The notes beneath the pieces were generated by a model that saw nothing but the letters and a program-made list of their open reading frames with translations, did no database searches and was not told the DNA's origin. From assembly GCF_000722875.1 (NCBI RefSeq), contig NZ_JFHR01000025.1:1-64000 (forward strand): DNA of 64,000 nt, written 5' to 3'. Each line of letters starts with the position of its first letter. Position 1 is the stretch's first letter. This DNA comes from Sphingobium chlorophenolicum. Lineage in GTDB: Bacteria > Pseudomonadota > Alphaproteobacteria > Sphingomonadales > Sphingomonadaceae. Shown one piece after another: positions 1 through 64,000 of this stretch. The position numbers were made by a program, and so were the translations under genes.

Positions 1-50
1 GTCCTCTCACCCCTTTCAGTTTCGAAACTGGTTTCGACATTGTCACTCAT
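1..50 (-). CDS. Start of an unidentified gene, cut by the window edge
   Basis: An ATG at 50 opens a minus-strand frame beginning MSDNVETSFETERGER that leaves the window without a stop. A good ribosome binding site (gcgaggtgacg) lies just upstream, and the start is 30 nt after the AbiEi-like gene. In type IV toxin-antitoxin loci the AbiEii nucleotidyltransferase gene follows the antitoxin, so this could be its start. Sixteen residues are too few to decide. Confidence 0.35.
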   Translation of the reverse strand, partial: MSDNVETSFETERGER

Positions 51-79
51 CGTCACCTCGCAAATGCAAGGATCACCAT

Positions 80-454
80 CTACCAGATCGCCAAATCATG
101 AAAATGTGGGGGATTTTTACCGCTTACGTTGAGCGGCGAAAGCAGACAGGCCCGCGTGGCAGTGAACCGCACATAATGGTTGTTGCCCCACATCTCGAGC
201 GCGGTCAGCGCCCCCACACGGACAGGCAACCGCAACTGGGATTGCAGGCCGTGCAGCGCGCCCTGCCAGGTCACCGTCTCCTTCGGGCGCTTGAAGGCGC
301 CTCGGCCGAGCGACATTAGCCAGCGTGATGACGTGTAATTCTGAAGATCCTGCGGCGTTATGCCGAGGGTCTTGAGATAGGCAGTGGTCGCGACGCTGCG
401 GGGCTCCCAAGCATCGAGCAGAGACCTCAATTTCTCTGACCGTAATGAGCTCAC
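80..454 (-). CDS. AbiEi-like antitoxin N-terminal domain, apparently truncated
   Basis: A 124-residue protein starting at a GTG. Residues about 5-105 resemble the AbiEi antitoxin N-terminal region: a winged-helix segment (AYLKTLGITPQDLQNYTSSR), a W-x-G-ALHGLQ segment, then VGALTALEMWGNNHYVRF. AbiEi proteins are normally about twice this length and carry a C-terminal domain that neutralises or regulates the AbiEii nucleotidyltransferase. Here the frame stops soon after LLSPLN, 30 nt before the next start codon. It may be a remnant or a stand-alone regulator. The AT-rich stretch upstream (455-480) could hold its promoter. The family call is from residue pattern only. Confidence 0.5.
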   Translation of the reverse strand: MSSLRSEKLRSLLDAWEPRSVATTAYLKTLGITPQDLQNYTSSRWLMSLGRGAFKRPKETVTWQGALHGLQSQLRLPVRVGALTALEMWGNNHYVRFTATRACLLSPLNVSGKNPPHFHDLAIW

Positions 455-555
455 AGTATATTTATGGAATAATTTTCAATGCCATCAAGCGAAAATTCGC
501 CCCCGCCTTTTGCCGGTCGGGTTCCGCATCATCCGGCTTTGACGAGAAGGCGTTT

Positions 556-590
556 CACGCGTTCTCCCGAATGAGTGTGCCGAACGCGTG
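556..590. promoter_or_regulatory. 9-bp perfect inverted repeat in the leftmost spacer
   Basis: CACGCGTTC (556-564) and GAACGCGTG (582-590) are exact reverse complements separated by 17 nt. They lie in the 455-901 spacer, which has no convincing gene, just before two further palindromes. Candidate operator or stem-loop; the binding protein is unknown. Confidence 0.5.
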
Positions 591-600
591 ACTGCTCATA

Positions 601-664
601 TTCCCGAACGGGAAGATTGGCTTGGAAATGGGCTGATGAGGGCAGAAAAATTCCCGATCGGGAA
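601..664. promoter_or_regulatory. Paired 14-bp palindromic operators, 50 bp apart
   Basis: TTCCCGAACGGGAA (601-614) and TTCCCGATCGGGAA (651-664) share both half-sites and the following GAT, and their centres are exactly 50 bp apart, close to five helical turns. The second is a perfect palindrome. The spacing and identity suggest a dimeric regulator binding cooperatively between the AbiEi-like gene and the HTH gene at 902. The rest of the 455-901 spacer shows no supported coding sequence. Confidence 0.6.
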
Positions 665-901
665 GATATGAAAGGTCGCTCGTTTGACGACTGCCTTGTG
701 ACGAACCCTTGGGATGTTCTGGTTCTCTCGGAAGATCTGTCACGTGATCGCCAGCCCCGCTGCCCTGGCGCCTGCCATCACGTATCGTGCTGTGTCGCAA
801 TGAATGCGCCGGAATCTACTCCATTTCCGATCTCGATCACCGGATGCACCGCGAGTGTCGCATCCAGACAAAAACAAGCAGCCGTTCGTCGGCGTGCTTC
901 A

Positions 902-1138
902 TCAATCTCCGATAAGTCGCTTCAGGCAGCGATATGGGATGAACGTCGACCGCCCGATCTTGACCGTTTCGATCTCACCGGACTTGATCAATTCGTAAAG
1001 CGTCGATCGGCCGATGCCGGTGAGTTTCACTGCCATGGAGACCCGCACGCTGATCGGCTCGGTCGGCAATGCCTGCTGGGCAGCGAGCGCCTCCCGCGTC
1101 GCCTGCCGCCGCTCATCTATGGTTGAGCCCCTCGTCAT
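902..1138 (-). CDS. Small helix-turn-helix (excisionase/AlpA-type) DNA-binding protein
   Basis: 78 residues. The C-terminal half (VRVSMAVKLTGIGRSTLYEL, then KSGEIETVKIGRSTFIPYRC) is a MerR-like helix-turn-helix of the kind found in excisionases and phage AlpA activators: helix, turn, recognition helix, then a wing ending in a KIGR-type strand. ATG 1138 was chosen because the longer frame upstream lacks family resemblance and runs into the next gene. It lies downstream of the trb operon on the same strand. Such proteins act as recombination directionality factors or transcription regulators; which applies here is unknown. A second protein of this class sits at 36447-36671. Confidence 0.7.
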   Translation of the reverse strand: MTRGSTIDERRQATREALAAQQALPTEPISVRVSMAVKLTGIGRSTLYELIKSGEIETVKIGRSTFIPYRCLKRLIGD

Positions 1139-1163
1139 GATCTCGGCCGTGAGCAGATGGCAA

Positions 1164-1811
1164 TCATCGCAGGATCCTTCGCGCCAGCCAGCCCTCGACG
1201 TCACCCTGCCGCCGGGCAAGGTCGAGTGGCGGCAGAGCGGATGCGAAGCGCGAGACGCCCGACCCATCGAAACTGTCGATGTCGGCCGCCGCGCACAGGC
1301 TGATGCGGCGCGCACTGTTGACCCGTCCGACATGGCAGATCGCACCGTGCGCGTGCGCAACGCGCGCCCACTGGGTCATGGTCGCCAGCTTCCAGCGCGT
1401 GTCGCCGCCGACGAAAACCCCTTCTTGCGGGCCTAGCAGACTGCGAACATGCCCGGGCTTCATGCCGTTCTGGACTGCGATCAGGAAGGTCGCGCCAGAC
1501 AGTGTGCGACGACGCCGAAGCCGGTCGAGCCAACCACGCGAGAATTGCAGAGAGGCGAGACCGCCCATGACGATGTCGGGCACCACGATCCAGTCGGCAT
1601 CCGCTCCAAGCCGCGCAACGGCCCTCTCGAACGCGGCGACATGAAAGGGCTCGCCACGCTGGAACGAGGTCCACGCGCCGTTGTCGAGCGCATAGCGGAA
1701 TCCTTCAGTGCGAAGGACACCGCGTGCCGATACCATCAGCCGCCATCCGGCGGCACGCAAGGCGTCCAGATTGCGGCGTGTCCCGGTGCGGGAAGCGTAG
1801 GCGATCATCAT
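1164..1811 (-). CDS. Predicted tRNA-guanine-transglycosylase-like (TGT fold) protein
   Basis: 215 residues, start at the double ATG at 1811. The pattern of strands ending in acidic or glycine residues resembles a small TGT/queuine transglycosylase-like barrel: ALDNGAW, DWIVVPDIV, FLIAVQNGM, GVFVGGDTRWKL, CHVGRVNSARRI and DSFDGSGVSRF. TGT enzymes exchange guanine for a 7-deazaguanine in tRNA, and DpdA relatives do so in DNA. This protein is much shorter than either, so activity is unproven. It overlaps the DUF2274 gene by 4 nt (ATGA) and is therefore co-transcribed with the trb operon. Alternative: an unrelated conserved ICE protein. Confidence 0.5.
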   Translation of the reverse strand: MMIAYASRTGTRRNLDALRAAGWRLMVSARGVLRTEGFRYALDNGAWTSFQRGEPFHVAAFERAVARLGADADWIVVPDIVMGGLASLQFSRGWLDRLRRRRTLSGATFLIAVQNGMKPGHVRSLLGPQEGVFVGGDTRWKLATMTQWARVAHAHGAICHVGRVNSARRISLCAAADIDSFDGSGVSRFASALPPLDLARRQGDVEGWLARRILR

Positions 1812-2029
1812 CGCACCGGGACACGCCGCGAGCGCAGGAAGGCCCGGTCGCTTTCGAGGAATGCGGCCAGCATTGCTGGAATGAGTTCTGCAATCGGCTC
1901 TTCGCGCCCATAGGATTCTGCATAGAGCGCGGCATAGTCCTGCAGCATCTGATGCAGGTCTGGCGTGACGGTGATGGACAGCTTGATCGACGTCCTGTCC
2001 GGCAGCTTGGGAAGCTTGAGTTCCGGCAT
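1808..2029 (-). CDS. DUF2274 protein of the trb operon
   Basis: 73 residues: KLSITVTPDLHQMLQDYAAL followed by an Arg-rich tail. The ITVTPDLHQ segment looks like a ribbon-helix-helix or small helical DNA-binding domain. DUF2274 proteins directly follow trbI in alphaproteobacterial trb operons, which is the case here (9 nt after trbI). A strong ribosome binding site (taggaggaaca) overlaps the trbI stop. Function unknown; perhaps a regulator of the transfer genes. Confidence 0.75.
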   Translation of the reverse strand: MPELKLPKLPDRTSIKLSITVTPDLHQMLQDYAALYAESYGREEPIAELIPAMLAAFLESDRAFLRSRRVPVR

Positions 2030-2038
2030 GTGTTCCTC

Positions 2039-3253
2039 CTAACCGCGCCACGGTGCGAGTATGAGATCGCGGTGCACAATCAGCCGTACCGGCGCGCCAG
2101 GCCGGATCGTGATGGTCGGCTGTATCTGCAGATTGCGGGACGTGATTTGATCGCCGGCGCGCGACACATTCTGCTGGGTGGATTCCCGGATCGCCTGGAC
2201 GAGGTCGCTTTCGCCGGAGAAGGTCAGGTTCGCGCCCACGCCAAGCAATGTCGAAATCGCGACGCCCTTGAGCAGCGTCCAGGTGTGGAAATCCACTTTA
2301 TCCGCGAGACCCGCATAGCCCGCCGGGTCGGTCGCCGGTACATTGTCGAGCCGGACCGAGCTGCCGTCCGGTAGGATGATTCGCTGCCAGACAATCAGCG
2401 CGCGCCGCTGGCCGAAGGCCACCACGCTGTCGTAGCTGCCGATCAGCCGCGCACCTTGCGGGATGAGCAGGATCCTGCCCGTCGCGCTGTCGAACACACG
2501 CTCGGTCACCTGGGCGATGATAAGACCGGGCAGGTCGGACCTGAGGCCCGTGATCAGGCTCGCGGCTATGAGGCTGCCGGCCGACAGCATGTTGGGCGAT
2601 GCCGGCGGGGTGAGCCGGCCGGCATTGACGTCGCCGCCATTGTCGCGCGCAGCGACGAAGTCGGCTTTGCGCTGCTGTGCATTGGGGTCGCGATCGGGAT
2701 CGATGGCAAGCCTCGCAGTGTCGGCTGCCGCTGGGGGCGAGGTTTGGGGCGCTTCCGCGTTGACAGCGGGACCGGCACGGTTGCCGGACTGCACCAGTAG
2801 ACCTGATTCCCGAGCCACCCTCAGCTCCGCGGCTCGGCGATCACGTTCGGTAGCCGCGGCCTGATCGGCGCGAGCAGCGTCCCCTCCGGTAGTTTCCGTC
2901 GCCATTGCCCGCTGGTGGTCGAGGATTGGCCGGCCCAGATCGCCCGGCAGGGCGGGACCGAGTTTCGGCACGTCAGCATAGCTGCCGGGAAGCGCACCCA
3001 GCGTATCGGCGGGCGGCTTGGCGGCAATCGTCTGGTCGTCGGCCTGGCCCGCCAAATGCAGCGCTGCGGGCCGCAACGCGATCCAGGCGGTCGCGACCAG
3101 ACCGGCAGACCCGAGCGCCGCGATTCCAACGATCGCACCTCGCTTGAACCTGATCGCCCGGACCGGCTGGGCGCGCAGCGCGAGCGTTTCCGGGTCCACC
3201 TTGGCCTGTGCGGCGCGGACGTCGGTCTCCGGCCGATCTTCCTCGCCACTCAT
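2039..3253 (-). CDS. trbI: Conjugal transfer protein TrbI (VirB10-like)
   Basis: 404 residues. One membrane segment near residues 35-60 (IVGIAALGSAGLVATAWIAL), a Pro/Ala-rich periplasmic stretch, and a C-terminal TrbI/VirB10 beta domain with IPQGARLIGSYDS, RRALIVWQRIILPDG and a PTITIRPGAPVRLIV ending. VirB10 proteins span the inner membrane and outer-membrane core of the type IV secretion channel and transmit ATP energy to the pore. ATG 3253 overlaps the trbG stop (ATGA), matching the dense coupling of this operon. Length is normal for the family. Confidence 0.95.
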   Translation of the reverse strand: MSGEEDRPETDVRAAQAKVDPETLALRAQPVRAIRFKRGAIVGIAALGSAGLVATAWIALRPAALHLAGQADDQTIAAKPPADTLGALPGSYADVPKLGPALPGDLGRPILDHQRAMATETTGGDAARADQAAATERDRRAAELRVARESGLLVQSGNRAGPAVNAEAPQTSPPAAADTARLAIDPDRDPNAQQRKADFVAARDNGGDVNAGRLTPPASPNMLSAGSLIAASLITGLRSDLPGLIIAQVTERVFDSATGRILLIPQGARLIGSYDSVVAFGQRRALIVWQRIILPDGSSVRLDNVPATDPAGYAGLADKVDFHTWTLLKGVAISTLLGVGANLTFSGESDLVQAIRESTQQNVSRAGDQITSRNLQIQPTITIRPGAPVRLIVHRDLILAPWRG

Positions 3254-4107
3254 GATCCCCTCCGCGCGCGTGCACCGTCCGCCACCCGGCTGATGCGGAC
3301 GATCTGCTGGTGCTTCGTGCCGAGGCGAAGTTCGGCGATGTCGAAGATGCGGTCGACCACATAGAACCGGCCCTTCACCCGATAGTTGACGAGTTGGGCC
3401 TCGCCTTTGCGGTCCAGCAGGAAGATCGGCGGCGCCTCGCCGACAGCAAGCGTGGCGGGAAATTCGATGAAGGTCTGCCGCCCGTCGTCGAATGCGCGCA
3501 GCGGTCGCCAGACGGGCCTGTCGCCCGACACGGCGTAGTTGAAATGAAGCTGCTCGACCGCGATCCCGGCGGCGACCGGTGCCGCCGCTTCGGCCGCAGC
3601 AGCGGCGCGCTTCAAGGCGATCAGTGCATCCTGCGGATAGGTCCATGACAGCGCGGCCATCGCCGTTCGGGGGATGCTGGTCAGCGCGATGTGATAGCTG
3701 CGCCGGTCGGTGGTGATCACGAGGTTGGTGGCGAGGCCGGCGCTGAACGGCTTGACCAGCACATGCGTCCGCTTTTCGGTGCCCGATCCGCTGGTGGTAT
3801 CGCCGATCACCCAGCGCACCGTGTCGCCGCTCGCCACGGCCACGAGCGTCTCGCCTGGCTGGAGCGCAATGTCCGTCACCCGCTCGGGCGCGGTGATGAC
3901 ATGGTAGATCGCGCCATCCGCGAAGGGATAGACCTGCACGGCATTCAGGAACCCCTGCGCGGCCGGCTCCATCGTCGCCAGTCGGTTGGCGGTCGCGACG
4001 GTCGCCTGGTGCGCGGTGCCATTGGACTGGGACGACGCCCAAACAGGTTGCGCGGCGAGGGAAAGGCAGGGTGCAAGCAGCATTGGCGCTGCAAGGGAGC
4101 GGATCAT
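3250..4107 (-). CDS. trbG: Conjugal transfer protein TrbG (VirB9-like)
   Basis: 285 residues with a signal peptide (MIRSLAAPMLLAPCLSLAAQPVWA). The CagX/VirB9 family pattern follows: VYPFADGAIYHVITAPERVTD, PGETLVAVASGDTVRWVIGD, TNLVITTDRRSYHIALTS, then a C-terminal YDVDRIFDIAEL-like segment. VirB9 forms the outer-membrane ring of the type IV secretion channel with VirB10 (TrbI) and a lipoprotein. The 4-nt overlaps on both sides show translational coupling with trbF and trbI. Confidence 0.95.
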   Translation of the reverse strand: MIRSLAAPMLLAPCLSLAAQPVWASSQSNGTAHQATVATANRLATMEPAAQGFLNAVQVYPFADGAIYHVITAPERVTDIALQPGETLVAVASGDTVRWVIGDTTSGSGTEKRTHVLVKPFSAGLATNLVITTDRRSYHIALTSIPRTAMAALSWTYPQDALIALKRAAAAAEAAAPVAAGIAVEQLHFNYAVSGDRPVWRPLRAFDDGRQTFIEFPATLAVGEAPPIFLLDRKGEAQLVNYRVKGRFYVVDRIFDIAELRLGTKHQQIVRISRVADGARARRGS

Positions 4108-4904
4108 GGCTGTGTCTCCGGTTTGACGGTGGGTTGGGCAGCGAGGTTCGGATCGAGCGGCGAACCAAGCGGGAGATTGCTCGGACGTGATGGCATCCGC
4201 GGCGCGGCGGTTGTCGCCGGGGCCTCGAGTTCGCGGCTCCAGTCGATGGCATCGACGTAGATCCCAAGAGGGTTTCTGCGGAGCGTGTCGGCCGAAACCG
4301 GGGGTTTCGTGACGATGGTCAGGATGCCGGTCCAGTGGGCCGATCCCGCCTCGCTGCCGCGCTCGTGGGCGGTTTCGGTCCATTTAACCTGGAATGATCG
4401 GTCGGAGGCGCGAACGACGCTGGTCACCTGGACCGAGACCGTCCGTTCGCCGATCCGGGTGAAGGGATCGGCAGCGCGGGCATAGTCGTCGAGGAAGCGA
4501 GCGCCGCGATCCGTCACGAAGCCATAGGCCGACAGCCAGTCGCGGCGCATCAGCACCGGATCGAGCGAGATGCCGCGAACATTTTCGATGAACTTCGCCA
4601 GATGCCAAGCAACCTGCGGATCGGTGGGTTTGTATCCCGCTTCCGCTTCGGTCACTGCCCGGGCTTCACCGAGGCGATCGACCTCGACGACATAGGGTGT
4701 GACCCGGCTCTGGAGCGACTGCCAGATGAGCGCTCCCGACATGGCGCAGGTGAGCGTCAGCGTGCCGAACGCCATTAGCCGCCAGTTGCGGGCCTGGACG
4801 CGGGCCGATCCGATGCGCTCGTCCCAGAGCTGGCCGGCGCGTTGATACGGGGTTTCGGGCTGTGGTGTCCGTCCATAGCGCTGAACGGCGCGCTTGAAGA
4901 TCAT
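4104..4904 (-). CDS. trbF: Conjugal transfer protein TrbF (VirB8-like)
   Basis: 266 residues. A cytoplasmic N-terminus (RYGRTPQPETPYQRAGQLWD, highly typical of TrbF), one membrane helix at about 45-65 (LMAFGTLTLTCAMSGALIWQ), then a VirB8-type periplasmic domain. VirB8 proteins are bitopic inner-membrane scaffolds that nucleate assembly of the secretion channel. The start overlaps the end of trbL by one base. The C-terminal Pro-rich tail after EAPATTAAPRM is longer than the folded domain and probably disordered. Confidence 0.95.
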   Translation of the reverse strand: MIFKRAVQRYGRTPQPETPYQRAGQLWDERIGSARVQARNWRLMAFGTLTLTCAMSGALIWQSLQSRVTPYVVEVDRLGEARAVTEAEAGYKPTDPQVAWHLAKFIENVRGISLDPVLMRRDWLSAYGFVTDRGARFLDDYARAADPFTRIGERTVSVQVTSVVRASDRSFQVKWTETAHERGSEAGSAHWTGILTIVTKPPVSADTLRRNPLGIYVDAIDWSRELEAPATTAAPRMPSRPSNLPLGSPLDPNLAAQPTVKPETQP

Positions 4905-6193
4905 CAGTCGTCCCTTTCCTTGATGTCGGGAGTGGCGGAGGCGCCGCCGCGGTCGCCCTGCTGGAGCGTGTGCAATGCGATTTGGCGGTGGTGGCGAGCG
5001 TTCTGCTGGGCGCGCATCGACCGAGCCCAGGTGGGCGCTCCGTCGGCAGCTTCGCCGGCGCTATTGGCGGACAAGCCCGACGTTCGATTGAGTGCGGACC
5101 AGGCCGCGTTACGGCCTCGATCGGCGGCAGCGCCCAGGCCGAGGGTACTTTCCATCTTCTGTGCCGCAGCGCCCTTGGCTGCGGCAGCCATGCCGCCGAT
5201 GCTCGAGCCGCCAGTCTCGCGGCCGAGCTGCGCTGCGGTCGACGCAGCCGATCCCATCGACGTGCCGGCACGGATTGCGCCCAATGCACTGCCGCCGATC
5301 GCGCGCGCAGCGCCCATCGTGGCGCCGCCCGCGAGCATGGTGACGCCTGCCGCGCCAACGGCCGTACCGAGCGCGGCGCCAGCGCCGAGCTGGGGCGCAC
5401 CTGCAACTAGACCCGATGCGATGCCCGGACCGAAAATCCCGAGGCCGAACAGCGAGAGCGCCCCGAGCGCCAGGCTCATCGCGGCGCCGAGATCGGGCTC
5501 CTGCCCCTGCATCGAGGTCGTGAACTCGGCGAAGAAATTGGAGCCGATGCCGACGATGACGGCGAGCACCATCACCTTGATCCCCGACGAGACGACATTA
5601 CCGAGCACGCGTTCGGCCAGGAAGCTCGTCCGGTTCCACAGCGCGAACGGCACGAGGATGAAGCCGGCCAGCGAGGTCAATTTGAACTCGATGATCGTGA
5701 CGAACATCTGCACGGCAAGGATGAAGAAGGCGAGGATGACGATCGCCCATGCGAACAGCAGCACCACGATCGTCAGGAAATTCTCGAAGAAGCTGACGAA
5801 CCCCATCATGCTCGACGCCTGTTCGAGCAGCGGCCAGGCGGCGGAGAAGCCGGTCGAGGCGACCCGGCCGGGCCTCAGCAGATCATCTGCCGACAGGGTT
5901 CCGCCGCCGGCGGTGAGTCCGGCCTGCGTGAACGACTTGAAGATGATGTCGGCGAGCGTCGAGAAGCTGTTCAGGATGAACGCGAACGCCCCGATATAGA
6001 GGATCTTCCTGAGGAAGCGGCCGATGACATTGTCATCACCGCCCATCGCCCAGAACAGGCCGGCGAGCGTGATGTCGATGCCGATCAGCGTTGTCGTCAG
6101 GAAGTGGACGTCGCCGCCCAGCAGCCCGAACCCGCTGTCGATGTAGCGGATGAAGGCCTGCATGAACCGGTCGATGACGCTGAGGTCGTTCAC
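4904..6193 (-). CDS. trbL: P-type conjugal transfer protein TrbL (VirB6-like)
   Basis: 429 residues. Several hydrophobic segments between about residues 35 and 260 (LIGIDITLAGLFWAMGG, ILYIGAFAFIL, FLTIVVLLFAWAIVILAFFI, VMVLAVIVGIGSNFF, LALGALSLFGLGIFGPG) match the polytopic TrbL/VirB6 family, the inner-membrane part of the DNA translocation path. A Gly/Ala-rich region and a polar tail (ARSMRAQQNARHHRQIALHT) complete it. It lies between trbJ and trbF as in other P-type systems. Confidence 0.93.
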   Translation of the reverse strand: MNDLSVIDRFMQAFIRYIDSGFGLLGGDVHFLTTTLIGIDITLAGLFWAMGGDDNVIGRFLRKILYIGAFAFILNSFSTLADIIFKSFTQAGLTAGGGTLSADDLLRPGRVASTGFSAAWPLLEQASSMMGFVSFFENFLTIVVLLFAWAIVILAFFILAVQMFVTIIEFKLTSLAGFILVPFALWNRTSFLAERVLGNVVSSGIKVMVLAVIVGIGSNFFAEFTTSMQGQEPDLGAAMSLALGALSLFGLGIFGPGIASGLVAGAPQLGAGAALGTAVGAAGVTMLAGGATMGAARAIGGSALGAIRAGTSMGSAASTAAQLGRETGGSSIGGMAAAAKGAAAQKMESTLGLGAAADRGRNAAWSALNRTSGLSANSAGEAADGAPTWARSMRAQQNARHHRQIALHTLQQGDRGGASATPDIKERDD

Positions 6194-6218
6194 ATGATTC
6201 TTCCGACAGGAGGGGTGC

Positions 6219-6254
6219 CGCGGGGCGCGCTGGGGAGCTACGCGTGCCCCGCGG
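6219..6254. promoter_or_regulatory. GC-rich 9-bp hairpin in the trbJ-trbL spacer
   Basis: CCGCGGGGC (6219-6227) pairs perfectly with GCCCCGCGG (6246-6254) across an 18-nt loop, inside the 107-nt gap between the trbJ stop and the trbL start. Every other junction in the operon is tight. No T-run follows on the minus strand, so it is more likely an mRNA-processing or stability element than a terminator. No trbK-like entry-exclusion gene is visible in the gap. Confidence 0.5.
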
Positions 6255-6300
6255 CGACGGCGGCGGGAGGCGATGCCGCCGCCGCCTGGCCGGCGTCCGA

Positions 6301-7047
6301 CTACTGGGGCGTGTAGGCGGTGCCGGTACCGAGAAACTTCTTCGTGGCGGCGCGTCCTTCGGCCTCGGCCTGCGCGCGGCGGGCCGCTTCCGTGGCCTCG
6401 GCGCGATATTGGGCAGCCATCAGGTTCTGGATCTGGAGTTGCTGCTTGGCCGTTAGCGCCAGGAGCTGATTGGTTGCCTGCTGCGCCTGGAGCGCCCCTT
6501 CCGCACCCTGGCTCTTCGCAACGATTTCGCCCAGCGTGCCGGCGTCGGCCTGGACGTTGGCGACGACCTGGGACTGGACGCCCATGGTCTGCCGGAAGGC
6601 CGCCTTTGCGGCATCGAGCCGGGTCGCCGCATCGATCACGCGCTGGTTGGTGGTCAGCGCCTGGTTGAAGTCATTGGGGAACAGGCGGCCGAATTGTTGG
6701 TCAAGGCCGTCGATCCGGAAATCGATTCCCTGGGCCTGTGCCATCAGCCGGTCGATCGCCTGCAGGTTCTGCGTAAGCTGCTGGAGCTGTGGGAAGTCGA
6801 TACGCGTGAGGTTCTTCGCCTGGTTGATCAGCATCTGGGCTTCGTTCTGGAGCGACTGGATCTGGTTGTTTATCTGGGTCAACGTCCGCGCGGCGGTGAG
6901 CAAGTTCTGGCTATAGTTGCTCGGATCGAACACGGTGAACTGCGCGTGGGCGGGCGTGCTCGGCACGACCAACGCACCGGCGAGCGGGCTGAGGGCGCCC
7001 AAGCCCAGCACGGTCGCGACCAGATGTTTACGGGTGGGGACAGGCAT
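6301..7047 (-). CDS. trbJ: P-type conjugal transfer protein TrbJ (VirB5-like)
   Basis: 248 residues with a signal peptide ending at AHA-QF. The mature part is Gln-rich and helical (FDPSNYSQNLLTAARTLTQI, NNQIQSLQNEAQML, then LLALTAKQQLQIQNLMAAQY), the hallmark of TrbJ/VirB5 minor pilus or adhesin components. ATG 7047 was taken; a GTG three bases upstream is equally possible. The AAGGAG ribosome binding site is inside the last codons of trbE, so translation is coupled. Confidence 0.93.
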   Translation of the reverse strand: MPVPTRKHLVATVLGLGALSPLAGALVVPSTPAHAQFTVFDPSNYSQNLLTAARTLTQINNQIQSLQNEAQMLINQAKNLTRIDFPQLQQLTQNLQAIDRLMAQAQGIDFRIDGLDQQFGRLFPNDFNQALTTNQRVIDAATRLDAAKAAFRQTMGVQSQVVANVQADAGTLGEIVAKSQGAEGALQAQQATNQLLALTAKQQLQIQNLMAAQYRAEATEAARRAQAEAEGRAATKKFLGTGTAYTPQ

Positions 7048-7053
7048 CACACT

Positions 7054-9492
7054 TTACTCCTTGGCTTGGGGGACGGGAAAATCGGCGAGGAGGTTGGCGG
7101 CCCAGTCGAGGCCGGCTCCATCGAGGAAGCGGGATGCGAAATCCTCGGCGCCGTGCTCGGCCAGCAGCGCGTCGATGCGCGCCTGCGTCGCCGGATAGGA
7201 GGCACCGCATAGCGCCAGCGCAATCGGACCCAGGCCCAGTTCGAACAGGCGGTTGCCGCGTGCGGATTGCAGATAATAATGCCGCTTGGGGGTGGCGCGA
7301 CTGACCAGCTCGATCTGGCGGTCGTTGAGGCCGAACCGCTCGTAGGCAGCACGGGACTGGGGTTCGATGGCCCGGTCGTTGGGGAGCAGGATGCGTTGCG
7401 GGCAGCTTTCGATGATGGCCGGTGCAATGCTGCTGTCGGCGATATCGGCGAGACTTTGCGTCGCGAACAGCACCGCGACGTTCTTCTTGCGGAGCGTCTT
7501 CAGCCATTCGCGGATGCGCGCGGCAAAGAGCGGATGGTCGAGGAATATCCAGGCCTCGTCGAGCACCAGCAGGGTCGGCCGGCCGTCGAAGCGTTCCTCA
7601 AGCCGATGGAAGAGGTAGGTCAGCACCGGGGCGACCACTCCGGATTGCCCCATCAGCGCCTCGGTCTCGAAGCACTGGACGTCGGCCAGCGCGAGATTCT
7701 GCTCGGCTGCGTCGAGGAGGCGGCCATAGGCTCCGTCGAGCGTATAGGCCGTCAGCGCGGTACGGAGCGCGTTCGACTGGAGCAGCATGGCGAGTCCAGT
7801 CAGCGTGCGCTCCTGGGGTGGTGCCGAGGCGAGGCTGCCGAGCGCCGACCACACGGCGTCCTTGACCTCGGGCGTGACCGTGACCTTCTCGTGCGCCAGC
7901 AGCGCCGCGATCCATTCCGCCGCCCAGCTACGTTCGCTTGGCAAATCGATCTGGCGCAGTGGCTGGAACGCGAGGGTTTCGCCGCTGTCTACGCCGAGCC
8001 CGAGGGCATGGTGTGCGCCGCCCATCGCCAGAACTGCCGCGCGCGCCGAGAAGCCCTTGTCGAAGACATAGACCTGGCCTCTCGCGTAGCGCCGGAACTG
8101 CAGCGCGATCAGGGCGAGCAGTACCGACTTGCCGGCGCCGGTCGGACCGACGACGAGCATGTGCCCGACATCGCCGACATGGGTCGAGAAGCGGAATGGC
8201 GTCGACCCGCTGGTCTGGGCATGGAATAGCGGCGGCCCGGCCAGATGGCGGTTGCCCGCCGGCCCTGCCCAGACTGAGGACAGCGGCATGAGATGGGCAA
8301 GGTTGAGGGTATGGACCAGCGGCTGGCGGACATTGGCGTAGGCCTGGCCCGGCAGCGAGGACAGCCAGGCCTCGACCGCGTTCAGGCTTTCGCGCACGCA
8401 GGTGAAGCCGAGGCCGTTGACGATCCGCTCGACCGCGCGGACCTTGTCTTCCACCCGCGCTCGATCGGCATCGGCGACGGTGATTGTGGTGGTCAGATAG
8501 CCGAAGGCAACATGATCGCCGCCGAGCGCCTGCAGCGCCAGGTCGGCATCGACCACCTTGTTGTCCGCGTCGGTATCGAGGAGCTGGACCGGCTGGTTGT
8601 ACATCACCTCGCGCAGCAGCGCGGTGATCGACTTGCGTTTGTTGAACCATTGCCGCCTGATCTTTGTCAGCGCCTTGGTCGCATCGGTCTTGTCGAGCGC
8701 GATGAAGCGGGTGACCCAGCGATAGCCGAAATCCTGATGGTTGAGCGTATCGAGGACTCCGGGCCGGCTCAGGTTGGGGAATCCCAGCACCGTCAGCGTG
8801 CGAAGGTGGACATGCCCGAGCCGGGGTTCGAGGCCGCCGACCAGAGCTGTGTCGGCGAGCAACGCATCCAGATAGATCGGCGTCTCGGGCACGGCGACCA
8901 GGTGGCGGCGGTCGGAAACCGTCGCATGGAGATAGGTTAGCGTTTCCGCGTCGCCCAGCGCATGCACTTCCGGCATGAAGCCGGAGAGAAGATCGAGCAC
9001 GCGATCGGTTTCGGCGATGAAGCCGGCTAGGCTCGCATGCCAGTCGCGGCCTTGCGCGTCGTCAGGCCGTTCGACCAGTGTTCGTCCGGCAGCGTCGCTG
9101 GAGTCGGCGGGCGGCAGCCATGCCAGCGTGCCATGATAGATGCTCTCGAAATGCTGGCCCTCGGCTTCGAACGCGGCACGCCTTTCCTGGTCGACCAGCC
9201 AGGATGCGGCGTCGGGAAAGACGCTCTCCGGATAGCCCAGCGCCTCGCGCCGCTCGGCCTCGAAGAACAGCGCCCAGCCCGTACCGAGCCGCTTGAGCAC
9301 GTTATTGGCGCGCGCGCAGGCCGAGACGAGTTCGGCTTCGGTCGCGCTCTCCAGGTCGGGACCGCGGAAGGCGAAGCTGCGTTGGAAGCTGCCGTCCTTG
9401 TTGAGGACGACGCCCGGCGCGACCAGCGCCGCCCAGGGCAGGTGATCGGCGAGCCGGTCGGCGCGCGGCCGATATTCGGCGAGGCTCAGCAC
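7054..9492 (-). CDS. trbE: Conjugal transfer ATPase TrbE (VirB4-like)
   Basis: 812 residues. The N-terminus (LSLAEYRPRADRLADHLPWA) is the standard TrbE beginning. A CagE/TrbE/VirB domain covers about 170-380. Walker A is GPTGAGKSVLLALIALQFRR near residue 450, Walker B LLVLDEAWIFLDHPLFAARI, followed by LFATQSLADI. VirB4 ATPases energise pilus biogenesis and DNA transfer at the inner membrane. The GTG at 9492 was chosen because it starts exactly at the conserved N-terminus and overlaps trbD by 7 nt; longer starts read into trbD. Confidence 0.96.
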   Translation of the reverse strand: MLSLAEYRPRADRLADHLPWAALVAPGVVLNKDGSFQRSFAFRGPDLESATEAELVSACARANNVLKRLGTGWALFFEAERREALGYPESVFPDAASWLVDQERRAAFEAEGQHFESIYHGTLAWLPPADSSDAAGRTLVERPDDAQGRDWHASLAGFIAETDRVLDLLSGFMPEVHALGDAETLTYLHATVSDRRHLVAVPETPIYLDALLADTALVGGLEPRLGHVHLRTLTVLGFPNLSRPGVLDTLNHQDFGYRWVTRFIALDKTDATKALTKIRRQWFNKRKSITALLREVMYNQPVQLLDTDADNKVVDADLALQALGGDHVAFGYLTTTITVADADRARVEDKVRAVERIVNGLGFTCVRESLNAVEAWLSSLPGQAYANVRQPLVHTLNLAHLMPLSSVWAGPAGNRHLAGPPLFHAQTSGSTPFRFSTHVGDVGHMLVVGPTGAGKSVLLALIALQFRRYARGQVYVFDKGFSARAAVLAMGGAHHALGLGVDSGETLAFQPLRQIDLPSERSWAAEWIAALLAHEKVTVTPEVKDAVWSALGSLASAPPQERTLTGLAMLLQSNALRTALTAYTLDGAYGRLLDAAEQNLALADVQCFETEALMGQSGVVAPVLTYLFHRLEERFDGRPTLLVLDEAWIFLDHPLFAARIREWLKTLRKKNVAVLFATQSLADIADSSIAPAIIESCPQRILLPNDRAIEPQSRAAYERFGLNDRQIELVSRATPKRHYYLQSARGNRLFELGLGPIALALCGASYPATQARIDALLAEHGAEDFASRFLDGAGLDWAANLLADFPVPQAKE

Positions 9493-9746
9493 GCCAGATA
9501 TCCCTTCTGGCGCAGGTGGCGGAGCAGCACGGGCGCGAAATCGGGATCGCGGCGCGCGGCGAACACCGCGACGCTGTGACCCACCGCCCATAGCGCGATC
9601 CCGACCAGCCACTGCTGGAGGCCCAGGCCGACCGCCGCCGCAATCGTGCCGTTGACGATCGCAATGCCGCGCGGCGCGCCGCCGAGCAGGATCGGCGATC
9701 CCAGGCTGGCGTGGATCGGCGCCTCGAAGCCCTCGATGTGGCTCAT
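9486..9746 (-). CDS. trbD: Conjugal transfer protein TrbD (VirB3-like)
   Basis: 86 residues. N-terminus EGFEAPIHASLGSPILLGG, a hydrophobic pair of segments around GIAIVNGTIAAAVGLGLQQW and LVGIALWAVGHSVAVFAA, then DPDFAPVLLRHLRQKGYL. This is the usual size and pattern of VirB3/TrbD, a small inner-membrane partner of the VirB4/TrbE ATPase. It overlaps trbC by 4 nt and trbE by 7 nt. Confidence 0.92.
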   Translation of the reverse strand: MSHIEGFEAPIHASLGSPILLGGAPRGIAIVNGTIAAAVGLGLQQWLVGIALWAVGHSVAVFAARRDPDFAPVLLRHLRQKGYLAC

Positions 9747-10078
9747 GCGACGAGCGCTCCGCCGCCAAAGCTGAAGAAGGACAGGAAGAAGCTCGAGGCG
9801 GCGAAGGCGATCGAGAGGCCGAAGATGATCTGGATCAGCCGCCGAAACCCGCCGGCCGTCTCGCCGAAGGCCAGCGTCAGCCCGGTCACGATGATGATGA
9901 TCACCGCGACGATCTTGGCGACCGGTCCCTGCACCGATTCCAGCACCTGCTGGAGCGGCTGTTCCCACGGCATGCCGGAACCGCTGGCCTGGGCGGTGCC
10001 GGTCAGGGTGAGCGAAAGGCCGAGCATCAGCCCGGTCAGGAAAAAGCGGTCGCGGTTGGGAATGCGAAATGTGCGCAT
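9743..10078 (-). CDS. trbC: Conjugal transfer protein TrbC (VirB2-like pilin)
   Basis: 111 residues. Long signal region (FFLTGLMLGLSLTLTGTAQA) followed by SGSGMPWEQPLQQVLESVQG and two hydrophobic helices (VAKIVAVIIIIVTGLTLAFG and LIQIIFGLSIAFAASSFFLS), the two-helix pattern of VirB2/TrbC pilins. Pilins of this family polymerise into the conjugative pilus. It starts one base after the trbB stop. Confidence 0.93.
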   Translation of the reverse strand: MRTFRIPNRDRFFLTGLMLGLSLTLTGTAQASGSGMPWEQPLQQVLESVQGPVAKIVAVIIIIVTGLTLAFGETAGGFRRLIQIIFGLSIAFAASSFFLSFFSFGGGALVA

Positions 10079-10079
10079 G

Positions 10080-11081
10080 TCAGTCTCCTTCGAAGTCGGT
10101 GGTCAGGGTTGGGGAGAGATCGACGACGGCGTAGGCGCCATCGGGGTCGAGGCCCGCGACGCGGGCAATCGTCTCGATGCGCCGTGCTGTGCCGCGGCCG
10201 GCGATGAAGACGATCATGTCGATCGCCTCGGCGACCAGGCGGCGCGGCACGGTGATCACGGCTTCCTGGATGAGCTGCTCGATCCGGTAGAGCGCGGAAG
10301 ACGCGCTGTTGGCGTGGACGGTCGCGATCCCGCCGGGATGGCCGGTGTTCCAGGCCTTCAGCATGTCGAGCGCCTCGCCGCCGCGAACCTCTCCGACGAT
10401 GATGCGGTCGGGCCGAAGACGAAGGGTCGAGCGCACCAGGTCGCCCATCGTGACGGCGCCCGCCCTCGTCCTGAGTGCGACCGTGTCGCGGGCGGGCGAC
10501 TGCAGCTCGCGGGTATCCTCGATCAGAATGACCCGCTCATCGAGATGCGCCATCTCGGCGAGCAGCGCATTGGCAAGCGTCGTCTTGCCCGAACTGGTCC
10601 CGCCGGCGATCAGTATGTTCCGCCGATCGACCACCGCGAGGGAGAGCAGGCGCGCGGTTTCCGCCGGCATGATGCCGTCGGCTACATAGTCCATGAGCGT
10701 GTAGACGCGTGCCGCCGGCTTGCGGATCGAGAAACACGGCGCGGTCGAGACCGGCGGAAGAATGCCTTCGAAGCGTTCGCCCGCACCTTGCCCATGCGGC
10801 GGCAGCTCGGCCGAGACGATCGGGCGCTCGCCATGAACCTCGGCACGGGCGTGCGACGCCACCAGCCGGATGATCCGCTCGACCTGGGGTGCATCGAGTT
10901 TCACGTCGGTATCGACCCGGCCTTCGCCGAGGATATCGACGCGGAGCGCCCCGTCGGGATTGACAATGATCTCAATGACGCGCGGATCGGAGAGCGCGGC
11001 AGCGATCGCCGGCCCCATCGCGGTACGCAGCATGGCGCGGCGGCGATCCGCGGAAACGGTATCGGGTCCGGTCGGCATCAT
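10080..11081 (-). CDS. trbB: Conjugal transfer ATPase TrbB (VirB11-like)
   Basis: 333 residues. Walker A GGTSSGKTTLANALLAEM near residue 160, Asp box VILIEDTRELQSP, Walker B-like region RPDRIIVGEVRGGEALDMLK and the His-box region GHPGGIATVHANSA. These are diagnostic of the VirB11 hexameric traffic ATPase that switches the type IV secretion machine between pilus assembly and substrate transfer. ATG 11081 (second codon also ATG) overlaps the RHH gene by 4 nt. Confidence 0.96.
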   Translation of the reverse strand: MMPTGPDTVSADRRRAMLRTAMGPAIAAALSDPRVIEIIVNPDGALRVDILGEGRVDTDVKLDAPQVERIIRLVASHARAEVHGERPIVSAELPPHGQGAGERFEGILPPVSTAPCFSIRKPAARVYTLMDYVADGIMPAETARLLSLAVVDRRNILIAGGTSSGKTTLANALLAEMAHLDERVILIEDTRELQSPARDTVALRTRAGAVTMGDLVRSTLRLRPDRIIVGEVRGGEALDMLKAWNTGHPGGIATVHANSASSALYRIEQLIQEAVITVPRRLVAEAIDMIVFIAGRGTARRIETIARVAGLDPDGAYAVVDLSPTLTTDFEGD

Positions 11082-11482
11082 GGCCTGCCTCCCTTCGTTT
11101 CGGGCGTCGCCAGCGTGCGCGTGCCTCCGGCGATCTGGCGGCCGACCTGGGCGACGAAGGATTCGAACCGGTCGCGCCCGATGGCACGGCCTGCGGCATC
11201 GGCCTCGGGCAGCGGCGCCGTCACCATCAGCTGGTAGCGGACGAACAGCGACAGGCTTTCCAGCAGGACGTCGATGTCGCGCCGTGCGCCGTCGAGTTCG
11301 CGCGACAGCCTGTCGAGGCGAACCTTGAGGAGATCGTCGACTTCCCTGGTCCCGCGTCGCGCCAGCCAGTCCTTCAGCGCGTCGTTGACCAGCCGGCTCT
11401 TGTTGCTGCGGTTGCCGGCTGCGAGCGCCTCGAGTGCATCGCCGAGCTCGCGGTCGATATAGAGGTTCTGGCGAATCTTCAT
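11078..11482 (-). CDS. Ribbon-helix-helix (CopG-like) protein between traG and trbB
   Basis: 134 residues. Residues 1-45 (MKIRQNLYIDRELGDALEAL then SNKSRLVNDALKDWLARRG) form a ribbon-helix-helix DNA-binding domain. The rest is helical (LDRLSRELDGARRDIDVLLE). A CopG-type gene in exactly this place is usual in Tn4371-like and rhizobial trb clusters. The likely role is autoregulation of the transfer operon or assistance at oriT; neither is shown by the sequence. ATG 11482 is 7 nt after the traG stop. Confidence 0.85.
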   Translation of the reverse strand: MKIRQNLYIDRELGDALEALAAGNRSNKSRLVNDALKDWLARRGTREVDDLLKVRLDRLSRELDGARRDIDVLLESLSLFVRYQLMVTAPLPEADAAGRAIGRDRFESFVAQVGRQIAGGTRTLATPETKGGRP

Positions 11483-11489
11483 CGCCGCC

Positions 11490-13514
11490 TCACAGCCCGG
11501 GCAGGAGGTCGCGGTGGGCGCCCTCGTTGATTGCATAGCCACGGGCAACGGCGCTCAGGCCCTGCGCCTGGTCCATGGCGCGCTTGTCAGCGGCGACATC
11601 GTCGTCGTCCGGCACAAGCTGCGGATCGCGCGTTTCGGCGGCGTCGGTTGCCCTTGAAACCTGCTCGGGAAGGCCGGGATGGCGCTGCTGCTGCATGCCG
11701 CCATCGTCCTCGCCACCCGCGGCATCCTCGGCCTGATGCAGCCGGGCATCGATGCCGCGCACCCGGTCAGACCAGTCGTCGCTTCGCAGCTTCGGGCAAT
11801 CGGCATAGGGGCCGTGCGCCAGCATCGGCGGCGGCGCCACGCGCGCGACGAAGTTGCGGTCGCGGAAATAGCGCAGTTTGCGCGCGCGGATCGGCGCGAG
11901 CCCGGATACGAGCACGAGTTCCTCGTCGGGCGAAAGCTGCATGACCTCGCCCGGCGTCAGGAGCTGGCGGGCGGTTTCCTGGCGGCTGACCATGACGTGC
12001 GCGAGCCAAGGCGCGAGCCGGTGGCCGGCATAGTTGCGCATGGCGCGCTGCTCGGTTGCGGTGCCGAGCGCGTCGGAAATGCGCTTGGCAGTGCGCTCAT
12101 CGTTGGTCGCAAAGGCGACGCGGACATGACAGTTGTCGAGAATGGCGTTGTGCTCGCCATAGGCCTTCTCGATCTGGTTGAGGCTTTGGGCGATCAGGAA
12201 GGCGCGGATGCCGTAGCCGGCCATGAAGGCGAGGCTCGTCTCGAAGAAATCGAGGCGGCCCAGTGCCGGGAACTCGTCGAGCATCATCAGGAGCTGATGC
12301 CGGCGCGCGGAAGTGCCGGGCTGGTCCAGCCGCTCGGTCAGGCGACGGCCGATCTGGTTGAGCACGAGGCGGATCAGCGGCTTGGTGCGGCTGATGTCCG
12401 AGGGCGGGATGACGAGATAGAGCGACAGCGGCCGGTCGGCCTCGATCAGGTCGGCGATGCGCCAGTCGCACCGCGATGTGACCTCGGCGACGGTCGGATC
12501 GCGATAAAGGCCGAGGAAGGACATGGCGGTGGACAACACGCCCGAGCGCTCGTTCTCGCTCTTGTTGAGCAGTTCGCGTGCGGCGGAGGCGACGACCGGG
12601 TGGACCTTGGGATTCTTGTCATCGCCGAGATGATTGGTTGTCATCATCCGGCGGAGCGTGGCGACGAAGCTGCGCTGCGGATCGGAGAGGAAGGTGGCGA
12701 CCCGCGCGAGCGTCTTTTCTTCCTCGGCATAAAGGATGTGGAGGATCGCGCCGACCAGCAGCGAATGGCTGGTCTTTTCCCAATGGTTGCGGCGTTCGAG
12801 CGCGCCCTCGGGATCGACCAGGATATCCGCAATGTTCTGGACATCGCGCACCTCGTCGATGCCGCGTCGAACCTCGAGCAGCGGATTGTAATGCGCCGAC
12901 GCGGCGTCGGTCGGGTTGAAAAGCAGGCAGTGCGAGAACCGCGCGCGCCATCCGGCGGTCAGCGTCCAGTTCTCGCCCTTGATGTCGTGAATGACCGCCG
13001 AGCCCGTCCAGGAGAGCAAGGTCGGGACGACGAGGCCCACGCCCTTGCCCGAACGGGTCGGCGCGAACGCCATAACATGCTCGGGGCCATCATGGCGCAG
13101 ATAGCGGCCGCCAAGTGTGCCCAGCATGACGCCGGCGTCGCGATGCAGTCCGGCGCGCTCAATCTCGCGGCGGCTTGCCCAGCGAGCGGAACCGTAAGTG
13201 GTGACGTTGCTGGACTGGCGGGCGCGCCACAGCGAGCCGAAGATTGCCGCGGCGCAGCCGACGAAGCCGCTGGCGCCTGCGAACATGCCCGCCCTATCGA
13301 AGACATGCGGGGCATAGGCGTCGTAATGATACCACCATGGGAACAGCGCCCAGGGATGGTAGATCGGCACGCCGTCGAGCCGGAACCATGGCGACCCCAG
13401 TTCGGGCTGATAGGCCAGCATTGCCGCCGCCCATTGCGTCGCGGCCCAGACGCCCGCGATCACGATCGCGAAGACGACAAGGATCTGGCCAATGAGCAAT
13501 TTGGTGGGTGTCAC
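11490..13514 (-). CDS. traG: Type IV coupling protein TraG (VirD4-like)
   Basis: 674 residues, GTG start. N-terminal membrane helices (LIGQILVVFAIVIAGVWAAT and AGASGFVGCAAAIFGSLW), then the coupling-protein ATPase: Walker A APTRSGKGVGLVVPTLLSW, Walker B LLMMLDEFPALGRLDFFE, then AFLIAQSLNQIEKAYG. The Gln/Asp-rich C-terminal tail is variable in the family. TraG recruits the relaxase-DNA complex to the Trb channel. It is the first gene of the leftward transfer operon; its promoter is expected in 13515-13856. Confidence 0.96.
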   Translation of the reverse strand: MTPTKLLIGQILVVFAIVIAGVWAATQWAAAMLAYQPELGSPWFRLDGVPIYHPWALFPWWYHYDAYAPHVFDRAGMFAGASGFVGCAAAIFGSLWRARQSSNVTTYGSARWASRREIERAGLHRDAGVMLGTLGGRYLRHDGPEHVMAFAPTRSGKGVGLVVPTLLSWTGSAVIHDIKGENWTLTAGWRARFSHCLLFNPTDAASAHYNPLLEVRRGIDEVRDVQNIADILVDPEGALERRNHWEKTSHSLLVGAILHILYAEEEKTLARVATFLSDPQRSFVATLRRMMTTNHLGDDKNPKVHPVVASAARELLNKSENERSGVLSTAMSFLGLYRDPTVAEVTSRCDWRIADLIEADRPLSLYLVIPPSDISRTKPLIRLVLNQIGRRLTERLDQPGTSARRHQLLMMLDEFPALGRLDFFETSLAFMAGYGIRAFLIAQSLNQIEKAYGEHNAILDNCHVRVAFATNDERTAKRISDALGTATEQRAMRNYAGHRLAPWLAHVMVSRQETARQLLTPGEVMQLSPDEELVLVSGLAPIRARKLRYFRDRNFVARVAPPPMLAHGPYADCPKLRSDDWSDRVRGIDARLHQAEDAAGGEDDGGMQQQRHPGLPEQVSRATDAAETRDPQLVPDDDDVAADKRAMDQAQGLSAVARGYAINEGAHRDLLPGL

Positions 13515-13856
13515 GTCGAGGCTCCCGCCCGCCGGACAGGACCGGCTCGGGCGGATTCAGACTCGGTGACAGGCTCGAAAAACGGAACGGCGCTGATGGG
13601 CGCTGAAAGGTTCAGGCCGGCTCGTTTCGGCTAACGCGTCACGCCGATAGCCATCTGGCAGGCCTGTTTTCCCGTCCGAAAGCGTGACGATGCGAGGTTG
13701 ATCGGCCGCACTTTGGTCAAGGGTGAGATCGATTTTCGGTGACCGACGTGCGTGAGACCCGCAACGCTCTATACATATCAATCTGGTCGCTGGTGCCGCT
13801 TCAAGCTTCCGCATTGATGCGTTGCCGGCTTCGGTATCCAACGCGGGCTTCTCTGC
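13515..13856. other. 342-bp spacer upstream of traG
   Basis: The spacer lies between the nucleotidyltransferase stop and the traG start. Open frames here show no recognisable domain, ribosome binding site or family motif, so none is annotated. It is the natural place for the promoter of the traG-trb operon. No clear sigma-70 motif, terminator or long inverted repeat could be picked out by eye. Confidence 0.4.
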
Positions 13857-14813
13857 TTACAAGCCGGCGTCGCTCCGAAGCATTTCAAGGCGTTCGCGCG
13901 AGACGGTCTCGACGATGTCGCGAAGAGCCCGAACTGATCGAGACAAGGCGTCCAGATCGTCATTGCTGATCTCGTAACTCGCCGAATAGCGGGCTTCGAC
14001 GTAGGCGCGTTTGAGTAGTTCGAAGCGGCGGCGGTCTATCCGTGTGGTGCGCGGCCAGGCTTCGATCAGCTGCGGTTTGCTGTCCTCGGCGAGCGAACGG
14101 AGAAACTTGATGTTGTGCGAACGCGGGAAATACAGAGTGCGGACGAGTAGGTAGCAGATGTAGGCCCGTTCTGTCGCTTGATGGAGCGAGAACGCCGCCT
14201 CCTTGCGCCAGCCAAGGTCGTCGACGCCTTTCAGTGCCTGCTCTTGCGCTGTCGTTAATGCCCTATCGGTGCTGGGCAACCATTCGGCTAGATACTTGCC
14301 TGCCATCTCATAGGCGTCGGCGGCTGTTAACGGCTTGGGCGTTGCGAGCGCGCTGCCCGGCAACTCATAGAGCACGATCCCGTCGCGGGCGATGTCGGTC
14401 CAGAAATACTCGCCTCGGCTCAGCGCCTGATTCACCTCGTCCAGGGTGTGGACGATGATATTCACCGGCCGCGTGATCGCAGTGTCGTGCAGGATCTTGT
14501 CCTCGGCGACATACCAGTAATCGGCCACGTCAGTGAGATCCGGATGGCTGACGATGACGAGCAGATCGAAATCCGACTGATAACCGCTTGCCGGCTCGTC
14601 CACCCAGTCGGTCCGCGCATAACTACCGAACAGGATGATTTTGAGGATGCGCCCGTTCTTCTTCCACGGCTGGTTCGCGCGCGAGATAGCATCGGCAAAC
14701 TCGCCCATGAGCGTTTGCTTCACCCGATGCAGTTCGCCTTGCTGAACCGAGGGTAGATGATCGACGTCACTTCGCACGGGAGCGATTCTCGCTAGAGACC
14801 ATGCACTTGGCAA
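13857..14813 (-). CDS. Nucleotidyltransferase-HEPN fusion protein
   Basis: 318 residues. The N-terminal half holds a minimal nucleotidyltransferase motif: ILFGSYARTDW followed by SDFDLLVIV (GS-x-DxD). The C-terminal half is a HEPN-type helical domain (EAAFSLHQATERAYICYLLV, then TLYFPRSHNIKFL). In two-gene MNT-HEPN toxin-antitoxin systems the nucleotidyltransferase AMPylates and silences the HEPN RNase; here both are on one chain, so activity may be controlled in cis. It is transcribed away from the Fic gene at 15000, with a perfect inverted repeat between them. Alternative: a stand-alone nucleotidyltransferase without toxin role. Confidence 0.8.
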   Translation of the reverse strand: MPSAWSLARIAPVRSDVDHLPSVQQGELHRVKQTLMGEFADAISRANQPWKKNGRILKIILFGSYARTDWVDEPASGYQSDFDLLVIVSHPDLTDVADYWYVAEDKILHDTAITRPVNIIVHTLDEVNQALSRGEYFWTDIARDGIVLYELPGSALATPKPLTAADAYEMAGKYLAEWLPSTDRALTTAQEQALKGVDDLGWRKEAAFSLHQATERAYICYLLVRTLYFPRSHNIKFLRSLAEDSKPQLIEAWPRTTRIDRRRFELLKRAYVEARYSASYEISNDDLDALSRSVRALRDIVETVSRERLEMLRSDAGL

Positions 14814-14910
14814 GGCTTGACCACCTCAACGGGTACGCCGATGATCGCATGTCACGCACGAACGGCATCCCGTGCATGTCTCGCATGATCGCACATCCCT
14901 GGCCCGCCTC

Positions 14911-14977
14911 CCTTATTTAAGCCCGCTTATCTTAGCTCATCTACTAATTAAGTGAAGTGCTGATTGCTTAAATAAGG
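14911..14977. promoter_or_regulatory. Perfect 12-bp inverted repeat between divergent nucleotidyltransferase and Fic genes
   Basis: CCTTATTTAAGC (14911-14922) and GCTTAAATAAGG (14966-14977) are exact reverse complements with 43 nt between them. They are AT-rich in a GC-rich window and sit 23 nt before the Fic start codon. Repeat centres are about 55 bp apart, near five helical turns, which suits two bound dimers or a looped repressor. Confidence 0.65.
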
Positions 14978-14999
14978 CGTGCTGTGCATATTGGCCTGC

Positions 15000-16187
15000 A
15001 TGGTCGATCCAGAATCGAATCCGCGGCTCGGTCGCTTCGTGGAGACTCCCGTCGCCGGCGAGGTGGTAAGGGCATTCGTACCGCCCCCGCTACCGCCGGC
15101 ACCGCCTATCGACGTGCTGGCGTTGCTCGACCGGCTCAGCCTCGCGGAGCGCGCCTTGGGTCGCCTCGACGGCATCACTATGCTGCTGCCACGCCAGGAA
15201 CTCTTCCTTTACATGTACGTGAGGAAAGAAGCGGTGCTTTCGTCCCAGATCGAGGGCACGCAATCGACGCTCACGGACCTGCTTCGCTTCGAAACCGAGG
15301 CGCAGGCCGGCCAGCTGATCGACGACATCCGCGAGGTATCGAACTACGTCGATGCCATGATGTATGGTCTTGAGCGGCTGGAGGAGATGCCGCTCTCGCT
15401 TCGCCTCATCCGCGAGATGCACGAGCGCCTGCTGCAAAGCGGTCGAGGCGGCACCAAAAGCCCCGGCGAATTTCGCCGATCGCAGAACTGGATCGGCGGC
15501 ACCCGTCCCGGCAACGCGTTGTTCATCCCGCCTCCGATCACGGAACTCGATGGCTGTCTCGATGCTCTCGAGCGGTTCATGCACGAGGAGGAATCCCGGC
15601 TGCCGGCGCTCATCAAGGCGGGTCTACTCCACGTCCAGTTCGAGACGATCCATCCTTTCCTCGACGGAAACGGGCGCATCGGCAGGTTGCTGGTGACGTT
15701 GTACCTGTGCGTCAACGGCGTGCTGCGCAAGCCGTTGCTTTATCTCAGCCTATATTTGAAAACGCACCGGAATGACTATTATCGGCTACTGCAGGAGGTC
15801 CGCGAGCGCGGCGCGTGGGAAGCCTGGCTCGACTTTTTCCTCGCCGGCGTAGCCGACACCGCCAACCAAGCCTTCGACGCTGCCACCCGCATCGTCGATC
15901 TGTTCAAGGAGGACCGCGAACGCATCACGGCCAAAAGCGATCGGCCCGGTTCTGCATTGCGGGTCCATGACCTTTTCCAGCAGAACCCGTTTCTCACTGC
16001 AAACCATCTGGTAGAACGAACGGGACTGTCGGCGCCGACGGTAAACGCGGCGCTCGCAGACCTCGAACGCCTTGGCATAGTCGATGAGATCACGGGCAAA
16101 CGACGTGGACGGGTATTTGGATATCGCCGATATCTTGCAATCCTCAGCGAAGGTACGGAACCGTTGCAATCGCGAGCCGTGGAGTGA
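15000..16187 (+). CDS. Fic family protein (predicted AMP-transferase), class II
   Basis: 395 residues. The Fic core motif is HPFLDGNGRIGR near residues 218-229; the preceding N-terminal domain contains SSQIEGTQSTL, the inhibitory helix motif (S-x-x-x-E-G) of class II Fic proteins, which blocks ATP binding until relieved. A C-terminal winged helix (TANHLVERTGLSAPTVNAAL then ADLERLGIVDEITGKRRGRV) could bind DNA. Fic enzymes transfer AMP from ATP to target hydroxyls. ATG 15000 was chosen because MVDPESNPRLGRFVETP fits the usual start; an earlier ATG at 14979 is possible. Confidence 0.9.
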   Translation: MVDPESNPRLGRFVETPVAGEVVRAFVPPPLPPAPPIDVLALLDRLSLAERALGRLDGITMLLPRQELFLYMYVRKEAVLSSQIEGTQSTLTDLLRFETEAQAGQLIDDIREVSNYVDAMMYGLERLEEMPLSLRLIREMHERLLQSGRGGTKSPGEFRRSQNWIGGTRPGNALFIPPPITELDGCLDALERFMHEEESRLPALIKAGLLHVQFETIHPFLDGNGRIGRLLVTLYLCVNGVLRKPLLYLSLYLKTHRNDYYRLLQEVRERGAWEAWLDFFLAGVADTANQAFDAATRIVDLFKEDRERITAKSDRPGSALRVHDLFQQNPFLTANHLVERTGLSAPTVNAALADLERLGIVDEITGKRRGRVFGYRRYLAILSEGTEPLQSRAVE

Positions 16188-16289
16188 CGTCTAGTCAGAC
16201 CACCCGAGCGGATTCGGATAGCAGATGTCGGAGTCCGGAGATGCTTGACCCGCTTCCAAGCTTATGAGGAATGGCGAAACTCACGGAGT

Positions 16290-17933
16290 TCACCTTTGCC
16301 GGGCAGTACGAACCTCGACGGTCATGCCGGGAATCTCGATGATCGATGTGTCGTCAGGATTATCCCGACTTAGTTTGCGCCCTCGGCCCGGGGCAATCGC
16401 AGCAACGAACCCATCGCAGGCGGGGTCGTTCATTTCTTCGGTCAATGCATGCCAACTTGTCCACGACGCGCGAGTGTCATATCGTGTCTCCCCAGCGAAC
16501 TGGCTGGAATGCCGCGCCATGACCAAGAGTTGGGGCGCAGAGTCGGCGGCTTCGCCCCAACCGTAGGTTCTCGAAATCTCCGCGCAGGTGCGACCATCGA
16601 TCCAGTTGTGGACCTTGTCGACCCACTCGTTGCCCTTCGTCAGCAGGTTCTCCCTACGACTGTCGCGCTCTGCTAGGTTGAAGCCGTAAACATCGTACCA
16701 TTTCATCTGCACGAACACGACAACGCCGGTCTGGCGATCCAGGACTACTGCGTCGGCGTCGGTCAGGGTCGATTTGTCTTTTCGACGCAGCTTAAGTCCC
16801 TTTTCGAGCACTTTGTACCGGGGCTCAGGCAGAAGCCGTCGCAGATCCTCACGAAAGACATTTTCGCGACCATCGACAATTCTGTCCCAGTCGCCGCGAT
16901 AAGTGCGGCGAAGAAAATCGAGCAACCCGGCATGCGGATTCATCAGGCCGCCGAACATTGGTAGGAGAACGAAATGCTCCCCAGCGTCGATATAATACGG
17001 AAGCGGAATTTCGTGCCGCTCTTCGCTGGAGGCCGCGCCTTCCGCATCCAGCGTCAGCCCTGCCATCAACTGCTGCGCGCGTAGGTGATCATTGCCACGT
17101 TCGACCAGCACTTCGACGATATCGTCGCGTCGAGCGTAGATCGTCAGCAGATCGCGCATGTTCAGGTTGGGTTTGCGCTGGCGTAGTCGGCCAGCCGCGT
17201 CGATGTGGTGCAGTACCGTGCCATAGGCAGCGGTCGAAGCCTCGCTCCAATCGCTGAATGCACGTCCTCCAATCATGCCGCTCGCCGGTAGGGCTTCGGC
17301 TTCAACCACGCCGGCGGCCTGAATCCGCGCCTGCGCCCGGTAATGATCAACGAGGAACTGGTCGTTGTCATAGGCTATGAACCAACCCATGTGCGTCCGG
17401 CCGTAGCGGGTAAGCTTGCGCCGCACTTCCGGAAGCTCGGCCGCCAAAGTTGGCCATTGAGTTCGCATTGCCGCAGAGGCCCGGCCAACGGCAGCATGTT
17501 GCGCCTCAAGCTCTGCACACTCCTCGGTATCGGAGATCACTTCAATCAGGATTCGATCTTCGCTGACAATCCTCGCGGTCGCCATCCCGTAGCGCTCCAT
17601 GGCGGCTAAGCGGATCGCAATTGAGAAACGGCCGCAGTCAAGAAGATGCTTATCGAAGGCCGGGGCCAATTGTGGATTGCTCCGAAACCAGGGGATTGGA
17701 CCGGGTAGGTTGCGGACGGCCTCGAGAAGTGGGCGCAGTGCGGTCGCGGCACCGCGAAGCCGTATGCCGGGCTCCCCGTCGATGGGACTCCCAGCGAAGT
17801 GATGAATGTAAGCGGCGATATCAAGCGCCCGCACAAGCGAGATCAACATCTCGCGCTCGTAGCCCCGCCAGCTCTCCCGCACGCCAGTGACATAGCGATC
17901 ACGCTGGACGATCAACCGCTTTTCGGCGGTCAT
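16290..17933 (-). CDS. Unknown large protein with predicted PD-(D/E)XK-like nuclease domain
   Basis: 547 residues, no confident family name. The N-terminal 350 residues are mixed helical without known motifs. Near residues 388-410 a strand-rich patch reads TDADAVVLDRQTG then VVVFVQMKWYD: an Asp about 16 residues before a Q-x-K, the layout of restriction-endonuclease-like nucleases with Gln replacing the usual Glu. The start codon overlaps the stop of the upstream methyltransferase-HNH gene (TGATG), so the two are translationally coupled and probably act together. It is the last gene of the defence island and meets the Fic gene tail to tail. Confidence 0.55.
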   Translation of the reverse strand: MTAEKRLIVQRDRYVTGVRESWRGYEREMLISLVRALDIAAYIHHFAGSPIDGEPGIRLRGAATALRPLLEAVRNLPGPIPWFRSNPQLAPAFDKHLLDCGRFSIAIRLAAMERYGMATARIVSEDRILIEVISDTEECAELEAQHAAVGRASAAMRTQWPTLAAELPEVRRKLTRYGRTHMGWFIAYDNDQFLVDHYRAQARIQAAGVVEAEALPASGMIGGRAFSDWSEASTAAYGTVLHHIDAAGRLRQRKPNLNMRDLLTIYARRDDIVEVLVERGNDHLRAQQLMAGLTLDAEGAASSEERHEIPLPYYIDAGEHFVLLPMFGGLMNPHAGLLDFLRRTYRGDWDRIVDGRENVFREDLRRLLPEPRYKVLEKGLKLRRKDKSTLTDADAVVLDRQTGVVVFVQMKWYDVYGFNLAERDSRRENLLTKGNEWVDKVHNWIDGRTCAEISRTYGWGEAADSAPQLLVMARHSSQFAGETRYDTRASWTSWHALTEEMNDPACDGFVAAIAPGRGRKLSRDNPDDTSIIEIPGMTVEVRTARQR

Positions 17934-19711
17934 CACGGTGTATGGATCGAAACGGCTGATGGTGAACCTGCACCAAGCCACTCCGGAACCCGCTGATCCT
18001 GGCGAAGACGCAGGCGCCGCCATTCCAGCGCGGCGAACACTTGTCCGGGATCGCCGGGATCAGCAACAGGTAGCGCCGCCGCCGTTTCGCGCGAGAAACG
18101 CCCGCTAAGCGCAGGATCTGACAGCCACGCTTTGTCCCACCAATCAAGAATCCGGTCGCGGGCGTCGAGCAACAGGCCTGCCGACGGCAGCCGGTCACGT
18201 TTCTGATGCTGGTTTATCCGCCGATCGCTCGGCATGAGATTCCACAGATCGCCGCAAGGCCAGGCGGTCCAGGGCAGGCAATGATCAATGTCCAGTCGCG
18301 CAAGTCCAAGCCTGCTACCTGACCAGACGCATCGGACTTCGACCGCGCCCGCGAACAACCTCTCCGCTGCCATACGGCCGAGGGTCGTGTCGCGGATCGG
18401 CTCCTCCCACGCGAGCGCCGCCTCTGCTTGGCCTATTGGCGACGGACAACCCATTCGCTCGCCATAATTCCGAATGAGACGCGTCCATTCGGCGATCAGG
18501 ACGGGCTCAATCCAGGCACCGAGACGTGCCATCGCTCGCCAGACATGACCGGGAACACGAAGATGTCCCCAGGTGGACAAGATAGCGATGTCGAGCTGCA
18601 GCAGGTCGGCAGCGCGGCCTGCGCGGGCCTTCACCGCGCCGAACACGCGATGGTCAGAATTCGGAAAGCGGATGAAATTAGCCGGCATCGTCGCTATCGT
18701 CGCCGCCGCTTCGCCGATCGCGGCGTGTACGCTTCGAGCTCGGTCGCCGGAGAACGTCGCGCCGACCCGTAGCTCCTGGGGCACGAACGTCTGTTCGAGC
18801 AGCGCCCGGAAGCCGGTCTTGGCGAAACCCAATCCGTCGGGACCGCTATTTCGCGGCGCCTGTGGTAGCCCCGCGCGCACTAGCGGCAGATACATTCGCA
18901 CCCAGAACAGAGCGACCAGACCCAGCGGAATGTCGATCGCATCGGTATCGTCGGCGGCCGGCACCGCGGTCGCCGGTGCGTGCTCGGCGATCCGCGCGAC
19001 CGCGCGCAGCAGGGCAAGCTTGTAAGTCGACGACTTGTCATCAGCGAGGATGATGCCGCGGATCAGCGGCAAAGCGCCGGCCCCATCGTCCGGCATGCGA
19101 AGTGCGACCATTGTCCAACGAACATCGCTCCGCGCCATTACGTCGTCCTTATCGACCACGCGCAGCACTTCGACGCCATTGACCCGGGCCAGCCCTTCGA
19201 CCTCGTTGAGAGAGACTGGATGCATCGGCCGATCAGCCGGTGCAGGACCGTGCCGCAGGGTCATCAGCATTAGACCGCCGGGCTTGAGCAACGTGATGAG
19301 CTTTCGAAAGGCACGAGCGCGATCGGCCGGCGCGACATGCTGCCAGACTGCGGACACCAGGATCAGGTCGAAGCCCAGGGCCATCCCGTGCACGGAAACG
19401 AGTCCCGGCATCCGGTCGTCAAGCCAGCGGATGCCGGGGGCCGGATGGCGCCGCTGCCCTTCCACGCGCATGCCGGCGGCCGGCTCGACCGCAACCACTT
19501 CATAGCCCTGGGTCACCAGCCATGCTGCGTCCCGGCCCGAGCCTGCGCCGACATCGAGCGCCAGCGGGCTGTTGCCCCTCGGCGCGATCAGCTCGCTCAT
19601 TCCCGCATAGGATTCGAGCAGTCCGATCCGGTCATAGCGGTCCGCAAGCTCGGCTGCCTGCGCATCATAGACCGCGATCACATCGTCGCTCCTCACGCTC
19701 GGCCGCCGCAT
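17933..19711 (-). CDS. Methyltransferase-HNH endonuclease fusion protein
   Basis: 592 residues. Residues about 1-190 are a class I SAM-dependent methyltransferase: motif I LALDVGAGSGRDAAWL, then VVAVEPAAGM, FDLILVSAVWQHVA and LKPGGLMLMTLRHG. The middle part is unassigned. Residues about 475-515 carry an HNH nuclease signature: LARLDIDHCLPWTAWP, GDLWNLMPSDRRINQHQKR. HNH enzymes cut nucleic acid using a metal held by His/Asn. A methyltransferase and an HNH nuclease on one chain is unusual and suggests a modification-sensitive or self-protecting nuclease. ATG 19711 gives the best match to the methyltransferase start. Coupled to the nuclease gene at 17933. Confidence 0.72.
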   Translation of the reverse strand: MRRPSVRSDDVIAVYDAQAAELADRYDRIGLLESYAGMSELIAPRGNSPLALDVGAGSGRDAAWLVTQGYEVVAVEPAAGMRVEGQRRHPAPGIRWLDDRMPGLVSVHGMALGFDLILVSAVWQHVAPADRARAFRKLITLLKPGGLMLMTLRHGPAPADRPMHPVSLNEVEGLARVNGVEVLRVVDKDDVMARSDVRWTMVALRMPDDGAGALPLIRGIILADDKSSTYKLALLRAVARIAEHAPATAVPAADDTDAIDIPLGLVALFWVRMYLPLVRAGLPQAPRNSGPDGLGFAKTGFRALLEQTFVPQELRVGATFSGDRARSVHAAIGEAAATIATMPANFIRFPNSDHRVFGAVKARAGRAADLLQLDIAILSTWGHLRVPGHVWRAMARLGAWIEPVLIAEWTRLIRNYGERMGCPSPIGQAEAALAWEEPIRDTTLGRMAAERLFAGAVEVRCVWSGSRLGLARLDIDHCLPWTAWPCGDLWNLMPSDRRINQHQKRDRLPSAGLLLDARDRILDWWDKAWLSDPALSGRFSRETAAALPVADPGDPGQVFAALEWRRLRLRQDQRVPEWLGAGSPSAVSIHTP

Positions 19712-19730
19712 AAGCGCCTCACATCCTGAT

Positions 19731-19763
19731 GGAAGAAAACACCACTCCGCCCGAGCGGGGTGG
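19731..19763 (-). terminator. Rho-independent terminator after the DUF6998-like gene
   Basis: Read on the minus strand, CCACCCCGC pairs with GCGGAGTGG (9 bp, one G-U) around the tetraloop TCGG, followed by TGTTTTCTTCC. It starts 18 nt after the stop of the gene at 19781 and ends 20 nt before the methyltransferase-HNH start, so it would terminate or attenuate transcription between the two groups. Confidence 0.6.
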
Positions 19764-19780
19764 AGCACGTGTGTATGCAG

Positions 19781-20362
19781 TCAGGCGCCATTCGGGCGGT
19801 AGGCAGTCGCGCGGGCCAGGGTCTTTGCCGCGAGGCCCAGATACCAAGCATTCATGCGGCTGTCCCAGCTGCGGCACTCGCAGAAGGTCTTCCAGTCGAA
19901 CTCGTAAATGGCTTCGAGAGACCATTCGCGATCGACCTTCACGACAAGGAGAAATTCAAAAAGCTGCTTCTCACGGTCTACAGAATCCGGATAGATCGTT
20001 CCGGTCTTCTTGGCATTCAGCACGCCCTTGATGGAATATCGCTCACCTCTGCGCGACAGCGCATCGACATTGGTCGTCCCGGTTGGCGCCAGCTGGAGAT
20101 TGGGGCGCCCGGCCGTCCCGTTGAAAAAGCCGATTGCAAGCTGCTCTGCAATCTGGCCCACCGTAACGGCCAGATTGCGCCGCTTCATCTCGACGTCGAG
20201 CGCGGCGCGCAGGCGGATCAGATCGGCATCGGCCATCGCGGACAGATCGGGCGTGACAGCCAGAGTATTGCCGGCGTCGAGTGCCGCCAGCCTGTTTAAC
20301 TGCTCATCGGATTGCTTTGCCGGACGGCGGGATCGCCTGCCCTTACCCTCATCATCCCCCAT
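19781..20362 (-). CDS. DUF6998-like protein, predicted restriction-endonuclease fold
   Basis: 193 residues. The C-terminal half resembles the DUF6998 family: VDALSRRGERYSIKG, a Gly-Thr-Ile strand, FEFLLVVKVDREW and LEAIYEFDWKTF. In that family a D-x(n)-GERxxIK segment looks like a PD-(D/E)XK nuclease core. ATG 20362 overlaps the vsr stop (TGATG), so it is coupled to vsr and follows the cytosine methyltransferase. It could be the restriction partner of that methyltransferase. The catalytic assignment is inference because the second acidic residue is not certain. Confidence 0.5.
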   Translation of the reverse strand: MGDDEGKGRRSRRPAKQSDEQLNRLAALDAGNTLAVTPDLSAMADADLIRLRAALDVEMKRRNLAVTVGQIAEQLAIGFFNGTAGRPNLQLAPTGTTNVDALSRRGERYSIKGVLNAKKTGTIYPDSVDREKQLFEFLLVVKVDREWSLEAIYEFDWKTFCECRSWDSRMNAWYLGLAAKTLARATAYRPNGA

Positions 20363-20817
20363 CACCTTTCTCCTCTGATCTCAATCAGCAGCTCCGACCC
20401 CGCAATGAAATCCACAAGCCGATCAAGTAGGATCTCAGTAGAAAGCCGCCGGGCGCCCCGCAGAGCGCATTCCCATACAACACCAACCCTCCATCCGAGA
20501 CCGCCAAGTGCCGTGACTGCAGTCGCGTCGCGCAGTCTGTTTGCTGTGATCTTCTGGCGCCAGAAATCTGGACGGGTCGCCGGCATTCTGAACAGCGGGC
20601 AGTCATGACCGTGCCAGAAGCAGCCATGAATGAAGAGCACAGTCTTCCTCGATGGCAGGACAATATCCGGACGGCCGGGCAGATCTCGACGGTGCAGCCG
20701 GAAACGCAGCCCCCGCGCATGGAGGCCGCGGCGGATTATCATCTCGGGTTTTGTATCCCGACCTCTCACACGGCTCATGTTCAGCCGGCGGAGTTCCGGA
20801 GTGAGGACGTCAGCCAT
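20362..20817 (-). CDS. vsr: Very short patch repair (Vsr) endonuclease
   Basis: 151 residues. The Vsr family pattern is clear: MSRVRGRDTKPEMIIRRGLH, RLHRRDLPGRPDIVLPS, VLFIHGCFWHGHDC. Vsr nicks 5' of the T in T:G mismatches left by deamination of 5-methylcytosine and is normally encoded beside a Dcm-type methyltransferase, as here. ATG 20817 was preferred to a TTG two codons upstream. Length is normal and zinc/metal ligands (His, Cys) in the HGCFWHGHDC segment are intact. Confidence 0.93.
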   Translation of the reverse strand: MADVLTPELRRLNMSRVRGRDTKPEMIIRRGLHARGLRFRLHRRDLPGRPDIVLPSRKTVLFIHGCFWHGHDCPLFRMPATRPDFWRQKITANRLRDATAVTALGGLGWRVGVVWECALRGARRLSTEILLDRLVDFIAGSELLIEIRGER

Positions 20818-20857
20818 ATTCAACCCGATACCATCTGGCGCGAGACGTCGCTCGGCC

Positions 20858-21391
20858 TCAGGTTCCTGCCTTCAGCGCCACCCCGGCCGGTACGGACGGA
20901 AAAAGCGCCGCTAGTCCTGCAAACGCTGGCGAGCGTTCCTGATAGATAGCGACGCTCTGATGTAGCTTGTCCTTAACGATTGCCACCACGCCGGCATGCA
21001 TCACGCTTTGCGCTCGTCGCCCGACGAACGTTAGCATCACCGGTCGCGTAGCATCGTTCTGCTCGACCGAGCGGAGCAGCATGAAGTCCTTGCTGTCCAG
21101 TTCCGCAAATTCCTGACCGATGAGCTGGTGACCGCCAAGACGCCAGTTCTTCCCGACCTTGCCGATATTACGCGGCTCGCGATTGCTCACGGTTCCGAAG
21201 ACGCAGATGCAGTCCATGTCGATCCCGCCCGCAACGAACAGCTCCGGACTGAGCAGTTGCTTCGCGACCGGTGTGGTCAAGGCGATAGCCCGCTGTTTGC
21301 TGGTGGCGCTTTTCCGATGCTCCTTGAACAGCCCGAGGTCGGAGTCGGTCAGCGAGCGGACGACGATGATCTCGCGGCGGCGGGGTGCCAT
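20858..21391 (-). CDS. Unknown protein between dcm and vsr
   Basis: 177 residues, not recognised. It contains EIIVVRSLTDSDLGLFKEHR, then KQRAIALTTPVAKQLLSPEL and the repeated aromatic/Arg-rich strands RLGGHQLIGQEFAELDSKDF and VMLTFVGRRAQSVM. The start codon overlaps the methyltransferase stop, so it is translated with dcm. EVVIVRSLTDSDLGWF-like starts recur in proteins next to restriction-modification genes, so a restriction or target-recognition role is plausible but unproven. Confidence 0.6.
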   Translation of the reverse strand: MAPRRREIIVVRSLTDSDLGLFKEHRKSATSKQRAIALTTPVAKQLLSPELFVAGGIDMDCICVFGTVSNREPRNIGKVGKNWRLGGHQLIGQEFAELDSKDFMLLRSVEQNDATRPVMLTFVGRRAQSVMHAGVVAIVKDKLHQSVAIYQERSPAFAGLAALFPSVPAGVALKAGT

Positions 21392-22881
21392 CAAGCGCCC
21401 GCTCCGGTAGCCGTGCGGACGCGAGGCACCTGGGCACCACACTCCAGCAGTTGCTCCTTCAGCTTCAGCGCAACGGCTTTCGCCAGCAGCGGCGGAACCG
21501 CGTTGCCAATCTGTCGGAAAGCCGGGTTCATCGTGCCGGCGAGACGGAAGCCATCGGGGAAAGACTGAAGACGCGCAGCGTCACGCACGGAAATAGGGCG
21601 CGCCTGAGCGCTATCATAGTGGATATGGCTGTAGCCGTCCTTGCCGAGATGCGCGAGAAGCGTGCGTGCTGGCCTATCGGCCTCCATCTTCCGCCATTTG
21701 TTGGGGAATTTGCCGGGATCGTAAGGCGGCACGATCGACGCTTTAAGTTTATTCCATTCTTCGGTGCCTTCATCGAGAGGCACCTCCAGGCGCTCGAGCG
21801 CCTCCGCGAACCGCGCCAGGGCATAACGATGCGCCTCGGGATACTGGTCGCCAGGGTTGAGCCCTGCGAACAGCTCGTAGTCGCGGGGAAGATAGCGGAT
21901 CACATGGTCATAGATTGCGGGACCGCCCTCGAAGCCCGGCCACTCCCGCATCGCCTTCGCATAGGCGGTCTGGCGGTCCTGGCCCGTATAGGGCTGCGGG
22001 ATATTGAAACGACGGGTGCCCCGCCGGAGGAGACCCGCCTTGAGCAGGGCGCGTGCGTCGATCGTCGGAAGATCGCTGATTGCCTGCCGTGCCGTTACCG
22101 CCGGAGGAAGCGCATCTGTTGCCTCCGGCGCAGCACGATACAGGGCATCTCCCTCGCGATCCGCTGCAAGCGCGATCTTGAGCGCAACTGCACGTGATCC
22201 TGAGTAGCCGGCCGGAAGGTCGATCCAGTGGCTCGGTGCCGGGAACAGGACGTCGTTCACCAGTTCTCGCCGGATTGCGATCAGGATCATCCGCTCGCGC
22301 ATCTGCGGCACGCCATAAAACGCGGCATTGAGCAGCGAATAGGCACAGACATAGCCTCGAGCGGTCAGGATCTCGCTGATCTCGGCCGCAAGATTGTGAC
22401 CGCCATGGTTGAGCATGTCGGGGACATTCTCGATGACCACGGCAAGTGGCGCGCACGTCTCCACATAGTGGAGATATTCAATGTATAGTTGAGCGCGCGC
22501 ATCGTGCCGGAATGCCTCGGGGTGCTCCGCGATCTCACGCAGCTTCGATCGCCCGACCCGCGCGAATGCCTGGCAGGGCGGACCGCCGACGATGACGTCG
22601 AACGCCGAGACCGCCTCACCCAGCCCAAGCTCTCCGGTCAGTTGCTCCGGACTGGTAAGGGTGATGTCCCGCGCAACGGAATGTCGGGTTTCGCCTTTGT
22701 GAAAGTTCAATCCGTGCGAGCGCGCGGCATCGGCATCGAATTCCACAGCGGCGGCGATCTCATAACCTGCGGCATGAAAGCCGAGTGAGAGTCCGCCACA
22801 GCCTGAGAACAGATCAAGGACGCGTAATCGGCCGCCGTTCCGCAGCCGTTGGATCTTTTGCTGAATGGCGCGTTCGTCCAT
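21391..22881 (-). CDS. dcm: DNA (cytosine-5-)-methyltransferase (Dcm/DrmMII type)
   Basis: 496 residues. All main m5C motifs are visible: I (LDLFSGCGGLSLGFHAAGYE), IV with the catalytic Cys (VGGPPCQAFARVG), VI (AVVIENVPDML), VIII (YGVPQMRERMILIA), IX (DRPARTLLAHL) and X (RQIGNAVPPLLAKAVALKL). It transfers methyl from SAM to C5 of cytosine; the target sequence cannot be read from the protein. The long region between VIII and IX is the target recognition domain. It lies 4 nt after the RHH regulator and before vsr. In DISARM class 2 an m5C methyltransferase marks self DNA. Confidence 0.95.
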   Translation of the reverse strand: MDERAIQQKIQRLRNGGRLRVLDLFSGCGGLSLGFHAAGYEIAAAVEFDADAARSHGLNFHKGETRHSVARDITLTSPEQLTGELGLGEAVSAFDVIVGGPPCQAFARVGRSKLREIAEHPEAFRHDARAQLYIEYLHYVETCAPLAVVIENVPDMLNHGGHNLAAEISEILTARGYVCAYSLLNAAFYGVPQMRERMILIAIRRELVNDVLFPAPSHWIDLPAGYSGSRAVALKIALAADREGDALYRAAPEATDALPPAVTARQAISDLPTIDARALLKAGLLRRGTRRFNIPQPYTGQDRQTAYAKAMREWPGFEGGPAIYDHVIRYLPRDYELFAGLNPGDQYPEAHRYALARFAEALERLEVPLDEGTEEWNKLKASIVPPYDPGKFPNKWRKMEADRPARTLLAHLGKDGYSHIHYDSAQARPISVRDAARLQSFPDGFRLAGTMNPAFRQIGNAVPPLLAKAVALKLKEQLLECGAQVPRVRTATGAGA

Positions 22882-22885
22882 CGCC

Positions 22886-23074
22886 TCAGCCCTTTCCCAT
22901 CCGCAGCGGCAGCTCGGTCTGGCCTTCATTCTCGGAAAGGAAGCGAATCACGGCCTGACGGACGATCCAGGAAGTGGATACGTCATTTGCGGCGGCCAGC
23001 GCCTGCAACTGAAAATACTGGGATTCAGGCAGCAGGACCGACGTTCTGACTGACTTTCCACGACCGGACACCAT
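22886..23074 (-). CDS. Small ribbon-helix-helix regulator of the methyltransferase operon
   Basis: 62 residues: RGKSVRTSVLLPESQYFQLQ then LAAANDVSTSWIVRQAVIRF, a classical ribbon-helix-helix (Arc/CopG) DNA-binding domain with nothing added. Strong GGAGG ribosome binding site. It is first in the methyltransferase-vsr operon and sits directly behind a promoter whose -35/-10 spacer contains a perfect 7-3-7 inverted repeat, so it probably represses its own operon and sets methyltransferase timing, as C-proteins do for restriction-modification systems. Confidence 0.85.
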   Translation of the reverse strand: MVSGRGKSVRTSVLLPESQYFQLQALAAANDVSTSWIVRQAVIRFLSENEGQTELPLRMGKG

Positions 23075-23129
23075 GCGACCGCCTCCTCAGCTGGCTGCAT
23101 GTTGTACCAGAACGCATAGCGCTGCACCA

Positions 23130-23159
23130 CCCATATGCATTCTGCATATTTTCTGTCAA
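23130..23159 (-). promoter_or_regulatory. Promoter with embedded operator for the RHH-dcm operon
   Basis: On the minus strand a consensus -35 TTGACA (23159-23154) is followed after 18 nt by TATGGG (23135-23130) as a weak -10. The spacer carries ATATGCA-GAA-TGCATAT (23149-23133), a perfect 7-bp inverted repeat around 3 nt. A repressor there would block RNA polymerase. The RHH gene starts about 55 nt downstream. Confidence 0.7.
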
Positions 23160-23164
23160 CATCC

Positions 23165-24907
23165 TTAGCCGGGTCGCGTCTGCAACCGGGCTCCGAACGC
23201 GCGTGCCTGTCGGTCATAAGCCTTACGAACGGTGCCCGGTATCAGTGTGTAGAGGAGGCAGCGGGCCCGTGAGAGTCCGGCATAGTGCAGCATCGACCAC
23301 TGCTCCTCGCCGATCTCGTCCATATCGAGGGCCACGACCACCATCCGCTCCAGACCCTTGAACCCGTGCATCGTCGAGAACAGCAGCGATCCGGCTTTAT
23401 CCGGCACACCCGCGGCTGCATCAACCAACTGATGACCGGCGATCTCTTTCAGCCCGGCGATCAGGGCGTTTTCCCGGCGACGGGTCGAGAGAATGACGAT
23501 GTCCTGAGATCGCACGTCGCCGATAATGAGACACCGGATCAGCTCCTCGAGCTTCTCCCGCGCATCCTGCTCATTGACATAGGTGATGAGCTCGCACTCT
23601 AGGCCCTCGGCTGCGCCTGCGACCGGCAGATCTATGCCCGACACGATCGAGGTCTGAACCGCAACCTGCCTCGTGGTCCGGCAATTCTCAAACAGATCGT
23701 CGAACGCCGGATAGGCATCGCTCAGCCGGAGCTCGACCTGCTCCTCGACATCGGACCCGTACAGATTCTGCAACGGATCAATGAACAGATGCCAGCAGCC
23801 CTGGCGCAGTCCGCCTGCAACGAGCAGGTCGATCACGTCAAGATGCTCCGGCGTAAGCAGATCCTGCGCTTCATCGACGATGACGACATCCCAAGGTGTA
23901 TGCTCGGCCTCGCACAGCGCATCCGCCGCAAGCTCTGGAAAGCGCTTCGGGAAGAATGCGGGATCTTCGGGATTGAGCGCATCCAGTTGCGGCAGCAGAC
24001 CGGCGGCGGTGATGATCTCCCGATACAGCGCATGCGCGTGTCGGATCTCGATGCCGCCGGCCTTCGGATCTTTCGCAATCGACGCCCGCACATGCGCGGC
24101 AAGCAACTGGTTGAAACACAGAAATAGGACACGGCTTCCATGCCCCGCGTGGTGCAGCGCCCGGTCAAGTGCCAGCACCGACTTGCCGGTGCCGGCAGCC
24201 CCCCGGACCACCGTCCGGGGATTGGCCGCCATCCGGCGCGATATCCGGATCTGCTCATTGGTTAGCTGGAGCAGCTGGGATTCCACACCCGTCAGCCAAC
24301 CGCCAATGCTGAGCGCCGTGTCGAGATCGGGTCGGAGAATCTGCCGGGCCTTCCGGATGAGCTCCGGTGTCAGCCCCTGATAGGTCCGGCCATGCTTGCG
24401 TTCGCCGGCCTCGCGCCAGTAGCGCTCGAGATGGCTGACATAGTGGCCGAAGGGCTGTCGGAAATGTCGCTTGTCGAGCAGAACCTCCGGCAGAAACTCA
24501 GCACCGGGCACGGTGAAGGGCGTGAACGGCATGACCACGCCATAGCCGAACAGCGTATTACGGAACTCAGGCGACGCTGCCTGCAGCTGCTCGCGCACGG
24601 CCATCATCGCCGATTTGGCTTGAGTCCAGGGATCTTCCTTCTTGGAATAGCTCTGGAAATCCGGCCCGCCGAACGTCCACACCCCGTCGGTGCAGGAGAC
24701 CTTGCCGCCTTTTACCTCGATTGCAAAAATGCCGGCAGTGCTCAGGATGACGATATCGGCTTCGCCCCAGATCTTGGTCTCATGGTTCGGAAGGCCCAGC
24801 GAATGCAGTGCGACCCATCCGGCGGGTAGCTCGCGCCCGATCCGCTCATAGACGAGGCGCTCGCCATTGGGGCACTTCTTCGGCGCCTCGGGAATCAGGA
24901 TTGCCAT
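23165..24907 (-). CDS. NERD-domain nuclease/UvrD-family helicase
   Basis: 580 residues. N-terminal NERD (nuclease-related) domain: NGERLVYERIGRELP, IWGEADIVILSTAGIFAIEV-KGG, where the D...E-x-K layout is intact. Residues from about 215 are a superfamily 1 helicase: Walker A RGAAGTGKSVLALDRALHHA, DVVIVDEAQDLLTPEHLDVI, STMHGFKGLERMVVVALDMD and GLSRARCLLYTLIP. Helicase-NERD proteins unwind and probably cut DNA and are common in defence islands. The start overlaps the DrmB-like gene by 13 nt, making it the last gene of the upper operon. No such subunit is part of classical DISARM. Confidence 0.88.
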   Translation of the reverse strand: MAILIPEAPKKCPNGERLVYERIGRELPAGWVALHSLGLPNHETKIWGEADIVILSTAGIFAIEVKGGKVSCTDGVWTFGGPDFQSYSKKEDPWTQAKSAMMAVREQLQAASPEFRNTLFGYGVVMPFTPFTVPGAEFLPEVLLDKRHFRQPFGHYVSHLERYWREAGERKHGRTYQGLTPELIRKARQILRPDLDTALSIGGWLTGVESQLLQLTNEQIRISRRMAANPRTVVRGAAGTGKSVLALDRALHHAGHGSRVLFLCFNQLLAAHVRASIAKDPKAGGIEIRHAHALYREIITAAGLLPQLDALNPEDPAFFPKRFPELAADALCEAEHTPWDVVIVDEAQDLLTPEHLDVIDLLVAGGLRQGCWHLFIDPLQNLYGSDVEEQVELRLSDAYPAFDDLFENCRTTRQVAVQTSIVSGIDLPVAGAAEGLECELITYVNEQDAREKLEELIRCLIIGDVRSQDIVILSTRRRENALIAGLKEIAGHQLVDAAAGVPDKAGSLLFSTMHGFKGLERMVVVALDMDEIGEEQWSMLHYAGLSRARCLLYTLIPGTVRKAYDRQARAFGARLQTRPG

Positions 24908-26787
24908 GACGGCTCCCCGGCATCCGCGAAATAGCCGGCGAACCGGCTTTCCGCGTCCCCCACCATCATTGCTCTGTCGAGTTCGCGGTTGAACTTCTCA
25001 CAGGCCGTCTCGGGGAGAAGCAGGCAGCAGTGGCAAGCTGCGCCGCTGATGCGCTCGCCTGATTGCCGCGGATCGGTCTCGAGACAGACCGGGTCGCTGC
25101 CGCACCAGCCTGCCGACCGGAGGGTGCTCAGGATGATCGGCGTGAGCAGCTCAGGGTCGGCCAGCCGCACAAGCCCACCCAGGCTTCCCTCAGAATCTGG
25201 GGAGCCCGTATATATGAGTACGCCGTTCATGGCAGGGTTGGTGTCATCGGGCTCGGCGACGTAAAGGCGCTCGCGCAGAGCCGCTGCCGAGTAGCCGCAT
25301 TCGATCGAGATCTGACGGATGAGCGCGTGCGCGAACGAATGCACCAGCAGCAGACGGGGTGTTACCTGATAGTCGCGCGTATAGCCGCGCTTCTGCGCCA
25401 TCGCCGCGCTGTTAGCCTCGAGTATTGCCACCCGATCATTCAATCCGGGATTGGCCTCGATCCAGTCGTTAATCGTCTGGGTGCGAAAGCGCATGAAGAT
25501 TCCTTCACCCCTTATCTCTGCCGCCGGTCGCCAGTTCTTGGGCGTCTTCGAAAGCGGCGAGACCGCACCGTCACGGATCGCCTCACTTACCTTCTCTGCA
25601 CTGACGGGATAAGGCTCGATGCGGGAGAAGCCCGCGAGCGCCCGTACTTCGCGCAGACGCGAGGCAGCGCCGATCAGGTCAAACCAGCCGGTAAGCTCCG
25701 GCGGCGGTTCAATGATCATGTTACGGAACTGCGGAACGACGCCCGCCAGGACAGGATCATCCCGATCTTCCGAGAGTGCGGCATATTCCTCAGCCCGCGC
25801 CATCCGCTCTGTGAGCTGGTCGAAACCGGTCTCCAGTGCTTTGAGATTCCGCCAGGCGATCAGCAACGGCTCGGCGCTGATGCCATACTGTTCCGCCAGA
25901 CCAGCCATCACTTGAGGCAGCGTCGCGGCAGGCACGGCCTCGAGCATCATCCGGACCTCCTGCACGATCTGCGTCGCGGCCTCGGAAGCAGGGGGTATGG
26001 AGAGTGCCGAACAGACGACGGGGAAATGGACGTTGGAGGCACCCCGCTGGAGCATCCGTACCTGCTCCGTACAGCCGCTCTCGCGATCCCACAGCCATGG
26101 ACGGAAACCGGGGCAGGACGAGCTGCTGAGGGCCTCAGAACTGAAGGCCGCACCCAGCGACTGTCTGGTTGGGTTCTGCCCCGTCCGGCATGACCGGCAC
26201 TCGACATAGAGTTCCGCGAGCGATGCTGATCGTCCGAGCGAGCCGAGATAAAGTGAGGGGTTGGGACACACCCCCTCAGCACGGTCGCGGTGCGCCCACC
26301 ACTCCCACGGAAAATCGCTGATATGCCCGTGACGGCAGGCGACCACAAAACGAACGGGAGCCGTATAGACGGTACCGCCATGGGCGAGGCAGGTCAGCCG
26401 TCCGCCGTCCGGGGCGAGTTCAAAAGGCGCGCCCTGACGACCGATGCGGTGGCAGCGCGGACATTCGTGCCACTCCGGGAAACGCACGGCAGGCGCAGTC
26501 GTCTTCGCGACCACACTTCTCGATCCGGGCACTGACTCGGACACGGGGCCCAGGCGGAAATGCGTCACGCCGAGCATGGCTTCGAGTCTCGGCTCGCCGA
26601 TCGTCAGCGACGGTAGGCGGGTGACACCCTCAAGATCGTCCAGTCCCATCGGCATGAACGATCCCTTTTCGAGGTCTATGATCGCGCCGATGCCGTAAGT
26701 GGAGATGAGCTGAGAACGGCGGACGCTGCCGAGCGGCTCGATCGCCGGCTGCGCCCCGCCGGTGGGTTGGGCAGGTCTTCTCGCCAT
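24895..26787 (-). CDS. drmB: DrmB-like DUF1998 protein
   Basis: 630 residues. N-terminal RRSQLISTYGIGAIIDLEKG and a zinc-binding stretch: HECPRCHRIGR, FVVACRHGHISDFPWEWW, ELYVECRSCRTG. The ACxxGHxxDFPW signature is typical of DrmB. The C-terminal DUF1998 region (RLLLVHSFAHALIRQISIEC, LYVAEPDDTNPAMNGVLIYT, CHCCLLLPETACE) holds more cysteines. In DISARM, DrmA and DrmB form the core complex that loads on incoming DNA. It starts 2 nt after the DrmA-like gene and overlaps the NERD gene. Confidence 0.88.
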   Translation of the reverse strand: MARRPAQPTGGAQPAIEPLGSVRRSQLISTYGIGAIIDLEKGSFMPMGLDDLEGVTRLPSLTIGEPRLEAMLGVTHFRLGPVSESVPGSRSVVAKTTAPAVRFPEWHECPRCHRIGRQGAPFELAPDGGRLTCLAHGGTVYTAPVRFVVACRHGHISDFPWEWWAHRDRAEGVCPNPSLYLGSLGRSASLAELYVECRSCRTGQNPTRQSLGAAFSSEALSSSSCPGFRPWLWDRESGCTEQVRMLQRGASNVHFPVVCSALSIPPASEAATQIVQEVRMMLEAVPAATLPQVMAGLAEQYGISAEPLLIAWRNLKALETGFDQLTERMARAEEYAALSEDRDDPVLAGVVPQFRNMIIEPPPELTGWFDLIGAASRLREVRALAGFSRIEPYPVSAEKVSEAIRDGAVSPLSKTPKNWRPAAEIRGEGIFMRFRTQTINDWIEANPGLNDRVAILEANSAAMAQKRGYTRDYQVTPRLLLVHSFAHALIRQISIECGYSAAALRERLYVAEPDDTNPAMNGVLIYTGSPDSEGSLGGLVRLADPELLTPIILSTLRSAGWCGSDPVCLETDPRQSGERISGAACHCCLLLPETACEKFNRELDRAMMVGDAESRFAGYFADAGEPSWQS

Positions 26788-26789
26788 GA

Positions 26790-29700
26790 TCAGCTCCCCC
26801 TCAGCTTGAGGCTGAAGGCGGTCGACGGCTCCACCTCACGCATCGAGTTCGGGGTCGGCCAAGCCAGACGCGTTCCCCGGCCACCTTCCTCGGCGGACGT
26901 CATCAGATGCGGAAGCGTCCGGCCGTAGGGGGCCTTCTTCTCCCAGTAGACGAGCCGGCGGCCGCCGCTGCGAGCGTCCTGGCTACGCTGCGCCCATTCA
27001 CGCACGATCGCTTCAAGATCTGCCGCCGTGGCAGCGCCCTCGATCTGGTCCGACGCGGATGCGGCTCGCGCGCGGATAGCCTCGATGACCGCACGAACCT
27101 CCTCGTCGTCGGCATGGAAATCCGCCGCCGCGCCATCCTCATCCATGTCATCGACGAGGTGCCGCACGGCAGCCGCGAGCACGGCGTGAAGCGCCTTGTC
27201 ACGGGCGCGCGGCGCCCAGGGCGTCACACTGGTCGCCTCGACGCTCCGGTAAAGCGCCGCATGATAACCCGGGAAATGCTCGAAATGCGACACATCCCTC
27301 GGCCTGCCGAAGTTGTAAAGCGTCACCACCAGGCCGTGCAGACCGCGACCGACGCGGCTGCTCGCCTGGATGTATTCCGCAGTCGATTTTGGCTGGCCGT
27401 TCACCACCATCAGTCCGAGCCGTGATACGTCAACGCCGACCGAGATCATGTTGGATGCGAGTACGCTGTCCTCGGGAAGTTCGACGTAAGGGTCGTCATC
27501 CGCGATGAGCGGGACAGCAAGGGCGTTCAGCTTGGCTGGCAACTCGCGCGAGGGCACGCGGCTACTCAGTTCGACCGGCTCGCGCTGCAGCGGCCGCATC
27601 GATCCTCCGGCCCCGGTAAGTCGGGCTGCAATGAACTCCATCTGGCGCGGAACGTCATCCTGCAGCAGGACATAAGCGCCACCCAGCTCGCGCAGGCTGT
27701 TGAAGTAGAGCACGCAGGTCCAGAACGGATCGAGCACCGCCTCGGCCGAACCCTGGGCACGAAGATATTCAGGCACCTGCAGCAATGCCGCGGCGGCGGC
27801 CTGAAGCGCGAACTTCGGGCTTCGGCCTGCCGAGCAGACGCCGAGATAGAGCCGGTCCGGCTCGTTCCCTTCCTCCCGCACGGCGAAGAAAGAGTCTCCA
27901 GCCTCAAAGCCCGACGGCGGAAACTGGAGCACGGATCGGTCGAACAGCGCGCGAACCTGGCGCGCTGCCTGCCCGATCGTTGCCGTGGACCCTATCACCT
28001 TCGGGCGGATCCCATCGGTGGTGCAGAGCATGTCGATAACGGTTTCATAAAGACCCGCCACCGAACCTAGCGGCCCCGAAATCAGGTGCAGCTCGTCCTG
28101 GATTATAAGGCCGGGCCGTAGCCCCGCGTCCAGCCCGAACAGCGCTCTGATGTCCCTTCGCCTCGGAAGCTGTGCGAATTTGTCGACCGTGCCGATCACG
28201 AGCGACGGGGGTGCTGCGTAAATGAAGTCATCTACGGTGAGGACCGGCAGACACCGGCCGGCGGTCTCACATGCCTGGTTGGAGCAGCGTATATCTATTC
28301 CGTTCCCGCCTTCCGCGAACCTGTAGGCGGAAGGCGGAAGGTCCGTCGCGCAGACCGGGCATACCAGCAGTTGCCGGGGCGTGGACCGCGGATTCTGGCC
28401 ACCATGCTCTTCCGCCAACGCGCTGCGCGCTTCCTCGATCCGGTTCGGGGTCGCCTCGCCACCAACATAGAGACCTAGCGAAATCACGGCGGTGCCAAGA
28501 TCGTCGCGCTCCAGCCGGATCGCCTCACACGCGCAAATCAGCGACGCGGCACGCTGGAACTGCTGGACCGTCAGCAGCCTCAGCGTGTAGCGCATAAGCA
28601 CATCGACGCCACCGTCGGCCCGCCGGTCCGCATCCGTTAGGCGACGATGGAATACCTCGAATGCGGTGAGAGCAAGGTAAGCTTCGGTCTTGCCGCCGCC
28701 CGTCGGAAACCACAGCAGATCCACGCATTCACGGTCCCCTTCGGGGTCATCAGGACTGGCGAGATCAGGCAGGACGAGGAGAATATAAGCGAGCTGGAAG
28801 GGCCGCCAGCGGAGCGGTCCCTTGCGGTCGCCCTTAATGTCGTAACGCGACTGCCGGTCCATCGCCGCGTTGGCGAGATTGAATGCCGACCAAGCCTGAT
28901 CGGAAGTCTCTAGAACCTGAATTCCGCGTTCGATGCGTCCGGCCGCCTCGGCACAGCGATCGCGATTTCGAAGCGCGGCTTGGTGCAATTCACCTTCAAA
29001 TCTATCGAGCCGTTCATGAAGGGCTGTCGCGATCCAGTTCCGATAGCCCGCCGCGAAATCCTTGAGAGCCGCTGTCACCTCCGCGCGCATGTCGCCTTGC
29101 GCGAGCCAAGCCGCATCAAGCGCGTGCGGATGGCGCTCGCGGAAGCCATCCAGGAGCGGATGACCGTTCGGACTCATGCCCCGCACCACGGCATTCGGAA
29201 GCCAGGTCGTCCGCACCTCTTCAGCACGGCGGCTGTCGCCGCTCGTCCAGTCAACGGAGACACCATGCCCGACCGCGAACTCCACAGCGTCCCGGTATAG
29301 AAGTGCCGCGGACTGGGCATCCTCATCTCCGCCGACCAGCGGCAGCACCGGCCGAGGCCGGATCGCGCCCTGCGCCTCCTTGCCAGGAGTCCGGACGATC
29401 AGCTCGGTCTGGAACAGGCATAGTTCATCGCGATAACGATCGTCGGCCTCCAGCGCCTTGTTTATCAGCGTGATGGTCAGGATCTGTTGCTCGCTATCAA
29501 TCCTGCGGCGAACGTGAAGCTGCACCTCGGGGTCAGTAATTTCCTCGCCAGCCGCGTTGAGAAAATCGCTCGTGCGCCACGTGGCCGCAGGCCCCGGCGG
29601 AATAATCAGATGATAGTCGAGCGCGTTCCGCTGCCAGAGACGCGCAGGCCTTGCGCCTGGGCGCGGCGCTTCACCCTCGACGGCGTAGTAGCGGGCCGTG

Positions 29701-30002
29701 GTGCCGAAACTGACTTCGATTGCGATCGCGAGATCGACCGCGAAGGTCAGGCCGAACGAGCAGGGCCTGATCGCGCGGTAACCGGGGACACCATCGTCCG
29801 CATCACCATCGTCTCCGCTCTGCGCCCCTTCGCTTTCATCGTCCTCGATCGCGTCGAGCGCTTCGCCCTCGGGCCAGAGAATCCCCGTAAGATATGTATC
29901 GACGGGGGCGGACGCGAGCCTTTCGTCATCGGTCAGCGGGCCGAGCAGCAACGCGGAGGCATGATGAATGATGTCCGCACGGGCAGTCTGGATGTCGGTC
30001 AT
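26790..30002 (-). CDS. drmA: DrmA-like superfamily 2 helicase
   Basis: 1070 residues. Walker A is LLWFPTGGGKTEAYLALTAF near residue 436; a DExH box, PGLIIQDELHLISGPLGSVA, near 636; VIGSTATIGQA as motif III; YIQASSRVGRGLHGLVVTLY near 880 as motif VI. These belong to the DUF1998-associated helicases such as DrmA. A four-Cys zinc cluster (CPVCATDLPP, CSNQACE) precedes the DExH box. DrmA unwinds or remodels DNA in the DISARM core. ATG 30002 overlaps the stop of the UvrD-like gene (ATGA). Size is normal for DrmA. Confidence 0.88.
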   Translation of the reverse strand: MTDIQTARADIIHHASALLLGPLTDDERLASAPVDTYLTGILWPEGEALDAIEDDESEGAQSGDDGDADDGVPGYRAIRPCSFGLTFAVDLAIAIEVSFGTTARYYAVEGEAPRPGARPARLWQRNALDYHLIIPPGPAATWRTSDFLNAAGEEITDPEVQLHVRRRIDSEQQILTITLINKALEADDRYRDELCLFQTELIVRTPGKEAQGAIRPRPVLPLVGGDEDAQSAALLYRDAVEFAVGHGVSVDWTSGDSRRAEEVRTTWLPNAVVRGMSPNGHPLLDGFRERHPHALDAAWLAQGDMRAEVTAALKDFAAGYRNWIATALHERLDRFEGELHQAALRNRDRCAEAAGRIERGIQVLETSDQAWSAFNLANAAMDRQSRYDIKGDRKGPLRWRPFQLAYILLVLPDLASPDDPEGDRECVDLLWFPTGGGKTEAYLALTAFEVFHRRLTDADRRADGGVDVLMRYTLRLLTVQQFQRAASLICACEAIRLERDDLGTAVISLGLYVGGEATPNRIEEARSALAEEHGGQNPRSTPRQLLVCPVCATDLPPSAYRFAEGGNGIDIRCSNQACETAGRCLPVLTVDDFIYAAPPSLVIGTVDKFAQLPRRRDIRALFGLDAGLRPGLIIQDELHLISGPLGSVAGLYETVIDMLCTTDGIRPKVIGSTATIGQAARQVRALFDRSVLQFPPSGFEAGDSFFAVREEGNEPDRLYLGVCSAGRSPKFALQAAAAALLQVPEYLRAQGSAEAVLDPFWTCVLYFNSLRELGGAYVLLQDDVPRQMEFIAARLTGAGGSMRPLQREPVELSSRVPSRELPAKLNALAVPLIADDDPYVELPEDSVLASNMISVGVDVSRLGLMVVNGQPKSTAEYIQASSRVGRGLHGLVVTLYNFGRPRDVSHFEHFPGYHAALYRSVEATSVTPWAPRARDKALHAVLAAAVRHLVDDMDEDGAAADFHADDEEVRAVIEAIRARAASASDQIEGAATAADLEAIVREWAQRSQDARSGGRRLVYWEKKAPYGRTLPHLMTSAEEGGRGTRLAWPTPNSMREVEPSTAFSLKLRGS

Positions 30003-31951
30003 TTCGCGGGTCGCTTCACGGTCTTGAAATCTCCAGTGCCGAACAGACCGACCCCGAGCCACAGACGGCTGCTCCTATCGGGCTCTTCAAGCGCGCATTC
30101 TGCATCCGACGTGAGCGTCCCGACGGCGGAAATGCGTAGGTTGAATATGCGCCATGGCAGTTTGAAACCGCGATCATGCAGGACATGCAGCAGATCGTAG
30201 GTAAGCTGCGATTTCGTTCGTCCGAGCAGCCGACCGGGCTCGCGGTCATCCTGAAGATGGATGGTCCAATGGACCTTGCCTTCCACATTCTTCTGACAGA
30301 GCATCACTTTGTGGCCTTCAAGCGTTCGCGCATTCTCGAGCAGGAACGCCTGCAGATCATCCACTCCCGCTTTGCCGCCGTGCAACGTAGGATCAACGAA
30401 ACCAACCGGATCGACATCGCCCGGCTGCCCCATTTCCAGATTGAGCCATCCGTTGCGCCAGTGACAGAGGCGCGATCGCCCGCCCGTGAACTTCCAGTCC
30501 CGCGGCGCTGGATAGAGCTCATCGCCGCCCGATCTGCGAAGCGCGCGCGCCGCGCGGGTCACGCCGACATAGCCGACGCTGGCTTCTTCTCCAGGAGCAT
30601 CCGGCACCGGCACGTCGTCGTCCGCTGACCTGTCGAGCAGCGTGACGATGTCGAACTCCATGCCTTTGCTTTGGTGAACTGTGGTTACGATCAGCGCATC
30701 GTCGACGAGTGGCTGGTCATCCGGAAAGGAATCCGGCCAAGCGAGCCGGGCACGCAGCTCGGCCAGATCGAGTGAAGTGCCATCTGCCGGAGCCCCGCTC
30801 GCCTGCATCAGACGCGCCCATGCAACTTCGCAGGCGGGGAGCTCAAGGCGTTTCCGCATCTCGTCATCCCAGATCGACGCGAGGCGCTCGTAGATCCGGT
30901 CGAACTGCATACGCGGCATGGTAGGCGCCCGCGCGGGCCGCAGCAGGCCGGCGATCCAGGCTGGCGGTAGGCTGGCATAATTCGCAGCCCGGATCCTCAC
31001 CGGCGCCTCCGGGCCTTTCACTCCGGGGCCCATGATGTTCTGGAGGACGCGGACGGCCTCTCCGTTGGTCCGGGTAAGAACGGCCTTGCTCCCCGATTCC
31101 GATCCGAGCCCGTCAAGGCTTCCGCTCTGTTCCGGTAGCTCAGCGATGACCGTCCGGATCAGTTTCAGCTTTTCCTCATCCGGAAGGCTGCCAAGAAGAA
31201 CCGAGCGAAGCTGCGCTGACAGAGCCGCGAGAGGCTCGGTGGCACGATGGTTGACCTGTAGACTGTGGATCCGCAGTTCGCCGTGATAGAGCTTCTGAAC
31301 CTTGTCCCAGTACTGGCGGGGCGTCATCGCGCCCTTGTCGGCAGCGAAGCCGTAGATTGCCTGCGCCGGATCACCGAGGATCGTGAAACCGCAGCCCGAT
31401 TGTCCGGGCGGGGCCATGAGATCAAGTAGCGCCAGCACCAGCTCGCCTCGTACTCCCGGCAAATCCTGAAATTCATCGACGATCAGGTGACGGCGATCGC
31501 CGATCAACTGCCGGACCACCTCGCGTGCCGGCCCGGTTATCGCGTTCGTCACCGCGGCGATGTTTTCGTCGTGAGCCCGCCTCAGAAGCTCAGACGGATC
31601 ATTGCCGAGCAGGCGCAGAATTCTGAAGGCCCAGGAATCGAAAGTCCGGACCGACACGTACCGAAGCTCCTCCACGATATGCGCATCGGCAGCGGCAACC
31701 ACGGTCAGGCGTCGTGTGAGCGTCCTCACCGCGCTTCGCGAGAAGGAGAGGACTAACACCTGTCCGGGCGACAGATCCCTTCGAATCAGACCGGCAAGCC
31801 GCAATGCTGACATCTGCGTCTTGCCGGTACCGGGGCCTGCCTCGACCAGCATCCGGACCTCCGGCCCAGCACTAAGAATGGCATTGCGCTCAGGCGTGTC
31901 GTCGGCTTGAGACTGTGCTTTTATTGCCTGTTCCGTGGCAGGTGTGTTCAT
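29999..31951 (-). CDS. UvrD/REP-family helicase heading the DrmAB operon
   Basis: 650 residues. Superfamily 1A motifs: Walker A MLVEAGPGTGKTQMSALRLA near residue 40, LIVDEFQDLPGVRGELVLAL near 160, LGDPAQAIYGFA, IVTTVHQSKGMEFDIVTLLD and VGVTRAARAL. The C-terminal 170 residues are unassigned. It is first in the four-gene operon with DrmA, DrmB and the NERD-helicase. Two UvrD-type helicases around DrmAB is not a standard DISARM layout. ATG 31951 was taken; GTG codons up to 31969 are possible. Confidence 0.85.
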   Translation of the reverse strand: MNTPATEQAIKAQSQADDTPERNAILSAGPEVRMLVEAGPGTGKTQMSALRLAGLIRRDLSPGQVLVLSFSRSAVRTLTRRLTVVAAADAHIVEELRYVSVRTFDSWAFRILRLLGNDPSELLRRAHDENIAAVTNAITGPAREVVRQLIGDRRHLIVDEFQDLPGVRGELVLALLDLMAPPGQSGCGFTILGDPAQAIYGFAADKGAMTPRQYWDKVQKLYHGELRIHSLQVNHRATEPLAALSAQLRSVLLGSLPDEEKLKLIRTVIAELPEQSGSLDGLGSESGSKAVLTRTNGEAVRVLQNIMGPGVKGPEAPVRIRAANYASLPPAWIAGLLRPARAPTMPRMQFDRIYERLASIWDDEMRKRLELPACEVAWARLMQASGAPADGTSLDLAELRARLAWPDSFPDDQPLVDDALIVTTVHQSKGMEFDIVTLLDRSADDDVPVPDAPGEEASVGYVGVTRAARALRRSGGDELYPAPRDWKFTGGRSRLCHWRNGWLNLEMGQPGDVDPVGFVDPTLHGGKAGVDDLQAFLLENARTLEGHKVMLCQKNVEGKVHWTIHLQDDREPGRLLGRTKSQLTYDLLHVLHDRGFKLPWRIFNLRISAVGTLTSDAECALEEPDRSSRLWLGVGLFGTGDFKTVKRPAK

Positions 31952-32228
31952 TCCCAAGTTCACTGGCACCCCCGTGGCTGGCTCTCACCGCATGCGACGT
32001 AGTCGGGCGAGGCCACCGCTCTCGCGGCAGCGTGTGCTGGTGAATTAGGAAAAAGCTCTACAAACTCGAGCCAGACAGACGATAGATACACTTTCAGCCC
32101 CCAACTTCGAAGCTACTGAATTTGCACGGCAAGGCAAGTCACGCGAGGCACTGTACTCGAATCATTTGGGCGAAGAGTTCATGTTCTCAGGTTAAGATTA
32201 AAATGGCAGTCGTGAACGGTGCGTCCCA
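31952..32228. other. Spacer between the defence operon and the relaxase gene
   Basis: About 275 bp, more AT-rich than its surroundings, lying upstream of the UvrD-like gene and downstream of the relaxase stop. It should hold the promoter of the helicase-DrmAB-NERD operon. A TATCTA hexamer (minus strand, around 32080) could be a -10 element but no good -35 precedes it. No gene is supported. Confidence 0.35.
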
Positions 32229-34217
32229 TCACGAAATCCCCGGCCCACCACGTCCCCTGCCAATCGACCAGCTGATGCCGTCGCCACGCATCAATCCCGC
32301 GACCGATTTGCCGACCTGCTTCTCGAGCACCGGGCGCCACGGCACGAGCGTGAAATCCCGGGATCGCTCGATAAGCGCGAAGCGCCCGCTGACGAGGTCG
32401 ACCGACCGCCGATAGACGCCCTCTACCTTCGTGCCCTCGGTGGCTTCCCGGAACGGCATCTTGAGTTCCTCCGAGAGCTGCCCTGCGACCCGCAGCAGTT
32501 CTCGCCGCTGGAGCGCCGTGATCATGCCGCTCGGAAACGTCGTGCCGCTGCCCGTCTCTTCGGCAAATCCCTGCGCCACCAGCCACTGCCGCCGGCGTGC
32601 CTGGGCGTCGCGCAGATCATGCCCGAACCCGGCATCGCGGACGGACTCGGGCCCCCCCGCCATCAGCTCCCGATCGATCCAGGTCGCGGCGTCGGCCTCG
32701 ACCAGCCGATCGAGCGGCTGCGCCGACAGCGTGGTGATCGCCACTGGACGGTCGCGCAGCCGCGCTGCCTCATAGGCCGCCACGCGTTCGAGATGATCAG
32801 GCGCGATGATCCAGCGACCCGACGGCTCGCGCTCGACGATGCCCGCCGTCCGCCGCATTGCCTCGAGCCGGCGAACATGGGTTTCGGCAAAGGCTTGGGT
32901 CGCGGTCGGATCGTGGCGCAGATGGGCATCCACATCGTAGCGACCGTCATTGGCTGCAGCGATCTTGGCGACAGTGCGATCGAGTTCTCGAATCTCGGGC
33001 CGGATCGGCTCGATGCGCACGACGGAGGCATGGGTCAAAACCGCATCGGTCTCCGCACCCTTGCCGATCCCGACGTAATGGCTGCGCCCATCGACGCCAT
33101 CGACGATCAGGTACTGGCGATCGGCATGTTCGTCGGCGAGCCCGCGCACCAGCACCCGGCCGACAAGTGGGCGGGCATCGGGCGCGGCGGGATCGTAGAT
33201 CGCCTGGTCGGCCGCAGCGCGTTCGACCGCGGCGCGGGAAAATTTGCGCTGCATCGTGCGGATGATGTCGCCGCGCTCTCCCAGCGCGCGCAGCGTATCG
33301 GCAAGGTCGGGCGCGAGCCGGAAGCGGCCGGCGCCGAGAGGTTCGGCGAGGCCAAGGCGGGCCAGCTTCGCCAGCCGGCCGGCGCGCAGCGTCTGATCGA
33401 AAGTATCGCGGCCGTGGCTCGCCACCACCTGGTCGGCGTCCGCGCCCTTGAGCAAGGCCCGGTCGATCGAGGTCAGGCGCTCCTGCTCCACTTCGGCGCG
33501 CAACCCCTGCTGGATTTCACGGTGAGTACGCGGGCCGAGATCGAGATCGACCAGCTCGGCGGCGCGTTCGCGGATGCCGGTCGTCATATAGTCGCGGGCG
33601 ATGATCAGATCGGCGCCGCGCTCGTCCTTGCCGCGCACGACGATATGGGTGTGCGGGTGGCCGGTGTTGAAGTGGTCGACCGCGACCCAGTCGAGCCTGG
33701 TCCCGAGATCCTCTTCGAGCCGGTTCATCAGCCGCCGGGTCAGGGGTTTGAGATCGTCATATTGATCGCCGTCTTCCGGCGATACGATGAAGCGGAACTG
33801 GTGACGATCGCCTGCCCCGCGCTCGCCGAACGCCTTGCCGTCGACGGCATCGATATCGCGGCCGTAGAGTGCACCCCGCGTTCCATCGCGCGTGGTGCCG
33901 TCGCGCTGTAGATAGCGCAGGTGCGCGGCGGCAGCCGATGCCCCCTTGCCGGCAAGCTTGACGATGCTCGCCTTGACGATGACGCGGCGCCGGCTCGCAG
34001 CGCTATGGTCGCCGCGGCTGGCGAGCACGCGGCCGACGCCCGCGCCGCGACCGCTTCGACTGCCTGTGAAGCTGCCCCTGGCAAGGTTCGGTCCTGCCGC
34101 GCCGCTCCGGGCAAGATTGGCGGCCGCGAGCACGCGGCCGAGATAGCGCCGGGCGCGCTTGCCGCCCTGCTGGCGCTGGCGCCCGAGGCGCGGCTTGAAG
34201 CTGTCGTCGTCGGCCAT
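32229..34217 (-). CDS. rlxS: Relaxase of the MOBP/VirD2-like type with DUF3363
   Basis: 662 residues. The N-terminal domain carries ASAAAAHLRYLQRDG (Tyr likely to attack DNA) and the metal-binding histidines in VAVDHFNTGHPHTHIVVRGK, followed by DLIIARDYMTTGIRERAAEL and DLGPRTHREIQ. The rest is the DUF3363 region. It nicks oriT, stays bound to the 5' end and pilots the strand through TraG and the Trb channel. The gene block relaxase - unknown - transglycosylase - traF - small HTH matches the rlxS to rdfS region of the rhizobial symbiosis ICEs. A candidate nic site is 250 nt upstream. Confidence 0.93.
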   Translation of the reverse strand: MADDDSFKPRLGRQRQQGGKRARRYLGRVLAAANLARSGAAGPNLARGSFTGSRSGRGAGVGRVLASRGDHSAASRRRVIVKASIVKLAGKGASAAAAHLRYLQRDGTTRDGTRGALYGRDIDAVDGKAFGERGAGDRHQFRFIVSPEDGDQYDDLKPLTRRLMNRLEEDLGTRLDWVAVDHFNTGHPHTHIVVRGKDERGADLIIARDYMTTGIRERAAELVDLDLGPRTHREIQQGLRAEVEQERLTSIDRALLKGADADQVVASHGRDTFDQTLRAGRLAKLARLGLAEPLGAGRFRLAPDLADTLRALGERGDIIRTMQRKFSRAAVERAAADQAIYDPAAPDARPLVGRVLVRGLADEHADRQYLIVDGVDGRSHYVGIGKGAETDAVLTHASVVRIEPIRPEIRELDRTVAKIAAANDGRYDVDAHLRHDPTATQAFAETHVRRLEAMRRTAGIVEREPSGRWIIAPDHLERVAAYEAARLRDRPVAITTLSAQPLDRLVEADAATWIDRELMAGGPESVRDAGFGHDLRDAQARRRQWLVAQGFAEETGSGTTFPSGMITALQRRELLRVAGQLSEELKMPFREATEGTKVEGVYRRSVDLVSGRFALIERSRDFTLVPWRPVLEKQVGKSVAGLMRGDGISWSIGRGRGGPGIS

Positions 34218-34320
34218 GATGCTGTTTCCCGGGGGCGTGGAAGGGCCAGCATGGCGCCAGCCGGAACACATGAAAACCGGTGCCGCCGAACATGGCGGAA
34301 ATCCGCCGATCTCACGCGTA

Positions 34321-34471
34321 ACGGCACTGGCGCGAGGAAGGCAGTGCCGTCTGTAGGCCCAAAAAACGATGTGCAGACAAAGGCTTATGGAACGCCAGTG
34401 CCATAGCTTTATCTTGCCTTACGCCGTCCTCCCGTCTGACCTGCTCCTGTCGCTCATTTCCGCCATCCTGT
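34321..34471 (+). other. oriT: Candidate origin of transfer (oriT) with nic site
   Basis: The spacer upstream of the relaxase gene holds CATCCTG-T (34464-34471), matching the YATCCTG-Y nic consensus of IncP/VirD2-type relaxases. To its left are two competing inverted repeats: ACGGCACTG/CAGTGCCGT (34321-34329 with 34342-34350) and GGCACTGGCG/CGCCAGTGCC (34323-34332 with 34393-34402), typical of oriT secondary structure. The placement beside the relaxase fits. Cleavage is not shown. Confidence 0.6.
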
Positions 34472-34498
34472 AGCCCGCCCATTTCGCCTGAGCCGAGG

Positions 34499-34543
34499 CA
34501 AAAAGAGCCGGGACACGATGCCTGTCCGGCACCCTGTCCCGGC
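34499..34543 (-). terminator. Rho-independent terminator after the gene at 34560
   Basis: On the minus strand GCCGGGACA and TGTCCCGGC (34543-34535 and 34515-34507) form a perfect 9-bp stem followed by TCTTTTT. It lies 17 nt after the stop of the small gene at 34560 and before the candidate oriT, insulating it from read-through. Confidence 0.7.
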
Positions 34544-34559
34544 GTTTCCGATGCCTCGA

Positions 34560-34919
34560 TCAATGCGTCGCCGCGAAGGCTTTGCGTGCCTGGCGTTCGC
34601 TCCGGAAGCTGCGCCGCCCCATCAATCCATGCGCGTTCCCATCGCCATCGACGATGCTCACCGCGACGAACCAGCGGCCATCCAGCTGCCCGACGATCGC
34701 CACCCGATCGAGCTCGAAATCCTCTTCGTCGTTGTTCTCATACGCCCCGAGCCATCGCTCCGACACTCGCGCATCCCACAGGAAATCGCTTTCCTCGGCC
34801 TCTAGGAACCGCTGCGCCAGCGCCTCGCCAGCGCCCCGTCCGAACTCGATTTCGAGCCCAGCCACCAGCGTTGCCACCACGCGGTCCGATACGATGCCGA
34901 CAGGTTGAAACATGGTCAT
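34560..34919 (-). CDS. Conserved ICE protein of unknown function
   Basis: 119 residues, start supported by AAGGAGGCGATC upstream. Two-part protein: an N-terminal helical acidic part (VVATLVAGLEIEFGRGAGEA, LAQRFLEAEESDFLWDARVS) and a strand-rich end (DRVAIVGQLDGRWFVAVSIV, LMGRRSFRSERQARKAFAAT). It lies between the relaxase and transglycosylase genes, where rhizobial ICEs also carry a small unknown gene. No function is proposed. Confidence 0.7.
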   Translation of the reverse strand: MTMFQPVGIVSDRVVATLVAGLEIEFGRGAGEALAQRFLEAEESDFLWDARVSERWLGAYENNDEEDFELDRVAIVGQLDGRWFVAVSIVDGDGNAHGLMGRRSFRSERQARKAFAATH

Positions 34920-35237
34920 GATCGCCTCCTTCGCTTGAAGTCCCCATCATCGAGGACAGACCTCCCGGGACGGGTGGCGGAGCGGCTGTCAGGGCCGCGG
35001 AGGCGCAGCCGGAGCGCCGCGCGAGCGGCGGCGGAGGAACCGATTTTGTTGCGCCGAAACGAACAAAAGCGCGTGCGAAGCACGCTCCATATCGCGGCAA
35101 AATTGGAGGGGCCGCCGGCCTTGTACAGCCGCTTCGCCGCCCGTCATGCTGGGCCTTGCCGAGACGAGCCCCTCCAACGTCTGCTGGTCGCAATGCCCTC
35201 GCGGTCGGCGCCCTTCAACGCTGCCGCATATGCTGAA
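34920..35237. other. GC-rich spacer before the transglycosylase gene end
   Basis: About 320 bp with no supported gene. It contains the low-complexity string of GC-rich blocks (gcggaggcgcagccggagcg and similar) that recurs in other spacers of this ICE core (37200-37330 and 42100-42240). No promoter or terminator with clear features was found. Confidence 0.35.
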
Positions 35238-35882
35238 TCAACGGGGTGCGCGGACCGCGAACAGGGTGTCTGGTGGCTCGCCCGGCGCGCGCGATAGTGA
35301 TGGATCGCTGGATTTCGCGCTGGTCCGAAGCGTGACGAACAATGGCGGTGGCAGCTGCTGCGCAGGGGATTGCGACGGACCTGGAGCCATGCCCGACACC
35401 TGCGCGAGATAGGCGCGCGTCTCGGCCGGCAGCGCACGGCCCGACGCGAGATATGCTGCATAGCGGCCGGGACCGGCATTATAGGCACCGAACAGCCCGG
35501 GATAACCGAAGCGGTCATACATCGCGCGCAGATAGGCGGTGCCCGCCAGGATATTGTCGCGCGGCTCATGCGGATTGTACCCGAGGCCGTGCGCCGCGCG
35601 CATCGCCGTCCAGGTCGCCGGCATCAGTTGCATCAGCCCCATCGCACCCGCCCGGCTCGTGATCGGCCGTCCGCCAAGCACGGTCATGCCGCCGCTTTCG
35701 GCGCGGATCACCCGCTCGATCCACGCCACCGGCACGCCGAACCGTGCGGACGCCTCGGCGATCTCGGCGCGCCAGCGCTGCACGAGATCGGCGCCTGATG
35801 AAGCGACTCTGGGCGGACCGGCCGCGGCGGGAGTCGCGACGAGCAGCGCGGCGGCGAGCGCGAACGTCCTTAGCGCAGCCAC
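35238..35882 (-). CDS. Lytic transglycosylase (VirB1-like)
   Basis: 214 residues. Signal peptide TFALAAALLVATPAAAG, then a goose-type lysozyme/SLT domain with the catalytic Glu in VIRAESGGM, GAMGLMQLMPATWTAM, NILAGTAYLRAMYDRFG and FGAYNAGPGRYAAYLASG. It cleaves peptidoglycan glycan strands to let the conjugation channel cross the wall. GTG 35882 gives the signal peptide and overlaps traF by 13 nt; longer frames add non-homologous sequence. Confidence 0.93.
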   Translation of the reverse strand: MAALRTFALAAALLVATPAAAGPPRVASSGADLVQRWRAEIAEASARFGVPVAWIERVIRAESGGMTVLGGRPITSRAGAMGLMQLMPATWTAMRAAHGLGYNPHEPRDNILAGTAYLRAMYDRFGYPGLFGAYNAGPGRYAAYLASGRALPAETRAYLAQVSGMAPGPSQSPAQQLPPPLFVTLRTSAKSSDPSLSRAPGEPPDTLFAVRAPR

Positions 35883-36454
35883 AGCGGGGTCGCCCTGCCG
35901 ATGACATCCTGCCGCGATGTCGGCCCGAAATAGCGCCCGTCGAACGAATCCGGGGTCTCGGTCATGAGCAGGAAGACCATGCCTGGGGCCAGCCGGATGC
36001 AGCCTTGCCAGGCAGGCAGCGGGCGACCCGCCGCGTCGGCATTGCGGCGCACCGCAACCGTCGTGCCGTTCACCAGCACGATGCGATCCACCGCGCACAC
36101 CATGTCGCCCGCGATGCCGGCGACGCGCTTCACCAGCGGCACGTTGCGGGGCAGATAATGGCGGCTCGCGGCCAGTTGCCGCGCTTCGGCCGGCGGCCAG
36201 GTGACCGCCATATCGCCGCGCTTGAGCGCCGCGCCGGGCGACACGGCGTAGAGGCCAATGGGCGCGCTGGCGCTCGCGTTCCAGACCAGCCGGGGCAGCG
36301 GCGGCAGCGCGATCGTGAGGCCGAGGCAGGCGATGCCGACGCCGAGCAGCGCGGCGCGACGGCGCAGCCGTAGGCGGCGTAGATGGGCCGCGCGCCGGAC
36401 CTCGAACCAGGCGAACAGCGGCAGCGGGCGGTCCCGGAAAGGAGGCTCAACCAT
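35870..36454 (-). CDS. traF: Conjugation signal peptidase TraF (S26 family)
   Basis: 194 residues. One N-terminal membrane helix (ALLGVGIACLGLTIALPPLP), then S26 boxes: ASAPIGLYAVSPGAALKRGD with the catalytic Ser context, YLPRNVPLVKRVAGIAGDMV with the catalytic Lys, FLLMTETPDSFDGRYFGPTS near the end. TraF matures the TrbC pilin (cyclisation in RP4). It overlaps the small HTH gene upstream by 8 nt and the transglycosylase gene downstream. Confidence 0.92.
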   Translation of the reverse strand: MVEPPFRDRPLPLFAWFEVRRAAHLRRLRLRRRAALLGVGIACLGLTIALPPLPRLVWNASASAPIGLYAVSPGAALKRGDMAVTWPPAEARQLAASRHYLPRNVPLVKRVAGIAGDMVCAVDRIVLVNGTTVAVRRNADAAGRPLPAWQGCIRLAPGMVFLLMTETPDSFDGRYFGPTSRQDVIGRATPLWLR

Positions 36455-36671
36455 GGTCGCCTCCGCGTGCGCGCGCCGCCGACCAAGCCTCGATATCGTC
36501 GATATGGTAGCGCCAGGTACGGCCATGCAGGCGGCATTTCGGCCCCTTGCCGGTCTGGCGCAGGCGCTTGAGCGTCGAATAGGCGAGGCCGAGATGAAAG
36601 GCCGCCTGCTTGGCGGTGAGGAAGGGGCAGGTCTCGCGCGCGGCCTGTGCGCGTGTCGCGGTATCGTCCAT
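36447..36671 (-). CDS. rdfS: RdfS-like recombination directionality factor (excisionase)
   Basis: 74 residues. CPFLTAKQAAFHLGLAYSTL followed by PKCRLHGRTWRYHIDDIEAW is an excisionase-type helix-turn-helix with wing. In ICEMlSym(R7A) the excisionase gene rdfS lies in the same conserved block with traF and the relaxase gene, and its product drives integrase-mediated excision. The position here, overlapping traF, is the same, so orthology is likely. ATG 36671 is preceded at 20 nt by a 7-3-7 inverted repeat, a candidate control site. Residual alternative: a transcription regulator only. Confidence 0.75.
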   Translation of the reverse strand: MDDTATRAQAARETCPFLTAKQAAFHLGLAYSTLKRLRQTGKGPKCRLHGRTWRYHIDDIEAWSAARARGGDHG

Positions 36672-36690
36672 CGGATCGGTCCATCTGCGT

Positions 36691-36707
36691 CGGCGCATCG
36701 TGCGCCG
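36691..36707. promoter_or_regulatory. 7-3-7 inverted repeat upstream of rdfS
   Basis: CGGCGCA-TCG-TGCGCCG is a perfect inverted repeat 20 nt before the rdfS start. A second palindrome, GGATCGATCC, lies at 36724-36733. Either could bind an activator such as the FseA-like protein or an autoregulator. Confidence 0.5.
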
Positions 36708-36816
36708 CTGATGAGCCCGGATTGGATCGATCCGGCCGTCTTCGGCAGGGTCGCAAATCGACCCATGCGATTCCGACCCCCTTTGGTTGGCATTGGTGTT
36801 GCGGGCCGACGGCAAT

Positions 36817-36844
36817 GCCCCGCGCCCTTGCGGGGGCGCGGGGC
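36817..36844. promoter_or_regulatory. Perfect 11-bp hairpin between DUF736 gene and rdfS
   Basis: GCCCCGCGCCC and GGGCGCGGGGC (36817-36827 and 36834-36844) pair exactly around a 6-nt loop, 8 nt after the DUF736 stop. No T-run follows, so it is not a classic Rho-independent terminator, but it is strong enough to mark the 3' end of the DUF736 transcript or reduce read-through into rdfS. Confidence 0.6.
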
Positions 36845-36851
36845 GGTTCGC

Positions 36852-37172
36852 TCAGTCGGCAGGATTCCAGATGATCGCGAAGGCGTCATCGTCGTCCTGG
36901 CCCGCAGCGCGGCCGAGATTGGCGTAGAGCCGGCGCGGCCCGAATTCGGGGGCGGCGAGAGACAGCGACACATAGTCCTTGCCGCTCATTTCGCCGCGCC
37001 GGACCCATCCGGCCCCGACCTCGACGTCGGCCGCCGACACGCGATAGTCGGGCTGGGTGTCGCCGGACTTGCGGGTGTTGGGAATGATCTCGATGTCGGT
37101 GCGGATCGAGAGCGTCTTGAGCTGGCCCTTGAAGCCGTTTCCGTCGCGGGTGACATAACCGATGGCTGGCAT
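36852..37172 (-). CDS. DUF736 protein
   Basis: 106 residues: IGYVTRDGNGFKGQLKTLSI, RVSAADVEVGAGWVRRGEMS, GKDYVSLSLAAPEFGPRRLY, AFAIIWNPAD. This is a textbook DUF736 protein, a small beta-rich family almost confined to alphaproteobacterial ICEs and plasmids, always near parB, ardC and the traF region. Function unknown. Ribosome binding site AGGAG 7 nt upstream of ATG 37172. Confidence 0.93.
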   Translation of the reverse strand: MPAIGYVTRDGNGFKGQLKTLSIRTDIEIIPNTRKSGDTQPDYRVSAADVEVGAGWVRRGEMSGKDYVSLSLAAPEFGPRRLYANLGRAAGQDDDDAFAIIWNPAD

Positions 37173-37619
37173 TGTTCGTCTCCTGAAAAGTCGCCCCGAA
37201 CCGTTTCCGGGCGATGGGCGGACCGGAGGGACGGTCACGGCAGGCCCGCGAACCGGCCAGCCGGAGCGGCAGCGGAGGACCGGAGCCGAAGACTTATTTG
37301 AAGCGCAGCGACCGCGAGGAGCCCGCCTTGGCGGGCGGGGAAATAAGCTGCGCGGCGATGGTTTCGCGGGACTGCGGCCGTCCCAGGTCATGCGCCCGAG
37401 GAGCCGGAAACGGTGCGGGGAGATGGCAGCGACAGCGACGACCATGCCGCCGGTGCATCCGGCGGGAGGGAACAGGCAAGGACAGTGCGGACGCCCCACC
37501 GCGCCATCGGATCGACGTCCAGGGCGCGCACGGCAATGCGGCCGATATTGCCGCCTGCGCGGCCGATGACGACAGGACAGGGTTCGGGTCTGGTGCGAAA
37601 GGCGATAGAAGCCAGCGCC
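37173..37619. other. GC-rich spacer between DUF736 and nuclease genes
   Basis: About 450 bp between divergent genes. It contains repeated GC-rich blocks and a small hairpin GCCCGC-CTTG-GCGGGC (37321-37336). Both neighbouring genes need promoters here, but no clear -35/-10 pair was recognised and no gene is supported. Confidence 0.4.
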
Positions 37620-38030
37620 ATGTCGACCATTGTCCTCCGCCTGGCCGCGAGCTGCGCCGCGCTCCTGCTGATCGCCGCCGCGCCGCCCGACAAAGGGCGC
37701 GTCAGCCATGTGATCGACGGCGACACCTTCCGCCTGGAGAGCGGCGAACGCATCCGGATCGCCGGGATCGACGCGCCCGAGACACAGGCGGGAGAGGCCA
37801 GATGCAGGGCGGAAATCGTCCTCGGCCGGGCCGCGACCGTGCGTGCCCGGGCGCTGCTCGACGGCCGGACCGTCACGATCCTGCGGGTCGGGCGCAGCTA
37901 CAATCGAACGGTCGCGCGGGTGATGCTGGCCGGTCGCGATGTCGGGTCCGAACTGGTGGCGACCGGCGCCGCGCGCTGGTGGCCGCGCTGGCAGCGAAAG
38001 CCCGACTGGTGCGGGCGCGCGCGCAGTTGA
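37620..38030 (+). CDS. Secreted thermonuclease-like (SNase) protein
   Basis: 136 residues. Signal peptide LRLAASCAALLLIAAAPP, then the staphylococcal nuclease core: VSHVIDGDTFRLESGERIRI, AGIDAPETQ (metal and catalytic Asp/Arg/Glu residues), RVGRSYNRTVARVMLAGRDV and WWPRWQRKPDWCG. SNases cut DNA and RNA with calcium. It is the only gene on the plus strand inside the ICE core block and occurs beside DUF736 in related elements. Periplasmic location may allow DNA degradation in the envelope; its role in transfer is unknown. Confidence 0.88.
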   Translation: MSTIVLRLAASCAALLLIAAAPPDKGRVSHVIDGDTFRLESGERIRIAGIDAPETQAGEARCRAEIVLGRAATVRARALLDGRTVTILRVGRSYNRTVARVMLAGRDVGSELVATGAARWWPRWQRKPDWCGRARS

Positions 38031-38085
38031 GACAGGAAATCGCCGCGCCTCGGCCCGCGTCAGCAGGCCGGGGCGCGGCCGATAT

Positions 38086-38529
38086 TCAGGGCAGCAGCCG
38101 CAGCGGCGGCACGGCGAAATCGCCTGCCGCGAAGTGGGCGAGGATCGCCTCGTAGCTGCCGAGGCGTTCGGCGGTGCAGCGGCCGATCAGGAGATAGTCA
38201 TCCTCGTCGGCGGCATAGGACTGCACCTCGCCCGCGCCGGTGAACACGGTGCGCTCGGCGTCCCACTGGCCGGAATAGCCGCCCGACCAGCGGGCGAACG
38301 ACAGGCGATGTTCGACGCACCAGCTTTCGAGGCGCTCGAACCGACCCCAAGCCACTTCATGCGCCATGAGTTCGAGTGGCGCGCCCTCGCGAAACATCGC
38401 GAGCGTGAAGGTTTCGCCGTCCCATTCGGTGGACAGTCCCTCCGCCTGAACGAGTGCGGCGAGATCGGGCAGGAGGGATCGCGGCAGGGTGCCGCCGATG
38501 GTGATGCTGGCGGATACGCGGTCGGCCAT
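38086..38529 (-). CDS. Conserved ICE protein of unknown function
   Basis: 147 residues, start fixed by AAAGGAG upstream. VSASITIGGTLPRSLLPDLA, EGLSTEWDGETFTLAMFREG, LELMAHEVAWGRFERLESWC, FARWSGGYSGQWDAERTVFT and DEDDYLLIGRCTAERLGSYE. The pattern suggests an alpha/beta protein, found between parB and the DUF736/SNase genes in similar elements. Function not known. Confidence 0.75.
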   Translation of the reverse strand: MADRVSASITIGGTLPRSLLPDLAALVQAEGLSTEWDGETFTLAMFREGAPLELMAHEVAWGRFERLESWCVEHRLSFARWSGGYSGQWDAERTVFTGAGEVQSYAADEDDYLLIGRCTAERLGSYEAILAHFAAGDFAVPPLRLLP

Positions 38530-38643
38530 GATGGTCTCCTTTCCCGCGTGGCCGACGCCGGACGGCGGAGGCCACGCGGCCGAAATTTCGGGGGTTGGAA
38601 AGATGCGGGCGACGGGGTTTCGTACCCTGCCGCCCGCACGGGA

Positions 38644-40497
38644 TCAGGCGGCGAGCCGGTCGGCTCCGCTCTCATCGTCGGGGTCCGGCAGGGTCATCGC
38701 CGCGCCGGGCGCGCTCGGATCGGGTTCGTCGTCGCTCGGGCTGCGCCGCTCGATCTCACGCGCGGCCTGCGCCTTGGCATGGGCCGCGACGGTGCCGACA
38801 CCGCCGCGCGCGGTATAGGCGGCGGGCGGGAACGTCATCCAGCGCGGCACCCAATTCTCGCGCCGGTCGCGCCCGCCCGTGCCGTCGAGATGATCGCGCA
38901 CGATGCGTTTCAGGGTCTTGGTCTTTTCACCGGCATTGGCGCTGGCGACAGTTTCGCCCGCCACTTCGGCGACGATGCGGATCAGCACTTCGCGGTCGCG
39001 GATCAGCTCGAAAAAGGCGTCGTCGGCCTGCCAGCAGCGGGCCATATCGACGCCGATCTCCATGCCCACCGCTTCGACGGCGGCGCTGCCCGACGCCAGC
39101 GTTTCGCCCATGACGATGACCAGCACGTCCATCACGACCGTGTCGGGCAGGTCGAGCAGGCGCTGGAAGATGCCGACGATGCCGTAGTCGTCGCCGTTTC
39201 CGCCGGTCACGGTCGGTTCCTCGGCGGAGAAGCCGAGAACCGCCAGCACGGCGCGGCGGCGCTCGTCGAAATCGGCCTCGGCCTTGCTGTTGTCGAGGCT
39301 GTCGCGCACCTCGTCGTTGCGGGTGGATTGCGGCTCGGCCTTGACGGTCCAGAGGTGCGAGCCGCCGATGGCATGGGCCACCATCAAGCGCAGCGCAATG
39401 GCCGGATGGCCGGTCAGCGCGGCGCGCACGGCGGCGTGGCGATGCAGGTCGACATAGGTTTGCATGGTCGATGTCACCTCGGGTCGGGCGGGCTTGTGGC
39501 CGGTTACGCCACCATTCTCCGAACTCTCGGCCTTGGCGAGGCGCGCCGCTTCCTTGCGGCTGACATAGCCCTCGTGGATCGTGACTTCGCCGCTTGCGCG
39601 CAGGTCGATATAGACGCGCCCGCCCTTGCGCTTGCCCGCCTTCTCATATTCCCATGTCGAGAAATGATCGGACGGCGGCACGATGATCGCGTCGGCCCAG
39701 CCCTGCTCGACATAGGCCGCGCGGCGCGCCTCGATCGCCTCGTTCTGCGCGGTCCAGAAGGCATCGGCGTCGGCGAAATAGCGGTCGTCGCCGAACAGGT
39801 CGGCGATGGTCGCAAGCCCGCTCGCCTCCACGTCGAACAGCGCATGTTTCACCGGAATCGACTGCCCGCCGAACAGCCACGCCTTCAATTGGTGGCCGGT
39901 CGGCACATAGCTGTCCTCATCCTCGGCCAACGCCAGCCATGCCTTTTGCTGGCTCTTGGAGGCGAGGGTCAGGTGACGCACCGTCGCGCGGTCGATCTGC
40001 TCCTTGCGGTAAAGATCGCGGATGCGCGGCAGCAGGTTGCCAAGCGCCAGCACGCGGCGGATGGTGAGGTCGGGCAGTCCGAAGGTGGCGGCGATATCCT
40101 CCACCTTGCGGCCCTCGCGGACGAGGCGGGTGAAGTTTTCCCACTGCGTCACCTCGTCGGGGTCGAGCCGCGCCATGTTCTCGATCATCGACGCCTCGAT
40201 GGCGTCGGCGTCGTCGCCATCGTCAAGAATGGCGCAGGGCAGCATGGCCGCATCGGGGTCGGCGTCGCCGCCCGCGCGCCGTTCGTCGGCGACGATCCTT
40301 GCGGCATGGAAGCGACGGCTTCCGGCGACGATCTCATAGCCATCAGGCGCGCAGTTCGGGCGGACGATGACCGGCTGGATGACGCCACGGCTGCGCACGG
40401 TCGGCAGGATGTCGGACACGTCCGGGGCCTTTTTGCCGTAGCGCATGTTGGCCTTGCTCACGACCAGCTTGTCGAGCGGGATAAAATCGAGTTTCAT
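38644..40497 (-). CDS. ParB/RepB/Spo0J family partition-like protein
   Basis: 617 residues, about twice a chromosomal ParB. N-terminal ParB/sulfiredoxin-like domain: LDKLVVSKANMRYGKKAPDV, IQPVIVRPN, YEIVAGSRRFHAARIVADER, IENMARLDPDEVTQWENFTR. A helix-turn-helix follows (KVEDIAATFGLPDLTIRRVL). The C-terminal 350 residues are family-specific to plasmid/ICE proteins. Possible roles are partition or stabilisation of the excised circle, or transcription control. Ribosome binding site AAGGAG before ATG 40497. No parA lies next to it. Confidence 0.9.
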   Translation of the reverse strand: MKLDFIPLDKLVVSKANMRYGKKAPDVSDILPTVRSRGVIQPVIVRPNCAPDGYEIVAGSRRFHAARIVADERRAGGDADPDAAMLPCAILDDGDDADAIEASMIENMARLDPDEVTQWENFTRLVREGRKVEDIAATFGLPDLTIRRVLALGNLLPRIRDLYRKEQIDRATVRHLTLASKSQQKAWLALAEDEDSYVPTGHQLKAWLFGGQSIPVKHALFDVEASGLATIADLFGDDRYFADADAFWTAQNEAIEARRAAYVEQGWADAIIVPPSDHFSTWEYEKAGKRKGGRVYIDLRASGEVTIHEGYVSRKEAARLAKAESSENGGVTGHKPARPEVTSTMQTYVDLHRHAAVRAALTGHPAIALRLMVAHAIGGSHLWTVKAEPQSTRNDEVRDSLDNSKAEADFDERRRAVLAVLGFSAEEPTVTGGNGDDYGIVGIFQRLLDLPDTVVMDVLVIVMGETLASGSAAVEAVGMEIGVDMARCWQADDAFFELIRDREVLIRIVAEVAGETVASANAGEKTKTLKRIVRDHLDGTGGRDRRENWVPRWMTFPPAAYTARGGVGTVAAHAKAQAAREIERRSPSDDEPDPSAPGAAMTLPDPDDESGADRLAA

Positions 40498-40580
40498 CGG
40501 TCTACTCCTTGTGAGTGCCGGTCCGTCGATCTTTCCGGGTGGGCGGACCGGCTTACAAAGCGGCGAAAACGCGCCGCGCG

Positions 40581-40988
40581 TCATCCGCCAGAAGGCGGAA
40601 GATCGGAGCCTTCGCCGCCTTCGCGGGCGGCACGGTGGAGAAGGGTTTCGGCACAGAGGATCGAACCGGCGCGGCGCGCGGTGTCGGCCCAGACCGACAG
40701 GCTGATGCTCGTCGAAAAGCCGATGTCACGCTCGATGCCGAGGCCGAACGACAGGCGGATGCTCGCCAGTTCGGACAGGCTGAAACAGCCAAGCTCGGGA
40801 CAGCCGAACCCAAGGTCGGCCAGCCCGAACAGGGTGTCGCCATCGTCGTAGAGTTCGGTCGCAAGCCATGTCGCCGCGCCCAGCGGGTTGAAGAATTTGA
40901 CGACCGGCGCGGGATCATGATCGCCCTCGGCGGAGCGGTCGGCATTCACGCGCAGCGTGGCGTGAAGCTCGGAGGTGAGCAAGATCAT
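40581..40988 (-). CDS. DUF2958 protein
   Basis: 135 residues. MILLTSELHATLRVNADRSA, PVVKFFNPLGAATWLATELY, DTLFGLADLGFGCPELGCFS, LSELASIRLSFGLGIERDI are the DUF2958 signature. The family is common on plasmids and ICEs next to ardC; function unknown. The start overlaps the ardC stop (ATGA), so both are translated together. Confidence 0.92.
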   Translation of the reverse strand: MILLTSELHATLRVNADRSAEGDHDPAPVVKFFNPLGAATWLATELYDDGDTLFGLADLGFGCPELGCFSLSELASIRLSFGLGIERDIGFSTSISLSVWADTARRAGSILCAETLLHRAAREGGEGSDLPPSGG

Positions 40989-42022
40989 GCCGCCCTCCGT
41001 TCGCCGGTGTTGCTTTGGGCTGCCTCGGCTTGGGCTACGGCGTGTCGCGCCAACAGCCAGTCGGCGGCCTTGCTGGCGGCACTGGCGGCGCGGAAGATCG
41101 CGCGGTTATCCTCGCGCAGCACGTCCAGCCAACTTCCAAGGTAATCGGCGTGGCGGACGGTCGGGACGATGCCGAGGGCCGCGCAGAGAAAGGCCGAACC
41201 CATTTCGGCAATCAGTTCCTCGCGGGCATAATCCTTCGATCCAAAGCTGTTGACGAGGTTTCGGTTCAGCCGCGACTTGTGGCCGCTGCCGTGACAAAGT
41301 TCGTGCAGGCAGGTCCGGTAATAGTTGATCTGCTCGAAGAAGGCCGGTTGCGGCGGCACCTGCACATAATCCTGCGCGGGCACATAAAAGGCGCGGTTGC
41401 CGCCGACGCGGAATTCGATGCCGCTTGCCGCGATCACCTGCTCGGCGACGGGCACGATCTGGCGTTCGGGCAGCGGCGCGGGTTCGGGCGCGAGGCCGGG
41501 GCGCAGCCCTTCGCACTGCGCGACGTTGAACACGGTGAAGCGCTTCAAGAAGGGGATGGTGCGGGCCTCGCCGCCCTCGTCGCGGGCGCGGGCCTTCTCG
41601 GCTTCGGGGGTGAAGCGGTCGGCATAGACGACGGTGGTGCCGCGCTCGCCCTTGCGGACGCAGCCGCCCGCCTCAAGCGCCTGCTTGAAGGTCAGCCAAG
41701 CCTGCGACTGAAAGCCCTGCTCGATCACCGCGCCCCACAGGATCAGCACATTGACCCCCGAATAGCGGCGCGCCGTGAGCGCGTTGCGCGGCAGGCCGGG
41801 GCTGACCGCGCTGCCATCGCCATCGGGACGGCCCCAAGGCTGAACCCACGGAAAGCGGCCCGCCTCAAGCTCGCCGATAATCCGTGCCGTCACCTCGTCA
41901 TAAAGGTTCGTGCGGGCGGCTTCGGCTTCTGTCCGGGCCTTGGCCGGGTTTGGCGTTCCGGCGCTGGACGCCGAGGATTTCCGGCCCTTGCCGCGCGCGC
42001 GGACGGTTGGGGAGACACGCAT
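40985..42022 (-). CDS. ardC: ArdC-like antirestriction protein
   Basis: 345 residues. N-terminal ssDNA-binding domain: NLYDEVTARIIGELEAGRFP, WVQPWGRPDGDG, RRYSGVNVLILWGAVIEQGF, FKQALEAGGCVRKGERGTTV. C-terminal zinc-peptidase-like domain with RTCLHELCHGSGHKSRLNRN (HExxH) and FGSKDYAREELIAEMGSAFL. ArdC protects entering single-stranded DNA from host restriction after conjugation. Ribosome binding site GGAGG before ATG 42022; the 42023-42378 spacer holds its promoter. Confidence 0.93.
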   Translation of the reverse strand: MRVSPTVRARGKGRKSSASSAGTPNPAKARTEAEAARTNLYDEVTARIIGELEAGRFPWVQPWGRPDGDGSAVSPGLPRNALTARRYSGVNVLILWGAVIEQGFQSQAWLTFKQALEAGGCVRKGERGTTVVYADRFTPEAEKARARDEGGEARTIPFLKRFTVFNVAQCEGLRPGLAPEPAPLPERQIVPVAEQVIAASGIEFRVGGNRAFYVPAQDYVQVPPQPAFFEQINYYRTCLHELCHGSGHKSRLNRNLVNSFGSKDYAREELIAEMGSAFLCAALGIVPTVRHADYLGSWLDVLREDNRAIFRAASAASKAADWLLARHAVAQAEAAQSNTGERRAA

Positions 42023-42378
42023 CGTTCACCTCCTGCACCGCCCCAAAAACCACCATGGCCTCCCCGGAAAGCGGGGGTGGGCGGCAGGATGCGAACCGGA
42101 GAGGCCTGCTTGAGCGGCGCCGGCACCCGAAGGGCCGCAACGGAAGTGAAGGAGCCGGGCGCAGCCCGGCTTGCCGGGGACGCGAGCGGGCCTAGCAGGG
42201 AGCGCCGCCCACTCCCGCGCCACCGGGAGAGGCCCACAGACAGCGCCGCCGCGCGTCAAGCGCGGCGACCGCAATTCGCTTCGCATCAACGAAGTGACCG
42301 CGAAGTCCTCATTATGATGATGACTTGACGGTCGCTCGAACTATCGTGGTCGATTGGCGGCGTTTTGGGGGGACGGAA
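42023..42378. other. Spacer between ardC and the HEPN-like gene
   Basis: About 350 bp between divergent genes. It includes GC-rich blocks, a 7-bp hairpin GCCGCGC-GTCAA-GCGCGGC (42248-42266) and a small CTTCG/CGAAG repeat (42279-42294). Promoters for both directions are expected here. No gene is supported. Confidence 0.4.
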
Positions 42379-42978
42379 ATGTCGAAGCGGCACGTATTCG
42401 AGGAACTGCTCAATACCGAGTTCCGATGGCCCACCGCAGGGGATATGCCGTTCGTCGAGGCGACCAAGCAGGCCGACAATGCCGTCATCGCGGAAGACGA
42501 TTTCACCCGCCTCGTCCTGATGACGGAGGGATATAAGAGCGCCGCGGACCTGGCGGTCGCCCATGCCGCAAGCAACCGGTTCGATCGCGACCTGCTCGTG
42601 TTCCCGATCCTTTTCAATTACCGGCAGTTCATCGAGCTCTCGCTCAAATATCATCTCGCGACCCATGGCCGTGCGGTCGGTATCGACGCGAATTGGAAGA
42701 CGCACGATCTTGCCGTCCTGTGGACGAGCTTCCGGGAGATGCTCGAGCGGTACGGGACGACGGACCCGGACGAAGCCGATCCGGTCGTGGAATCGGTCGT
42801 GCTCGAATTCGCCAAGATCGACCCCGGATCCTATTCCAACCGCTATCCGGTCGATCGCCAAGGCAATGCGTTGCCGATTGCCTACGGCGCCATGCACCTG
42901 GAGAATCTGGCGGATGTGATGAAGGCCGTTGCCGGCTATTTCACCGGCTGCGACGGCTATCTGAGCGACATGCGCTGA
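42379..42978 (+). CDS. HEPN-like protein coupled to a PLD nuclease
   Basis: 199 residues, unnamed family. The central FPILFNYRQFIELSLKYHLA resembles HEPN-type helices in which an Arg and a His a few residues apart form an RNase site (R-x6-H-like here). The rest is helical and acidic (TTDPDEADPVVESVVLEFAK). ATG 42379 lies behind a purine-rich ggggggacggaa. Its stop overlaps the PLD gene start by one base, so the two form one unit. RNase activity is inference. Confidence 0.6.
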   Translation: MSKRHVFEELLNTEFRWPTAGDMPFVEATKQADNAVIAEDDFTRLVLMTEGYKSAADLAVAHAASNRFDRDLLVFPILFNYRQFIELSLKYHLATHGRAVGIDANWKTHDLAVLWTSFREMLERYGTTDPDEADPVVESVVLEFAKIDPGSYSNRYPVDRQGNALPIAYGAMHLENLADVMKAVAGYFTGCDGYLSDMR

Positions 42979-44147
42979 TGCCGGAAAGAACGGAGCCTTC
43001 CTTCCGCTTGATCAGCCGGGACTGGGACGCCGAGATCCTCGCCGCCCGTCGCGCCGCAGCCGGTTCGCTGCGGATCATCTGCCCCTTCATCAAGAAGAAC
43101 GCCCTATCGCGCCTGCTGGGTGGAGCCGTTGGTGACATCGAGATCATCACCCGCTTCGATCTGAACTGCTTCAACCAGGGCGTATCCGATCTGGCCGCGC
43201 TGAGGCTGGCGGTCGAGGCTGGCGGCCGGGTCCGTGGCATCAAGCATCTTCACTCCAAGCTCTATCTGTTCGGCGACCGCAGCGCGATCGCCACGAGCGC
43301 GAACGTCACGGATGCCGCTTTCCGACGAAATCACGAATTCGGCTTTCTCGCGTATGATCCCGAAGTCGTCGCTTCGTGCGGAACCTATTTCCGTGATCTA
43401 TGGAAGCGTGCCGGAGCCGATCTCTCGCTTGCGCAGCTCACCCGTTGGGAAAAGCAGCTGACGGCCCATCAACGGAAGGGCTGTGGTCCTGCCGGTGGCA
43501 GCGAGCTTCCCGACTATGGGGCTGACGTCGATGTCGGAAGTCCCTTCCTCCCGCTGTCCACCGCCGCCGATCCGGACAACCAGGCTTTCGTCAAATTCTT
43601 CGGAACAGCGGCCAATCGCGCCGGACGCGATCTTTCGATCGCTAACATGATTGCCGAGAACGGCTGTAACTGGGCCTGCACATATCCGGAATCGAAGCCG
43701 CCGCGGCAGGTGGAGGACGCAGACGTGATCTACATGGCGCGCATGGTCGCCGACGATATGCTGATCTTCGGCAAGGCGATCGGGCGCCGTCATCGTGACG
43801 ACGAGGACATGGCGTCGAAGGCCGAGATCAAGGCGCGACCCTGGAAGGCAGACTGGCCGCGTTATGTCCGGGTCCATGACGGGCGCTTCATCGACGGCGC
43901 GCTCGATTGCGGCATCTCCTTCCACGAAATGATGCGAGCGCTGGGACCGGACAGCTTCGCATCGACGCAGCGCAACCTGCGTGACGGCAGCGGCAACACC
44001 AATCCGTTCGAGTCCTACAATCGCAAGGCGCACATGATGCTGACCGCGCGGTCTCGCGCCTGGATTGACGAGCGGCTGGAAGCGGCGCTGCTGTTGCACG
44101 GCGAAGTCGATCTTCGGCCTTCGCGATTCCGGCCGCCCCGCGCGTGA
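42978..44147 (+). CDS. PLD-family nuclease-like protein
   Basis: 389 residues. One HKD motif, IKHLHSKLYLFGDRSAIATS followed by ANVTDAAFRRNHEFG (H-x-K-x4-D), after SLRIICPFIKKNALSRLL. A second HKD is not visible, so it would work as a dimer, as in Nuc and BfiI nucleases. The C-terminal 170 residues are unassigned. It lies 1 bp into the HEPN-like gene. PLD proteins are also DISARM subunit DrmC, but this gene is 11 kb from drmAB with its own partner, so a separate cassette is more likely. Confidence 0.8.
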   Translation: MPERTEPSFRLISRDWDAEILAARRAAAGSLRIICPFIKKNALSRLLGGAVGDIEIITRFDLNCFNQGVSDLAALRLAVEAGGRVRGIKHLHSKLYLFGDRSAIATSANVTDAAFRRNHEFGFLAYDPEVVASCGTYFRDLWKRAGADLSLAQLTRWEKQLTAHQRKGCGPAGGSELPDYGADVDVGSPFLPLSTAADPDNQAFVKFFGTAANRAGRDLSIANMIAENGCNWACTYPESKPPRQVEDADVIYMARMVADDMLIFGKAIGRRHRDDEDMASKAEIKARPWKADWPRYVRVHDGRFIDGALDCGISFHEMMRALGPDSFASTQRNLRDGSGNTNPFESYNRKAHMMLTARSRAWIDERLEAALLLHGEVDLRPSRFRPPRA

Positions 44148-44309
44148 GTTTGAAGCGCAGCTCGCCATGCTCTTTGCGCCAGCGATCGTTACCGCCAGGC
44201 CGAGACCCGGCGGGCGCCAAACTCCACTCCTCAATGCGTGACGGCCACCGATCCGTCTAGGTGGCCCACGACTTCAATGTCGGAAGACTATCGACGACCG
44301 ATCGGCCGG

Positions 44310-45108
44310 TCAGGACTTTCGTCGCATCAGCTGCCGGTATCCACCGCGCGCCATGTCACGCGCCTCGCGCACCAGTCGCCGAACGCGCGAGCGCAGCGAA
44401 TCCGAGGCACCGCTCCATTCGTGCGCCGTGCGTTCCTCGCCGAATAGCATCGCGCCGATCTCCCGCTGGCTCGCACCTTCCCCGAGCGCGTCGTGCACGC
44501 GCAGCAGCTCGATCCCACGGTCGATCCGAGAGTCGCGGGGAAACAGCGATCGCGCGAACCGGCGATGCCGGCACAGGTCGAGCAGGCGGCGAAGCGGTAG
44601 CAGCCGGGTTTCGGCCAAGGCCAGTCCGCGCAGCCGATAATGGAGCAGGACGGCGTCCTGCCCGGCCAGGCGTCCCTCCTCGATGTCGAGCCGGATGTGA
44701 TGCCAGCCGTCGGACAGCACCGCATGCTCGTACCCAGCGGGATCGATGGCGATCGCCAGCCAGGGTGCGATTCCCGCGATATGGATGCTGTCGGGATCGG
44801 CCGGATCGGCGGGCAAGGCGACGACACCGATCGTCCCGGGGTCGAGATCGGCATGCCAGATGATCCGCGCCTCCGGGGCCGGGAGGCCGGGATGTTCCGC
44901 GAAAGTGCAGCCCCCAGGGCACGGGGGCGCCGGCGCTGCGGGTCGCGGTGCTGGCGCGTGTGTACCAGCCGACATAGCCGGGATCGCGGCGCAGCCATTC
45001 CCACATCAGCCCCGCGCGATCGATGCCGCGCAAGGCAGCATAGGGCGCCGGGTCGCGCCAGCCGGACCCCGGGCCGGGGGATCCTTGCCCATTCACGCGC
45101 GGTCCCAT
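44310..45108 (-). CDS. fseA: FseA-like excision activator (DUF6499 + DUF2285) made by +1 ribosomal frameshift
   Basis: Frame one starts at ATG 45108 and carries the DUF6499 part (YAALRGIDRAGLMWEWLRRD, PGYVGWYTRAS, PWGLHF). Homology then moves to the +1 frame (AEHPGLPAPEARIIWHADLD onward), which holds the DUF2285 C-terminus and stops at 44310. The switch falls on codon 69, at CAC-UUU-CGC: tRNA-Phe can slip from UUU to UUC. The fused product is 265 residues. In ICEMlSym(R7A) FseA is made by the same slip from two DUF2285-associated frames and activates rdfS. The luxR gene lies divergently upstream, as expected. Without slipping, frame one runs unrelated to 44356. Confidence 0.82.
44901..44904 (-). 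promoter_or_regulatory. +1 ribosomal frameshift site (UUUC)
   Basis: Minus-strand TTTC after CAC. The zero frame reads CAC-TTT-CGC and the +1 frame CAC-(T)TTC-GCG. Protein similarity crosses frames exactly here. A simple one-base insertion gives the same picture, but the match to the published tRNA-Phe UUU-to-UUC slip of fseA favours programmed frameshifting. Confidence 0.7.
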
Positions 45109-45190
45109 CTCCGGCGAGTCGTTGCACCCCCGGCATCCCCGGCGCAACGATCCGGCGCATCGCCGTCGCCGCTCGCCGAAAGGCAGGTTT

Positions 45191-45204
45191 TGTGTTGCAA
45201 CGCA
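45191..45204. promoter_or_regulatory. Candidate LuxR/TraR box in the fseA-luxR intergenic region
   Basis: TGTGTTGCAACGCA is palindromic at 6 of 7 pairs, with a perfect GTTGCAAC core (45194-45201). It lies between divergent fseA (start 45108) and luxR (start 45342). A further pair, CGTTGC/GCAACG, is at 45120-45125 and 45144-45149. LuxR-family boxes are imperfect dyads of about 18-20 bp, so this is a plausible but unproven site. Confidence 0.4.
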
Positions 45205-45341
45205 TCATGATACGTCAGTTTCATGACATTGCTCGCCGGGTGACGGCTTGAGGAACCGCCGCCCGGCCCAAGGGACCGGGAAAGGGCGACCCGGGGATTT
45301 TCGGTGGCTTGAGGCACCGCCCGGGGCCGCGACGCTGCCCT

Positions 45342-46115
45342 ATGGGCATGCACAACATGGCGACGCAGTTCATGCGCGTCGTCGAGGCCGTGGCGAATGC
45401 AGACGATCTCGCCGCCGCGATGACGGCGGTGACGGAGCAGCTCGGCTTCCAGTATTTCGCGCTGACGCACCATGTCGACATCATCGCGGCGAGTGGCAGC
45501 GCCATTCGCCTCCACAATTATCCGGCGCGCTGGGCCGACTATTATGATCGCAATGCGCTCGGCGTCTCCGATCCCGTCCACCGCGCCAGCCATATGACCA
45601 GCGTCGGCTTTCCCTGGTCGCGGATGTCCGACCTGATCCCGATGACCCGCGAGGACCACCGCGTGCTGGCGATGGGCCGCGACCAGGGCATCGGCGACGG
45701 ATTCACCGTGCCGGCGCATGTACCCGGGGAGGCGCGCGGCTCCTGTTCGTTCGCCAACGAGGCGGGCCGGCCGATGCCGAACGAGATGCTGCCGCTGGCG
45801 CAACTCGCGGGGATGTTCGCCTTCGAGGGCGCGCGGCGGCTCTGGGCGATGCGCGGAGGCCTTCAGATGCCGCCGCGGCCGGTCCTCACCGACCGCCAGC
45901 GCGACTGCGTGCTCTGGGTCGCGCGTGGCAAGAGCGACTGGGAGATCAGCCTCATCCTGGGCGTCGGCGAGGAGACGGTCGCCCGTCATATCAAGCAGGC
46001 CTGCGAGCGCTACGGCGTGAACAAGCGGACATATCTGGTGATCCTGACGCTCTTCGACGGAACGCTGACCTTCTCGGATATCTTTCGTCGCCGATATTAC
46101 CCTTTTCCGGAATAG
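45342..46115 (+). CDS. traR: LuxR-family quorum-sensing transcription activator
   Basis: 257 residues. Autoinducer-binding domain with the conserved Y/W/Y/D/W pattern: YPARWADYYDRNALGVSDPV then VGFPWSRM, and GFTVPAHVPGEARGSCSF. C-terminal LuxR helix-turn-helix: LTDRQRDCVLWVARGKSDWE, ISLILGVGEETVARHIKQAC, ERYGVNKRTYLVI. It should bind an acyl-homoserine lactone made by the neighbouring LuxI and activate transfer genes. ATG 45342 was chosen; ATGs at 45348 and 45357 are possible, and none has a strong ribosome binding site. Confidence 0.92.
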   Translation: MGMHNMATQFMRVVEAVANADDLAAAMTAVTEQLGFQYFALTHHVDIIAASGSAIRLHNYPARWADYYDRNALGVSDPVHRASHMTSVGFPWSRMSDLIPMTREDHRVLAMGRDQGIGDGFTVPAHVPGEARGSCSFANEAGRPMPNEMLPLAQLAGMFAFEGARRLWAMRGGLQMPPRPVLTDRQRDCVLWVARGKSDWEISLILGVGEETVARHIKQACERYGVNKRTYLVILTLFDGTLTFSDIFRRRYYPFPE

Positions 46116-46171
46116 CGGGCTGACCCGCAGCAGGGTGACCCTTGGCCGATCACGGTCAAGGAGGCAGTCCC

Positions 46172-46786
46172 ATGCTGCATGTTGTTCAATCCGCCGCGCG
46201 CCCGGAATCGGACGCGGTTCTTCGCGCAATGTTCGAGGCGCGCAAATCCGTCTTTGTCGACCTGCTCAAATGGGACGTTCCCGTCCTCGACGGCCGCTAT
46301 GAGGTCGACCAGTTCGACGATGTCCACGCCGCCTATCTGATCCTCGCCGAGCCGGACGGCGCCCATCTCGGATCCGCTCGGCTGTTGCCGACGATGCGGC
46401 CGCATATCCTCGACAGCTTCTATGCAGAACTGTGCGAGGAGGCTCCGCCGCAAAGCCCCGACACTTTCGAGATCACCCGCTTCTGCCTCGATCGTCGGCT
46501 GAGCGCGCGTGAGCGCCGCCAGGTGCGCGACACGCTGGTGACCGCACTGGCCGACCATGCACTGGCGACGGGCATCACTGCCTATAGCGCGATCGCGGAG
46601 ATGGGCTGGTGCCAGCAGATCCTCGCCTTTGGCTGGCGCTGCATGCCGCTCGGCCTTCCCAAGGTCATCGACGGCACGATGCTCGCGGCGCTTCGCATCG
46701 AGATCACGCCGGAGACCCCGGCGCTGCTCGCTGCCGGACGCATCACCGCGTCGGCCTTGCGCATCGACCAGCGCGTCGCGGCCTGA
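46172..46786 (+). CDS. traI: Acyl-homoserine-lactone synthase (LuxI family)
   Basis: 204 residues with AAGGAGG seven bases before the ATG. LuxI residues are present: FEARKSVFVDLLKWDVP (Arg, Phe, Trp), YEVDQFDDVHAAYLILAE (Asp/Glu), GSARLLPTMRPHIL (Arg) and FEITRFCLDRRLS (Glu, Arg). It makes an N-acyl homoserine lactone from SAM and acyl-ACP; chain length cannot be read here. It is 56 nt after luxR and leads the operon with phyH and gntR. Confidence 0.94.
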   Translation: MLHVVQSAARPESDAVLRAMFEARKSVFVDLLKWDVPVLDGRYEVDQFDDVHAAYLILAEPDGAHLGSARLLPTMRPHILDSFYAELCEEAPPQSPDTFEITRFCLDRRLSARERRQVRDTLVTALADHALATGITAYSAIAEMGWCQQILAFGWRCMPLGLPKVIDGTMLAALRIEITPETPALLAAGRITASALRIDQRVAA

Positions 46787-46804
46787 TGGAGCGGGAGAAG
46801 CACG

Positions 46805-47698
46805 ATGACCGATACCCTCGATCTTTCTGGCGACCTCGCCGGCGCGGTCGCGCGCCGCACTGCCGAGCTCGCCGCACAGGGCTATTGCATCGTCGACGAT
46901 GCGCTGCCGCCTGCCATCGTCCGGGCGCTCGACGACGACCTCGCCGATCAGTTCACGCGCACGCCGTTCGGGCAAGGTGGATTCTACGGCACGACGACCA
47001 AGCGGTTCGGCCGGCTGCTCGTCCGATCGCGCCACGCCGCGGCTCTGGTCCAACATCGCCTCGTCCTTGGCATCGTCGAGGCGGTGCTGTCGCCCTGGTG
47101 CGACCATATCCAGCTCAACACGACGCAGGCGATCGCGGTCCATCCCGGCGCGCCCGCCCAGCTGCCGCACCGCGACCAGGACATGTGGCGCGGGCCGGTC
47201 GGCGAGATCGAATATCTCGTCAACGTGATGTGGCCGCTTACGCCCTTCACCCGCGACAATGGCGCGACGCTCGTATGGCCGCGCAGCCACGGTGCAAGGG
47301 CGCTCGACGCCGAACCCGAAGAACTGCCGTTCGCGGCCGGGATGGCGCCGGGCGCGGCGCTGGTCTTCCTCGGCTCGACCCTGCATGGCGCCGGCGCCAA
47401 CCGCACCGGGGCCGTGCGGCGCGGGCTGGTCGTCGGCTATTCGCTCGGCTGGCTCAAACCCTACGAGAACCAGTGGCTCGCCTATCCGCCGACGGTCGCG
47501 CGACATTTCCCACCGGAGCTGGCGGCGCTGGTCGGCTATCGCCAGCACCGTCCCAATCTCGGCAACTATGAAGGCCAGTGCCCCTCGGTCCTGCTCGGCG
47601 ACGATGCCGATCGGCCACTGGGCGCGATCGACGCGCTCCGCCCCGACCAGCAGGCCATGGTCGATGCCCATCTGGAAGCGCGGCGAGCCGCCTCATGA
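46805..47698 (+). CDS. Phytanoyl-CoA dioxygenase (PhyH) family protein
   Basis: 297 residues. A 2-oxoglutarate/Fe(II) oxygenase fold of PhyH type: AQLPHRDQDMWRGPVG gives H-x-D, GSTLHGAGANRTGAVRRGLV gives the distal His and the Arg that holds 2-oxoglutarate. GATLVWPRSH is a typical strand before it. It hydroxylates an unknown substrate. Lying 18 nt after luxI, it could alter the signal or its fatty-acid precursor; PhyH genes recur beside luxI in sphingomonads as I recall. The stop overlaps the gntR start by 3 nt. Confidence 0.88.
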   Translation: MTDTLDLSGDLAGAVARRTAELAAQGYCIVDDALPPAIVRALDDDLADQFTRTPFGQGGFYGTTTKRFGRLLVRSRHAAALVQHRLVLGIVEAVLSPWCDHIQLNTTQAIAVHPGAPAQLPHRDQDMWRGPVGEIEYLVNVMWPLTPFTRDNGATLVWPRSHGARALDAEPEELPFAAGMAPGAALVFLGSTLHGAGANRTGAVRRGLVVGYSLGWLKPYENQWLAYPPTVARHFPPELAALVGYRQHRPNLGNYEGQCPSVLLGDDADRPLGAIDALRPDQQAMVDAHLEARRAAS

Positions 47699-48300
47699 AC
47701 TCGGGGGCGACCGCCGAACGCGTCCATGAGGTGCTGAAGCGCCGGATCATGGGCCGCGAATTCCGGCCGGGCGACCGGCTCGACCCGGCGGTGCTGGCCG
47801 CGCCGCTGGCGTCGAGCGTGACGCCGGTCCGCGACGCGCTCCACCTGCTGACCGGGGAAGGCCTGGTCGAGACCCGCACGAGCGGCGGTTTCCACGTCCC
47901 CGCCCTCGACGAGCCGGGGCTGAAGGATCTTTACGGCTGGTTCGCCGAACTGCTCGGGCTAGCCATCCGCGCCTGGCCACGCCCAGCCGCGATCGCCATG
48001 CCAGCGACCGACGCGGAGGATCGCCCGATCGCCGATCGCGCGGATCAGATTTTTCTCGCGATTGCCCGACGGTCGGCAAATGGCGAGCATGCCCGCGCCG
48101 TCGATCAGTTGAACGCACGACTGCATGCCGCCCGTACCGTCGAACCCCATGTGCTCGACAAGGCCGAAGAGGAGCTGGCTGCCGTGACGTCGGCTGCGGC
48201 GGCTGGGGAGCGCGATACACTCCGACGCCTCAGCGCATCCTATCATCGCCGCCGGCGCCGTGCCGCCGCCGACATTGTGCGAGCGGTCTACCGGGACTGA
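47695..48300 (+). CDS. GntR-family transcription regulator
   Basis: 201 residues. N-terminal winged helix: ERVHEVLKRRIMGREFRPGD, RLDPAVLAAPLASSVTPVRD, ALHLLTGEGLVETRTSGGFH. The C-terminal part is helical, like an FCD-type ligand domain though weaker than usual. The start overlaps the phyH stop (ATGA), so it belongs to the luxI-phyH unit and may regulate it. Its 3' half is antisense to the extended exonuclease I frame. Confidence 0.82.
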   Translation: MNSGATAERVHEVLKRRIMGREFRPGDRLDPAVLAAPLASSVTPVRDALHLLTGEGLVETRTSGGFHVPALDEPGLKDLYGWFAELLGLAIRAWPRPAAIAMPATDAEDRPIADRADQIFLAIARRSANGEHARAVDQLNARLHAARTVEPHVLDKAEEELAAVTSAAAAGERDTLRRLSASYHRRRRRAAADIVRAVYRD

Positions 48301-49830
48301 TCGGGTGAACGCCCGCCGCAGTCTGCCGCCGCAGAGCGGCATTATGGTCCATATATGGCTGAAACCGGCATGATCGCTTCCGAACGCAGAGAATGCCGGT
48401 GGCCAATCAGAGCTGCGTTGGGGATCCACCATCCTGAAGCTCGATTTTCTATGTGGCCAGAGCCTGCAGCAGCATCGGTAGCGGCGCAGCATTTCGGCCT
48501 GAAGTGGCGTAGCTGTCGGCTCATGCTCGTCGCATTCGGCCAAGGCTTTCGCGATCGTCCCCCACTTGCACTCGCCTTCAAAAAGAAGGCGCTCGCGAAC
48601 ATGCGTGCGCACGGATTCTTGCAGTTCGGGCGGAAGCAAGGCCGGGCTTTCCGCGTAGATGATCCGTGCGCCAAGCAGCGCGAAACGGCTTTCCGTGAAT
48701 TGTGACAGCAAGAGATGGCGGTCCGGCCAGGGCGCGGCATGAAACCGGTCCATGAGCCGTTCGTCAGGCGTCGATGCAAAAGCGCCATAGATCATCTGCT
48801 CGACATGCTCGGGCTCGTCATACTGGATCTTCGAGCTTTCGTAGGCATCGAGGAGGCGCGCGAGGAAGGAGGTGTCGGCGAGCACGGCAGCCGCTCGACG
48901 CGCGATTTCCGCTTCGGACAGGCCACCGAGCGACCAGGCCGGTGCGTCGTCGATCGATCGCAACGTTGGCGCCGCGTTGATCTTGACCTTGCGAAGAGGC
49001 TTGGGCTTGCCCGTGATGCAAGCCATCAAGGCATGATCGGGCATCGCGGCGAATGCCACCGGATCATGGCTCAAGTCGAAGCACAGGTGCTTGGTCGATT
49101 GCTCGCGATCGACACCGACGCAGATTATGGGAAAATGTTTCTGCCCGCCAAAGCTGTAGAGTTCACTCAGCAGGACAGGATCGCCGTCCAGGAGAAAGGC
49201 TTCGGTCGCCGCCTTTTGCGAGAAGCGAATGAAGTTGGACCATTCGGCCGACGCGCTGTCGGCGATAATCCGGCACAAGTGGATGACGGCCTCGACGTCG
49301 GCCATCGCATCATGGGCATTGCTGTGATCAAAGCCGTTGGCCGGAGCGAGCTGGTCGAGCTTGAAGTTTGGCCTGCCGTTGGCCTTCGATGGAATGACCA
49401 GGCAGTCAGGCTCGAACTGGGCGACCGTCTTGACGAGCATCATCGCGTCCGCGCGCGCGTTCCCCTCGCGCTGCGTCAGATAGGGATTGTGCAGGGTCTG
49501 ATATTGCGCCTGCCGCAGCAATTCCTCGTCAAATGCCAGGCTGTTGTAGCCGACAAAAATCGCGGGCGACCATTCGAGCATTTTGGCGCGAATGGCCCTG
49601 ACCATCGCATAGTGGGTCGGCAGGCTGGGATCGGTCGCCTGCTCGATGGAAACGCCGGTTACGAGCATCGCGCCCGGCGACATGATCACATGCGGCAACA
49701 AGCGGCAGCGGATCTCGAACCGGTCAATCTCTTCGAGATTTTCGTCCGTCTTTATCGCGGCAAATTGCAGAATCTGGTCGAAGCGCGTGTCGGTTCCGGT
49801 GGTCTCGGTATCATAGAAGATGAATGCCAC
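47959..49830 (-). CDS. sbcB: Exonuclease I-like (SbcB, DEDDh) protein with abnormal C-terminal extension
   Basis: 623 residues as read. DEDDh sites are intact: FIFYDTETTGTDTRFDQILQ (D-x-E), VGYNSLAFDEELLRQA (Asp), SNAHDAMADVEAVIHLC (His, Asp). ExoI degrades single-stranded DNA 3' to 5'. E. coli SbcB is 475 residues; homology here ends near residue 450 (LQAEMLRRYR). The remaining 170 residues are unrelated and antisense to gntR. In another frame a stop at 48449 would end the protein at about 460, so a small indel near 48475 is suspected. It is third in an operon after XRE and ImmA genes. Confidence 0.82.
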   Translation of the reverse strand: MAFIFYDTETTGTDTRFDQILQFAAIKTDENLEEIDRFEIRCRLLPHVIMSPGAMLVTGVSIEQATDPSLPTHYAMVRAIRAKMLEWSPAIFVGYNSLAFDEELLRQAQYQTLHNPYLTQREGNARADAMMLVKTVAQFEPDCLVIPSKANGRPNFKLDQLAPANGFDHSNAHDAMADVEAVIHLCRIIADSASAEWSNFIRFSQKAATEAFLLDGDPVLLSELYSFGGQKHFPIICVGVDREQSTKHLCFDLSHDPVAFAAMPDHALMACITGKPKPLRKVKINAAPTLRSIDDAPAWSLGGLSEAEIARRAAAVLADTSFLARLLDAYESSKIQYDEPEHVEQMIYGAFASTPDERLMDRFHAAPWPDRHLLLSQFTESRFALLGARIIYAESPALLPPELQESVRTHVRERLLFEGECKWGTIAKALAECDEHEPTATPLQAEMLRRYRCCCRLWPHRKSSFRMVDPQRSSDWPPAFSAFGSDHAGFSHIWTIMPLCGGRLRRAFTRSVPVDRSHNVGGGTAPAAMIGCAEASECIALPSRRSRRHGSQLLFGLVEHMGFDGTGGMQSCVQLIDGAGMLAICRPSGNREKNLIRAIGDRAILRVGRWHGDRGWAWPGADG

Positions 49831-49847
49831 CGGAGCCCCCCGCTCGC

Positions 49848-50369
49848 TCAGCTCAAGGCGAGCAACCTGAATTGCAGTGCCGACAGGCTTACCTTGAAGC
49901 GCTTGGCAAGCATCTGCAACTGTTCAACATCATCCAAATCGAACCCAGTTGTATCGATAAGCGGGGCGAGCAGCATTGTTGGCATCAGCAGTTCCGAGGC
50001 AAATGTATTTGCCTCGATTTCCATGCGATTTGTTCCCTGCGATGCCTCTGTATCGCGGAGCAGGATCGCGAAACCCTTGTCGACATGCGCGGTGCCGTTA
50101 ATTTCCTGCTGATGAAGGACATGATGGCCAAGCTCATGCGCCATCGTGAAGCGTTGCCGGTTGGGATGGTGCAGCGCATTGACGCCAACTATGCCTACGC
50201 CGTCCTTGATCAGCGCCATGCCGGACAGTTCCTGGTCGAGCGGCGAAAATTGAACCCGTATCCCGCGTTTCTTGATGATCTTTTCCACGGGGACGGGAAT
50301 CGATACGTCACCATATTCAGCCAGGATACGGCGTGCTTCTTCGCGGGCGTGTTGCTTGAAGGTTGTCAT
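49848..50369 (-). CDS. ImmA/IrrE-family zinc metallopeptidase
   Basis: 173 residues. The zinc motif is RQRFTMAHELGHHVLHQQE (HExxH), with EIEANTFASELLMPTMLLAP (Glu ligand) after it, and a C-terminal helix-turn-helix-like end (LAKRFKVSLSALQFRLLALS). ImmA proteases cleave XRE repressors to induce mobile elements or stress genes. It overlaps the XRE gene by 4 nt, so the pair should form a repressor-protease switch, and precedes the exonuclease gene by 17 nt. Confidence 0.92.
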   Translation of the reverse strand: MTTFKQHAREEARRILAEYGDVSIPVPVEKIIKKRGIRVQFSPLDQELSGMALIKDGVGIVGVNALHHPNRQRFTMAHELGHHVLHQQEINGTAHVDKGFAILLRDTEASQGTNRMEIEANTFASELLMPTMLLAPLIDTTGFDLDDVEQLQMLAKRFKVSLSALQFRLLALS

Positions 50370-50722
50370 CGCGGAGCGTCGACCTTTTCAGGGCCCAGGG
50401 CGCTGCGGACCAATCTCTCCAGGTCCGACAATTGCACTTCGGAGAAGCCATCTGGATCGATGTTCAGCATGGAAACCGATGCCGGAGTGTCGGGTTTGGG
50501 CAGCGTGGCCGGCACCAGGTCCGTGATCGACTTGAGGGCGAGCACGCGCGCGATTGCGTAGACCTGGTGCAACAGCACCTTCTGGCGGCCTCGCTCGACG
50601 TTGGCGATCGACGCGCGCGACACGCCAATCCGGTCGGCAATCTCCTGCTGGGTGAGGCCCAGCGACGTGCGCCGGGCCGCCATTGCCCGCCCGAGCTGCG
50701 CGTAGATTGCCATGTCCTCCAT
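50366..50722 (-). CDS. XRE-family helix-turn-helix repressor
   Basis: 118 residues. LGRAMAARRTSLGLTQQEIA then DRIGVSRASIANVERGRQKV is a clear Cro/C1-type helix-turn-helix. The tail after residue 75 is short and probably the protease-sensitive part. It faces the small-gene cluster across a perfect 20-bp palindrome (50761-50780) that is its likely operator. ATG 50722 was used; a second ATG three codons later is possible. Confidence 0.9.
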   Translation of the reverse strand: MEDMAIYAQLGRAMAARRTSLGLTQQEIADRIGVSRASIANVERGRQKVLLHQVYAIARVLALKSITDLVPATLPKPDTPASVSMLNIDPDGFSEVQLSDLERLVRSALGPEKVDAPR

Positions 50723-50760
50723 GGGAAGCGGTGTGACAGGCTATCCTTCGCCCGTCAATG

Positions 50761-50780
50761 TCACAAACAATTGTTTGTGA
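50761..50780. promoter_or_regulatory. Perfect 20-bp palindromic operator of the XRE-ImmA switch
   Basis: TCACAAACAA (50761-50770) and TTGTTTGTGA (50771-50780) form a gapless palindrome 38 bp before the XRE start and about 100 bp before the divergent small-gene cluster. Placement between the promoters and length suit a dimeric XRE repressor controlling both directions. Confidence 0.75.
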
Positions 50781-50881
50781 TAAGCACATCATAAAGTTGG
50801 CATGGTTGACATGCGCGAAAGGATTCGGGATATGGGTGGCACGGCACGCGGTTGATCGAGTCGCAGGCGAAAGGATTGGAA

Positions 50882-51142
50882 ATGCAGTTGGAAGGTGCAG
50901 TGATCCGGGAGCAGGGCGTGACCTTTGCGGTCGTCGTGGTGAAGCGCCACGTGACCAGCAATCGCAGCGAAGCCTCGCGAGCGATCCAAGGCTTTGGGCG
51001 CTACTTTCCGGGAATGCCGATTGTCCTCATGTCCGAGGATGCCAGCGGGCAGGCCACCTATTTCGGTCGGCCCGACATCTCGAAGTTTCTCGCCGGCGTG
51101 CCACGGCACGCCATCCCCTGGAAGCGCTACACCTTCAACTGA
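50882..51142 (+). CDS. Unknown small protein, first of the divergent cluster
   Basis: 86 residues: MQLEGAVIREQGVTFAVVVV, KRHVTSNRSEASRAIQGFGR, YFPGMPIVLMSEDASGQATY, FGRPDISKFLAGVPRHAIPW. The pattern is a compact alpha/beta protein without known motifs. ATG 50882 follows aaagga. It heads five closely spaced genes whose neighbours are also of unknown function; I recall similar small proteins beside DUF3892 genes but cannot name a family. Confidence 0.7.
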   Translation: MQLEGAVIREQGVTFAVVVVKRHVTSNRSEASRAIQGFGRYFPGMPIVLMSEDASGQATYFGRPDISKFLAGVPRHAIPWKRYTFN

Positions 51143-51158
51143 TCCGATAGGAGATTTT

Positions 51159-51347
51159 ATGGCCAAGAATACGGGCAACAATTTTCGTCGCGGGGCGGTG
51201 ACCGGCCGTACCCAATTCCAGCGCCCTGACGGCAATTACCAGAAGCGCGACGAACGCACGGGGCATTTCATGACCGTCAAGGACGACGGCAAGCCCTTCA
51301 AGGGCGTGGCGAAGGAGCCGGATGGCCGGGATGGCCCGAATTCCTGA
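51159..51347 (+). CDS. Small basic unknown protein
   Basis: 62 residues, rich in Lys, Arg and Gly: NTGNNFRRGAVTGRTQFQRP, DGNYQKRDERTGHFMTVKDD, GKPFKGVAKEPD. Ribosome binding site taggaga 6 nt upstream. Similar KDGKPFKGV-ending proteins are found next to DUF3892 genes, as here. Possibly nucleic-acid binding; function unknown. Confidence 0.72.
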   Translation: MAKNTGNNFRRGAVTGRTQFQRPDGNYQKRDERTGHFMTVKDDGKPFKGVAKEPDGRDGPNS

Positions 51348-51379
51348 TCTCCATCATTTCATTTAGAAGGAATTTCCGA

Positions 51380-51652
51380 ATGGCAGACGTAAGGGTTACC
51401 TGCATCAACAAGCAGCCGCGCAACGATCCGCACGAGGGCATCACCCACCTGGGCGGTGCGACCTGGCGCTGGACGCGCCAGGAGGTCATCAATTCCATCG
51501 AAGCCAAGACCAACACGTTCTTCACGCTCGTTGGCGGAAATCGCGCAGAGGTCGGCGTGGTGAACGGCGCGAACGGCAAGTACCTGCGCACCTATGCGGA
51601 TGGAAAGTGGAACGACAATCTCCTGGCGCTCCCGGAATGTTCGAACGCATAG
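51380..51652 (+). CDS. DUF3892 protein
   Basis: 90 residues: ADVRVTCINKQPRNDPHEGI, THLGGATWRWTRQEVINSIE, FFTLVGGNRAEVGVVNGANG, KYLRTYADGKWNDNLLALPE. This is the DUF3892 signature (HLGG...W...YLRT..DG..NDNLLALP). Function unknown, often near mobile elements. Ribosome binding site agaagga upstream. Confidence 0.9.
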   Translation: MADVRVTCINKQPRNDPHEGITHLGGATWRWTRQEVINSIEAKTNTFFTLVGGNRAEVGVVNGANGKYLRTYADGKWNDNLLALPECSNA

Positions 51653-51673
51653 TTGCTGAGGTCGGGAGGTCGC

Positions 51674-51979
51674 ATGGACTGGCTATGGACATGGGGCGGT
51701 GCCTGTTTCGGCTATCGCGATGACGACGATCTTTGGACCTATGACGGGCGCCATGTCGGCCGCTTCCATGGCGATGAGATCTATGGGCGCGATGGCCGCT
51801 ATCTTGGCGAACTGAGAAACCAGAACCGGCTGATAACGCATCGTTCAAAGTCGGGATGGCGGAAGCCGGGTTTCGGTGCTTTCGGGTGTCGCGGCTCTTA
51901 TGCGCGCTATGCCAGCTATGCGGGCTACGCAATGTACGCTGGATATGAAGACTTCCCCGCGCCGGAGACCTTCCGCTAG
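51674..51979 (+). CDS. 4-fold beta flower-type protein
   Basis: 101 residues with repeated short strands: WLWTWGGACFGYRDDDDLWT, YDGRHVGRFHGDEIYGRDGR, YLGELRNQNRLITHRSKSGW, then a Tyr/Ala-rich tail (SYARYASYAGYAMYAGYED). The four beta repeats match the 4-fold beta flower domain. Role unknown. It overlaps no neighbour and has gggaggt upstream of ATG 51674. Confidence 0.75.
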   Translation: MDWLWTWGGACFGYRDDDDLWTYDGRHVGRFHGDEIYGRDGRYLGELRNQNRLITHRSKSGWRKPGFGAFGCRGSYARYASYAGYAMYAGYEDFPAPETFR

Positions 51980-52019
51980 ATCGCAAACAGGCGTGCGCGC
52001 GAGTGATGGATCAAAGAGC

Positions 52020-52511
52020 ATGATTGAAATCGAAGGAAATTTGTTTGTCGGCGGCGAACTCGATGAGCAACAGGTGCGCGGCCAGCCGGGCTGGTTTTTC
52101 ATTCATGCTTGCAAGGAACCCTATCACCGGCAGGCGTTGGGCTATGCGGGGCGAGCCGCCTCCAAGGATCATCCCGAATATCTGATTGCCCGACGCGAGG
52201 GGCGCTTGATCCTGAATTTGGTGGACGCTGCCGACGTCAACTACATTCCTGCCGACATCGTGGATGCAGCACTTCTCGCAATTCATGAGAATATCGGCGG
52301 CCATCGAATCCTGCTCCATTGCAATCAAGGGCAATCCCGATCCCCGACGATAGGCCTGCTCTACCTGCTTAAATTCACCGACCGGCTGAGGAGCTTGGAC
52401 AGGGACGCCGCGATCGATGCATTCAGGTCGATCTATCCTCCTTACAATCCGGCGCGAGGCATGGCCGAATATGCGCGGATCAATTGGGATCGATATTGCC
52501 CAGGTGCCTGA
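52020..52511 (+). CDS. Dual-specificity phosphatase-like protein
   Basis: 163 residues. The phosphatase P-loop is LLHCNQGQSRSPTIGLLYLL, with C-x5-R (Cys about residue 101), flanked by IEGNLFVGGELDEQ and LILNLVDAADVNYIP. Such enzymes remove phosphate from proteins, nucleotides or RNA. It closes the small-gene cluster, 41 nt after the beta flower gene. Substrate unknown; in a defence setting a nucleotide or RNA target is possible. Confidence 0.8.
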   Translation: MIEIEGNLFVGGELDEQQVRGQPGWFFIHACKEPYHRQALGYAGRAASKDHPEYLIARREGRLILNLVDAADVNYIPADIVDAALLAIHENIGGHRILLHCNQGQSRSPTIGLLYLLKFTDRLRSLDRDAAIDAFRSIYPPYNPARGMAEYARINWDRYCPGA

Positions 52512-52720
52512 ACTGGCATTTGCGATAACGGCCTGCCAGCACCCGCTCCAATCGTATCGCCTGGACAAGATTCACTCTGGTTGCTTGCCGAGCGGCCGGC
52601 GGGAACGATCGGCGCGTGACCGACCGTTCTCGGCAACAGGTGGATATCCGCCCCCCAAACAAAGTCTGTATAGAATCCGTATAAAGTTCGGATAGCCGGG
52701 CGCGCTCCATAGAGTGGGCT

Positions 52721-52738
52721 TGCTGCATTTTCGCAGCA
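52721..52738. promoter_or_regulatory. Small hairpin upstream of the lasso precursor gene
   Basis: TGCTGC (52721-52726) and GCAGCA (52733-52738) pair around a 6-nt loop, 20 nt before the ATG of the precursor gene and just ahead of its ribosome binding site (gaggag). It may be the 5' end of the mRNA or a translational control element. No clear promoter was picked out in 52512-52720. Confidence 0.4.
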
Positions 52739-52758
52739 TGTCAGAGGAGTGCACCATC

Positions 52759-52890
52759 ATGGAACGCAACGACGAACGGCATGACGACCTGATCGACCTC
52801 GGCGCCGCCAGCACCGAGACCCAGGGCCGGCCCGGGCTTCAGCTCGAGTTCGGCGTGATCGCCCAGCCCATCGGCATCGAGGCCGAGTGA
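52759..52890 (+). CDS. Lasso peptide precursor
   Basis: 43 residues, absent from simple gene calls because it is so short. Leader is 22 residues with Thr at position -2 (STETQ before the core). The core starts with Gly23: ring region GRPGLQLE, then tail FGVIAQPIGIEAE (21 residues in all). Gly1 and Glu8 would form an 8-residue macrolactam ring. This follows the lasso rules (Gly at 1, acidic at 7-9, Thr at -2). Ribosome binding site GAGGAG. It is followed by a strong hairpin and the B/C genes. I do not recognise the sequence among lasso peptides I know. Confidence 0.88.
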   Translation: MERNDERHDDLIDLGAASTETQGRPGLQLEFGVIAQPIGIEAE

Positions 52891-52900
52891 TCCATCGGCG

Positions 52901-52928
52901 CGGGCGCGCCGCGCAGGCGGCGCGTCCG
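52901..52928 (+). promoter_or_regulatory. 12-bp hairpin between lasso precursor and B genes
   Basis: CGGGCGCGCCGC pairs with GCGGCGCGTCCG (52901-52912 with 52917-52928; one G-U pair) around a GCAG loop, starting 10 nt after the precursor stop and ending 11 nt before the B start. It probably lowers B/C expression and stabilises the precursor mRNA, as noted in other proteobacterial lasso operons. Confidence 0.65.
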
Positions 52929-52939
52929 CTCCATTCGCC

Positions 52940-53629
52940 ATGCAGCAGCGATACCGGATCACAGATGGAATCGGCTTCTGCCGGTTCGAGGGGCGCACGA
53001 TCGTCCTCGACATCGCAGCCGACCGCTATTGGCAACTCGGCGAGGATGCAGGCCGCGCCCTGGAGGCCGTACGTACCGGCACGACGGGCGGCATCGACGA
53101 AGGGGCGTTGGAGCGGCTGGTGACGCTCGGCTTTGTCGTCCCAACCAGCGAGGAGCCGGCAGCCATGGCGGGAAGCCTTGCCGCATCAATGGGCGACGCC
53201 CTGTCGCGGCCATCAAGAAGCGCGCTGGAGCAGGCCAGCCGGACGGGCGCCGGCTGGACGACGGCCTGCGAGGTCGCCGTACTCGCGATCGCGGCCCGCG
53301 TGGCACTGCGCAGGCTCGCATTGAAGACCATCCTGGACCGGCTGGCAGTCCGGCGCAGACGGAAGGCACCGGCTCTTCCCGCCACCAATCTCGAAATGCT
53401 CGCGCGGTGCTTTTGGCAGTACCGGCGCCTGGTTCCCTTGCGGCCGCTATGCCTGCCGGATTCGATCGCGTTCCTCTGGTTCGCCATGCGCCGCGGCCAT
53501 GCCCCGCGACTGGTGTTCGGCGTGGAGGCCTTCCCGTTCACCGCGCATTGCTGGGTGCAGGATGGCGACGTCGTCCTGACCGACGCGCTCGACCACGCCG
53601 GCCGCTTCACGCCGATCATGGTGCTGTGA
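52940..53629 (+). CDS. Lasso peptide biosynthesis B protein (RRE fused to leader peptidase)
   Basis: 229 residues. N-terminal PqqD-like leader-recognition element: YRITDGIGFCRFEGRTIVLD, IAADRYWQLGEDAGRALEAV. C-terminal transglutaminase-like Cys protease: LCLPDSIAFLWFAMRRGHAP (Cys about 171), FPFTAHCWVQDGDVVLTD (His about 203 and Asp). It binds and cleaves the leader so that the C protein can close the ring. B1 and B2 functions are fused, usual in proteobacteria. The TGA overlaps the GTG of the C gene. Confidence 0.9.
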   Translation: MQQRYRITDGIGFCRFEGRTIVLDIAADRYWQLGEDAGRALEAVRTGTTGGIDEGALERLVTLGFVVPTSEEPAAMAGSLAASMGDALSRPSRSALEQASRTGAGWTTACEVAVLAIAARVALRRLALKTILDRLAVRRRRKAPALPATNLEMLARCFWQYRRLVPLRPLCLPDSIAFLWFAMRRGHAPRLVFGVEAFPFTAHCWVQDGDVVLTDALDHAGRFTPIMVL

Positions 53630-55380
53630 CAGGCGATAGCTACCTGGCGATCGTCGCGCCCGCAGCCGATCCAGGAGAGGAACGGCGGATGGCGGAGCGC
53701 GCGGCGGAAAGACTTTCGCTGATCCCTGCGTTCCAATGCGACGGCCTAGTCGTTCTCGTCGATACCGCGACGCGCCATCGCCGGTTCGGCGAAGCGGGTA
53801 TCGCGATCGGCTCGACCATGGCCCGAAGTGGCGATGCCGACATTGCGGGCGGGGCCGATCAATGGGACGCATGCCGGTTCGCGGGCGCCTTCTGGGGCGA
53901 TCATGTCGCCTTCTTCCGGCAGCACGGCAGCGGCGAGATCTCGGTCATTCGCGCGGCATCGGGTCGCCTTGCGGCATTCCGGATGACGGTCGGCGAAATT
54001 ACGCTGGTCGCGTCGGAACCTGCCTTGCTGCTCGCGCTGACTGGCGCCGAGCCGCGTATCGACTGGCGCTTCGTCGCGCATCATCTTGCCTTCCCGCACC
54101 TGCGCTGCGGCGCGACCGGCCTCGCCGGCATCGACGAACTGTTCGCGGGCGACCGCACGATATTCGCCGGAACGGGCATGCGGCGTGAAGCGATCTGGAG
54201 TCCCTGGGACTTCGCGGCGGACGAGCGGCAGGTCGCGGACCTGGACGAAGCGCAGCATATGCTGCGAACCTCCGTCAACGAAGCGACCGCGGCGTTGGTG
54301 CGACCCTATCGCTCGGTCCTGCTGGAGCTGTCGGGCGGGCTGGATTCGTCGGTTCTCGCGGCGGCGCTCGCGGCCTGCGCCGCGCCTGCCACCGCGCTCA
54401 ACCTCGTCACGACGCGCGCCGAAGGCGACGAGCGGGACTATGCACGCGCCACCGCGGCGGCCACGGGCCTCGTACTTGCCGAACACAATGTCGAGGCCGA
54501 TGTCGACCTGACCCGCCCGGTGGCGTGCCGGTCGGCGCGGCCCGGCATTCCGCAGATCCTGGCGCCTGCCGACCGCCTGCTGGGCGACGCGGCGCGGGCG
54601 GACGGGGTGGAAGCCTTTGTCAGCGGGACCGGCGGCGACTGTGTGTTCTGCGCGCCGGGGTCGGCCGCGCCGGCCGCCGACGCGCTGCGCCTGTTCGGTC
54701 CCGGCCGCCGCTTCCTGCGCGCGGTACGTCACATTGCCGAAGTCCATGACACGAGCCTGTGGATCGCCGGCTCGATGGCGTGGCGACAGGCGCACCGGCC
54801 GCCGATCCACCGCGTCTGGCCGGGATCTGACGCCTTTCTCGCAAGGGACGTGCTGCCGCGCGAGCCCGATTTCCATCCCTGGCTGGTCGAGCCCGAAGAC
54901 GCGCTGCCCGGAAGGCGCAGCCATGTGCGCGCGGTCGTTGCGGCCTTCGCCCATCTCGACGGCTATGCGCGGCACGCCGTCGCCCCATCGCTTTTTCCGC
55001 TGCTGAGCCAGCCGGTGATGGAGAGCTGCTTCAGGATTCCGACCTGGATGTGGATCGACGGCGGACGCGACCGGGCAATCGCGCGCCAGGCGTTCAGCGA
55101 CGTGCTGCCGGCGAAAGTGATCGATCGCCGGTCGAAGGGCGGCATGGACGCCTATTGCCTGCGGAACTTCGAGGCCAACCGCGCGCGATTGGAGCCCTAT
55201 CTGCTCGAGGGGCATCTTGCCGGGGCCGGCCTGCTCGACCGGCCTGCCGTCGCCGCCTATCTCCGCCAGCCGGTGGGATCGCGTGATCCGCGCTTCTATC
55301 GCCTGTTGCCGATTATCGATGCCGAGGCCTGGGCGCGCGGCTGGCTCGGCCCGGAGCTTGGGCCGGCCGGAGGTCCATAG
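53626..55380 (+). CDS. Lasso cyclase C protein (asparagine synthetase-like)
   Basis: 584 residues, GTG start overlapping the B stop (GTGA). The N-terminal glutaminase-like domain lacks Cys2, as expected for lasso cyclases. The synthetase domain has the ATP-binding loop LLELSGGLDSSVLAAALAAC, VEAFVSGTGGDCVFC and, near the end, RSKGGMDAYCLRNF. It adenylates the Glu8 side chain and lets Gly1 attack to make the macrolactam. Its last 85 nt are antisense to the isopeptidase gene. No lasso ABC transporter (D) is nearby. Confidence 0.9.
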   Translation: MTGDSYLAIVAPAADPGEERRMAERAAERLSLIPAFQCDGLVVLVDTATRHRRFGEAGIAIGSTMARSGDADIAGGADQWDACRFAGAFWGDHVAFFRQHGSGEISVIRAASGRLAAFRMTVGEITLVASEPALLLALTGAEPRIDWRFVAHHLAFPHLRCGATGLAGIDELFAGDRTIFAGTGMRREAIWSPWDFAADERQVADLDEAQHMLRTSVNEATAALVRPYRSVLLELSGGLDSSVLAAALAACAAPATALNLVTTRAEGDERDYARATAAATGLVLAEHNVEADVDLTRPVACRSARPGIPQILAPADRLLGDAARADGVEAFVSGTGGDCVFCAPGSAAPAADALRLFGPGRRFLRAVRHIAEVHDTSLWIAGSMAWRQAHRPPIHRVWPGSDAFLARDVLPREPDFHPWLVEPEDALPGRRSHVRAVVAAFAHLDGYARHAVAPSLFPLLSQPVMESCFRIPTWMWIDGGRDRAIARQAFSDVLPAKVIDRRSKGGMDAYCLRNFEANRARLEPYLLEGHLAGAGLLDRPAVAAYLRQPVGSRDPRFYRLLPIIDAEAWARGWLGPELGPAGGP

Positions 55381-57404
55381 GCCTGCCAGCGGCGGTACTG
55401 CGCCGCCTTGGCAGGATCGGGGTCGATCCAGCCCTGCAGCCAGTAGCGGAACCAGTCGAGGTTGCGCGCATTTGCCGCGAGCTGGTGGCGCGGCTGCCAT
55501 TTGACATGCACCTCGTCGGGAAAGGCCCAGAGTTCGACCGGCTTGCCTGCCCGCTGGAGCCGCGCCAGCAGTTCGACATTGGGCCGATATTCCTGCTCGG
55601 GCAGCTGCATCAGGAGCGGCGCCTGGATCCGGTCGGCATTGAAGGCAGGCGACAGTTCGCGCCAGTCGCGACGGTCCTGGTCGGGATCGTCGATGCCCCA
55701 GCCCGATTTCAGCACTTCGGGGACTTCCCGACCCTTGACCGCGTTGAACCAGTAGTAGGTCGGGGTCAGCAGCACGTTCGCGATCGAGGTCGCCGCCAGC
55801 AGGCGGGAGTGCATCGCGATCCAGATCGTCGACTCGCCGCCAAAGCTGACCCCGCCCATGCCGACCTTCGTCCGGTCGATGATGCCGTCGTGGGCCAGCC
55901 GGTCGATCACTGCCGCGATGCCGGATTGGGCGATGCGGTAAGCGCCGACCTGGTCGCCGACCCCATCGGACGCGGGATAGCGGTTGATGCAGAGCGCGGC
56001 GATGCCGTGCCGGGCGAGTTCGCGCAGGGGGAATTCGTCGCCGAGGCCGCCGCGCAGATAGCCGCCGCACGAATAATAGGTGACGAACAGCGGTACCGGC
56101 CCCGTCACCCCATCCGGTCGCAGGAGCTGGCCGGTGAAGCGTCGGCCCGCACGATCCACCCAGCTGAAGGGACGGAATTTCGGCGCGGTATCGGCAAGCG
56201 CCGGGTTCGGATCGGCCAGCAGGCGGAGCTTGCCTGTATCAAGGTCTATCGCGACGAGGTGCGGCGGCACGTCTGCAGCCGCCGCAACGCACACTATGGT
56301 TCGGGTTCCGATGGCGCAGCCCTGCGTCTGGTCGCGACCACCGCCCAGCAGGCCTTGTCCGGTCGCGAGCGTGTCGACGGCGCCCGACTCCACGGTCCAG
56401 CGATGGAGGCTGGAGTTGCCACCGCCGTCACTCGTCTCGAACACCAGTGCATCGGCCTCCCGTTGCCACGTCACCGACCGGATGCGCTGCCCGGTGCAGG
56501 CTGCCGCGCCGCACGGGATCGCGCCCTGGACTCCCGAGCCCTGGACTCCCGAGCCCTTGGCGACCAGCAATTCATGGCGGGCGCCCGAGGAGAGGACATA
56601 GGCCGTGCCGCGCCCGTCGCCCGAGGCAACGCGCGCGACGAGGAACCGCCCATCCAGCTTGTCGAACGCCTGGGGCGCCGGCGCGAGCCGCGCCGCCTCC
56701 GCCGCCGTCGCATCGCGGGCCAGCCCCGAGGCGATGTCCACCGTCCGCACATGGGGCGCCTGGTCGGCCAGCAGCCCGGCATGGCCGAACCAGAAGCCCC
56801 CGAGCCGCTCGGTTGCCTGGCGTCCATCGATCCGGCCGCCGCGATAGAGCGGGCGGGAAGGATCGACCTTTGCGTCGATCAGCACGCCGTCGTCATGTTC
56901 CTTGTCCTCCGCGCGCACGATTTCGTCGCGCGAAGGCCCGACGCGGTAGGTGACGCTCCGGCCATCGGCCCCAAGCATCATGTCGGCGACGTTGCCCGGC
57001 TCGCTCGTGATGCGCGCAACGCCCGAGCCGTCGGCGGCCGCGCGCCAGACCTGCACCTCACCGTCGATGATCGCGCGATAGAGGATGTAGCGCGAATCCG
57101 CCGACCAGATCGGCGGCTCGGAAAGCAGGGTGCCGTTGAGCCAGTTGCCTTCGCCGGCATCGGCCAGCCGGCGCGGTGGTGTGCTGCCGTCGACCGGCAC
57201 GACGAACCAGGCGAGGTCGTGGGCATTGCGCTCGATAGAGGCGGCTTCCTCGCGGAACGCCACCATCCGGCCGTCTGGCGAGATCGCGACGCTGGAGAGG
57301 TCGGTGAGTTCGATCACCTCGCGCATCGATGGCGTGCGCTGGGCTTGGCTCACGTCGGGAAGGGCAAGAAGCGCGAAGAGGATCGACAGCCGCCGCTTCA
57401 CCAT
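55296..57404 (-). CDS. Lasso peptide isopeptidase (S9 prolyl-oligopeptidase-like)
   Basis: 702 residues. Signal-like N-terminus (RLSILFALLALPDVSQAQ), a beta-propeller-type N-terminal half, then an alpha/beta-hydrolase: VGMGGVSFGGESTIWIAMHS with the nucleophile Ser near 520, WAFPDEVHVKWQPRHQLAAN with the catalytic His. It matches AtxE-type enzymes that open the isopeptide bond of lasso peptides, allowing reuse or sensing. Convergent with the cyclase gene (85-nt overlap) and overlapping the TonB receptor gene by 7 nt. The C-terminal Pro/Ser-rich tail may be extended. Confidence 0.88.
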   Translation of the reverse strand: MVKRRLSILFALLALPDVSQAQRTPSMREVIELTDLSSVAISPDGRMVAFREEAASIERNAHDLAWFVVPVDGSTPPRRLADAGEGNWLNGTLLSEPPIWSADSRYILYRAIIDGEVQVWRAAADGSGVARITSEPGNVADMMLGADGRSVTYRVGPSRDEIVRAEDKEHDDGVLIDAKVDPSRPLYRGGRIDGRQATERLGGFWFGHAGLLADQAPHVRTVDIASGLARDATAAEAARLAPAPQAFDKLDGRFLVARVASGDGRGTAYVLSSGARHELLVAKGSGVQGSGVQGAIPCGAAACTGQRIRSVTWQREADALVFETSDGGGNSSLHRWTVESGAVDTLATGQGLLGGGRDQTQGCAIGTRTIVCVAAAADVPPHLVAIDLDTGKLRLLADPNPALADTAPKFRPFSWVDRAGRRFTGQLLRPDGVTGPVPLFVTYYSCGGYLRGGLGDEFPLRELARHGIAALCINRYPASDGVGDQVGAYRIAQSGIAAVIDRLAHDGIIDRTKVGMGGVSFGGESTIWIAMHSRLLAATSIANVLLTPTYYWFNAVKGREVPEVLKSGWGIDDPDQDRRDWRELSPAFNADRIQAPLLMQLPEQEYRPNVELLARLQRAGKPVELWAFPDEVHVKWQPRHQLAANARNLDWFRYWLQGWIDPDPAKAAQYRRWQAYGPPAGPSSGPSQPRAQASASIIGNRR

Positions 57405-60331
57405 GATTTCACCAGCTGGAAGGCGATCATGCGTCCGACGGGACTGGCATTTTCGGGGTCGAAGCCGGATGCCGAGAAGGGTGTGCGATTATTGACGTAG
57501 GGCGGCGCGCGATCGAACAGGTTGGTGATGCTGAGCGCCAGCCTGACGCCGTGCAGCGGTCCGCGATCTCCGCCGAGTTCGTAGCCAAGCTGGAGGTCCA
57601 GCGTTGTCCAGCTATGCACGCGCTCGGCCGACGTGACGCCGTTGTTCAGATAGCCATTGACGAAGTTGAGATAGGCGGCGGCGCTTGCCTTGCCGAGCGT
57701 GGCGGCGGCGCGGCCTCGCAGGCGCAAGTCGACCGGATTGCCGATGGTCGACACGACATCGGCGGAATCGGAGGTCGCGGTGATCCGCTGGGTGAGATTG
57801 AACAGCCAGGTGCCGCTCACGCCGAGTTCGAAGCTCCGGCCCTTCTCGCCGCCACGATATCCGATGTCGAAATCCAGCCCGCGTTCGGTCGTCCGGGACA
57901 GGTTCGCGTTGCGCCCGTCGACAAGCACCGTCACGGTCGAGGCGGGAATCCCATAAGGGTTCACGAAGGTCGGGTCCGCATAGAGCGCGGCGATCGTGGC
58001 GGCGGCGGGATTGTCGGTGATCAGCGACTGGAACCGGCTGCGCTGCGACAGGAACGAGAAGAGCTCGGCGGCGGGATTGTTGATGCGGTCGCGATAGGAA
58101 ATGTCGAAATAGGTGGCGCTGACCGAGAGGCCGGGGAAGCGTTGCGGGCGGAAGTCGAACCCGACGGTCCAGGTCCTGGCCTTTTCCGGGCCGATGTCGG
58201 GGCGGTTGCCGAACAGGGCGATCACGGTGCTGGTGCCCGTGGGCGAAGCGGGATCGGGGAGCGGCAGTGGGATGATCTGATTGAGACCCGGACCCTGCCG
58301 GACGTCGACAAAGCTCGGCGCGCGAAACGAGGTGCCGAACGTGCCGCGCACCGTCAGGGCCGGCACCGGCTTCCAACTCAGCCCGAGCTTGGGATTTGCG
58401 GTCGTCCCGACGTCGCTGTATCGCTCGGTACGCCCGGCGACCGACAGGTCGAGCCGGTCGATGCCGGGCACGTCTTGCTCCGGCGCGACCAGCGGTGCCA
58501 GCAGTTCGGCATAGCCGGCGACGATCGAACGACCAAGCGGGAAGCCCGCCGTTCCGCCGCTTACCGGTTGCGGCGTGAACTCGTCGTCGAACGACGAAAA
58601 GCCGTACCATTCGTGCCGGTACTCGCCGCCGATCGCCATCCGGACATCGCCTGCGGGAAGAGCGAACAGCGGCCCGTCGAACTTCAGCGAGGTCGACCAT
58701 TGCCGGGAGTGGCCGGTCTGGACGAAGCCGCCGCGCACGCGATCGATGGTCGCCGGATTGGTGACCGCGCCGTCGCCGAACAAATTGTACGAGCTGGCCG
58801 GATCAGGATCAGCAAGCGCGACTGCCAGCCGGTAGTAGTTGGGCACGTTATGCGTAGCCTGCCGCTCGCGCTGCTCGCCATAGGCGCCGTGAAGCTCGGC
58901 GGACCAGCGTCCGACCGCGGCTTCGAGAGTGGCAGCGCCCGCCCAGTTGGTGACATGGGCGTCGAGCGTCGGGGCGCCGAGGTCGGGCCTGAAGTCATAG
59001 TGGACGGTCACAGGCTGGCCGGTGCCGATCGGATCGACATAGAAGGGATTGGCCGGGGTGACGGTGACGCCGCCATAATTGCTGGGGAAGGTCCGGGCGG
59101 ACGACCGCCGGTCGGCGAAGAAACCCTGTGCCCGGAACTTGAAGCCGCCGCCCAGGTCCTGTTCGAGCGCGGCATAGGCGGAATGCCGGTTCAGCGCGGG
59201 CAGGATGTCGGTGTCGCGGCGCCCGTCGGCGAGATTGGCGACGCCGGGGGCGAGGTCGCCAGCGGCGAGATGGGTGCCGTCCTGGCCGCGCGGAATGCCG
59301 AAGACCTGGCCGTTGGCAGCAACGATCGTCCCCGGATTGGCATAGTCCTGCCGATAGTCGGGTCCACCCAAGGCGCGCAGATCCTCGGTCGCATAGGGCC
59401 GGTCCTTGGCTGCGAGCCGGCCGCGGCGGTAATATTCATAGCCGGCGATGAACCGGCCGCTTGCCCAATGGAAGCCGACGAGCTGGCTTGCCTGCACTTC
59501 GTCGAAGCCGTCGGCAAAGCCGTAGCGCAGCCGCGTCTCCGCCCCGTCGAGATCGCGGCGCAGACGGACATTGACCACGCCCGCGACCGCGTCCGACCCG
59601 TAGATCGCCGAGGCGCCATCCGCGAGCACCTCGATCCGCTCGATCACGCTCGAGGGGATCAGCGTCAGGTCGACGAAACTGCCGGAACCGCCGCCAAGCG
59701 GCGGGCGGTTTCCATCGACCAGCGTCAGCGTCGAGGTCGTGCCGAGCCCGCGCAGGTTGACGCCCGAGCCGAAGCCGAAATTGGTGCTACTGTTGTTGCG
59801 CACCGAGAAGCCGACCGTCCCCTCGTTCGCACCGCCGGCGAAGTTCTGGGGCAAGGCCGCGAGGATCTGCTGCGTCGTTGCATAGCCGCTGCGATCGATG
59901 TCCCTGCGATCGACCGTCACCAGGTTCGAGCCGACCGGGGCAGCACCGCGAATGCGGGTGCCGGTGACGACGATGTCCGCCTCGTCGCCCCGCGAGTCCG
60001 CGCGGCCGGCCGCCGGCCGCACCACGAAGCTGTCGCCGACGCGCTCGAAGGACAGGCCGGAGCCGGCGAGCAGCAGGCCAAGCGCCTCCTCGATCGTGTA
60101 GGAACCCCGGAGCGCCGGGGCCTCCCTGTCGCCGATCAGCGCCCCGTCGGCCAGGATGGTCCTGCCCGACAGGAGCGCGAGCGCCCGGAGCGAATCTCCC
60201 AACCGTTGCGCGGGAATATCCACGCCAAGCCGCCGGGACTCCTGTGCGTGCGCCTGCGACGCGCTCGCTACCAGCGCAACCGTGGCCATGCCCCCCAGCA
60301 GGTGCATTGCCGTCTCTTTGAATCGAACCAT
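57398..60331 (-). CDS. TonB-dependent receptor with STN signalling domain
   Basis: 977 residues. Signal peptide ends at AHA-QE. The STN domain follows at about 30-105 (GVDIPAQRLGDSLRALALLS, GSYTIEEALGLLLAGSGLSF), then plug (DIVVTGTRI, NLVTVDRRDIDRSGYATTQQ, IEVLADGASAIYGSDAVAGV) and a barrel ending in MIAFQLVKSW. STN transfers the ligand signal to FecR. The ligand is probably the lasso peptide (or its complex), taken up across the outer membrane for the isopeptidase. Gene order matches other sphingomonad lasso clusters. Confidence 0.93.
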   Translation of the reverse strand: MVRFKETAMHLLGGMATVALVASASQAHAQESRRLGVDIPAQRLGDSLRALALLSGRTILADGALIGDREAPALRGSYTIEEALGLLLAGSGLSFERVGDSFVVRPAAGRADSRGDEADIVVTGTRIRGAAPVGSNLVTVDRRDIDRSGYATTQQILAALPQNFAGGANEGTVGFSVRNNSSTNFGFGSGVNLRGLGTTSTLTLVDGNRPPLGGGSGSFVDLTLIPSSVIERIEVLADGASAIYGSDAVAGVVNVRLRRDLDGAETRLRYGFADGFDEVQASQLVGFHWASGRFIAGYEYYRRGRLAAKDRPYATEDLRALGGPDYRQDYANPGTIVAANGQVFGIPRGQDGTHLAAGDLAPGVANLADGRRDTDILPALNRHSAYAALEQDLGGGFKFRAQGFFADRRSSARTFPSNYGGVTVTPANPFYVDPIGTGQPVTVHYDFRPDLGAPTLDAHVTNWAGAATLEAAVGRWSAELHGAYGEQRERQATHNVPNYYRLAVALADPDPASSYNLFGDGAVTNPATIDRVRGGFVQTGHSRQWSTSLKFDGPLFALPAGDVRMAIGGEYRHEWYGFSSFDDEFTPQPVSGGTAGFPLGRSIVAGYAELLAPLVAPEQDVPGIDRLDLSVAGRTERYSDVGTTANPKLGLSWKPVPALTVRGTFGTSFRAPSFVDVRQGPGLNQIIPLPLPDPASPTGTSTVIALFGNRPDIGPEKARTWTVGFDFRPQRFPGLSVSATYFDISYRDRINNPAAELFSFLSQRSRFQSLITDNPAAATIAALYADPTFVNPYGIPASTVTVLVDGRNANLSRTTERGLDFDIGYRGGEKGRSFELGVSGTWLFNLTQRITATSDSADVVSTIGNPVDLRLRGRAAATLGKASAAAYLNFVNGYLNNGVTSAERVHSWTTLDLQLGYELGGDRGPLHGVRLALSITNLFDRAPPYVNNRTPFSASGFDPENASPVGRMIAFQLVKSW

Positions 60332-60410
60332 CGTCGTCTTTCTCCCCCTTGGCCGCCGGAGGGCGGGATGGGCGGGAGACGACGAAGGCGGGAATCACCC
60401 GCCAGATTTT

Positions 60411-61424
60411 TTATCGATTGGGAGGACCGGCTGTTGCTCGGGGCTCAAGGAGGATGACCGCCGGGTCCGAGCGATCGACGGCGAGGTCGAACATGGCAGC
60501 GGTGGCGCGCGCGAATTCCTCCGGGTCGCGCGACCGGAACGCGCCAGTCACCGACAGGCGCGCCAGGCGTTGGTCGGCAAGGCGTATCTGCGTCCCGTTG
60601 TAGCGGTTGATGGCGTTCACGGCGTCCCCGAGCGGCGTGGCGTCAAGCGCCAGCATGCCGGACACCCAGCGGGCCTGCGCCGCCGAGATTGGCTGGGGCG
60701 CGGATCGGTCGCCCAGCGCTATCCTCTCGCCGGCATCGAGTCTTCGCGACCGGACTGATGCCCCCGGCGCGGAACTGTGCAACTCGACGCTTCCTTCCCA
60801 TATGGCGACCGTCGACACACCTTCAGCGATGCTGACGTCGAACAGCGTGCCTCGGGCCACGACCTCGCCGCCTGGCACCGCGACGGTGAACGGAAGCCGA
60901 CGATCCGATATGACGCGGAAGCGGGCGCGTCCGCGCTCCAGCGCGATGCGCCGGTCACTGCCGGTCAGCACGACACGCAGGCGCGTCGCCGTGTCGAGCG
61001 TGATCCGGGAGCCATCGGCAAGGCGGATCGTGCGGATTTCGCCGACGCCAGTCTGGTAGACCGCGGCCTCGGCCGGCGAGACCAGCGCAAAGGGGCCGAT
61101 CTGCTGGACGACGCCTACCGTCGTCACGCCCAGGACGGCCGCCAGGGCAAGGCCGGCGGCGCCGACATGCGTGCTACGGCGCATGAAAAAGGGCGCGCGG
61201 CCGAGCCCGCGGGACCGGCCGATAGCGCTGTCGGCGAGTAGCAGGCTGTCCCGCCAGCCGCGTTCCGCCTCGTCATAGGCCGTGCGATGCGCGGGATCGG
61301 CCTCGAGCCAGGCACGGAAGGCCCGTTCGACCTCCGGCCCGGCATTCCCCTGTCGCCGCGCCAGCCAGTCGCCCGCCGCATCATGCACGCGGGCGGGAGT
61401 CGTAGACCTGGGTGAGCCGGTCAT
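60411..61424 (-). CDS. fecR: FecR-like anti-sigma factor
   Basis: 337 residues. N-terminal cytoplasmic part with WLARRQGNAGPEVERAFRAW, LEADPAHRTAYDEAERGWRD (DUF4880-type), a membrane helix (AGLALAAVLGVTTVGVVQQI), then the FecR domain: YQTGVGEIRTIRLADGSRIT, LDTATRLRV, RGRARFRVISD, PFTVAVPGGEVVARGTLFDV. It senses the STN domain of the receptor and controls the sigma factor. Start overlaps fecI stop (ATGA). Confidence 0.93.
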   Translation of the reverse strand: MTGSPRSTTPARVHDAAGDWLARRQGNAGPEVERAFRAWLEADPAHRTAYDEAERGWRDSLLLADSAIGRSRGLGRAPFFMRRSTHVGAAGLALAAVLGVTTVGVVQQIGPFALVSPAEAAVYQTGVGEIRTIRLADGSRITLDTATRLRVVLTGSDRRIALERGRARFRVISDRRLPFTVAVPGGEVVARGTLFDVSIAEGVSTVAIWEGSVELHSSAPGASVRSRRLDAGERIALGDRSAPQPISAAQARWVSGMLALDATPLGDAVNAINRYNGTQIRLADQRLARLSVTGAFRSRDPEEFARATAAMFDLAVDRSDPAVILLEPRATAGPPNR

Positions 61425-61993
61425 GCGCGCAGGTGGCGCCCGAGCTGCTTGATCGCCCGGCTCATCTGCTTCTCGACACCCTTCACGCTCAATCCCGTCT
61501 TTTGTGCGATCTCGGCATAACTATAGCCGTCGAGGCGGCGCGCGAGAAATATTTGCCGCGTGAGCGGCTTGAGGCGAAGCACTGCCTGCTCGAGCCGGGC
61601 GAGCCTGTCGCGCGCCTCGAGCGCGGCGACCGGGTCACCACCGTGCAGCGCGACCTCTTCGATCGGGACATGGAGGTGCCTGCCCGTCCGCGCGCTCGAT
61701 CGTGCTTCGTCGCGGAGAAGATTGCGGGCGGCCTCGCGCAGATAGGTGCCGGGCGAGGCGATGGCGGCGGCCTGCTCTTCGGTCCTTGCGGCCATGCGCG
61801 TGAAAATCTGCTGGACGACGTCATCGGCATGGCCGGGCGGCGTGCGTGGCCCAAGGAAGCGCAACAGCCCCGGCCGTTCGGCCCGGTAGAGATCGGCGAG
61901 CCCGTCCGGCGATGCCGCGACGAGATCGTGGCCCGGCGGCAGCGGGTCGTCTTCGTCCAGCGGCAAGCGGGCGGTCCCTAGCGCCGACCGCAT
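61421..61993 (-). CDS. fecI: FecI-like ECF sigma factor
   Basis: 190 residues. Region 2 (LYRAERPGLLRFL, PGHADDVVQQIFTRMAARTE, GTYLREAARNLLRDEARSSA) and region 4 (LARLEQAVLRLKPLTRQIFL, LDGYSYAEIAQKTGLSVKGV, EKQMSRAIKQLGRHLRA). FecI sigmas transcribe the receptor operon when released by FecR. ATG 61993 was preferred because upstream frame sequence to 62140 has no family pattern. Confidence 0.9.
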   Translation of the reverse strand: MRSALGTARLPLDEDDPLPPGHDLVAASPDGLADLYRAERPGLLRFLGPRTPPGHADDVVQQIFTRMAARTEEQAAAIASPGTYLREAARNLLRDEARSSARTGRHLHVPIEEVALHGGDPVAALEARDRLARLEQAVLRLKPLTRQIFLARRLDGYSYAEIAQKTGLSVKGVEKQMSRAIKQLGRHLRA

Positions 61994-62710
61994 TGCGATC
62001 GATGCCGCTTGCTTGTGCCGGTCTCCGTTTCCATCGCTGGCGTCTCCTCGCGTCTGGCGAGGCGAAGCCGGCGGGAGCCGGGTGTTGAGAACGTGCTTGA
62101 GACACGCGCCGACGCCTTTGGCCGCAAGCGGCTTGGACATGCGCGTCGGCCACCCGGCCGCGTCGATGGCGGGTCATTTCACTCAAGCGAGGTTCTCACG
62201 CCTCGGCGCCGCCCTTGCGGCGCGTGATCAGACTAACGCAGCGAATGGAAGACGCAATAGCAACGGCTTGTGCACCCCGGGACGCGGCTCGCTCCACTCC
62301 AACGGTCGATCGTCAAACGCTCGTCGCTGGACTCTCCCACTCGCCGCGCACGGGCGCGCGGGAGCTTCTGACGCGCGCTACCAGCGCCGTGATCGCCGGC
62401 AGCACGAGCAGGGTCAGCACTTCTGGCAGGGCTGCAATCGAAAATTCGGGGATTAGCGGATCCTTCGATGCACCGAATGCCGAATTTTCGGGGATTTGTT
62501 AGCCAATTTTCCGAAAAATCGAGAGTTAATGGTGAATTTTGGGTCGATGTCGCCTGCAAAACACGATGAAATGTTCTTCGGGCACGATCCGCAATCCCGC
62601 TATTTCAAAATTCCTGTCGGGGAGAGTGGCTAATGCGCGTCTGACCGCGACATGCGGCTCCTCGCCGCCGTTCCCGTTCGTCCAAGAGAAAAATCAGGTT
62701 CGGTTATGCC
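61994..62710. other. Spacer with an 11-bp inverted repeat, left of the last genes
   Basis: About 700 bp without a supported gene. CGAAAATTCGG (62439-62449) and CCGAATTTTCG (62480-62490) are exact reverse complements 30 nt apart, in a region with several more AAATTTTC/GGGGATT-like pieces up to 62520. It could be a promoter with an operator for the gene at 62711 or part of an attachment or integrase-binding site. Confidence 0.4.
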
Positions 62711-63892
62711 ATGAGTTCCCACGAGCCTGCCGTACTCCCGACGAACCTGACCCGAAACCAGCTTCATGCGCTCGTTTGGGAAAAGCCGATCAGCCATCTG
62801 GCGAAGGCATTCGGCATATCGCACTACGATTTGGTGGCGATCTGCGCGCGGTTCGACATTCCCCGCCCGATGCGCGGGCATTGGAACAAGCTGGCGGCAG
62901 GCAAGGCGGTCGAAACGAAAACGCTGCCGCCAAAGCAGCCCGGCACGCCCGACAGGATCAAAATCGCGCCGCTCCAGCGGGGCCGCGCGGCTGAACCTGC
63001 AGCGGAAGAGGCATTGGCGGCGGCGCGCGGCAGGGCGAGCATGCGGCCGGTCGCCGAACGGCTCGTCCGTCCGCATCCGATCATCGCCGGCTGGCTCGCC
63101 AGACGCGAGCGGGAAATCAGGAAGGGCGATCATATCTACGACCGCCGGCTCAAACGATCGGTCCGGCCCTCGGTGTTCAGCGTGCAGGAGCGGCGGCGCC
63201 ACCGTATCCTCGATGCACTGTTCAAGGCGCTCGAAGCCGAGAAGATCAGCGTGACCGAAAGCGAGCGGCTGGAGCTTTTCGCAGCATCCGGCCGTGAAAA
63301 GATCGAGTTCCAGCTCCGGGTAAAGCTCCAGCAGGTCCGGCGTCCGCTCACCACCGATGAGCGTGAATGGTACTCCTATCGCGACAAGGACTACAGGCTG
63401 GAACTTGCCGAAACCGATGCCCTGATCTTCGAGGTGAAGACCTGGCTGCCTGCCGGCCTGCAGCGCAACTGGCAGGACGGCCGCAAGGGCACGGTCGAGA
63501 CGATGGCGAGCGACATTCTCGCGACCATGCTCGCGGCTTTCCCGCTGATGGTGGCTGAGCGCGAGCAACGCGAGAAAGCGGAAGAGCGGCGGCGGATCGA
63601 GGAGCAGCGGCGCTATGAGCTCGAACAACAGCGCAAGCTCGACCAGAACCGCTTCCGGTGCCTGCTCGAACAGGCCGGCCGGTGGCGCGAGGCCGAGCTC
63701 GCCCGGAGCTTCGTCGCCGCGCTGCGCGCCGCAATCGCCGATCCGACCGTGGAGATCGACGACAGGCCGGCATCCGAATGGCTGGATTGGGCGGAGGCGC
63801 GGGCGAGCCAACATGATCCGCTCGCATCCGATCCGCTGGATGTGTTCGATACGATCGCCGTTGTGACGAACTGGACGTACCGTGATCGGTGA
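62711..63892 (+). CDS. Conserved protein with N-terminal helix-turn-helix-like segment
   Basis: 393 residues. The N-terminus TRNQLHALVWEKPISHLAKA, FGISHYDLVAICARFDIPRP, MRGHWNKLAAGKAVETKTLP resembles a widespread unnamed family with a helix-turn-helix-like start (L-x-x-LVW-x-x-P-x-x-x-L-A...G-x-W-x-K...GK). A long coiled-coil Arg/Glu-rich segment follows at about 275-320 (EREQREKAEERRRIEEQRRY). Probably DNA-binding; no role known. It converges on the integrase gene. Confidence 0.7.
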   Translation: MSSHEPAVLPTNLTRNQLHALVWEKPISHLAKAFGISHYDLVAICARFDIPRPMRGHWNKLAAGKAVETKTLPPKQPGTPDRIKIAPLQRGRAAEPAAEEALAAARGRASMRPVAERLVRPHPIIAGWLARREREIRKGDHIYDRRLKRSVRPSVFSVQERRRHRILDALFKALEAEKISVTESERLELFAASGREKIEFQLRVKLQQVRRPLTTDEREWYSYRDKDYRLELAETDALIFEVKTWLPAGLQRNWQDGRKGTVETMASDILATMLAAFPLMVAEREQREKAEERRRIEEQRRYELEQQRKLDQNRFRCLLEQAGRWREAELARSFVAALRAAIADPTVEIDDRPASEWLDWAEARASQHDPLASDPLDVFDTIAVVTNWTYRDR

Positions 63893-63908
63893 TCGGATGC
63901 CCGTCCTG

Positions 63909-64000
63909 TCAGCCGCGAGCGAAGTTCGGCTTCAGCACTTTCGCGCCGTCGCGCAGCTCGTCGAGATGATCGGACCAGTGCTGCATCATCCGTACGCGCT
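63909..64000 (-). CDS. C-terminus of a tyrosine site-specific integrase (partial)
   Basis: The last 29 codons before a TGA at 63911-63909 read RMMQHWSDHLDELRDGAKVL then KPNFARG. A MMQ-x-W-x-DYL-x-x-L-x-x-G ending is typical of ICE and phage tyrosine integrases. The rest lies beyond the window. It may be the integrase of this ICE, placing one end to the right, or belong to a neighbouring element. Confidence 0.6.
   Translation of the reverse strand, partial: RVRMMQHWSDHLDELRDGAKVLKPNFARG

Follow-up and report, generated by a model that had tools for sequence, protein, structure and literature searches.

The closest described counterpart of the locus analysed here is found on ICEMlSym(R7A) of Mesorhizobium japonicum. 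According to the available text of PMC11963761, TraR turns on fseA in R7A, FseA is made by a programmed frameshift, and FseA in turn switches on rdfS and the genes downstream of it, in an operon with the order rdfS-traF-msi107-rlxS. The FseA box, as described in the published text available, consists of two inverted hexamers 15 or 16 bp apart, 28 bp in all. The available parts of PMC10359603 report 4709 FseA homologues, about 61% of them split, with a conserved +1 site in alpha-, beta- and gammaproteobacteria, and state that Arg37 and Asp210 of R7A FseA are both required for activity. QseM, a lone DUF2285 protein, is no defining feature of FseA itself. The pairing of luxI with phyH in sphingomonads is also already known (PMC3704786 and PMC4288048, available parts).

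We analysed a stretch of 64,000 nucleotides from Sphingobium chlorophenolicum (the window; positions are those of this stretch unless a contig is named). On the minus strand, a DUF6499 frame starting at 45108 and a DUF2285 frame ending at 44310 are offset by +1 (Table 1; the profiles PF20109 and PF10074 are now named Trans_reg_dom and RovC_DNA-bd). An earlier note on this DNA had described two such frames meeting at CAC-UUU-C, and had proposed an fseA-like gene with a 265-residue frameshift product, a LuxR neighbour and an rdfS-like gene. Its coordinates and codons were exact and both profiles matched, and the fseA identity and the +1 offset at UUU-C held across the homologues described below. 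Reading with one +1 step reproduced the 265 residues from ATG 45108 (261 from GTG 45096), luxR and also luxI adjoin fseA, and the rdfS-like gene matches R7A RdfS, with the operon order and a 28-bp inverted repeat alongside. The alignment with fseA homologues that the note had suggested as a check was equally favourable: the fused product aligned through the join, unbroken, with single-frame homologues, and its R41 and D206 were invariant in 18/18 rows (7 split, 11 single-frame). From the residue description in the available text of PMC10359603, we take R41 and D206 to be the counterparts of the essential Arg37-Asp210 pair. The DUF6499 motif of the window gene is MWEWLRRD (an AWEFLRRN-like motif is expected of FseA). 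No known RNA family reached its gathering score within the window. The predicted tryptic peptides at the junction are SAGAPVPWGLHFAEHPGLPAPEAR for the shifted and SAGAPVPWGLHFR for the unshifted product, and the two products are near in size (265 vs 250 residues). The sequence comparisons support the assignment of 44310-45108 as an fseA homologue in an element of the ICEMlSym(R7A) type. We put the probability at about 0.88 that one fseA-type activator gene is present here and that +1 ribosomal frameshifting at UUU-C is needed for its full product.

Table 1. Features of the window discussed in the text, with their positions, strands and the evidence for each.
Feature	Position	Strand	Evidence
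Putative fseA, 5' part, DUF6499 frame (0-frame)	44905..45108	-	PF20109 E 5.1e-14; aligned with single-frame homologues
Putative fseA starts	ATG 45108; alternative GTG 45096	-	
Putative slip region, UGG GGG CUG CAC UUU C	44901..44916	-	Sequence; homologue conservation
Elements of the slip region	SD-like UGGGGG 44916-44911; CAC 44907-44905; slippery UUU 44904-44902; C 44901	-	
Putative fseA, 3' part, middle and DUF2285 domains, +1 frame	44310..44903; stop 44310-44312	-	PF10074 E 2.1e-20
Unshifted 0-frame tail, 183 codons from CAC	44356..44901	-	pN/pS; relatives' tail lengths
luxR-type regulator, divergent from fseA	45342..46115	+	Autoind_bind E 1.2e-29, GerE E 1.5e-9
luxI-type AHL synthase	46172..46786	+	Autoind_synth E 6.1e-23
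phyH-type dioxygenase gene, beside luxI	46805..47698	+	PhyH E 7.1e-26
rdfS homologue (recombination directionality factor)	36447..36671	-	phmmer to PDB 8dgl RdfS E 1.5e-18; HTH_17
FseA-box-like inverted repeat GTCG-N20-CGAC, 28 bp	36750..36777; long form 36748-36779	-	Pattern search
traF-type signal peptidase	35870..36454	-	Peptidase_S26 E 5.2e-24; TraF_Ti E 3.1e-28, slightly below its cut-off
Lytic transglycosylase, proposed msi107 counterpart (by position only)	35238..35783	-	SLT E 1.5e-16
Relaxase, rlxS-like	32229..34217	-	DUF3363 E 9.6e-151
trb/virB-type conjugation genes and coupling protein	2039..13514	-	TrbI, TrbL, TrbC, VirB8, CagX, T4SS-DNA_transf
Lasso-peptide genes	52759..55380	+	NF033522 E 5.2e-18, NF033537 E 7.1e-22 (NCBIfam); PF00733 E 3.4e-27
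Lasso parts	Benenodin-type precursor 52759-52890; B protein 52940-53629; C protein (Asn synthase) 53626-55380	+	
S9 peptidase, TonB receptor, FecR and sigma factor genes, beside lasso genes	55296..61993	-	

The rdfS homologue lies about 8.4 kb from fseA on the same strand, and its product matches the sequence of 8dgl itself, which is the solved structure of R7A RdfS. The genes for rdfS, the S26 peptidase, the SLT protein and the DUF3363 relaxase follow each other in the published R7A order, in which the equivalence to msi107 is positional only, and a 119-aa gene without a Pfam match sits between the transglycosylase and relaxase genes. The FseA-box geometry is found upstream of rdfS as GTCG-N20-CGAC, a match judged by its geometry. 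The long form GGGTCG-N20-CGACCC occurs once in the window (0.03 expected), and the short form occurs 11 times vs 7.1 expected, i.e. it is common by chance. We took the upstream regions of 35 rdfS-like genes and dropped two identical ones. In 19 of the 33 distinct regions, GTCG-N19/20-CGAC started 95-123 bases before the matched part, vs 832 of 20000 random 250-base pieces (4.2%). The exact repeat was absent from 14/33 regions, including those of L188 (contig C62) and L010 (contig C52), the rdfS-like genes near the other two fseA copies of the same genome. The combination of luxR-luxI-phyH adjoining fseA with rdfS, S26 and SLT genes was also found at L189, L191, L192, L194 and the C62 copy.

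The gene architecture is observed; for slippage, DNA binding and excision we argue by analogy with R7A. Like TraR in R7A, LuxR and LuxI would activate transcription of fseA when cell density is high. Ribosomes would then translate the DUF6499 domain and reach the SD-like UGGGGG and the UUU, where a minority would slip one base forward from UUU to UUC and read on through the middle and DUF2285 domains. Homology and conservation point to a 265-residue activator as the product. In R7A, tRNA-Phe reportedly makes this +1 slip from UUU to UUC on the fseA message. By binding to the 28-bp inverted repeat upstream of rdfS, the 265-residue activator would induce the rdfS, traF, transglycosylase and relaxase genes. 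The integrase beside tRNA-Leu would then be expected to excise the element, and conjugation would follow. Only a minority of the ribosomes would slip, and therefore quorum sensing alone could not cheaply fire excision.

Such a frameshift-made activator might act on a target other than rdfS. RovC of Yersinia, which activates a type VI secretion system, was the sole sequence match of the fused product in the PDB up to E 1 (6xz5, E 6.6e-5). However, the same strand carries an rdfS gene with an FseA-box-like repeat at a distance of about 8 kb, and relatives keep this order, so we consider another target unlikely.

The intergenic region between fseA and luxR contained no convincing lux or tra box; a palindrome search and an alignment of 17 intergenic regions brought up only a CTTGAG-type motif, present twice. 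The sequence GGCTTGAG occurs twice upstream of luxR (45245-45252 and 45306-45313), 61 bases apart, and CTTGAG is present at the place of the second GGCTTGAG in 11/17 aligned regions, including that of the window (counted by eye). A search of the assembly at E up to 0.001 gave no lone DUF2285 antiactivator of the QseM type, although a diverged QseM could escape it. All three DUF2285 loci of the assembly are preceded by a DUF6499 stretch. The two further fseA copies among them (L003 on C62 and L001 on C52) have the same +1 offset and UUU-C. Besides the query itself, a DNA search of the genome with the window gene returned the C62 copy and, on C30, a match of 50 bases. The 5' part of the C52 copy (C52:35800) is matched by a fragment at the end of C49 (C49:41589), and the two hold complementary DUF6499 parts; this division is probably a contig break.

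PF20109 matched in 135/397 genomes of the same family and in 25/385 genomes drawn from the class, with the S. chlorophenolicum genome counted in both. Our fseA sample consisted of 147 records, 9 from this genome and 138 from other genomes (30 returned by the family search, 80 hand-picked from its 150 listed matches, and 28 from the class search). One record was dropped because it had no DUF6499 hit. Removal of 9 duplicates, 7 records whose N match was truncated and 1 that lacked a C half in place reduced the remaining 146 to 129 distinct loci. In these, 114 genes were split with a +1 offset, 15 were single-frame and none had another offset, a split fraction that is not a population estimate because the loci were partly hand-picked. 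A chance origin of the frame arrangement is excluded.

At the join, UUU was found in 111/114 split loci (followed by C in 107/114) vs 3/15 single-frame loci, and UUU makes up only 231 of the 770 Phe codons (30%) elsewhere in the split genes. UGGGGG was present in 92/114 split vs 5/15 single-frame homologues, and GGG was used at the Gly position in 92/114 split loci vs 270/1858 Gly codons elsewhere. CGA stands directly before UUU in 44/114 split homologues, which is 44/52 of those with Arg at this position, and it makes up 356/3639 (9.8%) of the Arg codons elsewhere in split genes. The p-values for these codon-use comparisons ignore the relatedness of the loci. CGA before the slippery UUU may take part in the slippage. 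The window has CAC (44905-44907) in place of CGA, the commonest codon there in homologues, and this counts against the frameshift explanation.

Alternatively, the two frames might encode separate proteins, a DUF6499 protein and a DUF2285 protein from an internal start (e.g. ATG 44975), the latter possibly a QseM-like antiactivator. The +1 frame is indeed open upstream of the join as far as ATG 44975, and the assembly yielded no separate QseM. However, internal initiation would leave the near-invariant UUU at the join unexplained, and no ATG, GTG or TTG follows in the +1 frame shortly after the SD-like UGGGGG. The unbroken alignment of the fused product with single-frame homologues also argues for one protein, and we regard two separate products as quite improbable.

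Purifying selection acts on each half of fseA in the frame that encodes it. In comparisons with six relatives, pN/pS was 0.32-0.47 for the N half and 0.24-0.60 for the C half in the +1 frame, vs 1.28-2.78 for the C half in the unshifted frame. From CAC, the unshifted frame is open for 183 codons in the window vs 3-98 in seven close relatives. In the window the stop of this frame comes after 543 bases, the second-longest distance in the 114 split loci (range 3-636 bases). The length of this frame (to 44356, 250 aa from ATG 45108), together with one other split locus (L069) in which it is longer still, might suggest that the unshifted product is the main functional one. On the short tails of the relatives and the pN/pS values above 1 in that frame we rejected this, and we give it hardly any weight. 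We read the long tail as an accident of high GC, and it is probably without function.

In a tree of 125 loci, built after four loci whose C half was short had been set aside, the split state is found throughout and requires at least four changes; this tree has no established root and several of its long branches were flagged. At two single-frame loci, L209 (genome G007) and L227 (genome G110), slip-site-like letters are still present near the join, as judged by eye. The FseC and PhyH matches of L209 are also broken, and therefore poor sequence is suggested there; the genome of L227 is 99% complete, and this locus may naturally be free of the frameshift. A one-base difference is enough to create or remove the frame break, and the letters of L209, which looks error-prone, and L227 resemble the split form minus one base, but the possibility that the break in the window is a sequencing error or a decaying gene is negligible and was rejected because of the independent copies with the same +1 offset (114/129 distinct loci, L003 and L001 among them), the selection on both halves and the distribution of the split state over the tree.

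An integrase gene (C25:64002-65180), which extends into the window, adjoins tRNA-Leu(CAG) (C25:65295-65381). The 3' end of this tRNA gene lies within a 48-bp direct repeat (C25:65270-65317 and C14:96997-97044, 97.9% identical), which recurs once in the genome, on C14, and no tRNA was found at the C14 copy. The C14 copy is a candidate att partner or a candidate trace of another element, and the genes flanking it are compatible with either side being the element. No exact overlap between the end of C14 and the start of C25 was found at the lengths tried. Contig C25 does not include the left end of the element. Between 15000 and 31852 the window has matches to SoFic, type II restriction, C5 methyltransferase, NERD helicase, DISARM-type DrmB and DrmA, and UvrD helicase, a defence cargo. 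At 49848-50722 an IrrE/M78 peptidase adjoins an HTH_3 repressor, a pair that we take to resemble ImmA/ImmR of other integrative elements.

LuxI matches were found in 122/397 same-family genomes. We examined 90 LuxI loci, partly hand-picked (30 returned, including the window, and 60 picked from 150 listed), with flanks of about 1.5 kb for the first 30 and about 3 kb for the others; these loci overlap the fseA sample widely, so that neither count is independent of the other. Half of the loci (45/90) had an fseA homologue within the flanks, of which 32 were split, 10 were single-frame and 3 comprised the N half only; the flanks of the other 45 had none. All 32 split copies near luxI have UUU at the join. 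A PhyH-type gene adjoins luxI in 78/90 loci, and fseA was in the flanks of 44/78 loci with PhyH vs 1/12 without it.

Lasso B2 genes were matched in 180/397 family genomes. At least 21 of the 150 listed B2 genes are less than 5 kb from a listed luxI, all on the same strand, at least 39 are within 20 kb of a listed luxI, and at least 16 are within 10 kb of a listed fseA, while the majority, among the matches listed, are not close to a listed luxI or fseA. The spacing from B2 to luxI is 2.5-3.1 kb on the same strand in at least 20 of the 150, a spacing that points to a single luxR-luxI-phyH-lasso unit in some members of the family. The S. chlorophenolicum genome has two lasso B2 genes, and they adjoin its two luxRI-fseA loci. 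The order luxR-luxI-phyH-lasso A-lasso B is found with clear precursor matches in the C62 copy, L235 and L245, and with weak ones (E 0.002-0.045) in L191, L193, L234 and L241. L231 has a lasso B gene near luxI-phyH and no precursor match, and the window has about 5 kb of other genes between phyH and the lasso genes. The C half of fseA was matched beside the unit in L009, L191, L193, L234 and L245, and was not matched there in L231, L235 and L241.

The association of luxI, fseA and lasso genes is one of neighbourhood, from which joint regulation is predicted at most. We tentatively propose, as a possibility that we hold to be less than even, that split fseA, luxR-luxI-phyH and a lasso operon form a recurrent conjugative-element cassette in sphingomonads. 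One AHL signal, perhaps tailored by PhyH, would then time both lasso release and frameshift-throttled excision and transfer, and much of the AHL signalling that is known in the family and so far lacks an explanation would be element-transfer signalling. If this proposal is true, such signalling would have been overlooked because split fseA is hard to annotate.

Two claims of the earlier note have to be narrowed. It had the element carrying the whole excision switch, which was an overstatement: fseA, LuxR/LuxI, rdfS and its operon are present, but no lone DUF2285 antiactivator was found in the assembly at E up to 0.001, and no conserved lux/tra box was recognised in the intergenic region. It also held that lasso and defence cargo under such a switch appears new. 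Since the mechanism and its wide distribution are published (PMC10359603, available text), the window gene adds to a known type and is not a new mechanism. Novelty may fit the lasso neighbourhood, which recurs in this and other genomes. We did not find the lasso-luxI-fseA order in print within the literature searched, and the part that is apparently unpublished is the recurrent order in some sphingomonads in which luxR-luxI-phyH adjoins split fseA and, in some cases, lasso-peptide genes come next.

Compared with FseA (Msi172-Msi171) of ICEMlSym(R7A), as described in the available parts of PMC10359603 and PMC11963761, the window gene shares the DUF6499 and DUF2285 domains joined by a +1 offset, the WGL/UGGGGG before the slip, a quorum-sensing neighbour and an rdfS gene with a 28-bp box or box-like repeat. 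It differs in its host lineage, in having LuxI followed by a PhyH-type gene, in that no QseM was found, and in an unshifted frame that stays open unusually far. The R7A rdfS-traF-msi107-rlxS operon resembles that of the window in the rdfS homologue, S26 peptidase, SLT and DUF3363 relaxase genes and their order, whereas the 119-aa gene is extra in the window. The window element is apparently integrated at tRNA-Leu and R7A at tRNA-Phe, and the cargo is a lasso-peptide cluster with DISARM-like and other defence genes in place of symbiosis genes. RovC of Yersinia belongs to the same family by sequence, but it governs a type VI secretion system, whereas the context of the window protein is a conjugative element. 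The published sphingomonad luxR-luxI-phyH neighbourhoods (PMC3704786 and PMC4288048) have the same gene order as the window, and the available parts of these accounts make no mention of an fseA-type gene; the main text of PMC4288048 does not contain the word DUF2285. With 45/90 luxI loci (partly hand-picked) near fseA, our comparison offers a concrete candidate role for many sphingomonad luxR-luxI-phyH operons, and it lends support to the idea that conjugative transfer is held back by a frameshift brake that is portable as a module, in this case alongside a different cargo.
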